A DNA stretch of 55,786 nt from Acidobacteriota bacterium (GTDB taxonomy: Bacteria > Acidobacteriota > UBA6911 > RPQK01 > JAJDTT01). This document shows, piece after piece, positions 1 to 55,786 of this stretch. The stretch spans positions 1 to 55,786 of the forward strand of contig JAJDTT010000304.1 in NCBI GenBank assembly GCA_022827025.1. Direction: 5' to 3'. Under the pieces are notes generated by a model. The model was not told the origin of the DNA. It was given only the letters and a program-made list of their open reading frames with translations, and did not search any database. A program made the position numbers and the translations under genes. Each line of letters begins with the position of its first letter. The first letter of the stretch is position 1.

Positions 1-120
1 GTTCCTCAGAGTTCGGTCGCCATTCGATGCGCCCGTCGTATGTCTCGGCTCTGGCTCGACTTGACACCGCCACACACGAAGACACGACTGTCTCCAATTG
101 GTGGCAATTGGTCAAGAATC

Positions 121-149
121 CCGACCGGCCAGTGTTGTGACCCGGTCGG
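121..149 (-). terminator. hairpin just downstream of the TonB receptor gene
   Basis: An 8-bp perfect inverted repeat (CCGACCGG / CCGGTCGG) with a 13-base loop lies 11 bases beyond the stop of the minus-strand receptor gene. It could terminate that transcript, but no T-run follows it on the minus strand, so it is not a canonical intrinsic terminator. I see no gene in bases 1-160. Confidence 0.3.
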
Positions 150-160
150 TACGCGATCCT

Positions 161-2017
161 TTACCTCAGCCGGAGCTGGATGCCGGCATAGATCAGGCGG
201 GGGATGCCCAGCGAGGGCAGCGGCGTCAACCGGACCACGTAATCCCGGTCCAGGAGATTCTCCACGGCCAGAAAGACCTCCAGCGATTCTCCCAGCGGTT
301 TTCTCACGCTGGCGCCCAAGAGGAAGAAGCGGTCCAGGACCATGGTGTTGCGGTCGTCCTCGAACTGGTCGGCGACCCACCGTCCCTGCAGCGAGGCCGT
401 GAACGGCGCGTCGTAACGGACCTCGGTCGTAACTTGGTGGCGGGGAACCTGGGGCAACTGCAGACCCGTCTCCCGCACCTCGGTCCGGGAGTGGAGATAG
501 CCCATCCGCAGACTCCAGGGCGTGTCGCCCTCCAAAGCCGTTTCCAGCTCCAGGCCCCGGACCGAGACCTGCCCCAGATTCCGCCGCTGCCGCTGGATGA
601 ACCGGGGACCCACGGAGAGGGTGGCGTTCCCCACCGGGTCCCGGAGCGAGTTCCAGAAGCCGTTGATCCGGACCAGCACGGAGCCCGAAGGATGCAGATC
701 CGCTCCCAGCTCTCCCCCCCAGAGGTGCTCCTCGCCCAGATCGGGGTTCTCGGCGGTGAGGACGTTCCCCACCCGGAAGGGGCGATAGAGTTCGTTCAGG
801 GTGGGGGCCCGAAATCCGCGGTAGGCCGAGCTGCGCAGGGTCAGCCACCGGGCGCTCCGCAACAGGATGCCCAGGCGGGGGTTCAACGAGGTTTCGGTGG
901 TGCGGCCCTGCCACCAGTCCGTCCGGGCGCCGAGCTGCACGTCGAGCCGGTTATGGACGGGAAGGGTCTGCTGGACGAAGAGGCCGGCCAGGTTCTGCAC
1001 CCGGTCCTGCCAACTGACTCGTCTCCAATCGGCGCCCACCAGCAGTTGTCCCCGCGGGTTCCAGGTCAGCGATCCTCCGGTCCCCAGCGTGGGAAACTCC
1101 TGCCGGGCGGTCACGAATTCCTGGGAGCGGTCGGGAAGAATCCGGGAGAAGGTGTTCTTGAAGAGGCCCGACTGGACGTAGAAGCGGCCCTGCCAGGTAT
1201 CGCCCTCGACCCCCGTCTCCAGGAGAGCGATCCGGGAGTTGTTCTGCTGGAGACGGGTCCCGTTGCTGCGCCGTTCCCGAAACGTGTTGACGCCGACGTG
1301 GAACCTCTTGTAGGACACCCGGCCGAAAAAGGTCTCGAACCGGCTGTTGGCCGGCGTGTCCACCTCTCCCCGAAGCGCCTCGTCGACGATGTAGAAGCCG
1401 TCGGTGTCCAGAATCCGGGCCGCGGCCAGGTATCCCCAGTTTCCCTTCTTGTCCGAGGCGGCCAAGTCCAGATCGGCGTACCGGTGGTCCCCCAGCACGC
1501 CCCGGACCTCCAACCGGCGCTGGTTGCGGGCCGGTCGTAGCTGGATGGTTCCCCCCAACGCGGTGCTCCCGTAAAGAGGACTCGTGGCTCCCCGGACCAC
1601 CTCCACGCTCTCCAGGGCCGTGCGGGGGATCCGGTTCCAGTAGACCCAACCGCCGAAGGGATCGTTCCAGGGAATGCCGTCGAACAGGACCAGTGTGCGG
1701 CTGGTTCCGGAGGGTCCGATGCCCCGCAAGGAAACGCCCTGGGTCGTGGGATGGGAGATCATGCTGCTGCTGCGCCGAAAGAGGCTGAACCCGGGGATCT
1801 GGCGCAGAGCGTCGTCCAGGACCAGCGCCGGAGACTCGCGGAGGTCCTCCCGGGACAGGACGGTGACCAGTGCCGTGCTCTCGAGGAGAGGCTGCTCCTG
1901 CCGGCTGGCCGTGACGACGACGGTCTCGTGGGAACCCTTCGGCGCCTCCTCGTCGGACGGTTCCTTCTCTTGGGGAGGAGTCAGGAGAGCGAGCAGAGTC
2001 AAGGGAAGCCAGAGCAT
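161..2017 (-). CDS. TonB-dependent outer-membrane receptor
   Basis: This is a 618-residue outer-membrane receptor, expected to import a scarce substrate (metal chelate, vitamin or oligosaccharide) with energy from TonB. A hydrophobic signal peptide (MLWLPLTLLALL) comes first. A TonB-box-like ETVVVTA follows near residue 31, then a plug domain with VLDDALRQIPGF, SLRGIGPSG, VLFDGIPWNDP and VEVVRGATSPLYGSTALGG. The rest is barrel-like, with alternating aromatic and polar strands and a short C-terminal strand ending in LRLR. The length is at the short end for the family, like BtuB/FepA-type receptors. It lies 59 bp downstream of a co-oriented secreted propeller gene (2077-3543), so the two may be co-transcribed. 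The substrate cannot be told from sequence. Confidence 0.93.
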   Translation of the reverse strand: MLWLPLTLLALLTPPQEKEPSDEEAPKGSHETVVVTASRQEQPLLESTALVTVLSREDLRESPALVLDDALRQIPGFSLFRRSSSMISHPTTQGVSLRGIGPSGTSRTLVLFDGIPWNDPFGGWVYWNRIPRTALESVEVVRGATSPLYGSTALGGTIQLRPARNQRRLEVRGVLGDHRYADLDLAASDKKGNWGYLAAARILDTDGFYIVDEALRGEVDTPANSRFETFFGRVSYKRFHVGVNTFRERRSNGTRLQQNNSRIALLETGVEGDTWQGRFYVQSGLFKNTFSRILPDRSQEFVTARQEFPTLGTGGSLTWNPRGQLLVGADWRRVSWQDRVQNLAGLFVQQTLPVHNRLDVQLGARTDWWQGRTTETSLNPRLGILLRSARWLTLRSSAYRGFRAPTLNELYRPFRVGNVLTAENPDLGEEHLWGGELGADLHPSGSVLVRINGFWNSLRDPVGNATLSVGPRFIQRQRRNLGQVSVRGLELETALEGDTPWSLRMGYLHSRTEVRETGLQLPQVPRHQVTTEVRYDAPFTASLQGRWVADQFEDDRNTMVLDRFFLLGASVRKPLGESLEVFLAVENLLDRDYVVRLTPLPSLGIPRLIYAGIQLRLR

Positions 2018-2076
2018 GGGAACGCCGGAAGATGCCGAATTTCTAGACGGACCCTCTTAATCGCCCGCCGATGCCG

Positions 2077-3543
2077 TCAATCACGCTTCAGTTGAAAGGC
2101 GTAAAGGTCCGTGTCCCGCAAATGGAATCGAACTCGCAGGCCCGCCTTCCGGCGAGGGACGAGATCCGATCCGGTCCCCCAGGTGACGGCGTGGCGCAAC
2201 GAGTCCCCGCGGACCGGATTGCACTGTTGCACGCCGTATCCGGGAATCACGTTGCCGTCCCCGTCCAGGATCTCCGCCCGGAGATCGCCCCCCACCCGGG
2301 CGTTGACCGTCAGTCGCCCGCCGGGAGTCCGCAAAAGCCGTGTCGTGACCGATCCTTCCCCCGGCGCCGACAGCGAGACGAATCCGTCCAGCCGCAAGGT
2401 GGCCAGGCCGGTGGCCCTCTGGATCCTCTGGCCGTCCCGGAACCAGCCGTCTTTGACCTTCCGGATGGCGTCCACGGTGTAGGGCATGTTCTCGCCCCAG
2501 TAGTAGCACCAGATCCGCTGGTCGTGCACCACGGGAGCCACCGGAATGCTGAGCGCGCTGTCCCAGGCCGGATCCTCCCCCCGTTCCAGGACGAACGACC
2601 CGGGAAAGGGCCGGCTCCAGTGGATTCCGTCCCGGCTCACGGCCAACTCGGCCGCCGCCGCGACGAACTCCTTCGCCCCTCTTTCGAAGACCCAGAGCCA
2701 GCCCATGTAGAGATCCTCGTAAAGAAACGCGGCCAGTCCCTTGAAGTGGAGATCGGGTTCGTCCGGTCCGGGAGCCATCACCGTCTCGGGCTCCGACCAG
2801 GTGACGAAGTCGCCGCTGACGGCCCGTCCCACCGTATTCTGCGCAGCGCGCATCCGCACGTAGAAGACGTAGCGCCGGATCCGCGGATCCCAACCCAGCA
2901 GGTTGCCGTTGTGGGGACGCCGGAACCAGGGCTTCCCGTCGCCGTTGAGCCTCCAGTGGATTCCGTCGGCCGAATAGCCCTTGGTGATGGCCGGCTGGCC
3001 GTTGAAGACGTCCACGTACGTCATCTTGAACCGCCGTCGGGGATCCGGGTCGCGGAGGTCCTTGATGACGTTGGCCCGCCTCATCCAGTTGACGCCCCGG
3101 GGAATCAGGTTGTTGTCACGCGAACCCTCCCAATCCACCTGGCCCAGGTTCGGTTTGATCCAGTGGGCGCCGTCCTGGGATACGGCGTAGGCCACCTTGT
3201 ACCGGAAACCGCCCGGCGCCCCCTCTTCCATGTGGGAGGCCATGTACCACATCTTGAATTCGCCCGTCTCAAGATCGAATAGAACGGCCCTTCCATTGGG
3301 GGAAACCAGCCACCGTTCCCAGGGGCGGTCGCCCACCAGGACCGGATTGCCCGGATGTCGTTCCAACCGGTGCAGCCGCCGGGTTACTCCCTCGGTGGAC
3401 TCCACGGCGTGGTCGTCGATGAAAAGCTGTTTCCGGTGGCCGATGTCGACACCGGCTGCGCGCGAGCTTCCGGGGAGAAAGGACCCGGAAACGGCGAAAA
3501 TCAACACGGCCAGCACTTCTCTCGTTTGGGAGCGCATGTTCAA
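2077..3543 (-). CDS. secreted beta-propeller, glycosidase-like protein (paralogue 1)
   Basis: The 488-residue product has a signal peptide (residues about 1-29, ending near SRAAG) followed by DIGHRKQLFIDDH. Repeated blade-like segments follow, such as FKMWYMASHMEEG, YAVSQDGAHWIKPNLG and YSADGIHWRLNG. The recurrent 'S.DG.HW' pattern resembles five-bladed glycoside hydrolase families (GH32/GH43/GH68 type), and many bacterial proteins of this kind are annotated only as hypothetical or glycosyl-hydrolase-like. I see no catalytic triad that I can assign. Two paralogues lie in this window (32192-33697 and 54047-55624). The neighbouring TonB receptor is consistent with a role in processing an extracellular glycan or glycoconjugate, but that is inference. 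Confidence 0.72.
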   Translation of the reverse strand: MNMRSQTREVLAVLIFAVSGSFLPGSSRAAGVDIGHRKQLFIDDHAVESTEGVTRRLHRLERHPGNPVLVGDRPWERWLVSPNGRAVLFDLETGEFKMWYMASHMEEGAPGGFRYKVAYAVSQDGAHWIKPNLGQVDWEGSRDNNLIPRGVNWMRRANVIKDLRDPDPRRRFKMTYVDVFNGQPAITKGYSADGIHWRLNGDGKPWFRRPHNGNLLGWDPRIRRYVFYVRMRAAQNTVGRAVSGDFVTWSEPETVMAPGPDEPDLHFKGLAAFLYEDLYMGWLWVFERGAKEFVAAAAELAVSRDGIHWSRPFPGSFVLERGEDPAWDSALSIPVAPVVHDQRIWCYYWGENMPYTVDAIRKVKDGWFRDGQRIQRATGLATLRLDGFVSLSAPGEGSVTTRLLRTPGGRLTVNARVGGDLRAEILDGDGNVIPGYGVQQCNPVRGDSLRHAVTWGTGSDLVPRRKAGLRVRFHLRDTDLYAFQLKRD

Positions 3544-3638
3544 GAATTCCGCGAAATGCCCGTTTCGGCTCCACCGAAGTCTATCACCGGTCGTTCACGG
3601 GGGTGATAAGATGCCGGCAAGGAGGGCTCACGAGAGGC

Positions 3639-4586
3639 ATGAAGTTCGGAGTCGCCGTGACCACTTCGGTCACGCCGGCAGTCACCGCCGGAGCTCAGGC
3701 CGAATACGTCCGGAAAATGGCCGGGGCCATCGAGGACGCCGGATTCGACTCGGTCTGGGTCAGCGACCGGACCCTCTTCCCGGCGGATCTGGCCCGGCGT
3801 TACCCGGACATGTTCGGTCCCGGCAAGGCCAGTCCGGACGCTCAGAACGTCCTGGAGTCGCTGGCCACCCTCAGCTTCGTGGGGGGATCCACCCGCCGGT
3901 TGCGCCTGGGCGTCAGCGTCCTGGTCCTTCCTTTCCGGAATCCCCTCCTGAACGCCAAGATGATCACCACTCTGGACGTCCTCTCCGGAGGGCGGGTGAT
4001 CTACGGCGTGGGCGTGGGTTGGATGCCGGAAGAATTCGCCTCCATGGGGGCGTCCTACCGCGAGCGGGGAGCGCTCACCGACGAGCACATCGAGATCTTC
4101 AAGGCCGCCTGCGCCGACGATGTCCCCGAGTACCGGGGGAAGCACTTTCGCACCTCGGGAATGGTCTTCTTCCCGCGGCCGGTGCAGGAGCCGCATCCCC
4201 CCGTCTGGGTGGGAGGGAATTCCCGCTTCGCCCTGCGCCGGAGCGTCCGGCTGGGGGATGCGTGGCACGGGATCCGGCTCACTCCCCGCCAGGTCGGGGA
4301 GGCCCGTCAGGACTTGGCTCGAGTCTGCCGCGCAGAGGGCCGCGAGCCGCGTACAGTTGGCGTCACCTTGAGACACACGCTGGTCCTGGGGGAAGCTCGC
4401 TTCGACGGCAACGGGGAGCGGCTCCACCTGACCGGCACGGTGGCTGAAGTCCGCGACGACGTTTGCCGCTATCGGGACGCGGGACTCGACTACCTGGTCC
4501 TCTCGGTGGAAGCCCCGAGCACCCGGGAGACCCTGGCCGCGGTTCGCCGGTTCGCCGACGAGATTCTGAGCGAAGAACAGGAGTGA
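3639..4586 (+). CDS. LLM-class (F420/FMN-dependent) oxidoreductase
   Basis: The product is a luciferase-like monooxygenase family TIM-barrel oxidoreductase of about 315 residues, using reduced F420 or FMN. The N-terminus MKFGVAVTTS, the segment GFDSVWVSDR, the barrel strand LRLGVSVLVLPFRNP, and the run LDVLSGGRVIYGVGVGW are typical. So is PPVWVGGNS in the second half. I chose ATG 3639 because a GGAGGG/GAGAGG Shine-Dalgarno region precedes it; an upstream in-frame GTG at 3603 adds only unconserved residues. The stop is 7 bp before the ceramidase-like gene, so the two are probably co-transcribed. It is divergent from the propeller gene at 2077-3543. The substrate is unknown. Confidence 0.9.
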   Translation: MKFGVAVTTSVTPAVTAGAQAEYVRKMAGAIEDAGFDSVWVSDRTLFPADLARRYPDMFGPGKASPDAQNVLESLATLSFVGGSTRRLRLGVSVLVLPFRNPLLNAKMITTLDVLSGGRVIYGVGVGWMPEEFASMGASYRERGALTDEHIEIFKAACADDVPEYRGKHFRTSGMVFFPRPVQEPHPPVWVGGNSRFALRRSVRLGDAWHGIRLTPRQVGEARQDLARVCRAEGREPRTVGVTLRHTLVLGEARFDGNGERLHLTGTVAEVRDDVCRYRDAGLDYLVLSVEAPSTRETLAAVRRFADEILSEEQE

Positions 4587-4593
4587 TCGGGTC

Positions 4594-5949
4594 ATGAAGA
4601 GAATCTCACCTTGGACGATGGTATTGCTCTTGCTCGTAGCAGAGTGCGCCGCCGGTCAGAGGCCATCCGGTTGGAGAGCGGGAGTGGCCAGTGTGCCCAT
4701 CACGCCGCAGGAACCCATTTGGCTGGCGGGCTACGGATCCCGGGAACGGCCTTCGGGAGAAGTCCTGCAGGACATCCACGCCAAGGCCCTGGCCCTGGAG
4801 GATGAGACCGGTGCGGTCACCGTCCTGGTGACCATCGACCTGTTGGGATTCAGCCGACGTCTCTCGGACCAGGTCGCGGAGCGGGCCTGGCAGGAATTCG
4901 GGCTTAGCCGGGATCGGCTCGGCCTCAACTTCTCCCACACGCACAGCGGGCCCGTCACCGGGGAGGTCTTGCGGCCCGCCTATCCCTTGGAAGAGGAACA
5001 CCTCCGGGTGGTCCGCCGCTACACCCGTCGGGTCCTGGACGATATCGTGACGGTGATCGGCCAGTCCCTGGAAACGCTCTCGCCGGCCCGGCTCTCCTTC
5101 GGTCAGGGGTCCGCCGGATTTGCCGTCAACCGCCGCCGGGTGCGGACCGGAAAACGCCATCTGCCCGGTCCGGTGGACCACGATGTTCCCGTCCTGGCCG
5201 TGCGTGGTGTGGATGGCGGGTTGCGGGCCGTGGTCTTCGGATACGCCTGCCACGCCACGGTCCTTTCGGGCGACCAGATCAACGGCGACTGGCCCGGGTT
5301 CGCCCAGGAATCCGTGCAGGAGAAGCATCCCGGCGCCACCGCCCTGTTCGTCACCGGCTGCGGAGCCGACGCCAACCCCTTGCCCCGGCGATCGGTGCAG
5401 ATGGCCCGGCATTACGGCCAGATCCTGGCCTACGCCGTGGACCTGGTGCTGGGCGGAGAGATGACACCGGTCCGGGGACCGCTCCAGAGCGCCTTCGAGC
5501 GGGTGGCGATCCCCTTCAGCAAGCCGCCTTCCCGCCCGGAGTTGGAAGCCCGGGTCGGACGGGAGACGGGAATGCGCAAGCGCCACGCCCAACTCCTCCT
5601 GAACCGGATCGAGCGGGAGGGACAGCTGCCCGACAGCTATCCCTACCCGATTCAGGTCTGGCAGTTCGGGAACGACCTCACTCTGATCCACCTGGCGGGC
5701 GAGGTGGTGGTCGACTACTCCCTGCGGCTCAAGAGGGCCCACGGGTGGGACACGGTCTGGGTAGCCGGCTTCTCCAACGAGGTCTTCGCCTACATCCCCT
5801 CCCTGAGGGTGCTCAAGGAGGGCGGTTACGAAGGTGGAGGAGCCATGGTCCCATATGGTCAATCGGGTCCCTTCGAAGCGCCGGTGGAAGAGATCATCGT
5901 GGAAAAGGTGGAAGAATTGGTCAAGCGCGTGGGAGCGGCGCCTTTCTAG
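4594..5949 (+). CDS. neutral/alkaline ceramidase-like hydrolase, secreted
   Basis: The 451-residue protein has a signal peptide (MKRISPWTMVLLLLVAECAAG) and the N-terminal domain of the neutral ceramidase family. Family landmarks are GVASVPITP at the mature start, NFSHTHSGP near residue 112, YACHATVLSGDQINGDWPG near residue 217 and VTGCGADANP. The His residues in the first two are the expected zinc ligands. The protein is shorter than full ceramidases (about 650 residues or more) and lacks the usual C-terminal immunoglobulin-like domain, so sphingolipid amidase activity is only a family-level guess. It follows the LLM gene by 7 bp. Its last codons and stop lie inside a palindromic repeat (5931-5956), so the C-terminus GAAPF is supplied by that repeat. 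Confidence 0.82.
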   Translation: MKRISPWTMVLLLLVAECAAGQRPSGWRAGVASVPITPQEPIWLAGYGSRERPSGEVLQDIHAKALALEDETGAVTVLVTIDLLGFSRRLSDQVAERAWQEFGLSRDRLGLNFSHTHSGPVTGEVLRPAYPLEEEHLRVVRRYTRRVLDDIVTVIGQSLETLSPARLSFGQGSAGFAVNRRRVRTGKRHLPGPVDHDVPVLAVRGVDGGLRAVVFGYACHATVLSGDQINGDWPGFAQESVQEKHPGATALFVTGCGADANPLPRRSVQMARHYGQILAYAVDLVLGGEMTPVRGPLQSAFERVAIPFSKPPSRPELEARVGRETGMRKRHAQLLLNRIEREGQLPDSYPYPIQVWQFGNDLTLIHLAGEVVVDYSLRLKRAHGWDTVWVAGFSNEVFAYIPSLRVLKEGGYEGGGAMVPYGQSGPFEAPVEEIIVEKVEELVKRVGAAPF

Positions 5950-5956
5950 GCGCCGA
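5931..5956. repeat. short palindromic repeat, copy A, overlapping a stop codon
   Basis: A perfect 8-bp stem (CGGCGCCT / AGGCGCCG, 5936-5943 and 5948-5955) encloses the loop TTCT. The TAG stop of the ceramidase-like gene (5947-5949) sits within it. A second copy of the 26-bp unit with two differences lies at 6008-6033. Confidence 0.8.
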
Positions 5957-6007
5957 CTGGGAAGGGAGTGTTTTACGCGCCCAGCGGCCTCTTACCAAGC
6001 GCCAAAT

Positions 6008-6033
6008 AGGAGCGGCGTCTTTCTAGGCGCCGA
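6008..6033. repeat. short palindromic repeat, copy B, abutting the cytochrome gene
   Basis: This is the same 26-bp unit as 5931-5956 with two substitutions; one turns a stem G-C into a G-T wobble. Its TAG at 6024-6026 is the last in-frame stop before the cytochrome c reading frame. The unit therefore occupies the place where a ribosome-binding site and start codon would be expected. Confidence 0.75.
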
Positions 6034-6038
6034 ACTCG

Positions 6039-8537
6039 ATTCTGTCCCAAATCAACGGTTGCATCATCCTGTTTGCCGTCGCCGGTCTGGCCGCCTGCCG
6101 GCCGGGTGTCGAGACCAGCCCGTCGCCGGGAGCGGCGGACCCCGGAAAGCGGGAACTCCGGCCCGGATTGGCCGCCCGTTACGAAGACGGGCGGCATCGG
6201 GTCCGCCTGGTGACGCCGACTCCCAATTTCTACCTTGAGGAAGGGGAATCCCTGCATCCTTCTCTGGACCCCGGATTCAAAGCCGAGTGGGTGGGATTCC
6301 TTTCGATTCTGGAGACGGACCGCTATCGATTCGAGGGCCGCGGGCAGTTGGAAATCGCCGGCCGGGAGGTCGGCGCCGAAGCCGTGACCCTGGATTCCGG
6401 CCGGCATCGGATCCGGTTGACTTATGTGCGGCAGCCGGGACCGGCGCAACACCGGCTGTTCTGGGCATCGGAGCATTTTCCCCTGGAACCGGTTCCTTCC
6501 CGCGTCCTGTTTCATGAACCGGAAAGCGGGCCGGATCCGGATAGGGAACGGATCGAACGGGGCCGGGACCTGGTGGAGGACCTGGGATGCGTCAACTGTC
6601 ACAAGAGCGGGTCTGAATCCCTGGATCGCCGCCGCGGACCCGACTTGGGCGCCGCCGCTTGGCTGAATCCGGCCTGGCTCAACGAGTGGCTCCTGGATCC
6701 GGGCGCGGTCCGGCCTGAAACCACCATGCCGGCGTTGCTGGACGCGCAGGAGGCCCGCGACGTGACGGCGTATCTCATTTCGCGGCCTGTCACCGGCTTG
6801 CCGAATCGAGAAACGGTCCCGCCGGACGTGGGCGCCGAACGAGGCCGCGACCTCTATGTCTCCCAGGGTTGCACGGCGTGCCACACGCCGGAAAGTCTGC
6901 CCTTGGACGGCGTCGGGTCCAAGATGACCGCCGCAGGTTTGGCCTCCTACCTGATGGACCCCTTCCGCCACCATCCTGAGAGCCGCATGCCTTCGCTGCA
7001 CCTGAAGGACGCGGAGGCACGCCAGGTTGCCGCCTACCTGACCGGTCTTGCGCCGCCAGCTCCGCGACGGCCGGTTCCGGGAGGCCACTCGGCTCGCGGA
7101 GAGGAACTGATCCGGTCCCGGGGATGTCTCTCCTGTCACCGGCTGGAGGACCGGGAACCGGACGGCGGACTCGATCATGCGGTTCCCGCTTTAGCCGATC
7201 TCTCCCTCGAGGATGGATGTCTGGCGGAAGAAACCGGGTCCGGCCTTCCCCGGTACCATCTGGACGATGAGCAGCGGGCGGCGATTCGCGACTTTCTGCG
7301 CCTTCAGCAACGGTTCCCCGACGTCAGTCCCGCGCCCGTCTACGACTTTTACCGGCGGGTCCGCCGGCTCCGCTGCACGGCCTGTCACGTCATGGACCAT
7401 TTCGGCGGTGAACCGGGGGGCGGTGCTCCCCTCCTGACCGGCGCCGGGGAAAAACTGCGGCTGGAGTATCTGGAACAGGCCCTCCTGGGAGAGGTTCGGC
7501 TTCGAAGCTGGCTCCCTCTGCGCATGCCCCGGTTTTCTCGAAGCCAAGTGGAACCGCTGATCCACGGGTTCGCCAAGGCGTCCGGTCTCGACCCCTCGGT
7601 TCCCGCCGTGGAGTCGGTGACCTCCCAGCAAGACACGAATCGAGGACTGACGCTTTTGGGGCGGGACACGGAAGGGAAGAGTCTGGGCTGTATCGGCTGC
7701 CATGATTGGACGGACTACCGGGCCCAGGGGGAGCGGGCGCCCCAGTTGGCCGAAGCCGCCCATCGCCTCCGCTATCCGTGGTACCGAAGATTCATGTTGA
7801 ATCCCGCCCGGATCCTGTCCGGGACCTCGATGCCGGAGCACTTCACGGACATCGCACCGGAGGAGAGGGAAGAGAGCATTCAGAGGATCTGGGGGGCCCT
7901 GGGCGTCAGCGAGGCCGGCCGCTTCCTTCCCGGGCTGGACCCGCCTCCGGATCCCTGGACGGCGGAGACCCGCCCGGTTCCTTCCCATGGGGCCGTCGTA
8001 GTGAGAACCGTCATGCCGGAGGCGACCCCGGCCGCCATCGCAGTGGGCCTGCCCGGCGGCGTTTCCTACTGCTTCGATGCCGGATCGTCGCGTCTGCTGT
8101 ACGCCTGGCGAGGGCAGTTCCTGGATCTTGAAGCCACCCTGCACAAGAAGACCGGAGACGACGGTTTCACGCTGACTCCGCAGATCCCGGGACAGCGTTT
8201 TTTCCGGTCTGCCCGTTTCCCGTTCCGGATGGCAGATTCCGGCCGGATTCCGGAAACCCGCTTCCGCGGCTATCGCATGAGGGACGGCGTCCCGGAGTTC
8301 CACTACTCAGTGGGCGGAGCGGAGGTCTACGAACGAATCCGCCCCACCACGCCAGCGGACGGGTTCCGGTGGGAGTTCCGGATCGAGCAGGTCCAGGATC
8401 CGCTCCGGTTCGATGCGGGGGGCGAAGGCCCGGTGCGGATCACCGCAAGCCGGGGAACCGTGGAGGAGAACAACGTTCGGATCCCCATCGACGGGGACTC
8501 CCGGTTCGAAATCCTGGTCGGGAGCGCGGGGGAATGA
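6039..8537 (+). CDS. five-haem PA14/cytochrome c lipoprotein, start codon unclear
   Basis: This is an exported multihaem electron-transfer protein. Five CxxCH sites are visible: CVNCH (6589), CTACH (6870), CLSCH (7125), CTACH (7375) and CIGCH (7689). Before them comes a PA14-like region (LAARYEDG to about FHEP), and after them a C-terminal beta-rich domain seen in similar planctomycete-type proteins. The first conventional in-frame start is TTG 6168. Upstream codons in the same frame encode a lipoprotein signal, CIILFAVAGLAAC, whose lipobox Cys is at 6096, with no ATG, GTG or TTG between the stop at 6024 and 6168. I therefore extend the gene to ATT 6039 (CTG 6042 is the alternative). It overlaps the following propeller gene by ATGA, so the pair is translationally coupled and probably acts together as cytochrome plus dehydrogenase. 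Confidence 0.8.
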   Translation: MLSQINGCIILFAVAGLAACRPGVETSPSPGAADPGKRELRPGLAARYEDGRHRVRLVTPTPNFYLEEGESLHPSLDPGFKAEWVGFLSILETDRYRFEGRGQLEIAGREVGAEAVTLDSGRHRIRLTYVRQPGPAQHRLFWASEHFPLEPVPSRVLFHEPESGPDPDRERIERGRDLVEDLGCVNCHKSGSESLDRRRGPDLGAAAWLNPAWLNEWLLDPGAVRPETTMPALLDAQEARDVTAYLISRPVTGLPNRETVPPDVGAERGRDLYVSQGCTACHTPESLPLDGVGSKMTAAGLASYLMDPFRHHPESRMPSLHLKDAEARQVAAYLTGLAPPAPRRPVPGGHSARGEELIRSRGCLSCHRLEDREPDGGLDHAVPALADLSLEDGCLAEETGSGLPRYHLDDEQRAAIRDFLRLQQRFPDVSPAPVYDFYRRVRRLRCTACHVMDHFGGEPGGGAPLLTGAGEKLRLEYLEQALLGEVRLRSWLPLRMPRFSRSQVEPLIHGFAKASGLDPSVPAVESVTSQQDTNRGLTLLGRDTEGKSLGCIGCHDWTDYRAQGERAPQLAEAAHRLRYPWYRRFMLNPARILSGTSMPEHFTDIAPEEREESIQRIWGALGVSEAGRFLPGLDPPPDPWTAETRPVPSHGAVVVRTVMPEATPAAIAVGLPGGVSYCFDAGSSRLLYAWRGQFLDLEATLHKKTGDDGFTLTPQIPGQRFFRSARFPFRMADSGRIPETRFRGYRMRDGVPEFHYSVGGAEVYERIRPTTPADGFRWEFRIEQVQDPLRFDAGGEGPVRITASRGTVEENNVRIPIDGDSRFEILVGSAGE

Positions 8538-10060
8538 AGACTACCGGAACCCTGCTTCTGATCTGGCTGGCGGCGGCGTGGAACGCTCCATGCTCCGTCT
8601 TGGCGCAGGTTCCCAGGAAGAGCTACCGGATCGAGAACGTCCGGACGCCTCCGGGAGCGGCGCCCGAGGTGGGCGGGATCGATTTCGATCCGCACGGGCG
8701 GCTGGTGGCCTGCTTTCGACGCGGGGGCCTCTACCGGCGGGATCCGGAAACGGGACGCTGGAGCCGGTTCGCCACCGGACTCCAGGTCCCGCTGGGAATC
8801 GTCGCCGGAAAGCCGGGGGAATACTTCGTGGCGCAACGGTCCGAGTTGACGCGGGTCGTCGACACCGATGGAGACGGACGGGCCGATCACTACCAGACCC
8901 TCAGCGACCGGTGGGGCATGTCGGGCAACTACCATGAGTATGCCTACGGTCTGGCCCGGGACGGGGACGGGAACTTCTACATGGGCTTGGGATTGGCCTC
9001 GGGTTCGAGCCGTCACAGGTCCTCGGGCCGGGGAGCGGTGACAAATCGGAGCCGGGTCGCCGAGAAACCCAGGCCCGGAATCGTGGGCCAGGTTCGGCAC
9101 AATTCACCCGTCTCCTACCGCGGCTGGGTGATCAAGATCACTCCTGCCGGAGAATTCGTGCCCTTCGCCTCCGGATTCCGGCAGCCCAACGGCCTGGGAT
9201 TCAACCGGGAAGGGGAACTGTTCGCCACCGACAATCAGGGGGGGTGGATCGGGACCTCTCCGTTGCACCATGTGACGCCCGGATCGTTCTATGGACACCC
9301 CGCTTCTCTGAATTGGCATCCGGACTTCCAGGGCGTCAACCCCGTGGACATCGAGGTGGAGACGCTGGCGCGGCGGCGCAAGCCGCCGGCGGTCCAGATT
9401 CCGCAGAACGACATGGCCGGTTCGCTGGCACAGCCCTTGGAGGACCGCACCCGAGGCCGGTTCGGCCCCTACTCAGGCCAGATGTTCATCGCCGACTGGA
9501 CCTATCCCCGGATACACCGGGTCTACCTGGAGAAGGTCGGGGGGACCTGGCAGGGCGCCTGCTTCCCGTTCATCGAGGGGCGCGGGCTTCGCAAGGGAAA
9601 CATTCGGCTGGCCTTCTCTCCGAATGGAGATCTCTACGTGGCGCAGACCTCACGGATCTGGGGAATCGGGGAGGGACTGCAGCGGGTGGCCTGGACGGGA
9701 AAGCCCCCCATGGACATCCAGGAGATGCGCCTGACCGCAACGGGATTCGACCTCGTCTTCACCAAGCCGCTGGATCCGGCCACCGCCGCGCGCGCCGGCG
9801 ACTATTCCGTTTTCCACTACTACTATCGCTACCACGGGGAGTACGGGTCTCCCAAGACGGACGTGACGCCGGTCCGGATCGAGGAGGTTTCCATTTCCCG
9901 CGACGGACGCCGGGTTTCGCTCCGTCTCCTGGATCCCTTGGTGCCGGGGCGTGTCTACGAGCTGCGTCCGGGCCGGAGGATTCGTTCCCAAGACGGCGAA
10001 CCCTTGGTGACCAGGTTGGCCGCCTACACCCTGAACCGGCTCCGGGAGGCCAACGAGTGA
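8534..10060 (+). CDS. sorbosone/glucose dehydrogenase-like beta-propeller, secreted
   Basis: The 508-residue exported protein starts at ATG 8534, overlapping the cytochrome stop by four bases, and has a signal peptide (TGTLLLIWLAAAWNAPCSVLAQ). The body is a six-bladed propeller of the PQQ-type sugar (L-sorbosone/glucose) dehydrogenase superfamily. It shows GGIDFDPHGRLVACFRRGG, VDTDGDGRADHYQTL, GFRQPNGLGFNREGELFATD and MFIADWTYPRIHRVYL. A C-terminal SbsA/Ig-like segment (LTATGFDLVFTKPLDPATA) follows. Proteins of this kind often accompany multihaem cytochromes, and coupling to the preceding gene supports periplasmic oxidation with electron transfer to the cytochrome. A longer reading frame to 8369 exists but lies inside the preceding gene, so I rejected it. 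Confidence 0.82.
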   Translation: MKTTGTLLLIWLAAAWNAPCSVLAQVPRKSYRIENVRTPPGAAPEVGGIDFDPHGRLVACFRRGGLYRRDPETGRWSRFATGLQVPLGIVAGKPGEYFVAQRSELTRVVDTDGDGRADHYQTLSDRWGMSGNYHEYAYGLARDGDGNFYMGLGLASGSSRHRSSGRGAVTNRSRVAEKPRPGIVGQVRHNSPVSYRGWVIKITPAGEFVPFASGFRQPNGLGFNREGELFATDNQGGWIGTSPLHHVTPGSFYGHPASLNWHPDFQGVNPVDIEVETLARRRKPPAVQIPQNDMAGSLAQPLEDRTRGRFGPYSGQMFIADWTYPRIHRVYLEKVGGTWQGACFPFIEGRGLRKGNIRLAFSPNGDLYVAQTSRIWGIGEGLQRVAWTGKPPMDIQEMRLTATGFDLVFTKPLDPATAARAGDYSVFHYYYRYHGEYGSPKTDVTPVRIEEVSISRDGRRVSLRLLDPLVPGRVYELRPGRRIRSQDGEPLVTRLAAYTLNRLREANE

Positions 10061-10212
10061 GACGGGGCCTTGCAATTGCTGCACTGCGGAATATCCGAAA
10101 TTCTGATGTCTTGTTCACTGCGACACACAATCCGCGGGGTAAGGCCGCATTGGCGATAGAACTCTCCAGACAAGGGCATTGGGAGATCTACTCCAGCGCT
10201 TATGCTTCAGTA

Positions 10213-10611
10213 TCAGTGTCTTCCCAGATGGCGTGAACGCAACGGTGAAACGCGGGCAATCCGGTCGAAGTCTCGGTCGTGGTGTAGCAGGGTCAGGTCG
10301 TTCCTGATTGCGCAGACTGCGATCAGGCAGTCGACACTTGAACGCACCGTGATCCCAACCCGGCGCGCCAAGCGGTACAGATCGACTGCTTCGTCGAACA
10401 CTGCCGTCTCCAATGGTGCCTCCACGATCGGCAATGCGTGCATCGCGCTCCGTGCGACCCGGAATGCGCTTTCATCGCGGAAGCCTTGGAGAACTTCTTG
10501 CATGACCGGGAGGCAGGTGACGATTTCCTCCAGATGGGCGGCCGATTCGAGGTGGATGCGGGCGGGGCGTGCGAACACCTCGATCCAAACCGAGGTGTCA
10601 ACGAGATACAC
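10213..10611 (-). CDS. vapC: VapC-type PIN-domain toxin
   Basis: This is a PIN-domain ribonuclease toxin of about 132 residues. Acidic residues sit in the expected places: VYLVDTSVWIEV at the start, the Glu in PVMQEVLQG, SSVDCLIAVCAI and LLHHDRDFDRIA. I prefer GTG 10611 because AGGA lies nine bases upstream and the protein then begins like other VapCs; an ATG at 10659 would add 16 residues without a Shine-Dalgarno sequence. It overlaps the VapB-like antitoxin stop by 14 bases, a typical coupled arrangement. It should cleave tRNA or rRNA when the antitoxin is degraded. Confidence 0.85.
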   Translation of the reverse strand: MYLVDTSVWIEVFARPARIHLESAAHLEEIVTCLPVMQEVLQGFRDESAFRVARSAMHALPIVEAPLETAVFDEAVDLYRLARRVGITVRSSVDCLIAVCAIRNDLTLLHHDRDFDRIARVSPLRSRHLGRH

Positions 10612-10846
10612 GGCCAGTTCCTGACTCAGGTCCAGTTTGGCGTCGACGAGGTTGATCATCGCGCATCTGCGCCAAATCCCCCTCCCACAGCCCCGAACCG
10701 GCCAGTTCCAAGATACGACCTGCCTTGGCCCTTCGAACGAAGTCCTCCATCGCTCGTGTCACTGCCTTCGAGTAAGTGCGCTCCCCGCTGAGACGCAGGG
10801 TTTCTTCCAATATTTGCTCATCAAGCACAAGATTTGTACGTTTCAT
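10598..10846 (-). CDS. vapB: VapB-type antitoxin (DUF2191-like)
   Basis: The 82-residue protein begins MKRTNLVLDEQILEETLRLS, typical of the VapB antitoxin family. The N-terminal part should bind DNA and autoregulate the operon. The segment GRILELAGSGLWEGDLAQMR is the usual toxin-binding tail. The last 20 residues (from about DDQPRRRQ) look like read-through past the normal family end. It precedes and overlaps vapC on the minus strand. Confidence 0.85.
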   Translation of the reverse strand: MKRTNLVLDEQILEETLRLSGERTYSKAVTRAMEDFVRRAKAGRILELAGSGLWEGDLAQMRDDQPRRRQTGPESGTGRVSR

Positions 10847-11002
10847 GTGTATAAGTTGCTACGGTGGCTCCACCATTGTCAAGCAGTCGAAACGTTTTCG
10901 GTCGGCGACTTCCTCGGTGCCGAACCCGCCATTTCCAGACTTGATTTGGGAAGCTGATACAGCATCGTGTCACTGCATCGAGGGTATGCCATCATGCTGG
11001 CT

Positions 11003-11260
11003 ATGATTTGGATTCAGGTTCAGTTGAAGGAACGGCAGCTTCACCGGTTGCGAGCGCTTGCCGCGGAACGCGGTTTGTCGATATCCGCATTGGTGCGTGA
11101 CGGCGTGGATAATATCCTGGCTCAGATGGGGAAGGGGGCCCACACGACCCGTGGGCAACGTGCAATTTCCGCAGCCGGGCGGTTCCGCTCCGGGCATAGC
11201 GATGTCGCCCGGCGCCACGATGATTTTCTGGTCTCTGCGTATGAAGCATCCGACGAGTGA
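11003..11260 (+). CDS. ribbon-helix-helix antitoxin
   Basis: The 85-residue protein starts MIWIQVQLKERQLHRLRALA, a ribbon-helix-helix strand-helix pattern, followed by ERGLSISALVRDGVD. The C-terminal half is basic then acidic (HDDFLVSAYEASDE), as expected for a toxin-binding tail. ATG 10994 is an alternative start three codons upstream. It overlaps the downstream PIN toxin by 20 bases, so the two form a second type II toxin-antitoxin operon, unrelated in antitoxin type to the one at 10213-10846. Confidence 0.8.
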   Translation: MIWIQVQLKERQLHRLRALAAERGLSISALVRDGVDNILAQMGKGAHTTRGQRAISAAGRFRSGHSDVARRHDDFLVSAYEASDE

Positions 11261-11672
11261 TGAGGTCTTTTTCGACACATCCGCTCTCTACGCTGTATTG
11301 GATGCGGACGACGAAGTGCATGCCCAAGCGAAAGCGGCATGGCGTGAACTGATCCAAGCTGGTTCGCCGTTGGTGACATCGAGCTACGTCTGTGTGGAAA
11401 CGACTGCCCTTGTCCAAGCGCGGCTCGGAATGGATGCGGTCCGCGCCTTATTTAACGATCTCCTGCCGGTGGTGACTGTCGTGGCGATCGACGAGGCTCA
11501 CCATACGAACACCGTCGCGACCCTGTTCGGAGTCAACAGAAGGGACCTCAGCCTCGTGGACTGTTCGAGCTTCGAAATGATGCGTCAGCGTGGCATAGCC
11601 GCGGCATTTGCCTTTGATCGGCGCTTTGCTCAGCAGGGTTTCCGGCTGATTGCGTACACGGCGGACGGATAG
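11241..11672 (+). CDS. PIN-domain toxin, second TA pair
   Basis: The 143-residue PIN protein has the early Asp motif VFFDTSALYAVLDADDEVH, a mid-protein Glu in YVCVETTALVQ, RRDLSLVDCSSFEMM and a terminal FAFDRRFAQQGF. The starting ATG 11241 lies inside the antitoxin gene; the longer frame from 11058 is out-of-family sequence. It is predicted to be a VapC-like endoribonuclease neutralised by the preceding protein. Confidence 0.85.
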   Translation: MKHPTSDEVFFDTSALYAVLDADDEVHAQAKAAWRELIQAGSPLVTSSYVCVETTALVQARLGMDAVRALFNDLLPVVTVVAIDEAHHTNTVATLFGVNRRDLSLVDCSSFEMMRQRGIAAAFAFDRRFAQQGFRLIAYTADG

Positions 11673-11718
11673 CCGAGAAGTGGACTCTGAGCCGCAGTGG
11701 CATGCTGGCCGGTGCCGG

Positions 11719-12297
11719 CTATCGGGCTTCGCCTACAGTGGGAGTTGCGGAGTCGGCCGGGGGTTCGTTCCAGGATCGGACGTATTCTCTCTGTTCCCGG
11801 GTTTCCGGTGATCTGGGGTGATAGTAGATTTTTTCCATTCCCTGCCACCATTCGGCGATCCGGCTCAGGGCTTGGTCGCCCGTTTGCCCGTGCCGGACCA
11901 ACCAGCAGCCCACCGTGGTGCCGGTTCTTCCCACGCCGCCCCAGCAGTGGACGTAAACCGTCTTGCCATCGCTGAGAGCGGCGTCGATGGCATTGAGGAT
12001 CGTGATCATGTGGTCCGGCGAGGAAGGGATGCTCAGGTCGACGATGGGATGCCGCTCCCACCCGATGTCCAGGCCGCGTCGGCGGGCCTCCTGCGCGGCG
12101 ATTCCGGAATACGGCTGCAGCTCGCCCGCCTCCGTCAGGTCGATGAAGTGGTCGATTCCCGCGTCGAGCAACTTGCGAACCTTTTCGGTCGCCCAGACCG
12201 GATCCCAATGACCAGGGTACTCGCCCGCCGCAAAACGGCCTGGCTGAATCCAGTAGCTGTTCTGCATGGGGCGTTCGTGGCCGTCGTTGATGGGCAT
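11719..12297 (-). CDS. dual-specificity/tyrosine protein phosphatase
   Basis: This is a cysteine-based phosphatase of 192 residues. The P-loop is VHCWGGVGRTGT, with catalytic Cys118 and Arg124 (HCx5R). A probable general-acid Asp lies in the loop around VDLSIPSSPDH. I chose ATG 12297 because GGGAGG lies nine bases upstream; the TTG at 12303 adds two residues. No signal peptide is seen, so it is cytoplasmic. It is the last gene of a minus-strand run with the membrane protein 28 bp upstream. The substrate is unknown. Confidence 0.87.
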   Translation of the reverse strand: MPINDGHERPMQNSYWIQPGRFAAGEYPGHWDPVWATEKVRKLLDAGIDHFIDLTEAGELQPYSGIAAQEARRRGLDIGWERHPIVDLSIPSSPDHMITILNAIDAALSDGKTVYVHCWGGVGRTGTTVGCWLVRHGQTGDQALSRIAEWWQGMEKIYYHPRSPETREQREYVRSWNEPPADSATPTVGEAR

Positions 12298-12325
12298 TCC
12301 CAAATGCCTCCCTTGCTACCCGCAG

Positions 12326-12883
12326 TCAGGGCCAGAGCCAGCCGAAGGTTCCGGCCGTCAGGAGGGAGTAGATGAAACCGTCGAACAGGGTGCGCAGGGT
12401 GGCCCCCCACCCCCGGTGCCACCAGATGGCGCTCTGCAGGATCGCCAGCGAGTAGCCGGCGAAAGCGACCACGCTGACCATCTTGAAGACGGCCATGTAG
12501 TCGGCTCCGGGTCCGATGTGCAATCCCGCGGCATAACCGGCGAAGACACCGACGAGCACGCAATAGCCGAACCACATGGCGAGGCTCGGCCCCATTTTCA
12601 TGGGACCGTTAGGGAGTATCGTTACGAGCGCCACTGGGCCTTTTTTGGTCTTTTCGACGAACTCCGGCGAATTCATTTCCTTCGGATCCGCGGCGTGCGG
12701 AATGCAGTAGTCGCCCGGCGGGATCTTGAAGGGCCGGAGGGCGTCCATCACCTCGGCTTCGTCGGGAACCGGTCCCACGTCCCCCCTGTGATACCGGAGC
12801 ACCATGTGAATGATGGAACTGACGATGAAGACCAGCACTGCGGAAAGCAGCACCGGCAGCCAGAGTGATACGACCGAAACCAT
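12326..12883 (-). CDS. four-helix membrane protein, function unknown
   Basis: The 185-residue protein has an N-terminal membrane helix (residues about 5-28). A soluble stretch of about 75 residues follows, containing PPGDYCIPHAADPKEMNSPE, and then three more hydrophobic segments near 105-125, 131-150 and 165-183. A strong Shine-Dalgarno (GAGGAGG) precedes ATG 12883. I do not recognise a family with a known role. It lies between a GH-like lipoprotein gene (60 bp upstream) and the phosphatase gene (28 bp downstream), so the three may form one operon. Confidence 0.8.
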   Translation of the reverse strand: MVSVVSLWLPVLLSAVLVFIVSSIIHMVLRYHRGDVGPVPDEAEVMDALRPFKIPPGDYCIPHAADPKEMNSPEFVEKTKKGPVALVTILPNGPMKMGPSLAMWFGYCVLVGVFAGYAAGLHIGPGADYMAVFKMVSVVAFAGYSLAILQSAIWWHRGWGATLRTLFDGFIYSLLTAGTFGWLWP

Positions 12884-12943
12884 GTCGACCTCCTCTCGGT
12901 CCAGGGTTGACGTTGTCCACCGATGCCGCGATTCGACGCCGGA

Positions 12944-14557
12944 TCAGTAGAGAACACTCACCAGGATGTCCTTCAAGCGCGGCGCCGGCCCGGCCGGGAC
13001 AAAAATGCGGAAGTGATTGTATCCCGTCCGGAGTTGCGTGGGCGAGATCGAATAGCGGAGTTCGTCGGGGACCCTCTCCTCGGCTTCCAAGGGGTGACCG
13101 TTGACCGAAAGCCGGACCGCCATCTCCGGGTCCAGGTTTTCCAACTGCAGGCGCGCCCGCACCAGGGGGCGCCCGCTGATGACCGCGTGGCTCAGGGACC
13201 GGTCGGCCAGGTACAGGGGGACGGTGTAGGTCGAGTCCGGTTTCAACTCCACCGGAGAGAGGGGAGAAACGGGCTTCTGCGCCTTGTATTTGTCGAACTC
13301 GTGGATGTATCGCTTGAAGGATTCCCGGCCCACCGGGTCCAGGCTGTAGAGCTTGTCCATCCGCTCCAGCCCGTTCGGATCCCCCAGTTCGCGATACTTC
13401 CGGTCGTGGTTCTCGTCGGGAAAGAGATTGAAGAGATAGATCCCGTCGGCCCCCTGCTTCCAGGCGGTCAGCGCCTGAGCCCGGAACGACTCGATCGATC
13501 CGCGTTCTTCTCCGATCATGGACCTGCGGATGCAGGGATAGACCGGGACGCCGTAGCGATGGGCCAGCCGGATCGTCTCCTCCCAGGGCGCCAGACCCAC
13601 CTCGCCGACGATCACCAGATCCACCAGGTCTTCCTTGAGCCAGGTCACCAGGTCCAACCCCATGTCCTGACTCAACTCGGGCGAGTCCATGACCCGGACC
13701 GCGATCAGCAGGGGGCGTCCCCGCTCCCGGCCCCGGACATCGGCCATCCCGCGAACGCGGCGCATCAGCCGGGTGATGGATTCCGTTTCTACGGGAGTGA
13801 CCGGCTCTCCCCAGGCGTACGACTTGAAATAGGGAGGGTGGCGCCAAAAATCGAGTTCCAGCCCGTCCACATCGTAGTTGGAGGCCATCTCCTCCAACAC
13901 CCGGAACGTCATGTCGCGAATCACCTTCCAACTGAAATCGGCCCCCGACCAGTATCCGTAGGGAGGCGGCTTTCGTGAGGTCCCGAAAAGAGTACGCAGG
14001 TTTTTCCGCTTGAACTTGGAGCCCAGAACCGAAAACTGGTCGGTGCTGTCATGGACGTCGTTCATGCGCAGGGTTGCGAAGATCTCGATCCCCTCTCTCC
14101 TGCAGTGGTCCGTCACGATCTCCAACGGGTCCGTGCCCTGCTTGGCGAATTCGCCGACCGAATTCCGAAATCCCTCTCTGGGCAGGTCCTTCACCAGGAA
14201 CTCGGCGACGTTACTGCGATGGGTGTAGGCGCCGATGCTCTGGGTGGTGCAGTAGAAGATGGAGTCGACCTGGGTTCCGATGACGCGGGTCGTCCGGAGG
14301 TCCAGAAGGTTCCGTGGCGTGACCGGTAGGCCGGAGGGAAAGAAGAGGGCATCGTCTCCGTCGTTGTTGAAGATGAGGCGGCGCTTGCGCCAGCGCGCTT
14401 TGTGCCGGAGATCTTCGATCTCGACAGCGGTGGAGACCGTCTCTCTCTCCGCCGGTAGCTCCATGCCCGGAGACGAAGCCGCCGGAGAGCAACCCAAGAG
14501 CGGGATCGGCAGCAGAGCCATCCCGATGATGCGGCGCCCGAAATGAAGCATTCTCAT
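12944..14557 (-). CDS. lipoprotein with GH-like TIM-barrel domain
   Basis: The product is about 537 residues. A lipoprotein signal is visible (IIGMALLPIPLLGC). The central region resembles glycoside-hydrolase-like barrel proteins: strands such as VDSIFYCTTQ, IEIFATLRMNDVHD, YDVDGLELDFWRHPPY, LLIAVRVMDS, DLVIVGEVGLAPWEE and QGADGIYLFNLFPDEN. ELDF and VGE place acidic residues at barrel-strand ends, as in GH10-like folds. A C-terminal beta domain (from about SPVELKPDSTYTVPLYL) resembles a carbohydrate-binding or jelly-roll module. The start is uncertain: ATG 14557 gives MRMLHFGRR, a plausible n-region, while GTG 14581 and ATG 14551 are alternatives, all without a clear Shine-Dalgarno. The substrate is unknown. 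Confidence 0.72.
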   Translation of the reverse strand: MRMLHFGRRIIGMALLPIPLLGCSPAASSPGMELPAERETVSTAVEIEDLRHKARWRKRRLIFNNDGDDALFFPSGLPVTPRNLLDLRTTRVIGTQVDSIFYCTTQSIGAYTHRSNVAEFLVKDLPREGFRNSVGEFAKQGTDPLEIVTDHCRREGIEIFATLRMNDVHDSTDQFSVLGSKFKRKNLRTLFGTSRKPPPYGYWSGADFSWKVIRDMTFRVLEEMASNYDVDGLELDFWRHPPYFKSYAWGEPVTPVETESITRLMRRVRGMADVRGRERGRPLLIAVRVMDSPELSQDMGLDLVTWLKEDLVDLVIVGEVGLAPWEETIRLAHRYGVPVYPCIRRSMIGEERGSIESFRAQALTAWKQGADGIYLFNLFPDENHDRKYRELGDPNGLERMDKLYSLDPVGRESFKRYIHEFDKYKAQKPVSPLSPVELKPDSTYTVPLYLADRSLSHAVISGRPLVRARLQLENLDPEMAVRLSVNGHPLEAEERVPDELRYSISPTQLRTGYNHFRIFVPAGPAPRLKDILVSVLY

Positions 14558-14898
14558 GAGGTCAGGTGTGAATTCTCTCACAAGTCAGGGTCTGCCATGG
14601 GTGGTTATTTGTCGTTGGGCGAGCCACGGCGACAGCGTTTCTTGCTCGTGCGCTCCCGGGGAGCCTGCGCGGCAGAAATCAATCTACTGCGAAAGCGTAG
14701 AATCGGCCCATATTCGTGCGATTTCTCGGCGAATAGAACAACTATGCACCTCAAAATCGTGAAAATCTGGCCTCGATTCTCCACTTTCTCGCTACGATCA
14801 TTTCTACCGCGCAGACTCCCGGGCCAGACGATTGAGCTTCGTCTCCCCGGTTGGTAGTAAGCTGTGCGCGAGGGACAGGCTCCCGACGTCGGTTCGAA
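14558..14898. other. divergent intergenic region, no gene seen
   Basis: These 341 bases separate a minus-strand lipoprotein gene from the plus-strand PQQ dehydrogenase gene, and both promoters must lie here. The middle (about 14690-14810) is noticeably AT-richer than the surroundings. I found no convincing -35/-10 pair, palindrome or RNA gene. Confidence 0.4.
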
Positions 14899-17037
14899 AT
14901 GAAATCACTTCGTGCTCTCCCGTATATGATCGTTGTCTGTCTGCTGACTCAGACCGGGTGTGTGCCGTCGACTGAGGCGGATCCGTCGGACTGGCCGGTC
15001 TACCTCGGGGATCCGGCGGCCTCCCACTACTCCACCCTGGACCAGATCAACCGGCAAAACGTGCACCGGCTCAAGGTCGCCTGGACCTACGCCACCGGGG
15101 ACAAGTCCGAGTATAGCCAGATCCAGTGCAATCCCCTCGTCGTCCGGGGGCGCCTTTACGCCACCTCGCCGCAATTGAAGGCCTTCTGCCTGGATGCGGC
15201 CACCGGTGAGGAGATCTGGGTCTACGATCCGGTCGAGGAGGCGGGACTCAGCACGCTGGGCGTGAATCGGGGCCTCGTCCACTGGGAGGGCGGGTCCGAG
15301 CGGAGGATCTTCTATACGGCCGGGAATCTCCTCTTCGCTCTGGACGCCGCGACCGGGCTCCCGGTCCCCTCCTTTGGGGAGCATGGCCGAGTCGATCTGA
15401 GGTTCGGTTTGGGCCTCGAAGACCCGGAGAAGTTCTGGGTCGTCTCCACCTCGCCGCCGGCCCTGTACCGGGACCTCCTCGTCGTCGGCAGCCGGGTGGG
15501 GGAGGGTCCCGGCGCCGCCGCGCCCGGTCACATCCGTGCCTTCGACGTCCGGACGGGCCGGATCCGGTGGACCTTCCACACGATTCCGCGGCCAGGCCAG
15601 GAAGGATACGAAACCTGGCCGGCGGACGCCTGGACCTACGCCGGCGGCGCCAACTCCTGGGCGGGGATGACGGTCGACGAAAAGCGCGGAATCGTCTTCG
15701 CCTCCACCGGATCGCCCTCCTTCGACTTCTGGGGCGGCGACCGGATAGGGAAAAATCTCTATGGCGATTGCGTCCTGGCCATCGACGCCGTTACGGGCAG
15801 GCTCCGCTGGCATTACCAGACCCTGTACCACGATCTGTGGGACCGGGACCTGCCCGCGCCTCCCAACCTGGTCACGCTGGACCGGGAGGGCCGGAGGATC
15901 GATGCCGTCGCCCAGGTCACCAAGTTGGGAGTCGTCTTCGTATTGGACCGGGACACCGGCGAACCGCTGTTTCCGGTGGAAGAGAGGCCGGTTCCCGCCT
16001 CGGACCTGGAAGGGGAGGAGGCCTGGCCCACGCAGCCGTTTCCCCTCAAGCCGCCCCCCTTCTCCCGCCTGTCCTTCACCGAGGCGGACGTCACGGACCT
16101 CTCTCCCCGCGCCCGCGAGGCCGTGCTGGAACGCTTTCGCCAGGTCCGGACGGGACACATCTTCGAGCCCCCCAGCACGCAGGGGACGCTGGTCTTTCCC
16201 GGGTTCAACGGCGGCGCCGAATGGGGCGGCGCGGCCTTCGACGCCTCGAGCGGCCGGTTGTACGTCAACTCCAGCGAGATCCCGTGGATCCTGACCATGA
16301 TCTCGACCAGGGACCGCCGGCTACCGGAGCCGTCCGCCGGTTCCCGCGTCTACCAGGTCCACTGCGCGAACTGCCATGGGGACCGGCGGCAAGGGAGTCC
16401 CCGCCGCTATAGTCCGCCGCTCCCCTTGGAGCAGGTCTATCCGCGAAAGGAGACCCGGGACCTGATACGGCTGGGAACAGGCCGGATGGAGGCGATGCCT
16501 CAACTCACGGACTCGGAGCTGGATGCGGTGGTCGATTTTCTCGCCGGCGCCGACGCCGACAACATCCCGCCCTGGGCCGTCACGGGAGGCGAGATCCCGT
16601 ACACGTTCTCCGGATACAATCAGTTCAAGGACCCCGACGGATACCCGGCCATCAAACCTCCCTGGGGCCAGTTGACGGCCATCGATCTCAATGCGGCGAC
16701 CATCTCTTGGCAGGTGACGCTTGGCCTGTACGATGAACTGATCGAGCGGGGGATTCCACCCACCGGCACCGAGAATTTCGGCGGTCCCGTGGTCACCGCC
16801 GGCGGCCTGCTCTTCATCGGCGCGACGGCCGACGAGCGATTCCGGGCATTCGACACCGATAGTGGAAAGATTGTCTGGGAGACCCGGCTGCCGGCTGCGG
16901 GCTACGCCACTCCCGCCACCTACGCGGTGCGTGGCCGGCAGTACGTCGTCATCGCCGCCGGTGGAGGGAAAATGGGCACCCCGCCCGGAGATACGTACGT
17001 GGCCTTTTCATTGCCCGAAGAGGCGAAGCCACGGTGA
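14899..17037 (+). CDS. PQQ-dependent dehydrogenase with C-terminal cytochrome c domain
   Basis: The 712-residue exported quinoprotein belongs to the eight-bladed PQQ alcohol/glucose dehydrogenase superfamily. A lipoprotein-like signal (VVCLLTQTGC) precedes DWPVYLGDPAASHYSTLDQI, the standard family opening. Propeller repeats include AFCLDAATGEEIWVYDP, TYAGGANSWAGMTVDEKRG, VFASTGSPSFDFWG and HYQTLYHDLWDRDLPAPP. A cytochrome c insert carries CANCHGD near residue 488 and its Met-side ligand region (GRMEAMPQL). The propeller then resumes to the end (AIDLNAATISWQVTLG, FIGATADERFRAFDT). It should oxidise a sugar or alcohol in the periplasm and pass electrons through its own haem. I chose ATG 14899 because it gives a normal signal peptide; a start at 14851 adds unlikely residues. 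Confidence 0.92.
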   Translation: MKSLRALPYMIVVCLLTQTGCVPSTEADPSDWPVYLGDPAASHYSTLDQINRQNVHRLKVAWTYATGDKSEYSQIQCNPLVVRGRLYATSPQLKAFCLDAATGEEIWVYDPVEEAGLSTLGVNRGLVHWEGGSERRIFYTAGNLLFALDAATGLPVPSFGEHGRVDLRFGLGLEDPEKFWVVSTSPPALYRDLLVVGSRVGEGPGAAAPGHIRAFDVRTGRIRWTFHTIPRPGQEGYETWPADAWTYAGGANSWAGMTVDEKRGIVFASTGSPSFDFWGGDRIGKNLYGDCVLAIDAVTGRLRWHYQTLYHDLWDRDLPAPPNLVTLDREGRRIDAVAQVTKLGVVFVLDRDTGEPLFPVEERPVPASDLEGEEAWPTQPFPLKPPPFSRLSFTEADVTDLSPRAREAVLERFRQVRTGHIFEPPSTQGTLVFPGFNGGAEWGGAAFDASSGRLYVNSSEIPWILTMISTRDRRLPEPSAGSRVYQVHCANCHGDRRQGSPRRYSPPLPLEQVYPRKETRDLIRLGTGRMEAMPQLTDSELDAVVDFLAGADADNIPPWAVTGGEIPYTFSGYNQFKDPDGYPAIKPPWGQLTAIDLNAATISWQVTLGLYDELIERGIPPTGTENFGGPVVTAGGLLFIGATADERFRAFDTDSGKIVWETRLPAAGYATPATYAVRGRQYVVIAAGGGKMGTPPGDTYVAFSLPEEAKPR

Positions 17038-17047
17038 GACGTGGGCG

Positions 17048-17815
17048 CTAATCACCTCGCCGCACCCTGACGAACCCCTTGAAACCCTGCTTCTCGAGTT
17101 TTCGCAGGCGTTTGTCCGCCGCCTCTCTCGTCCCGCCCGAAACCACGACCCGGTAGAGTTTCGATCTCCCTCGCGAAAACGGTCTCACCTCGGCCCCGTG
17201 CCCTTTCCGGTTGGCCTCCCAGGCCAGCGTCTGTGCGTTCGCTCGAATCTTGAAGACACCGATCTGAATCTCGAACGCACCTTTCGCCCGTGTCGTTCCG
17301 GATCTTGCCGCGGGTGGGCTCCGCCTGGAGTTTCTGCGTTTCCCATCGGGACCGTCGATCACCGTGAGCCGGACCCGGGCGGTGCCCACGCCGATCATTC
17401 GGATTTCCGACGCGGCCATCCTGGAAAGATCGATGATGTACGGGTCGGTAAAGGGTCCCCGATCATTGATTCTGACCTTTGTGGACCTCCCGTTGTCGAG
17501 GTTCTTCACGTTGACCCAGGTGCCGAACGGCAACCGCGTGTGGGCGGCCGTCATCTTGTCCATGTCGTAGGTCTCGCCGTTGCTGGTCTTGCGCCCGTGA
17601 TAGGGATGGCCGTACCAACTCGCGACACCTACTTCGGTCCACCCTCTCTTGGCTTCCACGGGCGGCGGGAGCTTGATTTTCTTGCGGCCGCCGCATGCGC
17701 TGAGGACCAGGACGGCCACCAGGAGACCAATATTCAGGGCCTTCGGAAACCACACCGGGCCATGGTGAAGTCCTGCTCGTAGCGAGGATCGGCGATGGGC
17801 AGGCTGTGTTACCAT
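17048..17815 (-). CDS. rlpA: RlpA-like septal ring lipoprotein with SPOR domain
   Basis: The product is a 255-residue peptidoglycan-associated lipoprotein. The signal ends in the lipobox VLSAC. The double-psi barrel domain shows GVASWYGHPYHGRKTSNGE, MTAAHTRLPFGT, and VRINDRGPFTDPYIIDLS; the Asp in NDRGPF is the catalytic acid of RlpA transglycosylases. A C-terminal SPOR domain (about residues 180-255, AFEIQIGVFKIRANAQ to the end) binds denuded glycan at the septum. The first 20 or so residues are basic and may be an over-extension; an internal start near the hydrophobic stretch is possible. It converges on the PQQ dehydrogenase gene with a 10-bp gap and is divergent from the carboxylate-amine ligase. 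Confidence 0.9.
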   Translation of the reverse strand: MVTQPAHRRSSLRAGLHHGPVWFPKALNIGLLVAVLVLSACGGRKKIKLPPPVEAKRGWTEVGVASWYGHPYHGRKTSNGETYDMDKMTAAHTRLPFGTWVNVKNLDNGRSTKVRINDRGPFTDPYIIDLSRMAASEIRMIGVGTARVRLTVIDGPDGKRRNSRRSPPAARSGTTRAKGAFEIQIGVFKIRANAQTLAWEANRKGHGAEVRPFSRGRSKLYRVVVSGGTREAADKRLRKLEKQGFKGFVRVRRGD

Positions 17816-17907
17816 GCTTTTCTCTTGCTGGATCCAAGAGAAATCTACTCGACGACTCCGACGTTCCGAGGCTCGTCGTCGATCGCCGGCGTTCCAAATC
17901 GGATGCC

Positions 17908-19056
17908 ATGAGCAAGGACCTGGAAATCACTCTGGGAATCGAGGAGGAATTCTTTCTCGTCGATCCCGAGACTCGAGACCTGGTTGCCGATCCCGACCCG
18001 GCCATCTACGACGCCTGCGAGCGGAACCGGGGACCCCACAAGGTGGTGACCGAGTTCCTCCGCTCCCAGATCGAGACCAACACCCGGGTCTGCGCTTCGG
18101 TTGCTGAAGTCCGTGAGGCGTTGGTCCAGACCCGGCGCCTGGTGATCGACGCGGCGTCGCAGTATGGTGCGGCGGTGCTGGCCGCGTCCACTCACCCGTT
18201 CGCGTCGTGGACCGCGCAGATGCCCACGCCCAAGAAACGGTACGAGAGATTCGAGGTCACGTTCCAGGAGGCCGTGCGGCGGTTGCTCGTCAGCGGCATG
18301 CACATCCACGCCGGCTTCGGCGATCCGGAGGAGCGGATCCGCGTCATGACCGCAATTCGCCAGTACCTGCCGCTGCTCCATGCGCTGTCCACCTCGTCCC
18401 CGTTCAACGCGGGACACCTCACCGGTTTCAAGTCGTATCGGCTCAGTCTGTTCGGCGTGATGCCACGCACCAGCCTGCCCGGCCCCCTGAATTCCCGCGA
18501 GGAATACGACCGGCTCGTGGAGGACTACAAGCGTCTGCAGTTCATCGAGGGCGCCAACGAGCTGTGGTGGGATATCCGGCCCGCCGACCTCCATCCCACG
18601 GTGGAGATGCGCATCTGCGACGTCTGTCCGCTGATTGACGATGCGGTCTGCATCGCGGCGCTCTACGCATCCCTGATCCGATGGCTGCTACGGCAGGTTC
18701 GAGCCGGCGCGCTGCCCCCGGAGCCGCGCACCGAGATCATCGCCGAGAATCGCTGGCTGGCGCAGCGGTATGGGGCCTTCGCGTTCCTCGGAGACACACG
18801 CCGCGGAGGGCGCACGGACATCAACGACTATGCGCTGGGACTGCTGGATGACCTGGAGGGCGATGCCCGCGCGCTCGGCTGCCGGGAAGAGCTGCGCCGG
18901 GTTGCGACCATCATTCAGGAAGGGAGCAGCGCCGACCGGCAACTCGACCACTACCGCCTGGCCCGTCTGGACGGAGCCGCCAAGATGGAAGCCTTGCGCT
19001 CCGTGGTCGATCTGGTGCTTGCCGAAACCCGTCAAGGCGTCGATTCAGCCAACTGA
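17908..19056 (+). CDS. ybdK: carboxylate-amine ligase, YbdK/GCS2 family
   Basis: The 382-residue protein is an ATP-dependent ligase related to glutamate-cysteine ligase type 2. It opens with LEITLGIEEEFFLVDPETRD, the family signature. FLRSQIETNTRVC, GMHIHAGFGDPEERIRVM, YLPLLHALSTSSPF, and HPTVEMRICDVCPLIDDAV follow in order. I chose ATG 17908 because conservation begins there; sequence from 17806 would overlap the divergent rlpA. YbdK proteins show weak glutamate-cysteine ligase activity, and the physiological role is unsettled. Confidence 0.9.
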   Translation: MSKDLEITLGIEEEFFLVDPETRDLVADPDPAIYDACERNRGPHKVVTEFLRSQIETNTRVCASVAEVREALVQTRRLVIDAASQYGAAVLAASTHPFASWTAQMPTPKKRYERFEVTFQEAVRRLLVSGMHIHAGFGDPEERIRVMTAIRQYLPLLHALSTSSPFNAGHLTGFKSYRLSLFGVMPRTSLPGPLNSREEYDRLVEDYKRLQFIEGANELWWDIRPADLHPTVEMRICDVCPLIDDAVCIAALYASLIRWLLRQVRAGALPPEPRTEIIAENRWLAQRYGAFAFLGDTRRGGRTDINDYALGLLDDLEGDARALGCREELRRVATIIQEGSSADRQLDHYRLARLDGAAKMEALRSVVDLVLAETRQGVDSAN

Positions 19057-19076
19057 CGGAGATTGCCGGCGACTCG

Positions 19077-19835
19077 TCAACCGCGGCCGACAAGGGGCAT
19101 CTTGGTCGCCATCACCGTCATGAACTGGACGTTGGCCCCCAGCGGCAGGCTGGCCATGTAGAGCACCGCGTCGGCGATGTCATCCACGTCCATGTTGGGT
19201 TCGACCATGACGGTCCCATTGGCCTGCGGGACCCCTTTTTGCATTCTCCCCGTCATTTTCGTCAGGGCGTTCCCGATGTCGATCTGGCCGCAGGCGATGT
19301 TGTACTTGCGGCCGTCCAGTGAAGTGGACCGGGTCAGGCCGGTGATGGCGTGCTTGGTGGAGGTGTAGGGCGCCGAGTTGACCCGGGGCACCTGGGCCGA
19401 GACCGAGCCGTTGTTGATGATCCGCCCGCCCATGGGGTCCTGGCTCTTCATGATGCGGAACGCTTCCCGGGTGCAGAGGAAGGAGCCGGTCAGGTTGACG
19501 TCGACCACCGCCTGCCACTGTTCGTAGGTCAGGTCCTCCAGCAGAACCGCGGGAGCCGGGATCCCGGCGTTGTTGAACAGGAGATCGAGCCGGCCGAAGG
19601 TTTCCCGGGTTCGGGAGAAGAGGTTCGAGACCGCTTCCGGGTCGCCGACGTCGGTGGAGACCGACAGGGTTCGGGAGCCGTCGGGTCCCGCCAGGCGAGC
19701 CGTCTCTTCCAGCGCTTCCAGGCGTCTGCCCGCCAGAGCGACGCTGAATCCGGTACGCAGCAGCGCCCAGGTGGTGTGCCGGCCGATTCCCGATCCGGCG
19801 CCGGTGACGATTGCGATCTTCCCTTCGTTATCCAT
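19077..19835 (-). CDS. short-chain dehydrogenase/reductase (SDR)
   Basis: This classical SDR of 252 residues has the nucleotide-binding TGAGSGIG (11-18), NNAG (88-91), and catalytic Ser144, Tyr157 and Lys161 ([12 protein letters not shown]). Arg37-Arg38 after the second strand hint at NADP preference. ATG 19835 is preceded by AAGGA. It is the most downstream gene of a minus-strand run with three PhyH genes (95-bp gap), so it may act on a product of those hydroxylases; that is inference. Confidence 0.9.
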
Positions 19836-19930
19836 GGTCTGAGTCCTTCTTGTTTAGCGGTTCGAAGTAAAAATCCCGCGAGCCCCGAGACCGGGCCTGT
19901 GCCCGGCGGCCCGCCCCCGGTGATCCCGAA

Positions 19931-20803
19931 TCAACCCCAACGTCCGGGCGAGATGCCCGTGGCCTGCTTCGCCATGTTGTCCGGCCGGTTCGGCAGATCG
20001 AAATCGATGTTCCGCGTGTTGAGGCTCCTGAAATATTTCCGGACGGCCGGAGGGAGACCGGCCACCTTCTCCGGGTCGCGCTCCGGAACGTCGTCGATGG
20101 GACCCGCCCAGGTGGGCCGGTAGGCGATGGCCAGCATGCGGCGGACCCGGTCGCTGTAGTTGGGAAAGTTGGCGTGAAACACTTTCTGGTTGATCATCAC
20201 CGCCGAACCGGCGCGGCAGGTCACCATCACCTCGTCCCTGTGGGACAGGTAGCGGTTGTAGGGGTTGGCGTCGCGGTGCAGCGACAGGTGAGAGCGTGGA
20301 ATCACCTTGAAGGGGGAGCACTCCGGAGTCAGGTCGTCCAGGTAGTAGAGGACTCGGACCAGACAGGGCGAGCTGGCCTGGACTCCGAATATCTTGGAGC
20401 CGTAGGGCTGGGAATCGGTGTGAATGGCGATTCCCGGGTGTCCGGGCCTGGACTCGGCATATTGGCAGGAGGTGCAGATCAGTTCGTCTCCGAAGAGCTC
20501 CTTGACGAACTCCACCGTGGCCGGCAGGCCGATCACCGAGGTGGCCCGGGGCGAGTCGGTCCACTGGAGATCGGGACAGCCCCGCTGATGGGGGCTGTAA
20601 TCGACTGCCGTGGTGGGCACCCTGGAGGTTTCCTCCCGGATCTCCTCCATGAGTTCCTCGCTCAGCAGATCCGGAATGACGACGAAACCCTCCAACTCGA
20701 TGGACCGGAACTGTTGGGCCCGGGTCAACCCGGTCCAATGGCTTTCCGGGATCCGGTTCGCCCGCTCCAGACTTTCTCGACTGTTGGTGAAAGAAGTGTC
20801 CAT
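19931..20803 (-). CDS. PhyH-family Fe(II)/2-oxoglutarate dioxygenase, tandem copy 1
   Basis: The 290-residue product belongs to the phytanoyl-CoA dioxygenase superfamily, which hydroxylates substrates using Fe(II), O2 and 2-oxoglutarate. The iron-binding facial triad is visible as His128 and Asp130 (IHTDSQPYG) with a distal His210 (NQKVFHANFP), and Arg residues 219-222 are candidates for binding 2-oxoglutarate. It starts four bases after the stop of copy 2. It is nearly the same as copies 2 and 3 over its whole length, sharing the first 12 residues (MDTSFTNSRESL) exactly. The substrate is unknown; this family is expanded in many marine and sponge-associated bacteria. Confidence 0.9.
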   Translation of the reverse strand: MDTSFTNSRESLERANRIPESHWTGLTRAQQFRSIELEGFVVIPDLLSEELMEEIREETSRVPTTAVDYSPHQRGCPDLQWTDSPRATSVIGLPATVEFVKELFGDELICTSCQYAESRPGHPGIAIHTDSQPYGSKIFGVQASSPCLVRVLYYLDDLTPECSPFKVIPRSHLSLHRDANPYNRYLSHRDEVMVTCRAGSAVMINQKVFHANFPNYSDRVRRMLAIAYRPTWAGPIDDVPERDPEKVAGLPPAVRKYFRSLNTRNIDFDLPNRPDNMAKQATGISPGRWG

Positions 20804-20807
20804 GTCC

Positions 20808-21767
20808 TTAACTATCCTCCATTCGCTCTTCCTGGTCCGAGTCTAATTTGTTCGGGGCAACGCCGCCTTCAATCCAGGCGAGAAAACGCGGCGCCTGGCC
20901 CCAGCGCCCGGGCGAAATGCCCGCGGCATCCCTCGCCATGTTGTCCGGCCGGTTCGGAAAATCGAAATCGATGTTCCGCGTGTTGAGACTCCTGAAATAT
21001 TTGCGGACGGCCGGAGGAAGACCGGCCACCTTCTCCGGGTCGCGCTCCGGAACCTGGTCGATGGGACCCGCCCAGGTGGGCCGGTAGGCGATGGCCAGCA
21101 TGCGGCGGACCCGGTCGCTGTAGTTGGGAAAATTTCCGTGAAACACCTTCTGGTTGATGATCACCGCCGAGCCGGCGCGGCAGGTCACCATCAACTCACC
21201 GTCGAGGGAAAGGTAGCGATTGTACGGGTTGGCGTCGCTGTGCAGCGACACGTGGGAGCGCGGAATCACCTTGAAAGGGGAGCACTCCGGGGTCAGGTCG
21301 TCCAGGTAGTAGAGGACGCGGACCAGGCAGGGCGAGCTGGTCAGGACTCCGGACGTCTTGTTCCCGTAGGGCTGGGCATCGGTGTGAATGGAGATTCCCG
21401 GGTGGCCCGGCCTGGATTCGGCGTACGTGCACGAGGTGCAGATCAGTTCGTCGCCCAGGAGCTCCTCCAGGAGCTCCACCATGGCCGGCAGGGCAATGAC
21501 CGAGGTGGCGTGGGGCGAGCCGGTCCACTGCACATCGGAAAAGTACCGTTGATGCTCGCTGTAGTCGACCGGCGTGGTGGGGAGCCTGGAAGTCTCCTGG
21601 CGGATCTCCTCCACCAGATCCTCGCTCAGCAGGTTCGGAATGACGACGAAACCCTCCAACTCGATGGAACGGAACTGCCGGGCCCGGGTCAGACCGGTCC
21701 AATGGCTCTCCGGGACACGGTTCGCCCACTCCAGGCTTTCTCGACTGTTGGTGAAAGAGGTGTCCAT
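20808..21767 (-). CDS. PhyH-family dioxygenase, tandem copy 2 with C-terminal extension
   Basis: The 319-residue paralogue of its two neighbours keeps the HxD motif (IHTDAQPYG) and distal His (NQKVFHGNFP). It differs by an extra tail of about 29 residues (after GRWG: QAPRFLAWIEGG to DSDQEERMEDS) that reads across what is intergenic sequence in the other copies. The tail is acidic and has no recognised domain. It sits 12 bp after copy 3 and 4 bp before copy 1 in one minus-strand transcription unit. Confidence 0.9.
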   Translation of the reverse strand: MDTSFTNSRESLEWANRVPESHWTGLTRARQFRSIELEGFVVIPNLLSEDLVEEIRQETSRLPTTPVDYSEHQRYFSDVQWTGSPHATSVIALPAMVELLEELLGDELICTSCTYAESRPGHPGISIHTDAQPYGNKTSGVLTSSPCLVRVLYYLDDLTPECSPFKVIPRSHVSLHSDANPYNRYLSLDGELMVTCRAGSAVIINQKVFHGNFPNYSDRVRRMLAIAYRPTWAGPIDQVPERDPEKVAGLPPAVRKYFRSLNTRNIDFDFPNRPDNMARDAAGISPGRWGQAPRFLAWIEGGVAPNKLDSDQEERMEDS

Positions 21768-21779
21768 AGCTAACTTGGA

Positions 21780-22652
21780 TCAGCTCCAGCGGCCCAGCGA
21801 AATGCCCGGGGCCGGCCTCGCCATGTCGTCCGGGCGGTTCGGAAAATCGAACGCGATTTTCCTGGTGTTGAGGCTCCTGAAATATTTGCGGACGGCTGCA
21901 GGGAGGCCGGCCACCTTTTCCGGGTCGCGCTCCGGAACGTCGCCGATGGGACCCGCCCAGGTGGGCCGGTAGGCGATGGCCAGCATGCGGCGGACCCGGT
22001 CGCTGTAGTTGGGAAAATTGCCGTGAAACACCTTCTGGTTGATGATCACCGCCGAACCGGCGCGGCAGGTCACCATCAACTCATCCTCGTGAGAGAGATA
22101 TTTGTTGTACGGGTTGGCGTCGCTGTGCAGGGACAGGTGGGAGCGCGGAATCACCTTGAAGGGGGAACACTCCGGAGTCAGGTCGTCCAGGTAGTAGAGG
22201 ACCCGGACCAGGCAGGGCGAACTGGACTGGACTCCGAAAATCTTGGACCCGTAGGGCTGGGCATCGGTGTGAATGGCGATTCCCGGGTGGCCCGGCCCGG
22301 ACTCGACGTACGAACAGGAAGTGCAGATCAACTCGTCACCCAAGAGTTCTTCCAGGAACTCAACCGTCGCCGGCAGGGCAATCGCCGAGGTGGCGTGGGG
22401 CGAGTCGGTCCACTGCACGTCGGAAATGTATCGTTGATGCTCGCTGTAGTCGACCGATGTGGTGGGAAGCGTGGAGGTCTCCTCGCGGATCTTCTCCATG
22501 AGTTCCTCGCTCAGCAGATCGGGAACGACGACGAAACCCTCGAACTCGAGGGAACGAAACTGCCGGGCCCGGGTCAAACGGGTCCAATGGCTCTCCGGGA
22601 CGCGATTCGCCCGCTCCAGGCTTTCTCGACTGTTGGTGAACGAAGTGTCCAT
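21780..22652 (-). CDS. PhyH-family dioxygenase, tandem copy 3
   Basis: This first gene of the three-copy array (290 residues) has the HxD motif IHTDAQPYG, the distal-His segment NQKVFHGNFP and RVRRMLAIAYRP as in the other copies. It is divergent from the Ldh-family pair, so the 145-bp region 22653-22797 should carry two promoters. The three copies look like a recent tandem amplification followed by limited divergence. Confidence 0.9.
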   Translation of the reverse strand: MDTSFTNSRESLERANRVPESHWTRLTRARQFRSLEFEGFVVVPDLLSEELMEKIREETSTLPTTSVDYSEHQRYISDVQWTDSPHATSAIALPATVEFLEELLGDELICTSCSYVESGPGHPGIAIHTDAQPYGSKIFGVQSSSPCLVRVLYYLDDLTPECSPFKVIPRSHLSLHSDANPYNKYLSHEDELMVTCRAGSAVIINQKVFHGNFPNYSDRVRRMLAIAYRPTWAGPIGDVPERDPEKVAGLPAAVRKYFRSLNTRKIAFDFPNRPDDMARPAPGISLGRWS

Positions 22653-22797
22653 CGTTTCGCCCCGTCACCGAGTGGTTGCCGACGTTGACGGACTCCATTT
22701 TGCCAATGGCAAGCCGGGTCTGGCAATCACCCTTCGGGTCTGCGGCTGACAGCAGAACCACCATCCATTACAATCCGCCGCTGGAGAAAGTGCCGCC

Positions 22798-23853
22798 GTG
22801 CCCATCGTCCAAGCCGAAACCTTGCGCCGGATCGGCCACCAGTTGTTCGAGGCCGCCGGATGCGACCCGGAGGACGCCCGGGTCGTCACCCATCATCTGG
22901 TGGAGTCGAACCTCTTCGGCCACGATTCCCACGGGGTCATCCGCTACCCCGAATACATGGACGCCATCCGGACGGGGCGTTTCCAGGCCAAGGCCCAACC
23001 CAGGGTGGTCCGGGACCATCCCTCCTGCGCGGTGGTGGACGCCGCCGGCGCGCTGGGCCAGGTGGGCGCCGCCTTCGCCACGCGCCTGGCCATGGACAAG
23101 GCTTCCCGCCACGGAGTGGCCGCGGTCGCGCTGCGAAACACGAGTCACGTCGGACGGGTCGGGGCCTACCCGCTGATGGTGGGACGGGCCGGAATGATCG
23201 GCCAAGCCTTCGTCAACGGCGGCCGGTTCGGGAACCAGATCGCCCCCTTCGGCGGCATCGACGCGCGGCTCACCACCGATCCCCTGGCCTTCGCGGCGCC
23301 ACGGCGCGACGCCGAGCCCATCTTCCTGGACATGACCACTTCGGTGGCCGCCGAGGGCAAGGTACGGGTCGCCTCCTACGCCGGAAAGCGAGTGCCCGAA
23401 GGATGGCTCATCGATCACGATGGACGTCCGACCACCGATCCCGACAGTTTCCGCGCCACGCCGAAAGGCGCCATCCTCCCCTTGGGAGGAATCGCCTCCC
23501 ACAAGGGCTACGGCATGAGCCTCATGGTGGAGCTTCTGGCCGGGACCCTGAGCGGCCAGGGGTGTTGCGTCGGGGAGTCGGAGATGGTCAGCAACGGCAT
23601 GCTCCTGGCGGTCCATCGGATCGATCACTTCATCGACCCGGAGGACTACTATCAGGAGGTGGAGGCGCTGATCCGGTACGTCCGGTCCAGTCCTCCCGCG
23701 CCCGGATTCAAAGAGATCCTGCTTCCGGGCGAGCCCGAACTCCGTTCGGCCCGCCGGAGAGAAGCGGATGGAATCGAACTCGACGACAAGACCTGGTCTC
23801 TCATCGGCTCTGACCTGGAACGCTTCGGCTTGCCCGTGCCGCCGGTCGGGTAG
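22798..23853 (+). CDS. Ldh-family (malate/L-lactate/ureidoglycolate type) dehydrogenase 1
   Basis: This NAD(P)-dependent 2-hydroxyacid dehydrogenase of the YlbC/YiaK/MDH2 superfamily has 351 residues. Family segments are FGHDSHGVIRYPEYM, VVDAAGALGQVGAAFAT, the catalytic-His region NTSHVGRVGAYPLM, LDMTTSVAAEGKVRVA, GGIASHKGYGMSLMVELLAG and the closing LLPGEPELRSARRREADG. The start is GTG 22798, with GGAG about 12 bases upstream. It is followed 27 bp later by a close paralogue. The substrate could be malate, lactate, ureidoglycolate or a sugar-derived hydroxyacid and cannot be decided from sequence. Confidence 0.9.
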   Translation: MPIVQAETLRRIGHQLFEAAGCDPEDARVVTHHLVESNLFGHDSHGVIRYPEYMDAIRTGRFQAKAQPRVVRDHPSCAVVDAAGALGQVGAAFATRLAMDKASRHGVAAVALRNTSHVGRVGAYPLMVGRAGMIGQAFVNGGRFGNQIAPFGGIDARLTTDPLAFAAPRRDAEPIFLDMTTSVAAEGKVRVASYAGKRVPEGWLIDHDGRPTTDPDSFRATPKGAILPLGGIASHKGYGMSLMVELLAGTLSGQGCCVGESEMVSNGMLLAVHRIDHFIDPEDYYQEVEALIRYVRSSPPAPGFKEILLPGEPELRSARRREADGIELDDKTWSLIGSDLERFGLPVPPVG

Positions 23854-23880
23854 CACTCGACTCAGGAAAGGAATGCCCCC

Positions 23881-24924
23881 TTGCCCAGATTTTCCCCCCA
23901 GGCTCTGAGGGAACACGGTTATCGGCTCTTCCAGGCCGCGGGTTGCCGTCCCGAGGATGCCCGGGCCGTGGTGGACCACCTGGTGGAGTCGAGCCTCTTC
24001 GGCCACGATTCCCATGGGGCCATCCGGTTCTACGAGTATGCCCAGGGGATTCGCGACGGCCGCTTCAACCCCGGCGCCCGTCCCACGATCGTCCAGGAGC
24101 GTCCCTGCTCGGCCGTGGTGGACGGGGGTGGCGCCCTGGGGCAGGTGGGCGCCGCCTTCGCGACTCGCATCGCCATGGACAAGGCCCGAGATCATGGGCT
24201 GGCGACGGTCACGCTGCGCAACACCAGCCATATCGGCCGGGTAGGCGCCTATCCTCTGATGGCCGCCCGCGCCGGCTTCATGGCTCAGCTCTTCGCCAAT
24301 GCCGGCCACCTGGGGGCTCAGGTGATTCCCTTCGGGGGCCGGGAAGGGCGGCTGTCCACCAATCCAATGGCCTTCGCCGCCCCCCGCCGCGGCCACGAAC
24401 CGCTTCTGCTGGACATGACCACCTCGGTGGTGGCCGAAGGAAAGGTCCGCGTGGCCATCAACCGCGGCGAGTCCATCCCCGAGGGTTGGGCCGTGGACAC
24501 CGAGGGCCGGCCCACCACCGACCCGCGGCAGGTGAAATCCGATCCACCCGGGGCGCTCCTGCCTCTGGGCGGAGTGGTGGCTCACAAGGGCTACGGCCTT
24601 TCCATGATGGTGGAGGTCATGGGAGGGGCCGTGGGCGGGGAGGGCTGCGCGGCCGGCGCCCCCAAGTTCGTCAGCAACGGAGTGCTCCTGACCGTCTACC
24701 ACATCGAGCACTTCACCGACCTGGAGACCTACTACGACGAACTGGACGCCATGATCGCCCACATCCGAACCAGCCGCCTGGCTCCCGGCTTCCAGGAGAT
24801 CCTGCTTCCCGGCGAGCCGGAATTCCGGAGCGCCCGGAGGCGGGAGGCGGAAGGCATCGAGGTGGACGACGAAACCTGGGACCAGATCTGCCGGCAGATG
24901 AAGTATTTCGGGGTCGATTCGTAG
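23881..24924 (+). CDS. Ldh-family dehydrogenase 2
   Basis: The 347-residue paralogue of the preceding gene has SLFGHDSHGAIRFYEYA, VVDGGGALGQVGAAFATR, NTSHIGRVGAYPLMAARA, DMTTSVVAEGKVRVA and GVVAHKGYGLSMMVEVMGG. It starts at TTG 23881 after an AAGGA; the ATG at 23874 is out of frame. It forms a two-gene operon with the first copy. A palindromic repeat immediately downstream separates it from the convergent formate dehydrogenase gene. Confidence 0.9.
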   Translation: MPRFSPQALREHGYRLFQAAGCRPEDARAVVDHLVESSLFGHDSHGAIRFYEYAQGIRDGRFNPGARPTIVQERPCSAVVDGGGALGQVGAAFATRIAMDKARDHGLATVTLRNTSHIGRVGAYPLMAARAGFMAQLFANAGHLGAQVIPFGGREGRLSTNPMAFAAPRRGHEPLLLDMTTSVVAEGKVRVAINRGESIPEGWAVDTEGRPTTDPRQVKSDPPGALLPLGGVVAHKGYGLSMMVEVMGGAVGGEGCAAGAPKFVSNGVLLTVYHIEHFTDLETYYDELDAMIAHIRTSRLAPGFQEILLPGEPEFRSARRREAEGIEVDDETWDQICRQMKYFGVDS

Positions 24925-24933
24925 CGCAACAAA

Positions 24934-24961
24934 GAGGGCGCCCACAAGGGGCGCCCCTACG
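24934..24961. repeat. palindromic repeat of the GTAGGGGCGnCC family, between convergent genes
   Basis: GGGCGCCC (24936-24943) and GGGCGCCC (24949-24956) form an 8-bp perfect stem around a five-base loop. The unit is the reverse-complement orientation of the repeats at 34719-34745 and 55752-55777. Lying 9 bp after one stop and 16 bp before the other, it may also serve as a bidirectional transcription barrier. Confidence 0.7.
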
Positions 24962-24977
24962 ATTCCCGGTCGGGCTG

Positions 24978-27797
24978 TCAGGGCTTGGCCAGGGCCGGCT
25001 CCCGGTGGTCCACCGGCACCGGCTCGCCTTCGATGGTCACGTCGGGCAGGGCGAAGCTCTCTTCGATCCCGGTGACCACCTTCTCCAGCCGAACCGCGCT
25101 CACCTTGTATTCGGGGCAACCGGTGAACTCGTCCTTGGCGTCGCCCACCAGGATGTTGGTGCGGGTCTCGGGGTAGTGGAAGGTCATGAAGACGGTTCCC
25201 ACGTTGCTGGCCTTGGTGATCTGGGCCTTGACCCTTACCCGTCCCCGGCGGGAGATGACGTCCACCATTTCCCCCTCTTTGATGCCGAGGGAGCGGGCGT
25301 CCCGCGGATGGATCCGTACCTTCTCCTCCCGGGCCTTGTCCAGCTTGCTCACGGCGGTGCGGCGGGTCTGGGTGCCCACGTTGTAGTGGAAGAGCATGCG
25401 GCCGGTGGTGAGATAGAAGGGGAACTCGTCGTCAGGCAGCTCTCCCGGTTCCTGCCAGGGGGTGACCGTCAACTGCGCCTTGCCGCGCAGGAAGTCGCCT
25501 CCTTCATGGACGATCTCCGTGCCCGGGTGGTTCTCGTCCCAGCAGGGCCACTGGAGGAAACCCTCCTTCTCCAGCCGGTCGTAGCGGACGCCGCCCCACT
25601 TGGGAGTGAGCCGGGCGATCTCGTCCATGATCCGGCTGGGGTCGATGGGAGTCCCCGGGCCGTCGTCGAAGCCCAGGTCGAAGCCCATGCGGCGGGCCAC
25701 CGTGTTGACCACGTCTCCGTCTGCCAATAGCTCGCCGGGAGGCGGAGCCACCTTGCGCACGCGCTGGATCCGCCGGTCGGAGTTGGTGAAGGTGCCGTCC
25801 TTCTCCAGGAAGGTGGAGCCGGGCAGCACCACGTCGGCGTACTTGGCCGTCTCGCACATGAAGATGTCCTGGACCACCAGGAAGTCCAGCTTCTCCAGGG
25901 CTCCCACCACATGCGCGGTGTCCGGGTCCGACTGGGCGATGTCTTCGGCCAGCACGTACATGGCCTTGAGAGTGCCTTCGTGCGCCGCGTCGAACATGTC
26001 GGGGATGCGCAGGCCCGTGTTGTCCGGCATGGAACAACCCCAGACCGCCTCGTGCTCGGCCCGCGCCTGAGGATCGGTGGTCTGGCGGTAGTCGCTGAAG
26101 ACGTTGGGGAGCGCGCCCATGTCGGACGCTCCCTGCACGTTGTTCTGTCCCCGGATGGGACAGGTTCCGGTTCCCGGCCGCCCGATGTTTCCGGTCATGA
26201 CCGCCATGTTGATCATGCCGAAGACGGCGTTGGACCCGTGTCCGGCTTCGGTCACTCCCAGACCCCACAGGATCTGGCTGGCGCCGCTGGCCGCATACAT
26301 CCGGGCCGCCTTGCGAATCAGGCCGGGATCCACCCCGCTGATCTCGCCGGCCCATTCGGGCGTGCAGGACGCCAACTCGGCCCGGAGTTCGTCGAATCCT
26401 TCGCTGTACCGGTCGATGAAGTCCTGGTCGATGAGCCTCTCCGTGAGCAGGACGTGCTGCATGGCGTTGATCACGGCCACGTTGGAGCCGGGCTTCAGCG
26501 GCAGGTGCAGGTCGGACCATCGCGCGAGCTCCGTGTTCCGGGGGTCCAGGACGATGAGCTGGCAGCCCTTGAGGACGGCCTGCTTCATCCGGGCCCCGAA
26601 GACCGGGTGGGCCTCGGTGGGGTTGGCGCCCACGATCATGAGCAGCTTCGACTTCTCCACGTCCTGGAAGCTGTTGGTCCCGGCCCCCGTCCCCAACGCG
26701 GCGCCCAGGGCGAAGGCGGAGGGGGAGTGGCAGACTCGGGAGCAGTTGTCCACGGAGTTGGTCCGCATGATGGTGCGGGTGAACTTCTGGGTCAGGAAAT
26801 TCTCTTCGTTGGTGCAGCGGGAGGAGCTGATGAAGGCGAACCCTTCCGGACCGTACCGTTCCCGGACCTCCAGCAAGTTGCGGGCGATCAGGTCGAAGGC
26901 CTCGTCCCAGGAGGCCTCGCGGAAGTTGCCTTCGCCGTCCTTGATCAGCGGAACCCGCAGCCGGTCCTTGCTCTTGCCGAACTGGTGGGCGAACCGGCCC
27001 TTGACGCAGGTGTGGCCCAGATTCGCGCTCCCCTCGGGATTCGGCTCGATGTTGACGATCTCGCCGTCCTTCATGTTCACGTTCAGCGAACAGCCGACTC
27101 CGCAGTAGCTGCAGGTGGTGGTGACGGACTCGTCCGGCAGGCCATGGGCCCGGGTCTGGGTCTCCTCCAGGGCGGCGACGGGGCATTCGAACACGCACTG
27201 CCCGCAACTGACGCAGTCGGCCTCCTCGAAGCCGGTGTCGTTCCCCGCGATGACCTGGACGTCGTAGCCGCGCCCCGACATTCCCAGGATGAAGGAACCC
27301 TGGATCTCGTCGCAGGCCCGCACGCACCGGGCGCAGCCGATGCACTTGTCCATCTCCAGCTTGATGAAGGGATGGGTGTTGTCCATGGGTGGCGTGTGCG
27401 TGCGCGGGTTCTCGTAGCGGGGGGTGCGCAGTCCCACGTCCTGGGCCAGGGACTGGAGCTCGCAACGGCCGTTGGCCGTGCAGTCCAGGCATTCCAGGGG
27501 ATGGTCCGAGACGATCAGCTCGGTGATGTTGCGGCGCAGACGGGTGAGCAGTGGAGATCGCGTGGTGTAGACGCCGCCGTCCCGAACCTGGGTATGACAC
27601 GAAGCCACCGGCTTGCCTCCAACCTGTTCCACCAGGCAGGTCCGGCAGGCGCCGAACGGCTCCATGCGGTCGGAGTAGCAGAGCGTCGGGACGGTGCGCC
27701 CGATGGGCTTCATGGCCTCCAGAATGGTCGCTCCGCGAGAAACGGTGACGGATCGGCCGTCGATGGTCGCGGAAACGTGCCCATTCTGTTGACTCAT
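24978..27797 (-). CDS. fdhA: NAD-dependent formate dehydrogenase, catalytic alpha subunit
   Basis: The 939-residue molybdopterin enzyme is expected to oxidise formate to CO2. From the N-terminus it has a 2Fe-2S domain (Cys40, 51, 54, 67), a NuoG-type His-Cys cluster (HPLECLDC, Cys103, 106, 112) and two 4Fe-4S ferredoxin motifs (Cys152-162, Cys195-205). The Mo-bisPGD domain carries another cluster (Cys229, 232, 236, 264). The active-site ligand is Cys356 in NCSRVCHSPS, not selenocysteine. The C-terminal MoCo-binding domain includes FYLTTGRMLFHYNVGTQTRR. The last gene in a minus-strand set, it works with the NuoE-NuoF-like subunit (28020-29795), which should pass electrons to NAD. The 222-bp gap between them holds a duplicated gene tail and palindromes. 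Confidence 0.92.
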   Translation of the reverse strand: MSQQNGHVSATIDGRSVTVSRGATILEAMKPIGRTVPTLCYSDRMEPFGACRTCLVEQVGGKPVASCHTQVRDGGVYTTRSPLLTRLRRNITELIVSDHPLECLDCTANGRCELQSLAQDVGLRTPRYENPRTHTPPMDNTHPFIKLEMDKCIGCARCVRACDEIQGSFILGMSGRGYDVQVIAGNDTGFEEADCVSCGQCVFECPVAALEETQTRAHGLPDESVTTTCSYCGVGCSLNVNMKDGEIVNIEPNPEGSANLGHTCVKGRFAHQFGKSKDRLRVPLIKDGEGNFREASWDEAFDLIARNLLEVRERYGPEGFAFISSSRCTNEENFLTQKFTRTIMRTNSVDNCSRVCHSPSAFALGAALGTGAGTNSFQDVEKSKLLMIVGANPTEAHPVFGARMKQAVLKGCQLIVLDPRNTELARWSDLHLPLKPGSNVAVINAMQHVLLTERLIDQDFIDRYSEGFDELRAELASCTPEWAGEISGVDPGLIRKAARMYAASGASQILWGLGVTEAGHGSNAVFGMINMAVMTGNIGRPGTGTCPIRGQNNVQGASDMGALPNVFSDYRQTTDPQARAEHEAVWGCSMPDNTGLRIPDMFDAAHEGTLKAMYVLAEDIAQSDPDTAHVVGALEKLDFLVVQDIFMCETAKYADVVLPGSTFLEKDGTFTNSDRRIQRVRKVAPPPGELLADGDVVNTVARRMGFDLGFDDGPGTPIDPSRIMDEIARLTPKWGGVRYDRLEKEGFLQWPCWDENHPGTEIVHEGGDFLRGKAQLTVTPWQEPGELPDDEFPFYLTTGRMLFHYNVGTQTRRTAVSKLDKAREEKVRIHPRDARSLGIKEGEMVDVISRRGRVRVKAQITKASNVGTVFMTFHYPETRTNILVGDAKDEFTGCPEYKVSAVRLEKVVTGIEESFALPDVTIEGEPVPVDHREPALAKP

Positions 27798-27857
27798 CAG
27801 CGAACTCCTATGCCGTACCCGCCAGTCTACTACGTTTTAGGGGATACCGCCTACACG

Positions 27858-27895
27858 CCTCTCCGGTACCGGTCGATCTCACCGGGAAAGAACTC
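27858..27895 (-). repeat. duplicated 3' end of the formate dehydrogenase beta gene
   Basis: Thirty-eight bases match 28036-28073, the tail of the beta-subunit gene, with three substitutions. Read on the minus strand it encodes EFFPGEIDRYRRGV then a stop, against EFFPGEIDRYRRGKGKS in the intact gene. The two copies bracket 140 bases of palindrome-rich DNA. Confidence 0.8.
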
Positions 27896-27965
27896 TTGGA
27901 GGGGGGACATTCTTGTCCCCCTCTTCACCCGGACTCGGAACGGGCGGACAAAAAGTCCGCGCTCC
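27896..27965. repeat. two palindromic (REP-like) hairpins inside a gene-tail duplication
   Basis: One hairpin pairs GGGGGACA with TGTCCCCC around ATTCT (about 27902-27923). The second pairs GCGGAC with GTCCGC around AAAAA (about 27949-27965). Both look like dispersed extragenic palindromes. They lie between the two halves of the duplicated formate dehydrogenase tail and so inside the fdh operon. Confidence 0.65.
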
Positions 27966-28019
27966 CAAATTCTCCCTTTTCTGCCAGGATTGCGCCGGCT
28001 CGCGGCCGGTGGGGAAGCA

Positions 28020-29795
28020 TTACGATTTACCCTTTCCTCTCCGGTACCGGTCGATCTCGCCGGGAAAAAATTCCATCAAGTTCTCGATGGGAATGGGGAT
28101 CATTCCGCCCAAGGCGCAGAGGCTGCCGTATTTCATGGTCTCGCACAATTCTGAGAGCAACTGCAGTTTGTCGTCGGTCACTCCGGAGCCGTTGGGGTCC
28201 AAAAATTGGTCGAACATTTCGGTGCCCCGCACGGCGCCGATGCGGCAGGGGAAGCACTTCCCGCAGCTTTCGACGGCGCAGAAGGCCATCAGGGCCCGGC
28301 CGATCTCCACCAGGTCGTCCCGTTGGGAGTAGACGACCACGCCGGCGTGACCCAGAATGCCGCCGGCTTCGGCCATGGTTTCGAAGGCCAAGGGCGTGTC
28401 CAGCTTGCTCTCGGGCAGGATGCCGCCCAGGGGCCCTCCCACCTGGACCGCTTTGAAGACCTCCCCGGACGCCATCCCGCCGGCCCGCCGGAAGATCAGG
28501 TCCCGCAAGGTGACGCCCAACTCGATCTCGTAGAGCCCAGGCCGACGGACCCGGGTGTTGAGGCTGACCAGCTTGGTGCCCCGGGATTTGCCGTGGCCGT
28601 AGGATGCATAGGCGGCTCCGCCATGTTCGATGATCCAGGGCAGGTTGTGCAGCGTCTCCACGTTGTTCACCGCCGTGGGACAACCGTAGAGCCCCTTCTC
28701 GGCCGGAAAGGGCGGCTTGAAGCTGACGATGGCCGGGACCCCTTCGATGGACCGGAGCAGCGAGGTCTCCTCGCCGCAGATGTAGGCCCCCTGACCCTTG
28801 ACGATCCTGACCTGGCAGGAGAAATCGCTTCCCAGAATGTTCGACCCCACCAAGCCCGCTTCTTCGGCATCGGCGATCGCCCGGCGCATCACGCGGAGCA
28901 GGCGCGGATACTCGAAACGGATGTAGAGGATCACCTCCTGGGCGCCGCAGGAGTACGCGGCCAGCAGCGCGCCTTCCAACTGGGTGTGGGGATCGCGCTC
29001 CATCAGTTCCTTGTCGATGTAGGAGCCGGCGTCCCCCTCGTCGCAATTGACCACCACGAACTTGCGGCCGTCGGCCGAGGCGGACCGTGACACCGTTTCC
29101 AGCTTGATGCCCGACGGAAAACCGGCTCCTCCCCGTCCCCGGAGGCCGCTGGCCTTGATCTCGTCGATCACCTGTCGGGGACTCATGGACGCGAGAGCCT
29201 TCTCCAGGGAACTGTAGGCACCGGCATCGCGGGCGCCTTGGAGAGAGGCGACGTCCCGGTCGAACCGCCGGAGCAGGATGCAGGGCTCGCCGTCCCGGGG
29301 CATGTGGATCGGGTTGTTGGGTTCGTTCAGTCCATGCGGAGCGCCGGACCGGGCGTACTCCAGCACCGATTCGAGTGCTCCTTCACCGGCCATGCTGACC
29401 GGCTCGTTGTCCAGCATGACGTTGGGTCCCAGGCCGCAATAGCCGAGACAAGTGACGTGCTCCACCCGCACCCCGTTGGCGCCGACGCCCCCGGGAGCGT
29501 CGAGGCCGCAGGTTTCAAGCAGCTTTTCCTCGCAGGAGACGAACCCGGCGACACGGCAAGCCTCGCCGTTGCAGACCTTGACGACGCGTTCGGCCGGCCG
29601 GTCGTGGGTGAGTTCCTCGTAGAACTTGGCCGTGGCCCGGATCTGCTGCGGAGGGAGGTGGTGCTGGCGGGCCAGACGGTCGATGTCCCGGTCGCCGATG
29701 TAGCCCTGCCGCTCGTGAAGCTTCGAGAGCTCGTCGTAGACGGTCTGTCCATGACCCAGAAACTTGTTCTGGAGGGCGATCAGGTTCTCGCTCAT
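28020..29795 (-). CDS. formate dehydrogenase beta subunit, NuoE-NuoF fusion type
   Basis: The 591-residue flavoprotein carries a NuoE-like thioredoxin-fold 2Fe-2S domain at its N-terminus (Cys75, Cys80, Cys116, Cys120). A NuoF-like domain follows, with SGLRGRGGAGFPSGIK (FMN/NADH site), GAYICGEETSLLRSIEG and a C-terminal 4Fe-4S motif, ESCGKCFPCRIG. It should take electrons from the alpha subunit and reduce NAD at FMN, as in soluble NAD-dependent formate dehydrogenases. Complex I is unlikely because no other nuo genes are present. It starts 19 bp after the gamma-glutamyltransferase gene. The C-terminus GKGKS appears to be set by inserted DNA: a second copy of the tail at 27858-27895 ends differently. 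Confidence 0.92.
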   Translation of the reverse strand: MSENLIALQNKFLGHGQTVYDELSKLHERQGYIGDRDIDRLARQHHLPPQQIRATAKFYEELTHDRPAERVVKVCNGEACRVAGFVSCEEKLLETCGLDAPGGVGANGVRVEHVTCLGYCGLGPNVMLDNEPVSMAGEGALESVLEYARSGAPHGLNEPNNPIHMPRDGEPCILLRRFDRDVASLQGARDAGAYSSLEKALASMSPRQVIDEIKASGLRGRGGAGFPSGIKLETVSRSASADGRKFVVVNCDEGDAGSYIDKELMERDPHTQLEGALLAAYSCGAQEVILYIRFEYPRLLRVMRRAIADAEEAGLVGSNILGSDFSCQVRIVKGQGAYICGEETSLLRSIEGVPAIVSFKPPFPAEKGLYGCPTAVNNVETLHNLPWIIEHGGAAYASYGHGKSRGTKLVSLNTRVRRPGLYEIELGVTLRDLIFRRAGGMASGEVFKAVQVGGPLGGILPESKLDTPLAFETMAEAGGILGHAGVVVYSQRDDLVEIGRALMAFCAVESCGKCFPCRIGAVRGTEMFDQFLDPNGSGVTDDKLQLLSELCETMKYGSLCALGGMIPIPIENLMEFFPGEIDRYRRGKGKS

Positions 29796-29814
29796 GGGCC
29801 AATCCTCTCCGGCT

Positions 29815-31428
29815 TCAGGTTAGCAGAGCCATCCCGCCGCTGCCGGTGTCGGCGCCTCCCGAGAGCCGGCCGGTCTCGGGGTCGATGACGATGGCGTGAA
29901 CCAGTCCCATCCCGCCGTGACTCAGGGGCAGCCGCTCGATGGGATGATTCCGGCGGACCCGGGCGCAGACGAACTCGGGGATCCGGGCCTGGCAGCGGAT
30001 CAGGTCTCCCTGGCAGTCGAAACGGGGAGCCAGCACCGCGTCGCTGGCGCTCATCCCGAAATCCAGGATGTTGAGCAGGACCTGGAGGACGGAAGTGATG
30101 ATTCGAGTCGCCCCGGGCGCCCCGATCACCACCACCGGACGATCCCCCTTATAGACCAGGGTCGGCGTCATTCCCGTGGTTCGCCCCTTGCCCGGAGCGA
30201 TGGAGTTGGGATGGCCGGCCAAGGGGTGAAAGTTGATCATGGAGTTGTTGTACATGAAGCCCAGACCCGGCGTGATCACTCCCGACGACATCCCCAGGGA
30301 GTGGGTCAATGAGACACAGTTTCCCTCGGAGTCCACCACGCTGACCTGGGTCGTGTCGGGCGGTTCCGGCGCCATGGGCTCCACGGTGATGGCGCCGCCC
30401 TCCTCGATAATGCGGCGCCAGTGGGAGGCGCGTTCCTTGGAGGTCATCCAGTCCAGGGGGACGTCCACGAAGTCCGGATCGGCCAGGTGCAGGCTCCGGT
30501 CGGCGAAGGCGGCCTTCATGGCCATGGCGACCCGCTCGATATAGGCCGGGGAGTTGTGTCCCAGGCTGGCCAGATTCCAACCCTCCAGGATGTTGAGGAT
30601 GGCCGCCAGGGTCGGACCCCCATGGGGCGGCTGAGCGCTCACCACCCGGTATCCCCGATAGGTTCCCACCACCGGATCCGGATCCCGGAGCCGGTAATCG
30701 GCCAGGTCGCCTGCGGTGACGAAGCTGCCGTTGGCGGCGAGGTCGGCAGCCATGGTCTCCGCCAATTCCCCGCGATAGAAATCTTCGGGCCCGTGATCGG
30801 CCAGGTGCTCGAGGGTCGCGGCGTAGTCGGGGTTGGGCACCCGGTCGCCGACCTCGTAGGGTCGTTCGCCCCGGTTGAGATAAATCCGGCTCGCCTCGAC
30901 GTTGCCCCGGACGTAGTCCATCAGGCAGGAGGCTTCCGGATAGGCGGGCCTCGCCCTCCATCCGTCGGCCAGATTCTTGTCCACCAGGAAGCCTTCCCGG
31001 GCAATTCCGGCCGCCGGCTCCAGGACGGCCTGCCAGGAACGGGTTCCCCAGCGCTCCAGCATGGCGGCGAATCCCTTGACCGCTCCGGGGACGCAGACGG
31101 ACTGGTATCCGAGGTCGTTGACCTTGTCCTTCAAGAAGAAGCCCCAGCCGTCGGGATTGGATCCCAGGACCGCCTTCTCCCACATGGCGGGAGAGACCTT
31201 CGAACCGGCCACTGCGGGGGCATCCAGGACCCGCCCGTTCCCCTCGGGATCGCCGGCGAGGTGGAGCGTCGCGATGATGTAGCCGCCGATCCCGCACATG
31301 TGGGGGCTCAGCACCGACTGCACCAGGGCGCAGGTGACGGCGGCGTCCACCGCGTTGCCGCCCGACATCAGGACCTTGGCCCCCTCTTCCACCGCCACGG
31401 GCTGGGGAGCGACGATCATTCCGGGCAT
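29815..31428 (-). CDS. ggt: gamma-glutamyltransferase family protein
   Basis: This Ntn-hydrolase of 537 residues resembles gamma-glutamyltranspeptidase. It begins with GGNAVDAAVTCALVQSVLSP and CGIGGYIIATLH. The self-cleavage and catalytic threonine is Thr359 in PPDTTQVSVVDSEGN, followed by SLTHSLGMSSGV, the nucleophile-side loop and GGMGLVHAIVID. The start gives no signal peptide, unlike most periplasmic GGTs, so it may be cytoplasmic and act as an acylase or hydrolase rather than on glutathione. It is the first of three minus-strand genes with the formate dehydrogenase subunits, 19 bp away; any functional link is unproven. Confidence 0.88.
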   Translation of the reverse strand: MPGMIVAPQPVAVEEGAKVLMSGGNAVDAAVTCALVQSVLSPHMCGIGGYIIATLHLAGDPEGNGRVLDAPAVAGSKVSPAMWEKAVLGSNPDGWGFFLKDKVNDLGYQSVCVPGAVKGFAAMLERWGTRSWQAVLEPAAGIAREGFLVDKNLADGWRARPAYPEASCLMDYVRGNVEASRIYLNRGERPYEVGDRVPNPDYAATLEHLADHGPEDFYRGELAETMAADLAANGSFVTAGDLADYRLRDPDPVVGTYRGYRVVSAQPPHGGPTLAAILNILEGWNLASLGHNSPAYIERVAMAMKAAFADRSLHLADPDFVDVPLDWMTSKERASHWRRIIEEGGAITVEPMAPEPPDTTQVSVVDSEGNCVSLTHSLGMSSGVITPGLGFMYNNSMINFHPLAGHPNSIAPGKGRTTGMTPTLVYKGDRPVVVIGAPGATRIITSVLQVLLNILDFGMSASDAVLAPRFDCQGDLIRCQARIPEFVCARVRRNHPIERLPLSHGGMGLVHAIVIDPETGRLSGGADTGSGGMALLT

Positions 31429-31662
31429 GGGGGGCCTTCCTGGCGAATCCTAACTCTATTCAACAGTAGGGTTTGTCGGTCCTTCTCCATCTGGGATTCT
31501 GATACGTCCACCACCCAACGGAAACGGCGCAAGAACCTTCGCCACAATGCCTGAAACGATCATGTAAGTCGAGTTTTGGCGGTTCACCGGGAAAAACCTG
31601 CTGGATTTCGAACTCGCGCGAAGACTGTTGTATCGTGGGGAATATCCAGTTACTTAGTAACC

Positions 31663-31932
31663 ATGGGAAACGACCAAATGACAGCTACGAAGACCGTAAG
31701 AGTTTCGATGGACACGGAACTCTTGGGACGATTTGACAAGCGCGTGAAGCAGCTCGGTTCGACACGGTCTGCGTTTGCCAGGGAGGCGTTGCGAGCCGCA
31801 TTGGACCGCTCCGAAGACGCCGAGTTGGGAAAACGGCACCGGGCCGGCTATCGGAATCTTCCGTCCACTCACCGGGAGTTCTCCGTTCCGGAAGAGGACC
31901 TCGCTTGGGGCGATGATGCATGGAGTGATTGA
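31663..31932 (+). CDS. orphan ribbon-helix-helix antitoxin-like protein
   Basis: The 89-residue protein has KTVRVSMDTELLGRFDKRV and STRSAFAREALRAALDRSE, a ribbon-helix-helix domain like CopG/MazE-type antitoxins. An acidic tail (SVPEEDLAWGDDAWSD) would bind a toxin. ATG 31678 is an alternative start. No intact toxin follows: a GTG 2 bp after the stop opens only a 15-codon frame (31935-31982), so the partner appears lost or deleted. Confidence 0.7.
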   Translation: MGNDQMTATKTVRVSMDTELLGRFDKRVKQLGSTRSAFAREALRAALDRSEDAELGKRHRAGYRNLPSTHREFSVPEEDLAWGDDAWSD

Positions 31933-32024
31933 CCGTGTTCCTTGATGAGATTCGTTGCTTCGGAACCGAGCAGCGTTACTAGCGAGGAATCTGTCGGCTG
32001 CCGTATCATTGACGTCGAGTCGCC

Positions 32025-32213
32025 ATGCAGGAGATTGTCTTTGTCGTCGAGGAGGCCCCGGAGGGCGGGTTCACTGCGCGTTCCTTGGGCGTTTCCATTT
32101 TCACGGAAGCCGACACACTACCTCAGCTCAACGTCGCGATGCGGGATGCTGTCCGGTGTCACTTTGAAGAGCGCGATCGGCCGAAAGTCATTCAATTGCT
32201 CTCCACGACGTAG
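32025..32213 (+). CDS. HicB-like small protein (DUF1902-type), orphan
   Basis: The 62-residue protein MQEIVFVVEEAPEGGFTARS... belongs to the HicB-like antitoxin group, often mislabelled as 2-oxoisovalerate dehydrogenase. The segment RDAVRCHFEERDRPKVIQL is typical. The end LLSTT is shorter than usual, and no HicA gene follows. Instead its 3' end overlaps by 22 bases the convergent propeller gene, so rearrangement has probably removed the rest of the locus. Confidence 0.72.
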   Translation: MQEIVFVVEEAPEGGFTARSLGVSIFTEADTLPQLNVAMRDAVRCHFEERDRPKVIQLLSTT

Positions 32214-33697
32214 ACCGCATAGAGACGAGCGTCTTCCGGGCGGATCCCTTCCCAGTTGACGCGGACGCGGAACGGCCCCTCCACTCCTTCCAGGTGTTCC
32301 TTGCCGCGCCACGTCACCCGCTGCCGCAGGCCCGATTCCCGGAGCGAAATCGAAGTGTCTCCCGAATAGCCGGGCAACGGCTGGAATCGGTCGTCCAGGA
32401 CCTCGACCCGGAGCTGGCTCGACTCGGACAGTCCCCCGGCGTTGACGTAGATCTCCGCCCGAGGGGAGTCCAGTTCGATCGGCGTGGAAAGGAAATGGGC
32501 GCCCTCGGTTCGGGGCGCTGCGGCGAAGTATCCCAACCGGTCCCGGTCCCAAGTGGCCAGGCGGACGCCGGTGGGCCCCTCCGGGTCGAGCGCGACCCAG
32601 ATGCTGTACCAGAAGAAGGTCCGGTCTCCGATGTTCTCGAACCCCTGTCCCTGGATCAGGCGCGGTTCGGCCCCGTCCGCTTCCTCATACGAGGGCACGA
32701 TCTTGAAGTCGGGGATGGGCTCCTTGAAATGGATGGCGTCGTGGCTCACCACCAGGCCCAGGTCGCAGGTGGAGTAGCGCCGGTCGTTGGTCTGATTGTC
32801 GTATAGGCCGTAGAACCCGATGATCACGTTGCCCCGGTTCCAGAGGCTCGCCCCCATGTGGACCTGCTCTCCCCGATGGATCTCGAAATCGTAGAGCGGA
32901 CGCGGGGGGACGGGATCCCTCCGGAAGCTGAGATGGGCCGCGTCGCTCCAGTGGTCGAAATCGTGGGAGACGAAAGTGACCATGATTCGGTTCCGGGCCT
33001 TGGGGACGGGGTGGGGGATCGGTCCGCCCTGTCCGTTCAGGTAGTAGAAGCCGTTGAATCGAATCAGGCCGCCCGGCTCCATCCCGCTGCTCTTGAAAAT
33101 GGGGTTGTTGGGAGAGTCGGTCCAGCGCAGCCCGTCGGGACTGTAGGCTGCCATGATGGCTCGCGGATGCTCCTCCCGGACCATCTTGAAGCGCCGGTTG
33201 GGATCCGGGTCTTCGGGTTCGTGCAGGACCAGAACGTAGGCGCCCTTCATGGGACCTTCGCCGTTGGACAACACCAGGTTGTTCTGCCGGTCCCCGTTGT
33301 ACTCGACGAGTCCCAGGTCGGGTTTTTTCCAGTCGACGCCGTCCCGGGAGACCGCATAGAGGACCTGCCGTTTCCTGTCCTTGTCCCAGCCGGTGTACCA
33401 CATGCGGTACTCGCCATCGATTTTCAGGACGGTGCCGTAGTAATAGACCCGCGGGTGGTCCGGATCTCCCGGCTGGCCCGGAGCGACGATCAGCCGGTTC
33501 GGATGCAGGGGATCGGCTCCGGTTCCCTGATTGACCTTGCTCTTCCGTCCCGTCACCAATTCGAGCACCAAGCCCTTGCTGAAGGGAACGCTGTAGTCGT
33601 CGAAGGGGAAGAGGACCGTCTCCTTGCCGGCTCCGGCGCTCGGCTGCAGAGACAGGCTGAAGCCGATGAGAACGGCCAACATCATTCGAAGAGTCAT
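32192..33697 (-). CDS. secreted beta-propeller, glycosidase-like protein (paralogue 2)
   Basis: The product is 501 residues, starting at ATG 33697, where GGAGGT lies seven bases upstream. This gives a signal peptide (MTLRMMLAVLIGFSLSLQPSAGA); a frame to 33784 exists but lacks support. Blade motifs like those of the 2077 protein are present: EYRMWYTGWDKD, YAVSRDGVDWKKPDLGLVEY, YSPDGLRWTDSPNNP and LVVSHDAIHFKEP. A C-terminal beta domain (ELDSPRAEIYVNAGGLSES) also matches that of the paralogues. It is probably an exported enzyme acting on a carbohydrate or sulfated glycan, but no catalytic residues are assigned. It is divergent from the TPR lipoprotein gene. Confidence 0.72.
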   Translation of the reverse strand: MTLRMMLAVLIGFSLSLQPSAGAGKETVLFPFDDYSVPFSKGLVLELVTGRKSKVNQGTGADPLHPNRLIVAPGQPGDPDHPRVYYYGTVLKIDGEYRMWYTGWDKDRKRQVLYAVSRDGVDWKKPDLGLVEYNGDRQNNLVLSNGEGPMKGAYVLVLHEPEDPDPNRRFKMVREEHPRAIMAAYSPDGLRWTDSPNNPIFKSSGMEPGGLIRFNGFYYLNGQGGPIPHPVPKARNRIMVTFVSHDFDHWSDAAHLSFRRDPVPPRPLYDFEIHRGEQVHMGASLWNRGNVIIGFYGLYDNQTNDRRYSTCDLGLVVSHDAIHFKEPIPDFKIVPSYEEADGAEPRLIQGQGFENIGDRTFFWYSIWVALDPEGPTGVRLATWDRDRLGYFAAAPRTEGAHFLSTPIELDSPRAEIYVNAGGLSESSQLRVEVLDDRFQPLPGYSGDTSISLRESGLRQRVTWRGKEHLEGVEGPFRVRVNWEGIRPEDARLYAVYVVESN

Positions 33698-33862
33698 ACT
33701 TGGGACCTCCATGAACACGCACCTCCAAGGCTTCGGGCCAAACGCCCGGAAACGAGCTTTCCGGATATAATCGGAAGCATACAAGGTTACGTTTCCCGTC
33801 GCCGAATTTCGCGCTCCGGACTCAGGTCCCGGACGCCGGGGAGTTCCGGACGCAAGTGAACA

Positions 33863-34645
33863 ATGTCCCTACGAATCCGGGGCGCCGCCATCATCGTTTT
33901 GGCCGGATCACTCCTCGGATGCGGCCTGTCCCGCATCAAGAAGTTGCCGGTTCCGCAGGAGAACGTGATCGAAGCCTATCGCCTCATGGGAGAGGCCGAC
34001 GAGATGATGACGGAGGGCAAGGACCACCTGGCGGTGCTGAAATACGTCGAGGCGACGACGCTGAATCCGTATCACGAGGCCATCTTCAACAAGCTGGCCA
34101 TCGCATATTGCCGGACCGGGCGGTTCTGGCAGGGAAGGAAGGCCGCGGAGCGCTCCATCCGGCTTCATCCGGAATACGCCTCGGGCTACAACACGTTGGG
34201 AATCGTCTCCCTTTCGAATCGGAAGTACAAGCAGGCGGCCGCCTACTTCGAAAGGGCCATCGACCTGGATCCCAAGCCGTCCTACTACGTCAATCTGGGT
34301 TACGGCCAGATGATGCGGGGCCGGTACGAGGAGTCTCGCCGGGCCTACCTCCAGGCCGCGCTGCTGGACCCAAACGTCTTCAAGAAGACGAGTGTGTCCC
34401 GCCTGACCTATCCCGACCCCATGGGAATGGACTCGGAGGCGAACTACAACCTGGCCCGCCTCTTTGCCGAAATGGGGGACGACCCCCAGTGCCTGAAGTA
34501 TCTGGGCAAGGCGCTGGCGGCCGGATTCGCGGACCAGCAGCGGCTGGCGGCGGACCAGGCCTTCGATCGTCTTCGGGAGAGCCAGGACTTCATCGAACTC
34601 CTGAACCTGTACGGGCTCACGGCCGCGGGAAAGGGTTCCGGCTGA
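33863..34645 (+). CDS. TPR-repeat lipoprotein
   Basis: The 260-residue lipoprotein has the lipobox LLGC at Cys20 and at least four tetratricopeptide-like repeats: AVLKYVEATTLNPYHEAIFN, KAAERSIRLHPEYASGYNTL, QAAAYFERAIDLDPKPSYY and ESRRAYLQAALLDPN. A final unit (QCLKYLGKALAAGFADQQRL) follows. It is expected to be anchored in the envelope and to act as a protein-binding scaffold. No partner can be inferred from the neighbours. Confidence 0.85.
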   Translation: MSLRIRGAAIIVLAGSLLGCGLSRIKKLPVPQENVIEAYRLMGEADEMMTEGKDHLAVLKYVEATTLNPYHEAIFNKLAIAYCRTGRFWQGRKAAERSIRLHPEYASGYNTLGIVSLSNRKYKQAAAYFERAIDLDPKPSYYVNLGYGQMMRGRYEESRRAYLQAALLDPNVFKKTSVSRLTYPDPMGMDSEANYNLARLFAEMGDDPQCLKYLGKALAAGFADQQRLAADQAFDRLRESQDFIELLNLYGLTAAGKGSG

Positions 34646-34988
34646 CCACCGCGGCGCCATTTCCGGCGGTTTCGATCAATTCTCCGCCAGTGGTTGAAAG
34701 CACGAGATTCCGAGAATGGTAGGGGCGACCCTTGTGGTCACCCTCTCCGGGCCCATCAGTGAGGGACGACCGCGGGCACATACGAGGGGGGGCCGACGTC
34801 GCTCCGGCGTGGCTTGAGCACGGGAGTGGGACCGCTTCGTCGCGGTCCTCGTTCTCCCCTGCCTCGCCTGTTCTCACGAACCTCCGGGAAAGTGGGGGAA
34901 GTCCTCCACCCCCAGCTTTGCTCCGGAAGACAGCTGCGTCTATATTGTTGTGCTCCAGCGGGAAACAAGGTCCATAGAGGGAGAATCG
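34646..34988. other. repeat-rich intergenic region upstream of the PhyH target gene
   Basis: These 343 bases hold no gene. They contain a GTAGGGGCGACC-family repeat (34719-34745) and a hairpin at about 34822-34858, where GGACCGC pairs with GCGGTCC inside an outer GGGAG/CTCCC pair. A GAGGGAGA Shine-Dalgarno lies at the right end for the gene at 34989. The cluster of palindromes suggests a site of repeated insertion. Confidence 0.55.
34719..34745. repeat. GTAGGGGCGACC-family palindromic repeat
   Basis: GTAGGGGCGACCCTTGTGG and following bases form a short hairpin (GGGCGACC against GGTCACCC, one mismatch). It matches 55752-55777 almost exactly and the reverse complement of 24934-24961 in outline. 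Confidence 0.7.
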
Positions 34989-35750
34989 ATGAGCCTCAAG
35001 AGCTACTTTGACGAGAACGGCTACGTCACCGTGGACAACGTCTTCACCCCTGCGGAGATGGACGAACTCATAGCCCGGGTGGACGGCATGGAAAGGCGGG
35101 AGATTCCATACCCCGAGAGCGATATCAAGTGGGAACCGGCCAATCCCTCCGCGCTCCGCAACGCCTTCGGATTGCTCCATCGAGACCCGGCCTTTCGGTC
35201 CGTGGCCACGCATCCCAAGTTGGCCTCAGTCGTAGAGCAGATCCTGGGGCCCGATCTGGACATCTACGCCGACGGACTCTTTGCCAAGCCGGCGCTGGAC
35301 GGGGGCTTGGTCCCGCCCCACCAGGACATGTACTACTGGAGTTTCCAGCCCTTCAGGATGCTGACCGCCTGGATCGCGTTGGAGGATGCGACCCGCGAGA
35401 ACGGGTGCCTCGCCGTGATCCCCGGAAGCCACAAGTTGGGCCTCCTCGATCACGAGCATTCGAACGTTCCCGGGAATACGTGGAAGCTGACCCAGGAGGC
35501 CCTGAACACTCTGGGGGATGAGATCCCGGTGGAGTTGAGCAAAGGCAGCGTGAGTTTCCACCATTGTCTGGTCTATCACCGGAGCGAGCCCAACCGGAGC
35601 CCGCGCTCCCGGCGCGCCTACACCGTGATCTTCATGACCGGCGAATCCCGATGGGTGGGGGAGGAGGACTACCGGTACCCCTTCCTGCACGTTCAGGGAA
35701 AACCGTCCCCCGCATATGAGGCCATGAAGCACGTCCGGGTGGACGTATAG
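34989..35750 (+). CDS. PhyH-family dioxygenase whose 3' end is the island target
   Basis: This phytanoyl-CoA dioxygenase-like enzyme of 253 residues is clearly different from the tandem trio. Iron ligands are His111 and Asp113 (PPHQDMYYWSFQ) with a distal His (SFHHCLVYHRS, His192 or His197), and Arg206 or Arg209 could bind 2-oxoglutarate. ATG 34989 follows GAGGGAGA; the ATG at 34950 is not supported. The last 110 bases before the final codons (35636-35745) are repeated at 50211-50320 and, in part, at 51638-51723. The gene is therefore intact but sits at the left edge of the accessory region, like a gene that hosts insertions at its 3' end. Confidence 0.9.
   Translation: MSLKSYFDENGYVTVDNVFTPAEMDELIARVDGMERREIPYPESDIKWEPANPSALRNAFGLLHRDPAFRSVATHPKLASVVEQILGPDLDIYADGLFAKPALDGGLVPPHQDMYYWSFQPFRMLTAWIALEDATRENGCLAVIPGSHKLGLLDHEHSNVPGNTWKLTQEALNTLGDEIPVELSKGSVSFHHCLVYHRSEPNRSPRSRRAYTVIFMTGESRWVGEEDYRYPFLHVQGKPSPAYEAMKHVRVDV
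35636..35745 (+). repeat. direct repeat copy 1 (3' end of PhyH gene)
   Basis: A 110-bp segment inside the PhyH coding sequence. Copy 2 (50211-50320) differs at only two positions by eye. Copy 3 (51638-51723) matches 35664-35750 with about 11 differences. Copies 1 and 2 bracket the five-gene operon; copies 2 and 3 bracket the ATPase gene. Confidence 0.9.
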
Positions 35751-35942
35751 TCCTCAATTCGACACTTGTCGTCAGCGAGAACCGACCCACCAGGCTTCGG
35801 AATTTCGCCACGTTATCGATCCCTGTAGTATTGACTGTCTCAAGCAAGAATCCGAACGTACCGGCGTGTTGTTGAAGGCCGAGAGGGATTCTGCTGGGAT
35901 GCGGATAGTCGAAGTGCGTTTAACCAACTGACATAGAGTGTC

Positions 35943-38900
35943 ATGACCGCTGACTCCAAGGGCCGCGAGCTCTTCATCGTCGACAACAGTGTCTCCGGTT
36001 GGACCGGACTCCGGTACTTGGAGGAATGGTCCAGCATTGCGAATGCGTTCGATATTGCGACCGGATACTTTGAGATCGGTGCCCTGCTTGCCCTCGACGA
36101 CAAATGGCAGGGGCTCGACAAAATCCGGATCCTAATGGGGGCAGAGACTACTCATCGGACTCGGAAGGCCATTCTCGAAGCCGTCCGGGCGCAAGCGCTC
36201 AACAAGCTTGATGAAAGCATCGAGGAGGACAAGGAACCGAACCCCTTCCTCAACGGGGTCCCTGCAATCCTCGACGCGCTCCGCTCCGGGAAGATCGAAT
36301 GCCGTATCTTCGCCAAGGCCAAATTCCACGCCAAGGCCTATATCACTCACGCGAAGCTTGAGATCATCGGTGCCCAGGCTCTGGTGGGCTCCAGCAACTT
36401 CACGCGTCCGGGTCTCACCAAGAATGTCGAGCTGAACGTCCAAATCCAGAGTGCGCGCGAGGTCGCGCAGCTTCAGGAGTGGTTCGAAACGCACTGGAGA
36501 AAAGCGACCGGGGTTACCGAGGCCGTCATCGAGACGATCTCCCGTCATACGCACCTGTATTCGCCATTCGACGTCTACACGAAGGCACTCCAACAGTTCT
36601 TCCGGGGGCACGAGCTGACCGCGACCGAGTGGGACGAGACAAGGTCGCGGATGTTCCCGAACCTGGATCGATATCAGAAGGAAGCGTACTGGGCGCTCAT
36701 GAAGATCGCCCGGCAGCATCGCGGTGCGTTCCTCTGTGACGGGGTAGGTCTTGGCAAGACGTTCGTCGGTCTGATGCTGATCGAGCGGCTCATCCTTCAC
36801 GAGGGCAAGCGTGTTGCACTGTTCGCTCCTAAGGCGGCCAAGGAGGGGGTGTGGGAACCTCACTTGCGACGATGGCTTCCGCACATCGGCGGAGTCGGAG
36901 GTGGCGGGGACTTTAGCAACCTAGCCGTCTTCAGCCACACGGACCTTGGACGAAAGGGCGAGTTCCCGGAGCGATTCCGGCGCATTTCGGAACTCGCAGA
37001 TATCGTCATAATCGACGAAGCGCACCACTTCCGGAATCCGGGCCGTCGTCGTGACCCCGACAGAGGAATCGAACCGTCGCGCTACCATCGCCTGTTAGAG
37101 CTGCTCGGCAACCCGGAACGCCCCAAGACAGTGTTCATGCTGACGGCTACACCCATAAACAACCGCCTGAGTGACTTTCGCCACATGACCGAACTCTTTA
37201 CGGGTGGCGACGACACCTATTTCGCGCGCACGATCGGCATTAACCACCTGCGGGCGCACTTCAACCAGATGGAAAAGATGCTTCGCAGCCGTGTGGAGCA
37301 GGATGCGGTGGATGCTGCCGAGCACATGACCGAAGCCCAGGAAATCCTCTTCACCGACACATTCTTCCGCCAACTCGTCGTCCAGCGGAGCCGCGCTTAC
37401 GCCCGGGAGAGCCAAGTTCGGGAGTACGGTAAAGCAGCTGCCTTTCCCAAGCGTAGGGACCCTCAGGTAGCGGCGTACTCGATCCGGAAAACATACGGGC
37501 GGATGCTCGAGCTGTTCGAGAAGGCCTTCGCCAAGCAGAGCCCGCTCTTCACGCTCCCGATGTACTACCCCCTCTATTGGTACAAGGGGCCGGACAAGGA
37601 GATCGACCCATTCGAAGAAAACCGCCAGAAGCAGGTAGTTGGCCTAATCCGGACTAACTTTCTAAAGCGCTTCGAGAGCTCCGTCGCCGCCTTCGAGCTC
37701 TCCTGCGAGCGCCTGCTCAAGAAACTGCTTGCCTTCCTTGAGGTTCACAGCCAGAGCGACTCCGAGAAGAAACGCGTAGAGCGCTGGAAGGCGCAGAACG
37801 CCGAGGTCCTGGGCTATGGTGGCCGGCGCCAGCTCGAGCTCTGGGGCGAGGAAGACAACGACGCGGACGATGAAGACGTCGTCCCCCAGGAAATGCTCGA
37901 CGCGGTGGAACGCCTCGACAGGGCCGAGTACGACGTCGAGGAGATGATGTTCGAGACCTTCCTCGACCTTGATCAGATCGTTCAGTTCCTGGACGAGGCT
38001 CGGAAGTTCGAGCCGAAACACGACGACAAGCTCCAGAAGCTCGTCCGCCTGCTCAAGACAAAAGCTGTGGTCGACCAGAAGATTTTGATCTTCACCGAGT
38101 TCGCCGACACGGCCCGCTACCTGAAGCGTCAACTAGACGAGGTCGATATCGAAGGCGTTGAGCAGGTGGACAGTGCCACGAAGAAGAATCGTTCAGACGT
38201 AATCCAGCGCTTCGCGCCCTACTACAACGGGCTCTCGTCTCCGGAACTCGCCGAGCAGGGCCGCGAGGAGACCCGTGTTTTAATCTCCACCGATGTTCTC
38301 TCCGAGGGTCTCAACCTGCAAGACGCCTCGCGCATGATCAACTACGATATCCACTGGAACCCAGTCCGCCTCATGCAGCGTATCGGCCGAGTTGATCGGC
38401 GCATGAATCCCGCAATTGAGGAGCGGCTCGTCGCCGACCATCCCGAGGCGGCCGCCTCGCGAGGCAAGGTCTGGTTCTGGAACTTTCTCCCTCCCCAGGA
38501 ACTGAACGAGATCCTATCGCTTTACACCAAGGTCACGCAGAAGACGCTCCTGATCTCCGAAACCCTCGGTATCGAGGGGAAGAAACTCCTCACGCCGGAG
38601 GACAATTTCGAGGCGCTGAAGGAGTTCCATCACGCCTACGAGGGCACACGCACGGCCGTGGAGGACATGCACCTTGAGTACCAGGCGCTTATTCAGGCCG
38701 ACCCGGAACTGGAGGCCCGTCTCGCTCGCTTCCCCGGCGCGATTTTCAGCGGTCGCAAGCGGTTGGTGAAGGGCGTGCGCGGCGTCTTCTTCTGCTACGC
38801 GCTTCCCGCCCTCGACAAGGAGCAGAACGAGTTTACCGAGGAGGCCGGCACCACCCGCTGGTACCTGTACGACCTCGACCGCGAGACCATCCTCGAGGAA

Positions 38901-39092
38901 CCGGGTGAAATAGTCGTGAGCATCCGCTCGAAGCCCAAGACGCCCCGACGCTGCACCGCTGAGGAGAAAACGCTCCTAGACATCCGAAAACGCATCAACA
39001 AACATATCAAAAACAGCTACCTGAAGCGTGTGGATGCCCCCCTCGGGGTCAAACCGCGGCTACTCTGCTGGATGGAGTTGAACGAGAGCTAA
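35943..39092 (+). CDS. PLD-nuclease/SNF2-family helicase (restriction-type)
   Basis: The 1049-residue protein joins a phospholipase-D-like nuclease domain to an SF2 translocase. The nuclease half has one HxK site at His129-Lys131 (KFHAKAY) and [10 protein letters not shown] just after. The helicase half has CDGVGLGKT (265-273), IDEAHH (357-362) and [10 protein letters not shown] (399-408). The second RecA domain has [25 protein letters not shown] and [13 protein letters not shown]. It should move on double-stranded DNA and cut it, with the next gene supplying recognition and modification. It is the first gene of the five-gene operon, 4 bp before the methyltransferase gene. DISARM and BREX also use such helicases, but their marker genes are absent. 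Confidence 0.88.
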
Positions 39093-39096
39093 ATCG

Positions 39097-42000
39097 ATGC
39101 CGAACGACCACCGCAAGCGCCTCGCCCGAATTCGTCGCTTCGACCAACTCGTATGCTACCTCCGCGACGAGCTGAATTGGCCAATCGACTCGGATGACTT
39201 CGAAGACCTGTTTTTCGACTATAGCCCCGAGGAACTCGGCATCGACGAGAAGAACGCGGCCAAGATCCAGAAGATCAAGCGCCTGAGACCGCTCGTACCA
39301 ACCCAGCCTTGGGGAATCTTCTACATTAAGTTCGAGCCCACGCGCCTGCCCGTCGTGGCACTGCGCCGTATCCTCAATCAGGTGGCGCTAAAAAAGCGCC
39401 CCTCGGCCAACAAGCCCGAGCGCCAGGCCTGGGCCACCGAGGATCTTTTGTTTGTCTCCAGCTACGGCGAGGTCAAGGAACGCCAGATCGCGTTCGCCCA
39501 TTTCTCGAAGCCCGACGACGGCCACGACCTGCCCACCCTCAAGGTACTCGGCTGGGACAACCTCGACACGCCGCTCCACCTAGACGCCGTCGCCCGCAAA
39601 CTGACTGACTACCTAACTTGGCCCGACGATGAGGACGACCCAGACACTTGGCGTGAGCAATGGCGCGGCGCCTTCACACTGCGCCACCGCGAGGTTATTA
39701 CCACCTCGAAACGGCTCTCCGACCGCTTGGCCAAGTTGGCCCGCAAGATCCGCAACCGCATCCGGAGAGTTTTGGCCATCGAGACCGAATCCGGGCCACT
39801 CACCAAGCTGATGACGGCGTTCCAGGCCGCCCTCGTCCACGACCTGGACGAGGATGGCTTCGCCGACATGTATGCCCAGACCATCGCGTATGGGTTGCTC
39901 TCGGCGCGCATAACCGACCCCGAGCGGCGTACAGCCGACGACCTCACCGCCCATATGCGGACGAACCCATTCCTGAAGGATCTGATGGAAACCTTCCTTC
40001 ACGTCGGTGGTCGGCGCGGCAAAGCCGGCGGCCCGGGCATTGACTTCGACGAATTAGGCGTTTCCGAGGTGGTAGAATTACTCGATCACGCCAGGATGGA
40101 GGCTGTCGTTCGTGACTTCGGCGACCGCAACCCCCAAGAAGACCCGGTTATCCACTTCTACGAGCATTTCCTCAAGGCCTACGACAAGAATCAGAAGGTT
40201 AGCCGCGGCGTCTTTTACACCCCGCGCCCCGTGGTCTCCTACATCGTGCGTTCGGTGGATGAGTTATTGCGGACGGAGTTTGGGTTAGAGGATGGTCTTG
40301 CGGACACTACAACTTGGCGGGAGATGGCAAAGGGCCAACAGGATCTCAGGATCCCCGATGACACGCCTCCCGACCAGGCATTCGTACAGATCCTTGACCC
40401 TGCTGCGGGGACCGGCACCTTCCTCGTTCAGGTCATCGACCTTATTCACAGGACGATGGTGGAGAAGTGGAAGTCACAGGGCCACGGCGAGAAGAAGATC
40501 AATGCGTTCTGGAACGACTATGTCCCGACGCACCTGCTGCCGCGTCTGCACGGCTATGAACTGCTGATGGCGCCCTATGCCATCGCGCATCTCAAGGTCG
40601 GCCTAAAGCTCTATGAGACCGGATACCGCTTCCGGAGCGACGAGCGCGCGCGAGTGTACTTAACTAACGCGCTGGAGCCAGCGGGAAGCAAGCAGCTCAA
40701 ACTGGACTTCCTGCCGGCCCTGGCGCAAGAGGCCCAGGCGGTCAATGAGATCAAACGAAAGCAACGGTTCACGGTGGTGATTGGGAATCCGCCCTACTCA
40801 GGCATATCGTCGAACATGGGTCCGTGGATCGATGGCCTTCTCAAGGGTCGCCTCCCAGATGGGACGGCGACCTCCAGCTACTACCGTGTCGACGGCAAGC
40901 CGCTCGGTGAGCGCAAGGTGTGGCTTCAGGACGACTACGTAAAGTTTATTCGCCTCTCGCAGTGGTTGCTCGATGCCGCTGGTGCGGGCGTTCACGGCTA
41001 CATCAGTAATCACGGCTACCTCGACAACCCCACGTTTCGTGGGATGCGGTGGTCGCTCATGCAGTCCTTTCGTCGAATCTGCGTGCTCGACTTTCACGGA
41101 AACCTCAAGAAGAAGGAGACTCCGCCGGGGGGCGGGCGCGATGTCAACGTATTCGACATCCAGCAGGGCGTGGCCATTGGGCTCTTCACGAAGTCTGACA
41201 CAGTCAGCAGATGTGTCCGGCACGCTGATCTCTGGGGCGAACGGGGACAAAAGTACCGTTGGCTATGGGAGCATGGGTACGCCGACACCGGATGGTCGCA
41301 ACTGCAACCGAGGCCGCCGTTCCGTCTGTTCGAGCCCTACGACCACGTAGGAACAAGTGCCTACAATAGATGGCCAGCAATCAACGAGGTGATGACCGTA
41401 TACGTGACTGGAATCGTCACCGCGCGCGATGCATTCGTCATCGATTTCGACCGGGAAATCCTCCGAAGTCGGATCGTCGACCTGCGATCCAGGTCACTGT
41501 CCGACGACGAAATCCGGACCAAGTACTTCGTCGGGAAGGGCTCGAAAAAGTATCCGCCCGGAGACTCTCGCGGATGGAAACTTCCTGCTGCACGGCGGAA
41601 GATCCGCGAGGACGATAAGTGGGATGAAAGGTATAAGACTGTGCTATATCGTCCGTTCGACATCCGGGAAATTTACTATGTCCCGTGGATGGTGGACTGG
41701 CCTCGGACCGAAGCCATGCCTCACATGTTGGCAAGAGAGAACTACGCGATTGTTACGGCTAGGAGCAACAAGTTTCCGGAACCCAATCACTTTTTCTGTA
41801 GCCGCACAATTGTCGAAACAAAGTGTGGTGAAGCCAGCACACAGTCTGCCACGTTTCCACTTTATCTTTATCCCGGCGTCGGCAGGACCGACAGGGCACT
41901 TTTCAGCCGTTGGTCGAAGGGTAAGGACGGTCGCACGCCGAATCTGGCGTCGAGGTTTGTCGACCAGATTGCCGCCGCCGCCGAACTACGTTTCATCAGC

Positions 42001-43134
42001 GACGGTCGTGGCAATCTCCGCGAAAACCTCGGCCCCGAGGACGTCCTAGGCTGGATGTACGCGGTATTCCACAGCCGCTCCTACCGCGAGCGCTATGAGG
42101 CCCCGCTCAAGCTCGATTTCCCCCGCGTGCCGCTACCTGGAAGTGGTGAGCTCTTCCGAAAGCTCGTGGAGGCTGGACATGAGTTGCTGAGCCTTCACTT
42201 ACTCGATTCCCATAGGATCGATAGGTTAATCAACACGTTTATCGGCCCGATGAACCCCGAAGTTGGTCGCGTCGGCTGGTCGGACGGCACCGTCTGGCTC
42301 GACGCCAGGAAGACCATCGCCCGCGAGGGCCACCGTGCGATCAGATCCGGTACCGTCGGCTTTCGGGGCGTGCCCGAGGCGGTCTGGGAATTCCACATCG
42401 GCGGCTACCAAGTCTGCCACAAGTGGCTCAAGGATCGGAAGGGCCGCACGCTCTCGGACGAGGACATCGCCCACTACCAGAAGATCGTCGTCGCCCTGAA
42501 CGAGACCATCCGTATCATGGCCGAGATTGATCATGTCATCGAAGCCCACGGCGGCTGGCCCGACGCGTTCCAGACCGGGCCGGAGGCGGATGCGGCATCG
42601 AAGCGGACGAGGAAGGTGGTTCCAATCTGGCCGCGCACGATCGAGCCCGCGCGCGAAGACCTCTACGTCAACTGCGTTCCACTCGTCCCGCTTAGGGCGG
42701 CCGCTGGCGGCTTCGGCGATACGCAGCACATCGATGACAACGACTTCGAATGGGTCGCTGTCGAGTCGCGGCATCGTCTGCGAAAGGGGATGTTCGTTGC
42801 CCAGGTCATCGGCAAGTCCATGGAGCCCGCTATCCCCGACGGAGCCTTGTGCCTCTTTCGCGCTCCGGTCGAGGGAACGCGCCAGAGCAAAACGGTCCTC
42901 GTCCAGCTCCGAGACGCTACCGATCCCGAGACGGGTCAGCGCTACACAGTCAAGCGCTACAAGAGCGCAAAGTCGAGGGTCGGCGACTCCTGGCGCCACA
43001 GTAAGATCACCCTTGAGCCCGTCAACCCGGACTTCCACCCTATCGTGCTCACCGGCGCGGACGAGGGAGAGTTCCAAGTAATCGCGGAGCTCGTCGAGGT
43101 TTTAGAACACAAGGCGTCTCTCGGCGGAGAATGA
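39097..43134 (+). CDS. Type ISP-like N6-adenine methyltransferase fused to an S24 peptidase domain
   Basis: The 1345-residue protein has an amino-methyltransferase core: [18 protein letters not shown] near residue 353, the SAM motif [11 protein letters not shown] near 431 and catalytic NPPYS near 562. The region [13 protein letters not shown] to [13 protein letters not shown] (about 852) and FPLYLYPG resembles the C-terminal specificity part of Type ISP enzymes. The last 130 residues are unexpected: a LexA/UmuD-like S24 domain with [16 protein letters not shown] (nucleophile Ser near 1240), a candidate general-base Lys in YTVKRY near 1283, and [10 protein letters not shown]. This suggests a methyltransferase that can cleave itself, or is controlled by such cleavage. 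It lies 4 bp after the helicase gene and 6 bp before the ATPase gene. Confidence 0.85.
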
Positions 43135-43140
43135 CTCCCG

Positions 43141-44979
43141 ATGAAGGTGCACGCTCTTTCGATACGCGACTTCCGCGGCGTTCAGCACGCCGACTTGCGT
43201 TTCGACCATCATGATGTGCTTGTGGGTCCCAACGGCACCGGCAAGAGCACAATCATCGACGCTCTGTCTCTTGTCTTCGGCCGCACTCGCCTAGTGCGTG
43301 ACCTTACGGAACACGACTTCTACGGCAGCCTTCCTGAAGCGACGAGTCGCATCCGCATCGTCGCTACCTTGGCGGGATTCGATGGTGATGACCCGGAGCG
43401 CAACGACACTTGGTTCCGCGAAGGTCGAGCAGTTCCCAAGTGGTGGAACTCTTCGACGGGCCAGTTAGAGCCCGAGCCTGGTGATCATGCCGAGACCCTT
43501 TGCGCACAGATTGCCTTTGCGGCGCGTTTCGACTTGGAGGAACTGGTGGTCGAATCGATCCGCTACTTCCACGATGATGACGACGTTGAAGATCCATTCC
43601 TGGACGATGTTGTCCAGCCCATTCCAATTCGGCTCTTCGACGACATCGGCTACTATGTTCTACCAGCGCGTCGCACCTGGGAAGCAGCCGCATCGTTCGC
43701 TTCGGAGTTGTTCCGCAGGGCCGTCGCGACCGTGGGCGGCATCCCGGCGCGCACTATTCTCCAAGAGCGCGATCGTCTGCGTAGGCCCGCTGATCCGCTG
43801 GAGGAAACGGTGGGCCTCTGTCCATTGGTGGGACGCATCAACCGGCAGTTGGAGGAGTTGTTGCCCGACGCCCCTCGTTTTCAACTCAGGCTCACGGCGA
43901 CGGACTCCGAATCGCTGCTTCGCGCACTGGTACCGCATTACGTTGGCAGAGAAGGTGTTCCACTCCCTGTCGGGCGGCACGGGATGGGCCTGCTCTCGCT
44001 TCAGACCTTCATTCTTCTGCTCGAACTCGGACGAGAGCGGGTTCGCTTAGGTAAGCCATTCCTCTTCGCGATGGAGGAGCCCGAGTTGCATGTCCCACCA
44101 GGAATGCAGCGCCGGTTGGTCTCGCAGGCCGTATCGATCGCCGAGCAGACGATCTGCACCAGTCATTCGCCTCGTGTCGCCGCATTCTACCCCGCGACCT
44201 CGGTACAGATCCTCGATCGCAACCGGGCGCGTCTCGTAGCGATCCCCATGTTGCCAGCGCCCTTGAATGGGAGCGCGACAAACGCGCGACGCAAGCTCTT
44301 TCAGGATGATCGCGTGCGGCTCGTCGAGGCGTTGATGCACCACAGAGTGCTCATCCCCGAAGGACGTAGCGAGTACGAGTGGTTTCGGCTGTTGAGCCAT
44401 GTGCTCGAAACGGGCGACATTGCATTCGACGCCCCCGATACCGACACGCCCGCCTTCGGTACCGTCATAGGCGTGGTGCCGACTCACGATGGAGCGGTGG
44501 AGGAGGTCTACGATGCCCTGCGGTTGTTGCGACGTGGATTGGTTCCTCTTGTGGATGGGGATGACGCCGGAGCCGAGAAGATCGACCGAATGCAGAGTTC
44601 CGACCCGATTCCGGACCTCATCCTGAGATGGCGCGATGGCTGGACGATAGAGGACGCAATAGGCTGGCTCCTTAAGGGCGACGAGGAAGCTGCACTTGCC
44701 GCACTGCAAGACCGAATTGATTGTGATTTCGAGTCCATTGGTGAACTGGTCGATTTGTTCAAGGTCAGCACCGGTCGGGGTCGCTTGAAGACCGACTACC
44801 TTGCCTATCAAGAAGTGGCCTATGTCATCGGTAACCTTCCCGGCTGTCGGACTCGCGCCGCAGATCTACTTGAGGCCGTCACGCTTGCAACACTAAGTAA
44901 CGCGGATGGTTGCGCGTTAATACGGCTAGACGATGAGCACAGCACCGTGGACGCGGCCGTATTCCGTCTCGAACCATGA
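43141..44979 (+). CDS. OLD-family ATPase with TOPRIM nuclease domain (GajA-like)
   Basis: The 612-residue protein opens with an ABC-type ATPase: LSIRDFRGVQHADLRF, Walker A VGPNGTGKSTIIDAL (33-41), VGRHGMGLLSLQTFILLL as the signature region, Walker B FLFAMEEPELH and TSHSPRV. A TOPRIM domain follows, with the acidic LIPEGRSEYEWFRLL and PLVDGDDAGAEK. This order matches OLD nucleases and GajA of the Gabija defence system, in which the ATPase regulates DNA nicking by TOPRIM. It overlaps the next gene, a UvrD-like helicase, by ATGA, the same pairing as gajA-gajB. It also follows the methyltransferase by 6 bp, which is not usual for stand-alone Gabija. Confidence 0.86.
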   Translation: MKVHALSIRDFRGVQHADLRFDHHDVLVGPNGTGKSTIIDALSLVFGRTRLVRDLTEHDFYGSLPEATSRIRIVATLAGFDGDDPERNDTWFREGRAVPKWWNSSTGQLEPEPGDHAETLCAQIAFAARFDLEELVVESIRYFHDDDDVEDPFLDDVVQPIPIRLFDDIGYYVLPARRTWEAAASFASELFRRAVATVGGIPARTILQERDRLRRPADPLEETVGLCPLVGRINRQLEELLPDAPRFQLRLTATDSESLLRALVPHYVGREGVPLPVGRHGMGLLSLQTFILLLELGRERVRLGKPFLFAMEEPELHVPPGMQRRLVSQAVSIAEQTICTSHSPRVAAFYPATSVQILDRNRARLVAIPMLPAPLNGSATNARRKLFQDDRVRLVEALMHHRVLIPEGRSEYEWFRLLSHVLETGDIAFDAPDTDTPAFGTVIGVVPTHDGAVEEVYDALRLLRRGLVPLVDGDDAGAEKIDRMQSSDPIPDLILRWRDGWTIEDAIGWLLKGDEEAALAALQDRIDCDFESIGELVDLFKVSTGRGRLKTDYLAYQEVAYVIGNLPGCRTRAADLLEAVTLATLSNADGCALIRLDDEHSTVDAAVFRLEP

Positions 44980-46259
44980 GCCTCTGCTTGATCGAAGGTC
45001 CAGCTGGGACCGGCAAGACGACGCGACTATTTCAGAAACTTGGGCGTGTGCTTGAAAAGTGTCCGTTGTCGGAGCACCAGCGAGTCCTTGCACTGACCAA
45101 GATGCACGGATCGCGGCGACGCATGGATAATCAACTTCGAGCCATTTCAGGGCTTCGACGGCGGTATCGTTGCTGCACCGCCGATAGCTTCGCATGGAGC
45201 ATCGTGCGGCGCTGGCGAACGCTTGTTCGAAAAACGTCGGCAGCGGAACTGGCCGAGGATGACTATGAGCAGGTCTGTTTACTCGCCGGCGATCTGCTCT
45301 CCGAAGCGATAGTCTCGCGTTGGGTCATCCGGGTATTCCCAATCGTTGTTGTGGACGAGTTCCAGGATTGTAAGCGTGGACAGCTGGCAATGATTTCCTC
45401 GCTCTCCAGCTTGGCGACCTGCATCGTAGCGGCCGATGACTTTCAGGATCTGGAGAGCACCGAAGTGAGTGCTTCAGTCGCGTGGGCACGGACCAATGGT
45501 GAAAGCGAGAGTCTGAGTGACATCCACCGGACGTCAGCATCAGGTCTCCTGGAAGCGAGTCGAGCTCTTCGAGCAGGACGTAACTTTTCTCATAAGGGAG
45601 ATGGCTTCACCGTGCTGGGCGCACACAACCACTACGTTGGGGCTAGCTTCGTTTCCAACAACCTTACGTGGTGGTGGAGATCCGCCGACATCGCGGTTCT
45701 AACTCCAGTTCGTCCCTCCGGCTCGGCATTTGTGCGTGATCTCTTCGCCCGAGTGAAGGCAAAGCCGATTGGCAAGCATCAGGTGGGTCCGTATCAAATA
45801 CCGTGGGAGGTATCGCAGGAAGATGGGTGCGAAAGGTTTATTGAAGGACTTGGGTTGCCCGACGACCCCAATGCTGAGGTCCGCTTTGATGTGCTCTCAT
45901 TCGGTGATGTCGATGGGCCGCGGTGGGGACTTCGCCATTGGATTGACCGGCAGAGGCGCGTCGCCGGAAGGACGACATTCACGGTTGAAGAGATCCAGCG
46001 TGAGGCACGCCGCATCCATCAGCGGTCGAGAGCGTACCGGCGGGTGAGGGCCCGCGGAGTTCGTGCGATGACGATCCATCAGGCGAAGAATCGCGAGTTC
46101 GAATCAGTCATCGTCCTATGGCCCTACCAAGTCGCTGGCGCCATCGAGCGCCAGCAACGCCTGCTATACAACGCGATTACTCGGGCAAAGTTGCGTGTCC
46201 TCGTTGTGGTTCAGAATCCCAGGCGATTGGAACAGCCACCGTTCGTAGCCGTGAGTTGA
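44976..46259 (+). CDS. UvrD/PcrA-like SF1 helicase (GajB-like)
   Basis: The short SF1A helicase of 427 residues has motif I EGPAGTGKTTRLF, motif II VVVDEFQDCK, ADDFQDLES (motif III-like), motif V MTIHQAKNREFESVIVL and motif VI LLYNAITRAKLRVLVVV. It lacks the large 1B/2B insertions of UvrD, as GajB does. It starts inside the stop of the OLD/TOPRIM gene (ATGA), so the two products are made together and probably form a complex. It ends 4 bp before the RecD-like gene. Confidence 0.86.
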   Translation: MSLCLIEGPAGTGKTTRLFQKLGRVLEKCPLSEHQRVLALTKMHGSRRRMDNQLRAISGLRRRYRCCTADSFAWSIVRRWRTLVRKTSAAELAEDDYEQVCLLAGDLLSEAIVSRWVIRVFPIVVVDEFQDCKRGQLAMISSLSSLATCIVAADDFQDLESTEVSASVAWARTNGESESLSDIHRTSASGLLEASRALRAGRNFSHKGDGFTVLGAHNHYVGASFVSNNLTWWWRSADIAVLTPVRPSGSAFVRDLFARVKAKPIGKHQVGPYQIPWEVSQEDGCERFIEGLGLPDDPNAEVRFDVLSFGDVDGPRWGLRHWIDRQRRVAGRTTFTVEEIQREARRIHQRSRAYRRVRARGVRAMTIHQAKNREFESVIVLWPYQVAGAIERQQRLLYNAITRAKLRVLVVVQNPRRLEQPPFVAVS

Positions 46260-46263
46260 TTGG

Positions 46264-49200
46264 ATGATCACCGGTGCTCGCCGTCTTCCACCCCACCACA
46301 TCACCATCCGCGTCCCGTGGCACGACGCGGGCTGGACCGGGACAGTGTGCACCCGGCCGTTGGACAATTCGAGCTGCCTCATCCTACCCCGCATCGGCGA
46401 GGGCAGGCGCGACGACGTGGAAGGGCGTTGTGCCAGCCGGCGGCTCGATCAACTTGACCGTTCCGACCTGCCGCCCTGCGTCGGAGAGCGCGTCTCGTTC
46501 ATGGCACCCTTCGCACTCACTCGGACGATGACGCACCCGTACACGGAATTCTACACGGAGACTCACGGCCACTTCGCTCCCACCCGTTTCGTGCAGCCTC
46601 CGTACTCTGCTGCTGCCGTGCCATTCCGATGGATGCTGCGCGAGAAGGTCGAGGGAAGTGCGAATGATGGCGAGATCGGAATCGCCGAGCGTCTGAAGAT
46701 CGGCTGGGTGCCGGACCGCGAGCCAGACATCCGCAATTACAAAGGCAAGCAGGTCGCGACGGCATGGGCCCAAGAGCGCGGGAATCAGGTCGCACTACTC
46801 GACACCTTTTTCAGCGCGCTCCGGCCGGAGGAGTCACTCTGTTTCTTCTATGCCAAACGCACTCCGCTCTCGGAGCAGTCCCGGCGCGTGATCGTTGGCG
46901 TTGGCCGCGTGCTCTCCGTGGGAGGGGTCACCGAGTACGCCTACAAGGGCAAGCAACCGCCGCTACGGTGCGTGCTCTGGGAGCGCAACGTGGGCCATTC
47001 GATCCGACCGGGCTTCGCGGACGGCTTCCTCTTTCCGTACCAGGAGGCGCTGACGCTCGCTGAACGCGGCGGGGTAGATCCCGAGGAGTTCGTGACCTTC
47101 GCCCCGGACGAGCATTTCGACTCCTACTCCTACGGTTCGGAACTCTTGACCCATGACGGCGCTGTGGCTTCCCTCGTGGCCTGTGCGGCGGCGCTGCACC
47201 GGATCCGCGGCCGGATCGAGGGACCGTGGGACCAAGCCCTCGCCTGGATTGACACGCAGCTCAACCGGTTGTGGAAGGCCCGCGGTGCGTTCCCCGGCCT
47301 GGGTTCGGCACTCTCTGCGTTCGGTTACGAGTGGGGATTCCGGCACGGGAGCCTGCTCGCCTACGAAATCGAACTCCTGCGCGAGCGCGAGGGCGGCGGT
47401 GATCCGTGGACGCTCGTGGACGCCGTGATGAGTGAGCCGGCGAAACTCGGTGGGCCCGTGGCGAAGCTACTCACGGGAGGGCTGCGCAAGGGCTGGAAGC
47501 GCCTCTCCGATGAGCGGCGGGCTTTGCTCCAGCTCCTCGGTCGTTGCGCCATCTCGGAGGATCAGGCGCAGCGCTTCTACGACACCACAGCGCGGGCGGA
47601 TGCCGGCATCGAGGCCAGCGACGCCGAACTGCTTCGAAATCCGTACCTCCTCTTTGAGCGCGACCGGCGTGCAGTCAAACCGATCGCCTTTGGCGCGGTG
47701 GACCGAGGCCTATTCCCGGATGAGAAGGTGCGGGAGCAGTTCCCTGTACTGGAGCCGAGCCGGGTCGAAGACCCGGCGGATGGACGGCGGGTGCGCGCAC
47801 TGGTCGTGGACCTCCTGGAGCACGCAGCGGCTGAAGGACACACGCTGCTCCCCCGGAGTTGGGTGATCCGCAGGGCACGGGAGCGCGCGCTCCAGCCGCC
47901 TTGCCCGCTCGGGGAGAACGTGCTCGACGCCTGCGAGGAGAGCTTCGCGCCGGTCGTCGCTCGCGCGGCAACCCGCGCGGGAGATCCCGCCTACCAAATG
48001 GACCGACTCATCGAGTGCCGCACGATCATCCGCCGCGAAGTGATCGGCCGGAAGAAAGGGAAGTCGCACGTGGGTGATCACGATTGGCGCGGGCTTGTCG
48101 ATGAGGGTATCGATGAGCCGCTGCCTGCGGATCCGGAAGAGCGCAAGCTGGAGACGCGTGCTCGGCGTGAGAAGGCGGTTGCCCTTGAGCAACTCTTCCG
48201 CTCGCGGCTCTCCGTGCTGATCGGCCCGGCGGGGACGGGAAAAACGACGCTGCTGCGGATGCTGTGCTCGCTTCCCGGGCTCGCGGAGAAAGGGCTACTG
48301 CTTCTTGCACCCACGGGGAAGGCACGCGTGCGCCTAGAGGCTCAGACAGGGATGCAGGGCTCTGGTCAGACGCTGGCGCAGTTTCTGATCCGCCAGCAGC
48401 GTTACGATGCGGAGACCGGCGCCTACGTTCCAAGGCCCAGGGTGCCTCGCTGTCGCAACTACCGGACCGTGATCGTGGACGAGTGCTCAATGCTGACCGA
48501 AGAGCAGCTAGCAGCACTGATCGATTCACTCAATTTCGTCGAGCGAATCGTGCTCGTTGGGGATCCACGCCAGCTCCCGCCGATCGGGGCCGGTCGCCCA
48601 TTCGTGGACATAGTTCGAGAGCTCGAACCGGAGAACGTCGAGAGACTCTTCCCGCGCTACGGTCCGGGTTATGCCGAACTCACAGTTCCGCGACGGCAGC
48701 GACGCGGGGCAGACGTGCTCCTGGCGTCGCACTTCGATGGGAAACCGCTCGATCCTGGCGCAGATGCCGTTCTTGAAGAGGGCGCGGAAGGAACTCAAGA
48801 ACGCCTCCGGCTCGTGCGATGGAACCACCCGCAGGAGCTTCATGAGAAGCTCGTCGCCGAGCTGGTGGAGGCGCTGGGTATGGCCGGCCCGGACGACGAA
48901 CTGGGCTTCGAGGAATCGTTGGGAGGTGCGCGTCGCGGAAACATCCCATGGGCCTTCTTCTGGAACCGGTTCGCCGACAACCCCGGAGCCGCCGCCCGGG
49001 CGGAAGCTTGGCAGATGCTGTCGCCCGTACGTGCCGGGCTCGTTGGGGTGGACGCGCTTAACCGAATGCTCCAAACGCGGTTCCGGGTGAAGGTGCGCGA
49101 GCTTGCCGAGACGGAGGGTTGGGGCCGCAAGGTACCGCGTCCCGTCGGCCCGCAGATGCTCCTTTACGGCGACAAGGTCATCAACGTCATCAACCAGCGT

Positions 49201-50067
49201 CGGCGCGATGTCTGGCCGAGGCCCGCTCGGGAGGCTTACCTCGCCAACGGAGACATCGGCATCGTCGTCGGACAGTACAAGACAAGGAAATTCAGGGGCA
49301 TGCCGTGGAAACTCGAGGTTGAGTTCGCCGGGCAGCTCGGCCCCAAGTACGGATTCTATCCCGGCGAGTTCGGAGACGAAGGCCGCAACCCGCTCGAACT
49401 GGCCTACTGCCTTACGGTGCACAAGACTCAGGGAAGCGAGTTCGGCGTCACCTTCGTCGTGCTCACCAACCCCTGCTGGCTGCTCTCCCGCGAGCTCTTG
49501 TACACGGCGCTGACCCGCCACCAAGACCGGCTGGTCATCCTGCACGAGGGCCCGCTTGTCGAGTATCGTGGCTTTGCAGGCGACGAGCACTCGGAGATCG
49601 CCCGGCGCATGACGAACCTCTTTGTGGACCCGCTACCGTGCGAAGTAACGGTCAACGCTCAGAAACGTTTCCTTGAGGAAGGGCTTATTCATCGGACCGA
49701 GCGCGGTGATCTGGTGCGCTCAAAGTCCGAACTGGTGATTGCCGACAAGCTTCACGCCCGCGGGATCGACTACGCCTATGAGCAGCCTCTCGTGCTGTCC
49801 AATGGTCGCACCCGCTACCCGGATTTCACGATCGCGGATTACGCGCGCGGCGTGACCTTCTATTGGGAGCATCTCGGCATGCTCGACGATCCGGGGTACA
49901 AAGATCGATGGCACCGGAAGCGTAAAGAGTACCTGGAGTGCCAAATCAAGCCTCACGAGGACGGCGGAGGCCCGGATGGAACGCTGATCGAAACCCGCGA
50001 CGAGCCGGGCGGAGGCTTGGATGCAGCGGTGATCGCAGCGGTGATCGATGGTGTGATCTTGGGTTGA
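46264..50067 (+). CDS. RecD-like SF1 helicase with C-terminal PD-(D/E)XK-type nuclease domain
   Basis: This 1267-residue protein begins with about 600 residues that I cannot assign. The SF1B helicase core shows IGPAGTGKTTLLRML near 652, LAPTGKARVRLE, VIVDECSML near 737, VGDPRQLPPIGAGRPF near 765, YCLTVHKTQGSEFG near 1049 and RELLYTALTRH near 1076. The last 110 residues contain KSELVIADKL (Glu), RYPDFTIAD (Asp) and FYWEHLGML (Glu), the spacing of a restriction-endonuclease fold nuclease. The fusion of a RecD2-type helicase with a nuclease suits end processing or degradation of invading DNA. It is the last gene of the operon. Confidence 0.82.
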   Translation: MITGARRLPPHHITIRVPWHDAGWTGTVCTRPLDNSSCLILPRIGEGRRDDVEGRCASRRLDQLDRSDLPPCVGERVSFMAPFALTRTMTHPYTEFYTETHGHFAPTRFVQPPYSAAAVPFRWMLREKVEGSANDGEIGIAERLKIGWVPDREPDIRNYKGKQVATAWAQERGNQVALLDTFFSALRPEESLCFFYAKRTPLSEQSRRVIVGVGRVLSVGGVTEYAYKGKQPPLRCVLWERNVGHSIRPGFADGFLFPYQEALTLAERGGVDPEEFVTFAPDEHFDSYSYGSELLTHDGAVASLVACAAALHRIRGRIEGPWDQALAWIDTQLNRLWKARGAFPGLGSALSAFGYEWGFRHGSLLAYEIELLREREGGGDPWTLVDAVMSEPAKLGGPVAKLLTGGLRKGWKRLSDERRALLQLLGRCAISEDQAQRFYDTTARADAGIEASDAELLRNPYLLFERDRRAVKPIAFGAVDRGLFPDEKVREQFPVLEPSRVEDPADGRRVRALVVDLLEHAAAEGHTLLPRSWVIRRARERALQPPCPLGENVLDACEESFAPVVARAATRAGDPAYQMDRLIECRTIIRREVIGRKKGKSHVGDHDWRGLVDEGIDEPLPADPEERKLETRARREKAVALEQLFRSRLSVLIGPAGTGKTTLLRMLCSLPGLAEKGLLLLAPTGKARVRLEAQTGMQGSGQTLAQFLIRQQRYDAETGAYVPRPRVPRCRNYRTVIVDECSMLTEEQLAALIDSLNFVERIVLVGDPRQLPPIGAGRPFVDIVRELEPENVERLFPRYGPGYAELTVPRRQRRGADVLLASHFDGKPLDPGADAVLEEGAEGTQERLRLVRWNHPQELHEKLVAELVEALGMAGPDDELGFEESLGGARRGNIPWAFFWNRFADNPGAAARAEAWQMLSPVRAGLVGVDALNRMLQTRFRVKVRELAETEGWGRKVPRPVGPQMLLYGDKVINVINQRRRDVWPRPAREAYLANGDIGIVVGQYKTRKFRGMPWKLEVEFAGQLGPKYGFYPGEFGDEGRNPLELAYCLTVHKTQGSEFGVTFVVLTNPCWLLSRELLYTALTRHQDRLVILHEGPLVEYRGFAGDEHSEIARRMTNLFVDPLPCEVTVNAQKRFLEEGLIHRTERGDLVRSKSELVIADKLHARGIDYAYEQPLVLSNGRTRYPDFTIADYARGVTFYWEHLGMLDDPGYKDRWHRKRKEYLECQIKPHEDGGGPDGTLIETRDEPGGGLDAAVIAAVIDGVILG

Positions 50068-50210
50068 ATCATTAATCCTCACGCGAGCCCGGCGTTTCGC
50101 AGTCAGGCAATCGCCATGGCCACTATCTTGTCACTGACGCAACGCCCCGATGACCCGGTCCTTGGCCCAAGGTCCCGAAGACGTTGGGTTCTTCGAGCGC
50201 CCCGCTGATA

Positions 50211-50326
50211 GACCGGCGAATCCCGATGGGTGGGGGAGGAGGACTACCGGTACCCCTTCCTGCACGTTCAGGGAAAACCGTCCCCCGCCTATGAGGCCAT
50301 GAAACACGTCCGGGTGGACGGGTAAG
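50211..50326 (+). pseudogene. PhyH 3'-end remnant, direct repeat copy 2
   Basis: Bases 50211-50320 repeat 35636-35745 with two substitutions. The frame still reads TGESRWVGEEDYRY to KHVRVDG then TAA, but there is no start or upstream PhyH sequence: 50210 and before is unrelated. It marks the right edge of the five-gene operon segment. The near-identity to copy 1 means the duplication is recent or kept alike by gene conversion. Confidence 0.88.
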
Positions 50327-50423
50327 CCGGGAACGCGTGCCAGACCCGCCCAAGCGCCCAAGAGCGGAGGCCTCTCCGTTCCTGCGGATTACACAGACAG
50401 ATTCTTTCCTCGCAGTGGATTCT

Positions 50424-50464
50424 ATCCTTGTAAATTATCCATTAGGTGGATAATTTACAAGGAT
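50424..50464. promoter_or_regulatory. perfect 18-bp palindrome overlapping the ATPase start codon
   Basis: ATCCTTGTAAATTATCCA (50424-50441) and its exact reverse complement (50447-50464) are separated by TTAGG. The right arm includes the AAGG ahead of the ATG and the first two bases of that ATG (50463). In DNA it is a good operator candidate. In RNA the hairpin would hide the ribosome-binding site and start. It is AT-rich in GC-rich surroundings. Confidence 0.75.
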
Positions 50465-51632
50465 GATAGAGCGGTATATCAAGCCCCGCGTTCTTGAGGC
50501 GCTTGGTTACCAGGCGGCGGTGGCTCTTATCGGCCCGCGCCAAGCTGGCAAGACCACGCTCGCGCTGGACATCGGCGAAGAGCGCGGGGCGCTTTATCTC
50601 GACCTCGAAGACCGAACCGATCGGCAAAAGCTGAGCGACCCGGCGCTGTTCCTGAGCCATTACGAAGACCGCCTCGTGATTCTCGATGAAATCCACAGAG
50701 TTCCCGACCTGTTTCAGGATCTTCGAGGGGTCATCGACAGCGGCCGGCGGCGAGGAAAACGGACCGGACGATTCCTGATCCTCGGCTCCGCGTCGATGGA
50801 TCTGTTGCGCCAGTCCAGCGAGAGTCTTGCCGGCCGGATCGCCACTATTGACCTGCAGCCGTTCCACATCCTCGAGGTGGCGGGCGGCAGGGACACGCTC
50901 ACCCGGCTCTGGGTGCGGGGCGGCTTCCCGGACAGTTTTCTGGCCGTTGACGGAAGGCGTAGCTTTCTACTTCGCAAGGACTTTATCCGGACGTACCTGG
51001 AGCGCGACGTCGCCCTGTTCGGGCCCCGCCTCCCCGCGGAAACGCTGGAACGACTGTGGGTCATGCTGGCCCACAGCCAGGGAGGCCTGTTGAATGCCTC
51101 CCGGCTGGCTTCGTCATTGGGTGTCAGCGTGCAAACCGTGAATCGCTATATCGGACTCTTGACCGATCTGTTGCTGGTGCGGCGCCTGGCTCCTTTTCGC
51201 GCCAATATCGGGAAACGGCTTGTGAAATCGCCGAAGATCTACATACGCGACAGCGGCCTGCTGCATGCTCTGCTCGGCATTGGCGATTTCAATGCGCTGG
51301 CCGGCCATCCTGTGGCCGGCGCCAGTTGGGAAGGATATGTGATCGAGAACCTGCTCGCGGCCGCCCCGGAACGGACGACAGCCAGTTTTTACCGCACTTC
51401 CGCCGGCGCCGAGGTCGATCTCGTGCTCCAGTTGCCGACCGGCGAACTGTGGGCGATAGAGATCAAGCGGGGCCGCGCCCCGAGACTGGACCGCGGCTTC
51501 CACAACGCCCGCGCGGACCTGAGTCCGGCCCATGCGTTCGTCGCGCATTCCGGCGACGAGCGCTTCCCGGTCACCGAAGGCGTTGAGGCGATCAGCGTCT
51601 CCCAACTGGCGATGTTGCTTCAGAACGCATGA
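50463..51632 (+). CDS. AAA-family ATPase with DUF4143 domain
   Basis: The 389-residue product has an AAA_14-type ATPase domain: ALIGPRQAGKTTLALDI (22-38), LVILDEIHRVPDLFQDLR and RFLILGSAS. A central winged-helix stretch (LNASRLASSLGVSVQTVNRY) follows, then the C-terminal DUF4143 region with GAEVDLVLQLPTGELWAIEI, which has the look of a PD-(D/E)XK fold. These proteins are common and mobile in bacterial genomes and their role is not settled. The gene and its palindromic leader lie alone between PhyH tail copies 2 and 3, so they seem to be a separate cargo unit at the same target. Confidence 0.88.
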   Translation: MIERYIKPRVLEALGYQAAVALIGPRQAGKTTLALDIGEERGALYLDLEDRTDRQKLSDPALFLSHYEDRLVILDEIHRVPDLFQDLRGVIDSGRRRGKRTGRFLILGSASMDLLRQSSESLAGRIATIDLQPFHILEVAGGRDTLTRLWVRGGFPDSFLAVDGRRSFLLRKDFIRTYLERDVALFGPRLPAETLERLWVMLAHSQGGLLNASRLASSLGVSVQTVNRYIGLLTDLLLVRRLAPFRANIGKRLVKSPKIYIRDSGLLHALLGIGDFNALAGHPVAGASWEGYVIENLLAAAPERTTASFYRTSAGAEVDLVLQLPTGELWAIEIKRGRAPRLDRGFHNARADLSPAHAFVAHSGDERFPVTEGVEAISVSQLAMLLQNA

Positions 51633-51637
51633 ATATA

Positions 51638-51723
51638 GAGGACTACCGGTATCCCTTCCTGCACGTTCAGGAAAGGCGTCCCCGACCTACGAGGCCATGA
51701 ATCACGTCCGGGTGGATGTGTAG
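51638..51723 (+). pseudogene. PhyH 3'-end remnant, direct repeat copy 3 (degraded)
   Basis: Eighty-six bases match 35664-35750 with about 11 differences, including a one-base deletion that breaks the frame. It starts 5 bp after the ATPase stop and ends on the equivalent TAG. Its greater divergence suggests an older event than the one that produced copy 2. Confidence 0.82.
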
Positions 51724-51764
51724 GCCGCGAGTCGACGTTGACTGCCGGAAAGAACTTCGCCGCA

Positions 51765-52346
51765 TCAGTCGACTATCGTGATGATGATGGTCTCCCGGTC
51801 CCGACGCTTTCCCAACTGATAGCCGAGAACGCTACCCCCGATTGCTCCGCCGACCAGCCCTCCATACATGAGATAGGCCTCGCTCCGGGACTCTCCGATC
51901 GTGGGGCCGACCAGGGCCAGTGGAACCAGGAAGAATCCGCCAACTCCACCCAGGACGGCTCCGGCTATCCGCACGCTGCTCCGCATTCTCTCCACGCGGA
52001 TGTCCTTGACGGAGTCTCTGGGAATGGAGGTTTCGGAGTCGAAAGCGGCGTGTTTCCAATCGGTGGCCATTGTGACGCGATGGAGATGGATGTTCCCAGG
52101 CAGTACTGCCAGCACATCCCCCCGGACGGCGCCCCCCTCGGCCAGAGATACGGTGACTTTCTTCTCTCCATTCAGGAATCCCGGAAGTTCTTCCCAGGTC
52201 ATTTTCCGGAACTGCTCCGTGCCGGCCCGGAGAGTTTGGGGAGCACAGAACCCGCCGATCAGGACTTGAGCCATCAGAAATGGGAGCAATGCGACAGCCG
52301 TGGTTTTCCTGAGCCTTCGGTTATTTCTGCTTGCGATTTTTCTCAT
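51765..52346 (-). CDS. exported glycine-zipper membrane protein, function unknown
   Basis: The 193-residue protein has an N-terminal basic and hydrophobic signal (RRLRKTTAVALLPFLMAQVLIGG). A soluble part containing KVTVSLAEGGAVRGDVLAVL follows, then two Gly-rich hydrophobic stretches (IAGAVLGGVGGFFLVPLAL and YGGLVGGAIGGSVLGYQLG) typical of glycine-zipper envelope proteins. AAGGAGG lies nine bases before ATG 52346. It is divergent from the C69-type peptidase. No specific role is evident. Confidence 0.78.
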   Translation of the reverse strand: MRKIASRNNRRLRKTTAVALLPFLMAQVLIGGFCAPQTLRAGTEQFRKMTWEELPGFLNGEKKVTVSLAEGGAVRGDVLAVLPGNIHLHRVTMATDWKHAAFDSETSIPRDSVKDIRVERMRSSVRIAGAVLGGVGGFFLVPLALVGPTIGESRSEAYLMYGGLVGGAIGGSVLGYQLGKRRDRETIIITIVD

Positions 52347-52566
52347 GACACCTGCCTCCTTGTGTTTGTTGCTGGTAGATGTGAATTTCTCTCCATAATG
52401 GGCTCACCAAGGAGGGCGGATTTGGACAACCGTCCCGGTCGCCGACCGCGAAAACCGCTATTGGGGAGATCAGTTGACGAGTGGACAGCTCGTGAAGATC
52501 CCTGAGTCCAGTTTGCAAGACAGTGATCTGCTCGAAACCGCAAGCCAAAAAGATGAGGACCCCACC

Positions 52567-53997
52567 ATGAAAGTACGTATCGTGCTCACCAGCTTGATGA
52601 TCAGTCTCGCCAGCGGTCCAGGCGCCGAGGCCAGCTATGCCATCTACGTGGGGAAGAACCTGACCCGGGACGGCAGCGTCTTTCTGGCTGGCTACGGTGA
52701 CGAACCTTCGAGCCATTGGCTGGAGATCGTGCCTCGCCGTAAGCATGCCCCGGGTTCCACGATGACGGTGGGAGCGACAGCGGAGTCCCGGTATCCCGGG
52801 GAGCTCTCGGAAATTCCACAGGCGCCCGTCACGTTCCGCTACCTGACCATGAACTATTCCTACTTTGCGGGTTTCCCGGCGCCGCTGACCAATGGCGGAT
52901 TGAACGAGCATGGCGTCGCGGCCCGGGACGTGTCGTCGGGCTCCCGGATCGAGATCCGGGAGATGACGCCCAATCCGCAGCGCGGGCCGAACTACAGCGA
53001 CCTGTCCCGGATCGTGATGGAACGGGCCCGTAGCGCACGCGAGGCGGTGGAGATCGTGGGTGAGCTGATTGACGAGTACGGCTTCTCCACCTACGGAGGC
53101 AACTCCCACTTGTTCGCCGACGCCGACGAGGGATGGATCCTGATCAACTTTGCCGGCGGCCAGGGCCTCTGGGTTGCCGAGCGATTGGGGCCGGACGACA
53201 TCCGGGTGTCCCGTCCCGGCTATATCCATGAGGTTCCCCTCAACTACGAAGAACATCCCGGCTTCATGGGATCCGGGAACCTGATTTCGTTCGCGGTCGA
53301 ACAGGGGTGGTACGACCCCGAGTCCGGAGAGCCTTTTCACGTGGGAAGGGTGTATGGATGGTCAGCCGAAAAGGCCGCGGCGGTCCGGATGATCGAGGAC
53401 CGCCTGCGGGCCAGGGCCGGCCGGATCGGACTGGAGGACATGATCGAGGTCGTCCGGACCCCTGAACTCACTCGCGATTCCGCCGGCTATGGCCAAGTGG
53501 CTCACTTGCGCCAAGGGGTCCATCGGGAGTTGAAAACCTTGTGGGTGGCGCCGGCCCCTCCGGTGGCGGCGCCGTTCGTCCCCTGGCGCATCGGGGTTCA
53601 GGATGTGCCGCCCGAGTTCAAGCGGCATCGCTACCTCACCGCGGGCGAGGCCACCCGCCACATCCCGGACCAGGACGTGGGTGTGGAATCGACGCGGTAC
53701 GCTTTCAGGGCCTGCAAGCGGCTGTTCTACCTGGCCAAATCCCACGAGGCGGAATTCCTGCCGGAGGTCGTGGAGACCCTGACCGCCTTCGAGTCGGGGT
53801 TGATTGCCGAGCAGGAGACGGTGGAGGGAATCGCGCAGAATTTGTTCCAGGCCGGCAAACCGGAACTGGCCCGGGCCGCCCTCACCTACTACAGCCGGAC
53901 GGAAGCAATGAATGGTCTCAGACTGGTCGAATCCCTGGCGCAAAGCCTGGAGGCGCGCACCAAGGTGCTGTTCGGAATCCGCTCGGAGGATCCCTGA
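52567..53997 (+). CDS. C69 (dipeptidase U34) family peptidase homologue, secreted
   Basis: The product is 476 residues, starting at ATG 52567 (AGGA about nine bases upstream). A signal peptide (VRIVLTSLMISLASGPGAEA) is followed directly by SYAIYVGKNLTRDGSVFLAG, the start of the C69/acid-ceramidase-like Ntn-hydrolase fold. In the family this position is usually the nucleophilic Cys; here it is Ser. Later segments (GGLNEHGVAARDVSSGS, ARSAREAVEIVGELIDEYG, LFADADEGWILINFAGGQ, WVAPAPPVAAPFVPW) fit the family. It may use an N-terminal Ser or be inactive. Confidence 0.8.
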   Translation: MKVRIVLTSLMISLASGPGAEASYAIYVGKNLTRDGSVFLAGYGDEPSSHWLEIVPRRKHAPGSTMTVGATAESRYPGELSEIPQAPVTFRYLTMNYSYFAGFPAPLTNGGLNEHGVAARDVSSGSRIEIREMTPNPQRGPNYSDLSRIVMERARSAREAVEIVGELIDEYGFSTYGGNSHLFADADEGWILINFAGGQGLWVAERLGPDDIRVSRPGYIHEVPLNYEEHPGFMGSGNLISFAVEQGWYDPESGEPFHVGRVYGWSAEKAAAVRMIEDRLRARAGRIGLEDMIEVVRTPELTRDSAGYGQVAHLRQGVHRELKTLWVAPAPPVAAPFVPWRIGVQDVPPEFKRHRYLTAGEATRHIPDQDVGVESTRYAFRACKRLFYLAKSHEAEFLPEVVETLTAFESGLIAEQETVEGIAQNLFQAGKPELARAALTYYSRTEAMNGLRLVESLAQSLEARTKVLFGIRSEDP

Positions 53998-54046
53998 GGG
54001 CCCTGACAATCTTGTCGAGGACCTGCGAACATTGCTTCTTCCTGCC

Positions 54047-55624
54047 ATGAGCCTCACCAGTCCTCCCGCCGCGGCCGTCCCTCCGTTCCTTCTTCGTACA
54101 CCGGAGAACGCCTCCCGGTTGGCGGGGCCGGCGGCAGTGGCAAGGCTCTACCGGTGGTGTCGTCCGCCACTCTTCGCGCTGTTCGTGATCCTGCTTTTCG
54201 CCTCAGTTCGTGCCGGTGAGCCGAGTGACGGACCCGTTCTTCAATTCGGAGATCGGAAGCAGCTTTTGGTGGATGACGACGTCATCGCCGGGAAGCACTT
54301 TCTGGAGCGCCGGCTCCGGCGGCCCGTCAAAGCGAATGGCGGCGGGCCCGTAATCGTCGACGACACTCCGTGGGAAGACTTCGGGGTGCCCATCGTCGGT
54401 TCCGTGCTCCGGGAGGATGGCCGGTTCCGGATCTGGTACCGGGCCGCGGGCTCCGGCCAGGATTCAGCGACCTACTGCTATGCCGAATCCCGGGACGGGC
54501 TCCGCTGGGTCAAGCCCCGGCTCGGGCTCGTGGAATTCGACGGCACCCGGGCCAACAACATCTACCAGATCGGCCGTCCGCAGGCGTACTGCCCCTTTGT
54601 GGACCCCAACGAAAAGGACCCCCGCCACAAGTACAAGTCGGCCGTCGGAGCCGCGAAGGGATACGGCACCACCACCGCCCTGGCTTATTCCCCCGACGGA
54701 TTGCGCTGGAGCTACTACGATCAGGGCCGGCCCATCACCGGCCGGGCCGCCGACACCATCAACCAGGTGCTCTGGGACCCATATTCGGAGGTCTACCGCC
54801 TCTACACCCGTACCGACTATGGAACGGGCGGAGGCAGCGGAGAGATTCGGGGAACCCGCGACATGGTGAATCCATGGACGGAACTCCGGAGTCACCCTGG
54901 TGATTGGACGACCGTGCGCGAGTGGTGCCTGGGGCGGGAGGGCGGCAGGAAGGATTACGAGTGGACCCGCCAGATCTACAGCTTGAACGGATGGATCTAC
55001 GAGGGCGTCCAATTCGGGCTGCTCTGGTCGCTGGAACGGCCGGGGGACAGCGAGGAGATGGACTTCTTTCTGGCCACGACTCGCGGGGATCGCCCCTGGA
55101 ATCTGGAATGGGTGTGCCGGAACCAGCCGTTCCTGCCCCGCGGTGCCGCCGGAAGCTTCGACGCCAAATGGATCCAACCGGCTCCCAACATCGTCACCTG
55201 GAATGACAAGCACTGGATCTACTACGTCGGGCGTCCCATCTCTCACAGCGGACGGGGAAGCGCTGGAGCGCCCACCGGCATCGGTCTGGCCACGGTCCCG
55301 TTGGACCGGTTCGTTTCGCTGACGGCATCCCAGCGATGGGGCTGGGCCGCCACCCGGGCGTTTCGGGTGGAGGGCAGGGAACTGGTGGTCAATCTGGCGG
55401 CTCCGAGCGGTGAGCTGGCAGTCGAGGTGCTGGATACCGAAGACGTGCCCATTCCCGGCTTTTCCCGGGACGAGGCCCTGGTCCTGCGGCAGGTCGACGA
55501 GCTGCGGGCGCCGGTTCGCTGGAAGAACCGGCAGGATCTAAGGGGACTGCTGGACAGGATCGTGAAATTGCGTTTCTGGCTGCGGCAAGGCAGCCTCTAC
55601 GCGTTTCGCATTCGCGGAGATTGA
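54047..55624 (+). CDS. secreted beta-propeller, glycosidase-like protein (paralogue 3)
   Basis: The 525-residue protein starts at ATG 54047, 49 bp after the peptidase stop. The hydrophobic segment PPLFALFVILLFASVRAG (about residues 40-57) acts as signal peptide or anchor. The mature part opens with LQFGDRKQLLVDDDVI, which matches the opening of the 2077 paralogue (IGHRKQLFIDDH). Blade motifs RFRIWYRAAG, YAESRDGLRWVKPRLGLVEF and AYSPDGLRWSYYDQG follow, and the end (LWLRQGSLYAFRIRGD type) matches the end of paralogue 1 (LRDTDLYAFQLKRD). The function is not assigned. Confidence 0.72.
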   Translation: MSLTSPPAAAVPPFLLRTPENASRLAGPAAVARLYRWCRPPLFALFVILLFASVRAGEPSDGPVLQFGDRKQLLVDDDVIAGKHFLERRLRRPVKANGGGPVIVDDTPWEDFGVPIVGSVLREDGRFRIWYRAAGSGQDSATYCYAESRDGLRWVKPRLGLVEFDGTRANNIYQIGRPQAYCPFVDPNEKDPRHKYKSAVGAAKGYGTTTALAYSPDGLRWSYYDQGRPITGRAADTINQVLWDPYSEVYRLYTRTDYGTGGGSGEIRGTRDMVNPWTELRSHPGDWTTVREWCLGREGGRKDYEWTRQIYSLNGWIYEGVQFGLLWSLERPGDSEEMDFFLATTRGDRPWNLEWVCRNQPFLPRGAAGSFDAKWIQPAPNIVTWNDKHWIYYVGRPISHSGRGSAGAPTGIGLATVPLDRFVSLTASQRWGWAATRAFRVEGRELVVNLAAPSGELAVEVLDTEDVPIPGFSRDEALVLRQVDELRAPVRWKNRQDLRGLLDRIVKLRFWLRQGSLYAFRIRGD

Positions 55625-55751
55625 ATGCTCCGAACCCGGGGGCAGACGCAAAGAAGTCCCCCACCGCCGGGCCTCCGGCATGATCCCGCGAGAAACGGGG
55701 CGGGGATTGTCCATCAGCGGCGCCCACCGCGTTGCCGCTGTCGAACGTCTC

Positions 55752-55777
55752 GTAGGGGCGACCCTTGTGGTCGCCCG
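55752..55777. repeat. GTAGGGGCGACC-family palindromic repeat
   Basis: A perfect hairpin (GGGCGACC / GGTCGCCC around CTTGT), nearly identical to 34719-34745. It lies 128 bp beyond the last gene. The bases from 55625 to the window end hold no gene that I can support. Confidence 0.7.
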
Positions 55778-55786
55778 CCCACGAAC

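Follow-up and report, generated by a model that had tools for sequence, protein, structure and literature searches.

Type ISP restriction-modification enzymes such as LlaGI and LlaBIII carry a Type_ISP_C specificity domain, an N6 methylase, an SF2 translocase and a nuclease of the Mrr type, all in one chain. The operon described here, found in a window of 55,786 nucleotides (the whole stretch of DNA that was analysed) from an Acidobacteriota bacterium, presented the same specificity and methylase domains and also an SF2 translocase plus nuclease; however, these functions were split over genes 1 and 2, the nuclease in gene 1 was of the PLD family with no Mrr-type PD-(D/E)xK nuclease, and the methylase bore an extra N-terminal region and a LexA-like module. 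CglI and SauUSI also join a PLD nuclease with an SF2 ATPase (PMC5737866, PMC7913695), and in them, as in gene 1, a PLD-family nuclease works with an SF2 translocase; nuclease and ATPase are separate subunits in CglI, whereas SauUSI, of Type IV, consists of one chain and has no methylase.

In Gabija, as in genes 3 and 4, an ATPase-TOPRIM protein is followed by a UvrD-like helicase, but here the pair lies inside a restriction-modification operon. BREX and BREX-related (BR/Hma) loci have OLD/TOPRIM modules as backup effectors, and an HKD nuclease likewise forms the N-terminal part of Type-2 BR helicases (PMC12839542). Our locus shares with BR/Hma a methylase and helicase-nuclease core and OLD-ABC/TOPRIM units within the locus, but the DUF499 ATPase and DUF3780 were absent from the five genes and the methylase was of the ISP type. 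Gene 5 matches the PADLOC candidate PDC-S68 over its full length with no difference of note in sequence, but closes a composite operon here, and PrrC inside a Type IC locus is a precedent for an embedded effector (PMC12707154).

Organization of the operon and its insertion

The operon and the edges of the insertion that carries it were located as follows:

35636-35745, plus strand: left direct repeat of 110 bp, equal to the phyH 3' end; left insertion edge
35943-39092, plus strand: gene 1, ORF of 1049 aa
39097-43134, plus strand: gene 2, ORF of 1345 aa
43141-44979, plus strand: gene 3, ORF of 612 aa
44976-46259, plus strand: gene 4, ORF of 427 aa
46264-50067, plus strand: gene 5, ORF of 1267 aa
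50211-50320, plus strand: right direct repeat of 110 bp; right insertion edge

The five plus-strand genes stood at the positions given in the original prediction, and their junctions from 1-2 to 4-5 (4 bp, 6 bp, a 4-bp overlap and 4 bp) bore out the tight operon proposed there. A promoter scan found no sigma-70-like site and terminator matches were at chance level, so that the assignment to one transcription unit rests on gene spacing. The two direct repeats were 98.2% identical and flanked a discrete insertion of ~14.5 kb (35746-50210) whose exact cargo was the five genes. Three congeners presented the empty site, each with a single copy of the 110-bp repeat and without the five-gene block, which marks the grouping of the genes as more than chance. 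A DUF4143 gene (50463-51632, PDC-S01) was ruled out as a sixth operon gene because it was present at the congeners' empty site, with 92-94% identity in two of them and as a partial copy in the third.

Composition and recurrence of the gene set

Gene 1 encoded an N-terminal PLD nuclease (HxK...N) and an SF2 (SNF2/RapA-like) translocase, with matches to PLDc_2 (3e-12), RE_NgoFVII (1.5e-7), Helicase_C (8.5e-19) and also ResIII; its catalytic motifs were intact and conserved across 38 homologues, and it matched DrmD in the helicase part only. The gene 2 product contained N6_Mtase, Type_ISP_C and Peptidase_S24 domains, and was divided into three regions:

39097-39675, plus strand: N-terminal region (aa 1-193), putative adaptor to gene 1
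39673-42522, plus strand: N6-adenine methyltransferase and Type ISP specificity domain (aa 193-1142; Type_ISP_C 1.3e-77)
42634-43116, plus strand: predicted C-terminal LexA/cI-like autoprotease module (aa ~1180-1340; Peptidase_S24 1.5e-5)

The closest solved chains to the methylase and specificity part were 7lo5, LlaBIII (4xqk) and LlaGI (5ffj). The N-terminal region was retained in 32 of 34 gene-1 loci and was kept even with the methylase part replaced (L096, L101 and L104), and the matches of stand-alone plasmid ISP enzymes to gene 2 mostly began at aa 193 or later. This region corresponded to no Pfam family, and a PDB fold search with its model (pLDDT 78) gave no match at E <= 0.001.

Gene 3 encoded a GajA-like OLD-family ATPase (AAA_15/AAA_21) with a TOPRIM domain, its best PADLOC match being GajA (9.7e-46), and the Walker A/B, EG..(E/D) and DGD motifs, including the TOPRIM catalytic acidic residues, were conserved in 13 homologues. 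Directly downstream, with the 4-bp overlap, gene 4 encoded a GajB-like UvrD-type SF1 helicase (UvrD_C_2; best PADLOC match GajB, 2.2e-22), and in relatives a gene 4 homologue likewise directly followed the gene 3 homologue. No extra domain linking this pair to genes 1 and 2 was found. Gene 5 encoded a RecD2-like SF1B helicase (AAA_30; helicase_RecD2, 1.2e-54) with a C-terminal PD-(D/E)xK-like nuclease whose motifs (SKSE...PDF...EHLG) were conserved in 14 homologues; elsewhere gene 5 often stood alone or beside other methyltransferases, e.g., an ISP methyltransferase in L161 and HsdM in L147.

Domain and PADLOC matches thus confirmed the restriction-modification and Gabija components that had been predicted, and the domain calls of all five proteins held, with their catalytic motifs intact and conserved. 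As also predicted, the five proteins lacked the markers of DISARM, BREX and Druantia (DUF1998/MZB, BrxC and PglZ): neither DrmB (DUF1998) with DrmA and DrmC, nor a BrxC or DUF499 ATPase, nor PglZ or the tripartite core, nor a helicase of DruE length was found among the five. The statement that the operon matches no named system has to be amended for gene 5, which strongly matched the existing candidate family PDC-S68 over its full length (aa 10-1264 against 5-1218/1221, 1518 bits).

Recurrence was counted in 32 other gene-1 loci of many phyla, each with at least 8.5 kb downstream. The gene 1-2 pair was conserved in at least 10 phyla, mostly without genes 3-5. Neither gene 3 nor gene 4 appeared in any of the 32 loci (0/32); by the criterion that the original prediction itself had set, the five-gene layered system is therefore rejected as a recurring set. 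Gene 5 followed genes 1 and 2 in five of the 32, compared with 5 of 297 genomes of the phylum; this base rate covers a single phylum, the 32 loci a wide range of them. These five loci were scattered over the gene-1 tree, on which gene 5 required six changes, at least four of them forced by well-supported branches, and they share a scaffold of genes 1-2, a slot and gene 5. In both L069 and L080 the slot held here by Gabija was occupied by a DRT1 reverse transcriptase, and the closest scaffold with gene 5 carried DRT1 there. Homologues of genes 3 and 4 stood alone on plasmids, and in L150 a Gabija pair lay within a different operon of the helicase-methylase kind (Hma). Viral contigs scanned with genes 3 and 5 yielded no relative, and those scanned with gene 1 yielded only one gene 1-2 locus, without gene 5.

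The LexA-like module of gene 2

The S24 module was the least expected part of the operon and, as judged by its residues, is a complete LexA/cI-like autoprotease module: the scissile pair typical of S24 autoproteases (Ala(Cys)-Gly; here Ala1203-Gly1204) was followed in order by the dyad residues Ser1241 and Lys1286. In alignment A1, which contained 13 modules on unrelated hosts, A-A-G, S and K were invariant, and the Ser-Lys spacing was close to that of lambda cI. A single-sequence search of the PDB gave no match; the 13-row profile retrieved LexA first (1.8e-4), then lambda cI and UmuD. The AlphaFold model of the module was unusable (pLDDT 39), and the LexA-like fold therefore rests on sequence profiles.

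Modules of the same family were found on Type I HsdR, Type III Res, Druantia DruE, Schlafen-helicase and Type IV-like proteins, and in 26 of the 297 genomes of the phylum. ISP-borne modules were intermixed with HsdR-borne ones in the module tree, suggesting exchange between host enzymes, although a single ISP clade was not rejected (p-AU 0.19). The phages searched had no such module, and the plasmids searched gave one weak match, unannotated, in Halomonas. The literature searched, with bioRxiv and subscription journals outside its scope, contained nothing on S24/LexA domains of restriction enzymes.

The gene 2 module would probably cleave itself with RecA-ssDNA upon DNA damage, and this cleavage would separate it from the specificity domain and so tune restriction. 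It is conceivable, with chances somewhat short of even, that many kinds of restriction enzymes (the ISP methylase-specificity protein and all the host types named above) have acquired a portable module of this LexA-like autoprotease type, letting the RecA signal switch restriction directly. A structural or binding domain with no autoprotease activity is a less probable reading: the protease function is predicted from sequence, and two modules depart from the pattern (the cleavage site is AAAS in L172 and has been lost in L103), but the invariant residues of alignment A1, the cI-like spacing and the identity of the nearest solved proteins speak against it. Restriction alleviation of EcoKI runs via ClpXP proteolysis of the restriction complexes (PMC4231737, PMC11109961); that protease is not built into the enzyme, in contrast with the predicted autoprotease module carried by gene 2 itself.

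Proposed mechanism and alternatives

From the conservation of the gene 1-2 pair, the exchange in the slot and the recurrence of gene 5, we therefore propose that accessory defences are exchanged around a constant restriction core. The locus is likely a modular defence operon on the ~14.5-kb insertion, composed of a split Type ISP-like core (genes 1-2), accessories (genes 3-4 and gene 5) and a putative LexA-like switch. We infer that the core would act in ATP-dependent restriction-modification, in the manner of a Type ISP enzyme whose parts are divided between two proteins: the specificity domain of gene 2 would read the site and self DNA would be methylated at adenine, whereas at an unmodified site gene 2 would engage gene 1, with the N-terminal domain of gene 2 as the probable contact, after which gene 1 would translocate and its PLD nuclease would cut. 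Gene 5, a recurrent partner of methyltransferase-based systems, would probably degrade the cut DNA, and the autonomous Gabija pair in the slot may serve as a second line when restriction is blocked.

This proposal is weakened because five of 32 loci are a minority and because genes in defence islands cluster even where their functions are not coupled. The restriction-modification pair, the Gabija pair and the PDC-S68 gene could have come to lie side by side in such an island by chance, sharing only transcription, an alternative also named in the original prediction. As this would have it, the five-gene order was seen nowhere else searched, genes 3-4 and gene 5 each occur autonomously at other loci, and the GC3 of genes 3-4 (0.61-0.66) was lower than that of genes 1, 2 and 5 (0.75-0.77). 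We nevertheless consider it unlikely, given the short or overlapping junctions, the scaffold that recurs five times over the gene-1 tree and the Gabija pair nested in the Hma operon. At the other extreme, the five components could form a single integrated system, with the nicking by Gabija and the degradation both under the control of modification status. This would agree with the tight operon and with a single insertion of exactly these genes; it is very improbable, since Gabija pairs and gene 1-2 pairs both occur mostly without the others and genes 3-4 have no domain linking them to genes 1-2. The gating of nicking by modification status, as originally predicted, found no support.

As a modular operon, the locus presents a restriction core that serves as the scaffold for an accessory slot, filled by Gabija here and by DRT1 in L069 and L080 while gene 5 is kept, and it carries the idea of backup effectors beyond BREX-type loci, to an ISP-like system that is split. 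With the empty site and the closest relatives known, whether the layers cooperate can be examined cleanly. If the portable module is real, it would either alleviate restriction from within the enzyme or act as an alarm by which broken phage DNA arms the nuclease; if active, it would link restriction in several enzyme classes directly to the SOS signal.

The operon and its insertion

The five open reading frames and their junctions (4 bp, 6 bp, a 4-bp overlap and 4 bp) were as described in the original prediction, and Pfam, PADLOC and NCBIfam agreed on the gene content of the operon:

Gene 1, 35943-39092, plus strand: PLD nuclease and SF2 translocase
Gene 2, 39097-43134, plus strand: N6 methylase, Type ISP specificity domain, S24 domain at the C-terminus
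Gene 3, 43141-44979, plus strand: OLD-type ATPase; top matches, GajA models
Gene 4, 44976-46259, plus strand: UvrD-like helicase; top match, GajB
Gene 5, 46264-50067, plus strand: RecD2-like helicase; PADLOC candidate family PDC-S68 over its full length

Conserved catalytic motifs were the PLD HxK and SF2 motifs of gene 1 (38 homologues), NPPY of gene 2 (32), the acidic residues of the ATPase and TOPRIM of gene 3 (13), the helicase motifs of gene 4 (7-8), and the helicase and SKSE/PDF/EHLG nuclease motifs of gene 5 (14).

The five-gene block is one insertion. In three same-genus genomes the equivalents of 34906-35745 and 50211-51633 are joined directly (in one, G003, the DUF4143 side matched only in part), each junction having a single 110-bp copy of the 3' end of phyH. 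Two copies of this repeat, 98.2% identical, are found in the window at 35636-35745 and 50211-50320; the ~14.5 kb between them contain the five genes and no others, a recombinase gene being absent from this interval, and the DUF4143 gene downstream lies outside the insertion. The site at a gene's 3' end and the direct repeats resemble site-specific integration, with the recombinase presumably provided in trans. A third copy at 51638 is diverged and partial (89% identical). Compared with two of the congeners, the window has another small insertion, 51634-52575, which begins at this copy; the third congener has ~4 kb of other DNA in its place.

A conserved core with exchangeable companions

Genes 1-2 are the conserved core of the operon. 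One gene-1 scan of 84,980 species genomes gave ~42 loci (53-82% identity) in ten or more phyla, judged from record titles, including Acidobacteriota, Pseudomonadota, Actinomycetota, Chloroflexota, Planctomycetota, Spirochaetota, Elusimicrobiota and Lentisphaerota. The gene 2 N-terminal region came next after gene 1 in 32 of the 34 loci that extend 4 kb or more past gene 1. Gene 2 is modular: three relatives (L096, L101 and L104) keep its first ~193 aa with a methylase part of a different kind, and plasmid ISP enzymes matched it mostly from aa 193 onward only. Because residues 1-193 are kept beside swapped methylases and are absent from most plasmid-ISP matches, they may be the part coupling gene 2 to gene 1; their predicted structure (pLDDT 78) had no counterpart in the PDB.

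Other arrangements were seen around this core. At L103:6427-10329 a YhcG/DUF1016 nuclease follows gene 1 in place of the methylase, together with a truncated LexA-like ORF (83% identity to the module of gene 2 in the window) and an AAA_13 protein (candidate family PDC-S06, RloC/PrrC-like). Another C-terminal extension, with two similar stretches around LGY.RTG / MG.RRTG, replaces the LexA-like module of gene 2 in L079, L080 and L098 (53-59% identity among them) and lies behind it in L088. A 551-aa ORF at L079:3935-5590, overlapping the gene 1 start by 4 bp, had no match in Pfam or PADLOC; L081 has an 88% homologue upstream of gene 1.

Genes 3-4 form an autonomous Gabija pair. Neither was present in the informative gene-1 loci (0/32). 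Plasmids of Rhizobiaceae, Aminobacter, Pseudomonas, Robbsia and Ruegeria carry relatives with 40-46% identity; in all ten regions inspected, gene 4 comes after gene 3, with no genes 1-2 beside them. A more distant pair (34/32% identity) lies between HmaA and HmaB in the Acidobacteriota genome of L150, with a DUF499 protein farther downstream. This nesting of a Gabija-like pair in an Hma (BREX-related) system is located at L150:5783-15569 and L162:2413-5217.

At L069, whose genes 1, 2 and 5 are 82, 73 and 79% identical to those of the window, the place between genes 2 and 5 is occupied by a DRT1 reverse transcriptase (RT-nitrilase; PADLOC Drt1a, 1270 bits), with no Gabija, and L080 has a DRT1 protein, 57% identical to it, at the corresponding place. 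This swap of cargo, with the scaffold unchanged, is the strongest argument against an accidental arrangement. The operon itself was correctly predicted, and its interpretation as a single layered system was an over-reading. The embedding principle is already known, since OLD-ABC/TOPRIM units were described as embedded backup effectors of BREX and BREX-related loci (PMC12839542), PrrC within a Type IC locus is a classical case (PMC12707154), and embedded defences are the subject of a preprint (Payne et al. 2024). We found no published description of the gene 1-2 core or of its present combination with Gabija and gene 5.

Gene 5 is a recurrent companion, following genes 1-2 in 5/32 loci (L051, L069, L077, L079 and L080) versus its presence at all in 5/297 genomes of the phylum (binomial 2e-4, Fisher 1e-3; the base rate is that of one phylum only). 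Its six carriers on the gene-1 tree need six changes, at least four forced by well-supported branches. It stands alone in L017, L019 and L158. On a small Paracoccus plasmid that lacks gene 1 (L161:4035-11012), the genes of an ISP methyltransferase and a PDC-S68 helicase-nuclease lie in this order, 18 bp apart, possibly a two-gene restriction system; at L147:10252-15983 and L163:4376-7390 the PDC-S68 gene and HsdM overlap by 4 bp, with HsdR downstream. Another PDC-S68 gene shares its last 4 bp with an ADP-ribosylglycohydrolase gene (L124:3967-4812).

The LexA-like module and the proposed mechanism

The LexA-like module of gene 2, a putative autoprotease, is its S24 domain (aa ~1180-1340), with Ala1203-Gly1204, Ser1241 and Lys1286 at spacings of 37 and 45, close to those of lambda cI (37, 43) and not far from those of LexA (34, 37). 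A-A-G, Ser and Lys were invariant in a 13-sequence alignment, whose profile retrieved from the PDB LexA structures first (1.8e-4), cI second and UmuD third. The module occurs in five complete gene-2 proteins, requiring five changes on the gene-1 tree, and related modules (40-76% identity) are found at the ends of other kinds of proteins:

Proteins carrying the module, by locus
Type I HsdR: L057-L064, L205
ResIII proteins: L172, L174, L175, L206 (one is a PADLOC Type III Res adjoining its Mod)
Type IV-like enzyme: L180
Druantia DruE: L065 by PADLOC; L066, L067, L169, L171 by like size and C-terminus
Schlafen-g3 helicases: L176, L178

At L177 the module is upstream of an EcoEI-type HsdR. Module-bearing loci are L057-L067, L169, L171-L180, L205 and L206. 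The module was present in 26/297 genomes of the phylum, mostly within frames of 540-2070 aa. ISP- and HsdR-borne copies were intermixed in the module tree, and one ISP origin was not rejected (p-AU 0.19). No description of the module on restriction enzymes was found in the open literature.

Judging from domains and gene order, gene 2 would most likely mark self DNA and locate unmodified sites, gene 1 would translocate and cut, and gene 5 would degrade the DNA; Gabija (genes 3-4) would be an independent second line, and the LexA-like module would couple gene 2 to a DNA-damage signal.

What the first reader, a model, noticed from the sequence alone, without database searches (positions are those of the whole stretch)
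46264..50067. RecD-like helicase with terminal nuclease and a large unassigned N-terminal half
Seen: SF1B motifs from about residue 650 and a Glu/Asp/Glu pattern (KSELVIAD, RYPDFTI, FYWEHLGM) at 1153-1200. The first 600 residues match nothing I know. Inference: a single-protein analogue of a helicase-nuclease, possibly the effector of the operon, with an N-terminal sensor.
Basis: partly seen in the sequence, partly recalled or inferred. Interest (0 to 1): 0.65.

Follow-up and report, generated by a model that had tools for sequence, protein, structure and literature searches.

The report
RecD2-like helicase-nuclease with new N-terminal module
This gene encodes one long protein that joins a conserved but unidentified front module, a DNA-unwinding motor and a DNA-cutting tail; it belongs to a widespread, already catalogued but untested family of candidate anti-virus proteins that often sits inside DNA-methylation-based bacterial defence systems.

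Summary
It is a full-length member of a catalogued family, PADLOC PDC-S68 ('phage defence candidate'; 1518 bits). I found no published characterisation. Three corrections follow. (1) Only about residues 1-400 are unassigned: 414-603 fold like the pre-motor domain of RecD2 (Z 10.2, 155 residues) and 505-785 match the RecD2 profile. (2) The tail is a PD-(D/E)xK-type nuclease domain: its model (pLDDT 88) matches I-Bth0305I, Bax1 and Vsr (Z 8.3-9.9), with Glu/Asp/Glu conserved in 62 of 63 homologues. (3) It is not an obligatory effector of this operon. Of 78 loci, 29 show no close same-strand neighbour; elsewhere it lies inside BREX type 3 (directly after brxC) or beside type I, II or III R-M genes. 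DNA methyltransferases lie within 10 kb in 20 of 48 loci, against 0 of 40 random windows. The likeliest mechanism is a one-protein, ATP-driven helicase-nuclease that destroys foreign DNA, aimed by its N-terminal module. That this module is an EVE/YTH-like modified-base reader is a lead, not a result.

The parts
46264..50067 (+). RecD2-like helicase-nuclease, 1267 aa, PADLOC PDC-S68 family
   Evidence: ORF; PDLC05065 1518 bits over 10-1264
46264..47223 (+). N-terminal module, residues 1-320; mixed alpha/beta; possibly EVE/YTH-like with an insertion of about 145 residues
   Evidence: model pLDDT 93.5; no Pfam match; weak EVE/YTH leads; negative tests
46297..46479 (+). Invariant H12, R16, W19, H20, D21, W24, C29, C38, C72 (possible metal site, untested)
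   Evidence: 63 of 63 homologues
46741..47217 (+). Residues 160-318: proposed barrel core (W168, Q175, Y196, G212, W239, Y259)
   Evidence: conservation; hhalign P 0.007 to EVE
47503..48072 (+). RecD2-type pre-motor region, residues 414-603 (end of helix-hairpin-helix region and winged helix)
   Evidence: Z 10.2 to RecD2 3gp8, 155 aa; HHH_RecD2 E 2.6e-5 in homologue L053
48166..49548 (+). SF1B (RecD2/RecD-type) helicase motor, residues 635-1095
   Evidence: AAA_30, UvrD_C_2, TIGR01448; PDB 3e1s, 1w36
48223..48246 (+). Walker A, residues 654-661
   Evidence: invariant
48478..48483 (+). Walker B D739-E740
   Evidence: invariant
49576..50064 (+). PD-(D/E)xK-type nuclease domain, residues 1105-1267 (E1156, E1173, P1186-D1187, E1202-H1203, K1219)
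   Evidence: model pLDDT 88 and Z 8.3-9.9 to I-Bth0305I, Bax1, Vsr; conserved in 62 of 63
35943..39092 (+). Operon gene 1: HKD/PLD + SNF2-type helicase
   Evidence: PADLOC C3a139 HKD+Snf2, Pfam PLDc_2, Helicase_C
39097..43134 (+). Operon gene 2: N6-adenine methyltransferase with Type ISP specificity domain and C-terminal S24 peptidase-like domain
43141..44979 (+). Operon gene 3: OLD/GajA-type ATPase (GajA model covers residues 1-425)
44976..46259 (+). Operon gene 4: short UvrD/GajB-type helicase, 427 aa

Best explanation
A single-protein, ATP-driven DNA helicase-nuclease that acts as a self-contained anti-phage/anti-plasmid factor and as an add-on to modification-based defence systems. Proposed steps: the N-terminal module (about 1-320) recognises a feature of the target DNA; the RecD2-type SF1B motor (about 400-1095) loads and translocates, unwinding the duplex; the C-terminal PD-(D/E)xK-type domain (1105-1267) cuts the DNA, so the target is degraded while host DNA, marked by the partner methyltransferase or lacking the trigger, is spared. 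Shown by sequence or structure prediction: the domain order, intact motor motifs, the nuclease fold with conserved acidic residues, conservation of the whole architecture across bacteria and archaea, and association with DNA-modification systems. Inferred: antiviral activity, DNA as substrate, the order of steps, what the N-terminal module senses, and self/non-self discrimination through methylation.
For: PDC-S68 full-length match, 1518 bits. SF1B motor: AAA_30, UvrD_C_2, RecD2 profile 185.7 bits, PDB RecD2 and RecD. C-terminal model pLDDT 88, Z 9.9/9.2/8.6/8.3 to I-Bth0305I, Bax1, NGO0050, Vsr. ATPase and nuclease residues conserved in 62-63 of 63 homologues. 79 loci including archaea, most of them full length. 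Partners: BREX type 3 brxF-brxC-[this]-pglXI-brxHII-pglZ-brxA, with brxC ending 4 bp into this gene in several loci; type I R-M; IIG/ISP-type; type III. MTase within 10 kb in 20 of 48 loci against 0 of 40 background windows. Type I association scattered over the tree, 6 changes. Gene 1 - gene 2 - this gene recurs in G268 at 56/50/46% identity with no recognised gene between and in L002 with a DRT1a gene between.
Against: No activity has been shown; PDC-S68 is only a candidate class. Foldseek gave no PDB match below E 0.001 for either model; the fold claims rest on VIA-align Z of 8-10, and Z under 8 can be a common arrangement. The nuclease has E-x-H rather than the usual E-x-K (WEH; K1219 is downstream). 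Defence-island clustering could by itself produce the methyltransferase neighbourhood, and 13 of the 20 MTase-positive loci supplied the query MTases.
Confidence: 0.72

Rival explanations
1. It is a modification-dependent restriction enzyme: residues about 8-318 form an EVE/YTH-like (PUA superfamily) reader that binds a modified base, in phage DNA or as a self mark from the partner methyltransferase, and licenses or blocks the motor and nuclease. This is a sharper form of the best explanation.
For: Foldseek rank 5 of the PDB is 2p5d (MJECL36, UPF0310; E 0.41), which an EVE profile also hits, at E 0.026. VIA-align gives Mmi1 YTH Z 6.4, 125 residues, 3.5 A, model range 8-315. hhalign to EVE P 0.007-0.011 with W168, FFYAK and VGVGRV in matching order and W239 too in the longer alignment; above 120 shuffles in that run. 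W168, Y196, W239 and Y259 conserved. Recurrent MTase partners.
Against: No Pfam EVE match at E up to 10. One of 58 unrelated family windows scored higher. Comparison with UPF0310-type EVE gave P 0.61, and shuffles there reached 22.5, as high as the EVE score. Global alignment failed. A3 found no EVE or YTH chain in the PDB by sequence. YTH Z 6.4 is in the middling range. Both structure hits are weak and come from the 640-residue model, not from the domain alone.
Confidence: 0.38
2. It is an end-processing helicase-nuclease (a one-chain functional analogue of RecBCD/AddAB) that degrades DNA already cut by the partner restriction system or exposed at replication forks; the N-terminal module is a DNA-end or junction clamp and reads no modification.
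For: RecD2-type motor and nuclease tail; the best nuclease fold neighbours include Bax1, solved with XPB helicase and forked DNA (entry titles). Occurrence without close partners fits a general role.
Against: The many invariant aromatic and Cys/His positions in the N-module suggest specific recognition (inference); patchy distribution (5 of 297 genomes of the phylum) does not fit housekeeping repair.
Confidence: 0.3
3. It is a dedicated effector of this five-gene operon, switched on by the other four proteins.
For: Five genes with gaps of -4 to 6 bp on one strand; gene 1 - gene 2 - this gene recurs in G268 and L002.
Against: 29 of 78 loci show no close same-strand neighbour (some lie at contig ends); partners elsewhere are BREX 3 or type I/III R-M.
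Confidence: 0.15
4. It is an ordinary RecD2 repair helicase.
For: RecD2 profile 185.7 bits; RecD2-type pre-motor domain.
Against: Far below the RecD2 curated cut-off of 500 bits; extra N-module and nuclease; patchy distribution; defence context.
Confidence: 0.04

Closest known systems
PADLOC PDC-S68 (phage defence candidate; from my own knowledge the PDC series comes from Payne et al., bioRxiv 2024, doi 10.1101/2024.01.29.577857, cited in PMC12629846)
   Same: Whole length, 1518 bits, residues 10-1264
   Different: Nothing structural; the library held no paper naming PDC-S68. The domain dissection, the coupling to brxC in BREX 3 and the repeated type I association are what is added here
RecD2 (SF1B helicase, TIGR01448)
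   Same: Pre-motor helical/winged-helix region and motor with motifs
   Different: 185.7 bits against a cut-off of 500; extra front module and C-terminal nuclease
RecBCD / AddAB
   Same: Helicase plus nuclease logic
   Different: One chain; RecD-like motor only; nuclease nearer to I-Bth0305I/Bax1/Vsr by fold
EVE-HNH modification-dependent restriction enzymes (VcaM4I, PMC7897488)
   Same: Possible reader plus nuclease architecture
   Different: Reader identity unproven; adds an SF1B motor; PD-(D/E)xK-type instead of HNH
BREX type 3 auxiliary nucleases (PMC12839542)
   Same: Nuclease embedded in BREX core loci
   Different: That paper's main text does not contain 'RecD'; it names HARE-HTH, CR-ATPase and SF2-helicase fusions of the REase
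Gabija (GajA/GajB)
   Same: Two adjacent genes of this operon (43141-46259) resemble GajA and GajB
   Different: Separate genes; not found in G268 and L002, where the other three genes recur

Membership tests
PADLOC PDC-S68 | Full-length match to the family profile | tested here: met
   PDLC05065 E 0, 1518 bits, 10-1264 of 1267
RecD2 (TIGR01448) | Curated equivalog cut-off (500 bits) | tested here: not met
   185.7 bits
SF1B / RecD-type helicase superfamily | Walker A/B and later motifs, RecD-type core | tested here: met
PD-(D/E)xK superfamily | Fold of the C-terminal domain | tested here: met
   pLDDT 88; Z 8.3-9.9 to I-Bth0305I, Bax1, Vsr over 86-98 residues; Foldseek itself E 0.009 at best
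PD-(D/E)xK superfamily | Catalytic E...PD...(D/E)xK | tested here: inconclusive
   E1156, P1186-D1187, E1202 conserved in 62 of 63, but E-x-H in place of E-x-K, with K1219 conserved downstream
EVE domain (PF01878) | Pfam match | tested here: not met
   no match at E up to 10
EVE/YTH (PUA-like) fold | Barrel fold with aromatic cage | tested here: inconclusive
   YTH Z 6.4; UPF0310 protein at Foldseek rank 5; EVE hhalign P 0.007-0.011; controls mixed
EVE/YTH reader | Binds modified bases | not testable with these tools
   needs binding assays
Gabija effector | GajA or GajB homology of this protein | tested here: not met
   its PADLOC families are PDC-S68 and RecD types; GajA/GajB hit the neighbouring genes instead
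BREX type 3 component | BREX core genes beside it in the window | tested here: not met
   no BREX core set among the window's operon genes; true only of homologues such as L077

The most novel reading that the evidence does not exclude
An EVE/YTH-type modified-base reader, carrying a Cys/His-rich insertion, is fused to a RecD2 motor and a PD-(D/E)xK nuclease: a one-protein modification-sensing restriction enzyme shared as an interchangeable module by BREX type 3 and by type I, II and III R-M systems in bacteria and archaea.
Probability: 0.33. Interest if true: 0.72.

Novelty: new member of a known kind. Interest (0 to 1): 0.48.

Why it matters
If the mechanism holds, one helicase-nuclease module has been recruited again and again by otherwise different methylation-based immune systems. 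That gives a concrete, testable candidate for an accessory nuclease in BREX type 3, a system described as less explored (PMC12839542). The invariant residues (K660, D1187, W239, C29/C38/C72) make clean mutants possible.

Tried and rejected
EVE test by global hhalign, by UPF0310-type EVE and by profile search of the PDB: negative, so the EVE reading is kept as a lead only. An ASCH (PF04266) set was fetched but was too small and diverse to build a useful profile. A motif regular expression for methyltransferases missed known ones such as PglXI and was replaced by phmmer with a background. Gene 1 (HKD-SNF2) was sought in 38 genomes of the class: only in its own. In phages, only two short faecal phage records encode the N-half. 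Paper searches on RecD with BREX, EVE with RecD, and PDC-S68 found no description. VIA-align rows of winged-helix regulators (about 500-600) were read as the RecD2 winged helix, not as separate relatives. No metal-site geometry could be checked, since model coordinates are not readable here.

Full report
WHAT IS THERE. The ORF at 46264-50067 (+) is intact, 1267 codons from ATG, and is the last of five same-strand genes with gaps of -4 to 6 bp: an HKD/PLD-SNF2 helicase (35943), a Type-ISP-like N6 methyltransferase with an S24 peptidase-like tail (39097), a GajA-like OLD ATPase (43141), a short GajB-like UvrD helicase (44976) and this gene. The next gene, an AAA/DUF4143 protein, starts about 400 bp downstream.

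FAMILY. PADLOC places it in PDC-S68 over its whole length (1518 bits). PDC stands for 'phage defence candidate' (term used in PMC11514479); to my knowledge the series comes from a 2024 preprint cited in PMC12629846. No paper in the library names PDC-S68. A scan of bacterial and archaeal genomes returned 79 distinct loci, most matching residues about 8-1265 at 25-85% identity, in many bacterial phyla and several archaea. The window's phylum has it in 5 of 297 genomes, and gene 1 occurs in no other genome searched of its class, which suggests horizontal acquisition; operon G+C is 0.609 against 0.633 for the window.

DOMAINS. (a) Residues 1 to about 400: no Pfam match for 1-319; the model of 1-640 has pLDDT 93.5. 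H12, R16, W19, H20, D21, W24, C29, C38, C72, Y196 and W239 are invariant in 63 of 63. (b) Residues 414-603: RecD2-like (Z 10.2, 155 residues, 3.6 A to 3gp8), with HHH_RecD2 at E 2.6e-5 in an archaeal homologue. (c) Residues 635-1095: SF1B motor with motifs conserved. (d) Residues 1105-1267: PD-(D/E)xK-type fold (Z 9.9 I-Bth0305I, 9.2 Bax1, 8.6 NGO0050, 8.3 Vsr) with E1156, E1173, D1187, E1202-H1203 and K1219 conserved in 62 of 63; the usual E-x-K is E-x-H here.

IS THE N-MODULE AN EVE/YTH READER? For: Foldseek rank 5 is 2p5d, which an EVE profile also finds; the Mmi1 YTH domain scores Z 6.4 over model residues 8-315; hhalign to EVE gives P 0.007-0.011 and aligns W168, FFYAK and VGVGRV in order, with W239 in the longer alignment. 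Against: no Pfam EVE match; a failed comparison with UPF0310-type EVE, whose own positive control scored only modestly; one of 58 unrelated windows scoring higher; shuffles reaching 22.5 in the second control; failed global alignment; and no EVE chain found by sequence in the PDB. I put this at about 0.4.

NEIGHBOURHOODS. In BREX type 3 loci the gene lies between brxC and pglXI, e.g. L077: brxF, brxC, this gene, pglXI, brxHII, pglZ, brxA (same gene clusters in L050, L056, L063, L075, L076); in several, brxC overlaps its start by 4 bp (L050, L060, L076, L077). In others it accompanies type I R-M (L004, L015, L020, L036, L040, L051, L062), IIG/ISP-type methyltransferases (L002, L005, L008, L013, L033) or type III R-M (L014, L026). 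A methyltransferase lies within 10 kb in 20 of 48 loci with long flanks and in none of 40 random 20-kb windows from three genomes of the same phylum; 13 of those 20 supplied the queries, leaving 7 of 35 as the conservative figure. 29 of 78 loci have no same-strand neighbour within 160 bp, some at contig ends. In a tree of 63, the BREX 3 loci lie in one region (2 changes), while type I association needs 6 changes.

THE THREE-GENE CORE. Gene 1, gene 2 and this gene recur in order in G268 (L165) at 56, 50 and 46% identity with about 0.6 kb between genes 2 and 3 and only an overlapping ORF there, and in L002, where a DRT1a reverse transcriptase sits between them. In the window the GajA/GajB-like pair sits there. 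So the slot between methyltransferase and helicase-nuclease seems to hold variable cargo; this rests on three loci.

MECHANISM. Shown: domain order, intact motifs, predicted fold of the tail, conservation, context. Inferred: recognition by the N-module, translocation and unwinding, cutting, and sparing of host DNA. Activity is untested here.

NOVELTY. The protein is a member of an already catalogued candidate family, so the claim is 'new member of a known kind'; what is added is the domain dissection, the BREX 3 coupling and the repeated recruitment. The 2026 BREX survey (PMC12839542) describes auxiliary PD-(D/E)xK nucleases, including SF2-helicase fusions, but its main text has no mention of RecD; its supplements were not readable here.

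Noticed in passing
window 39097-43134: The methyltransferase carries a C-terminal S24 (LexA-type) peptidase-like domain (residues 1224-1332) that the related methyltransferases of L002 and G268 lack by tblastn.
   Followed up: partly
window 43141-46259; L002 6226-9972; L165 8837-9405: The slot between methyltransferase and RecD-like gene holds a GajA/GajB-like pair, a DRT1a gene, or no recognised gene in three loci.
   Followed up: partly
L068 10081-14853: The RecD-like gene is broken: a piece (residues 223-663) on + faces a - strand ORF in which a type III restriction subunit runs into the RecD-like C-terminus; rearrangement or assembly chimera.
   Followed up: no
L079 9959-10437: Only the first about 40 and last about 105 residues of the family remain, apparently a deletion remnant.
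   Followed up: no
L015 7244-9958: A DEDDh exonuclease domain joined to a RecD-like motor directly upstream of the PDC-S68 gene in a type I R-M locus.
   Followed up: no
L066 14139-20036: Druantia DruE-type protein beside a PDC-S68 gene.
   Followed up: no
window 50463-51632: AAA_14/DUF4143 ATPase, PADLOC PDC-S01, just after the operon.
   Followed up: no
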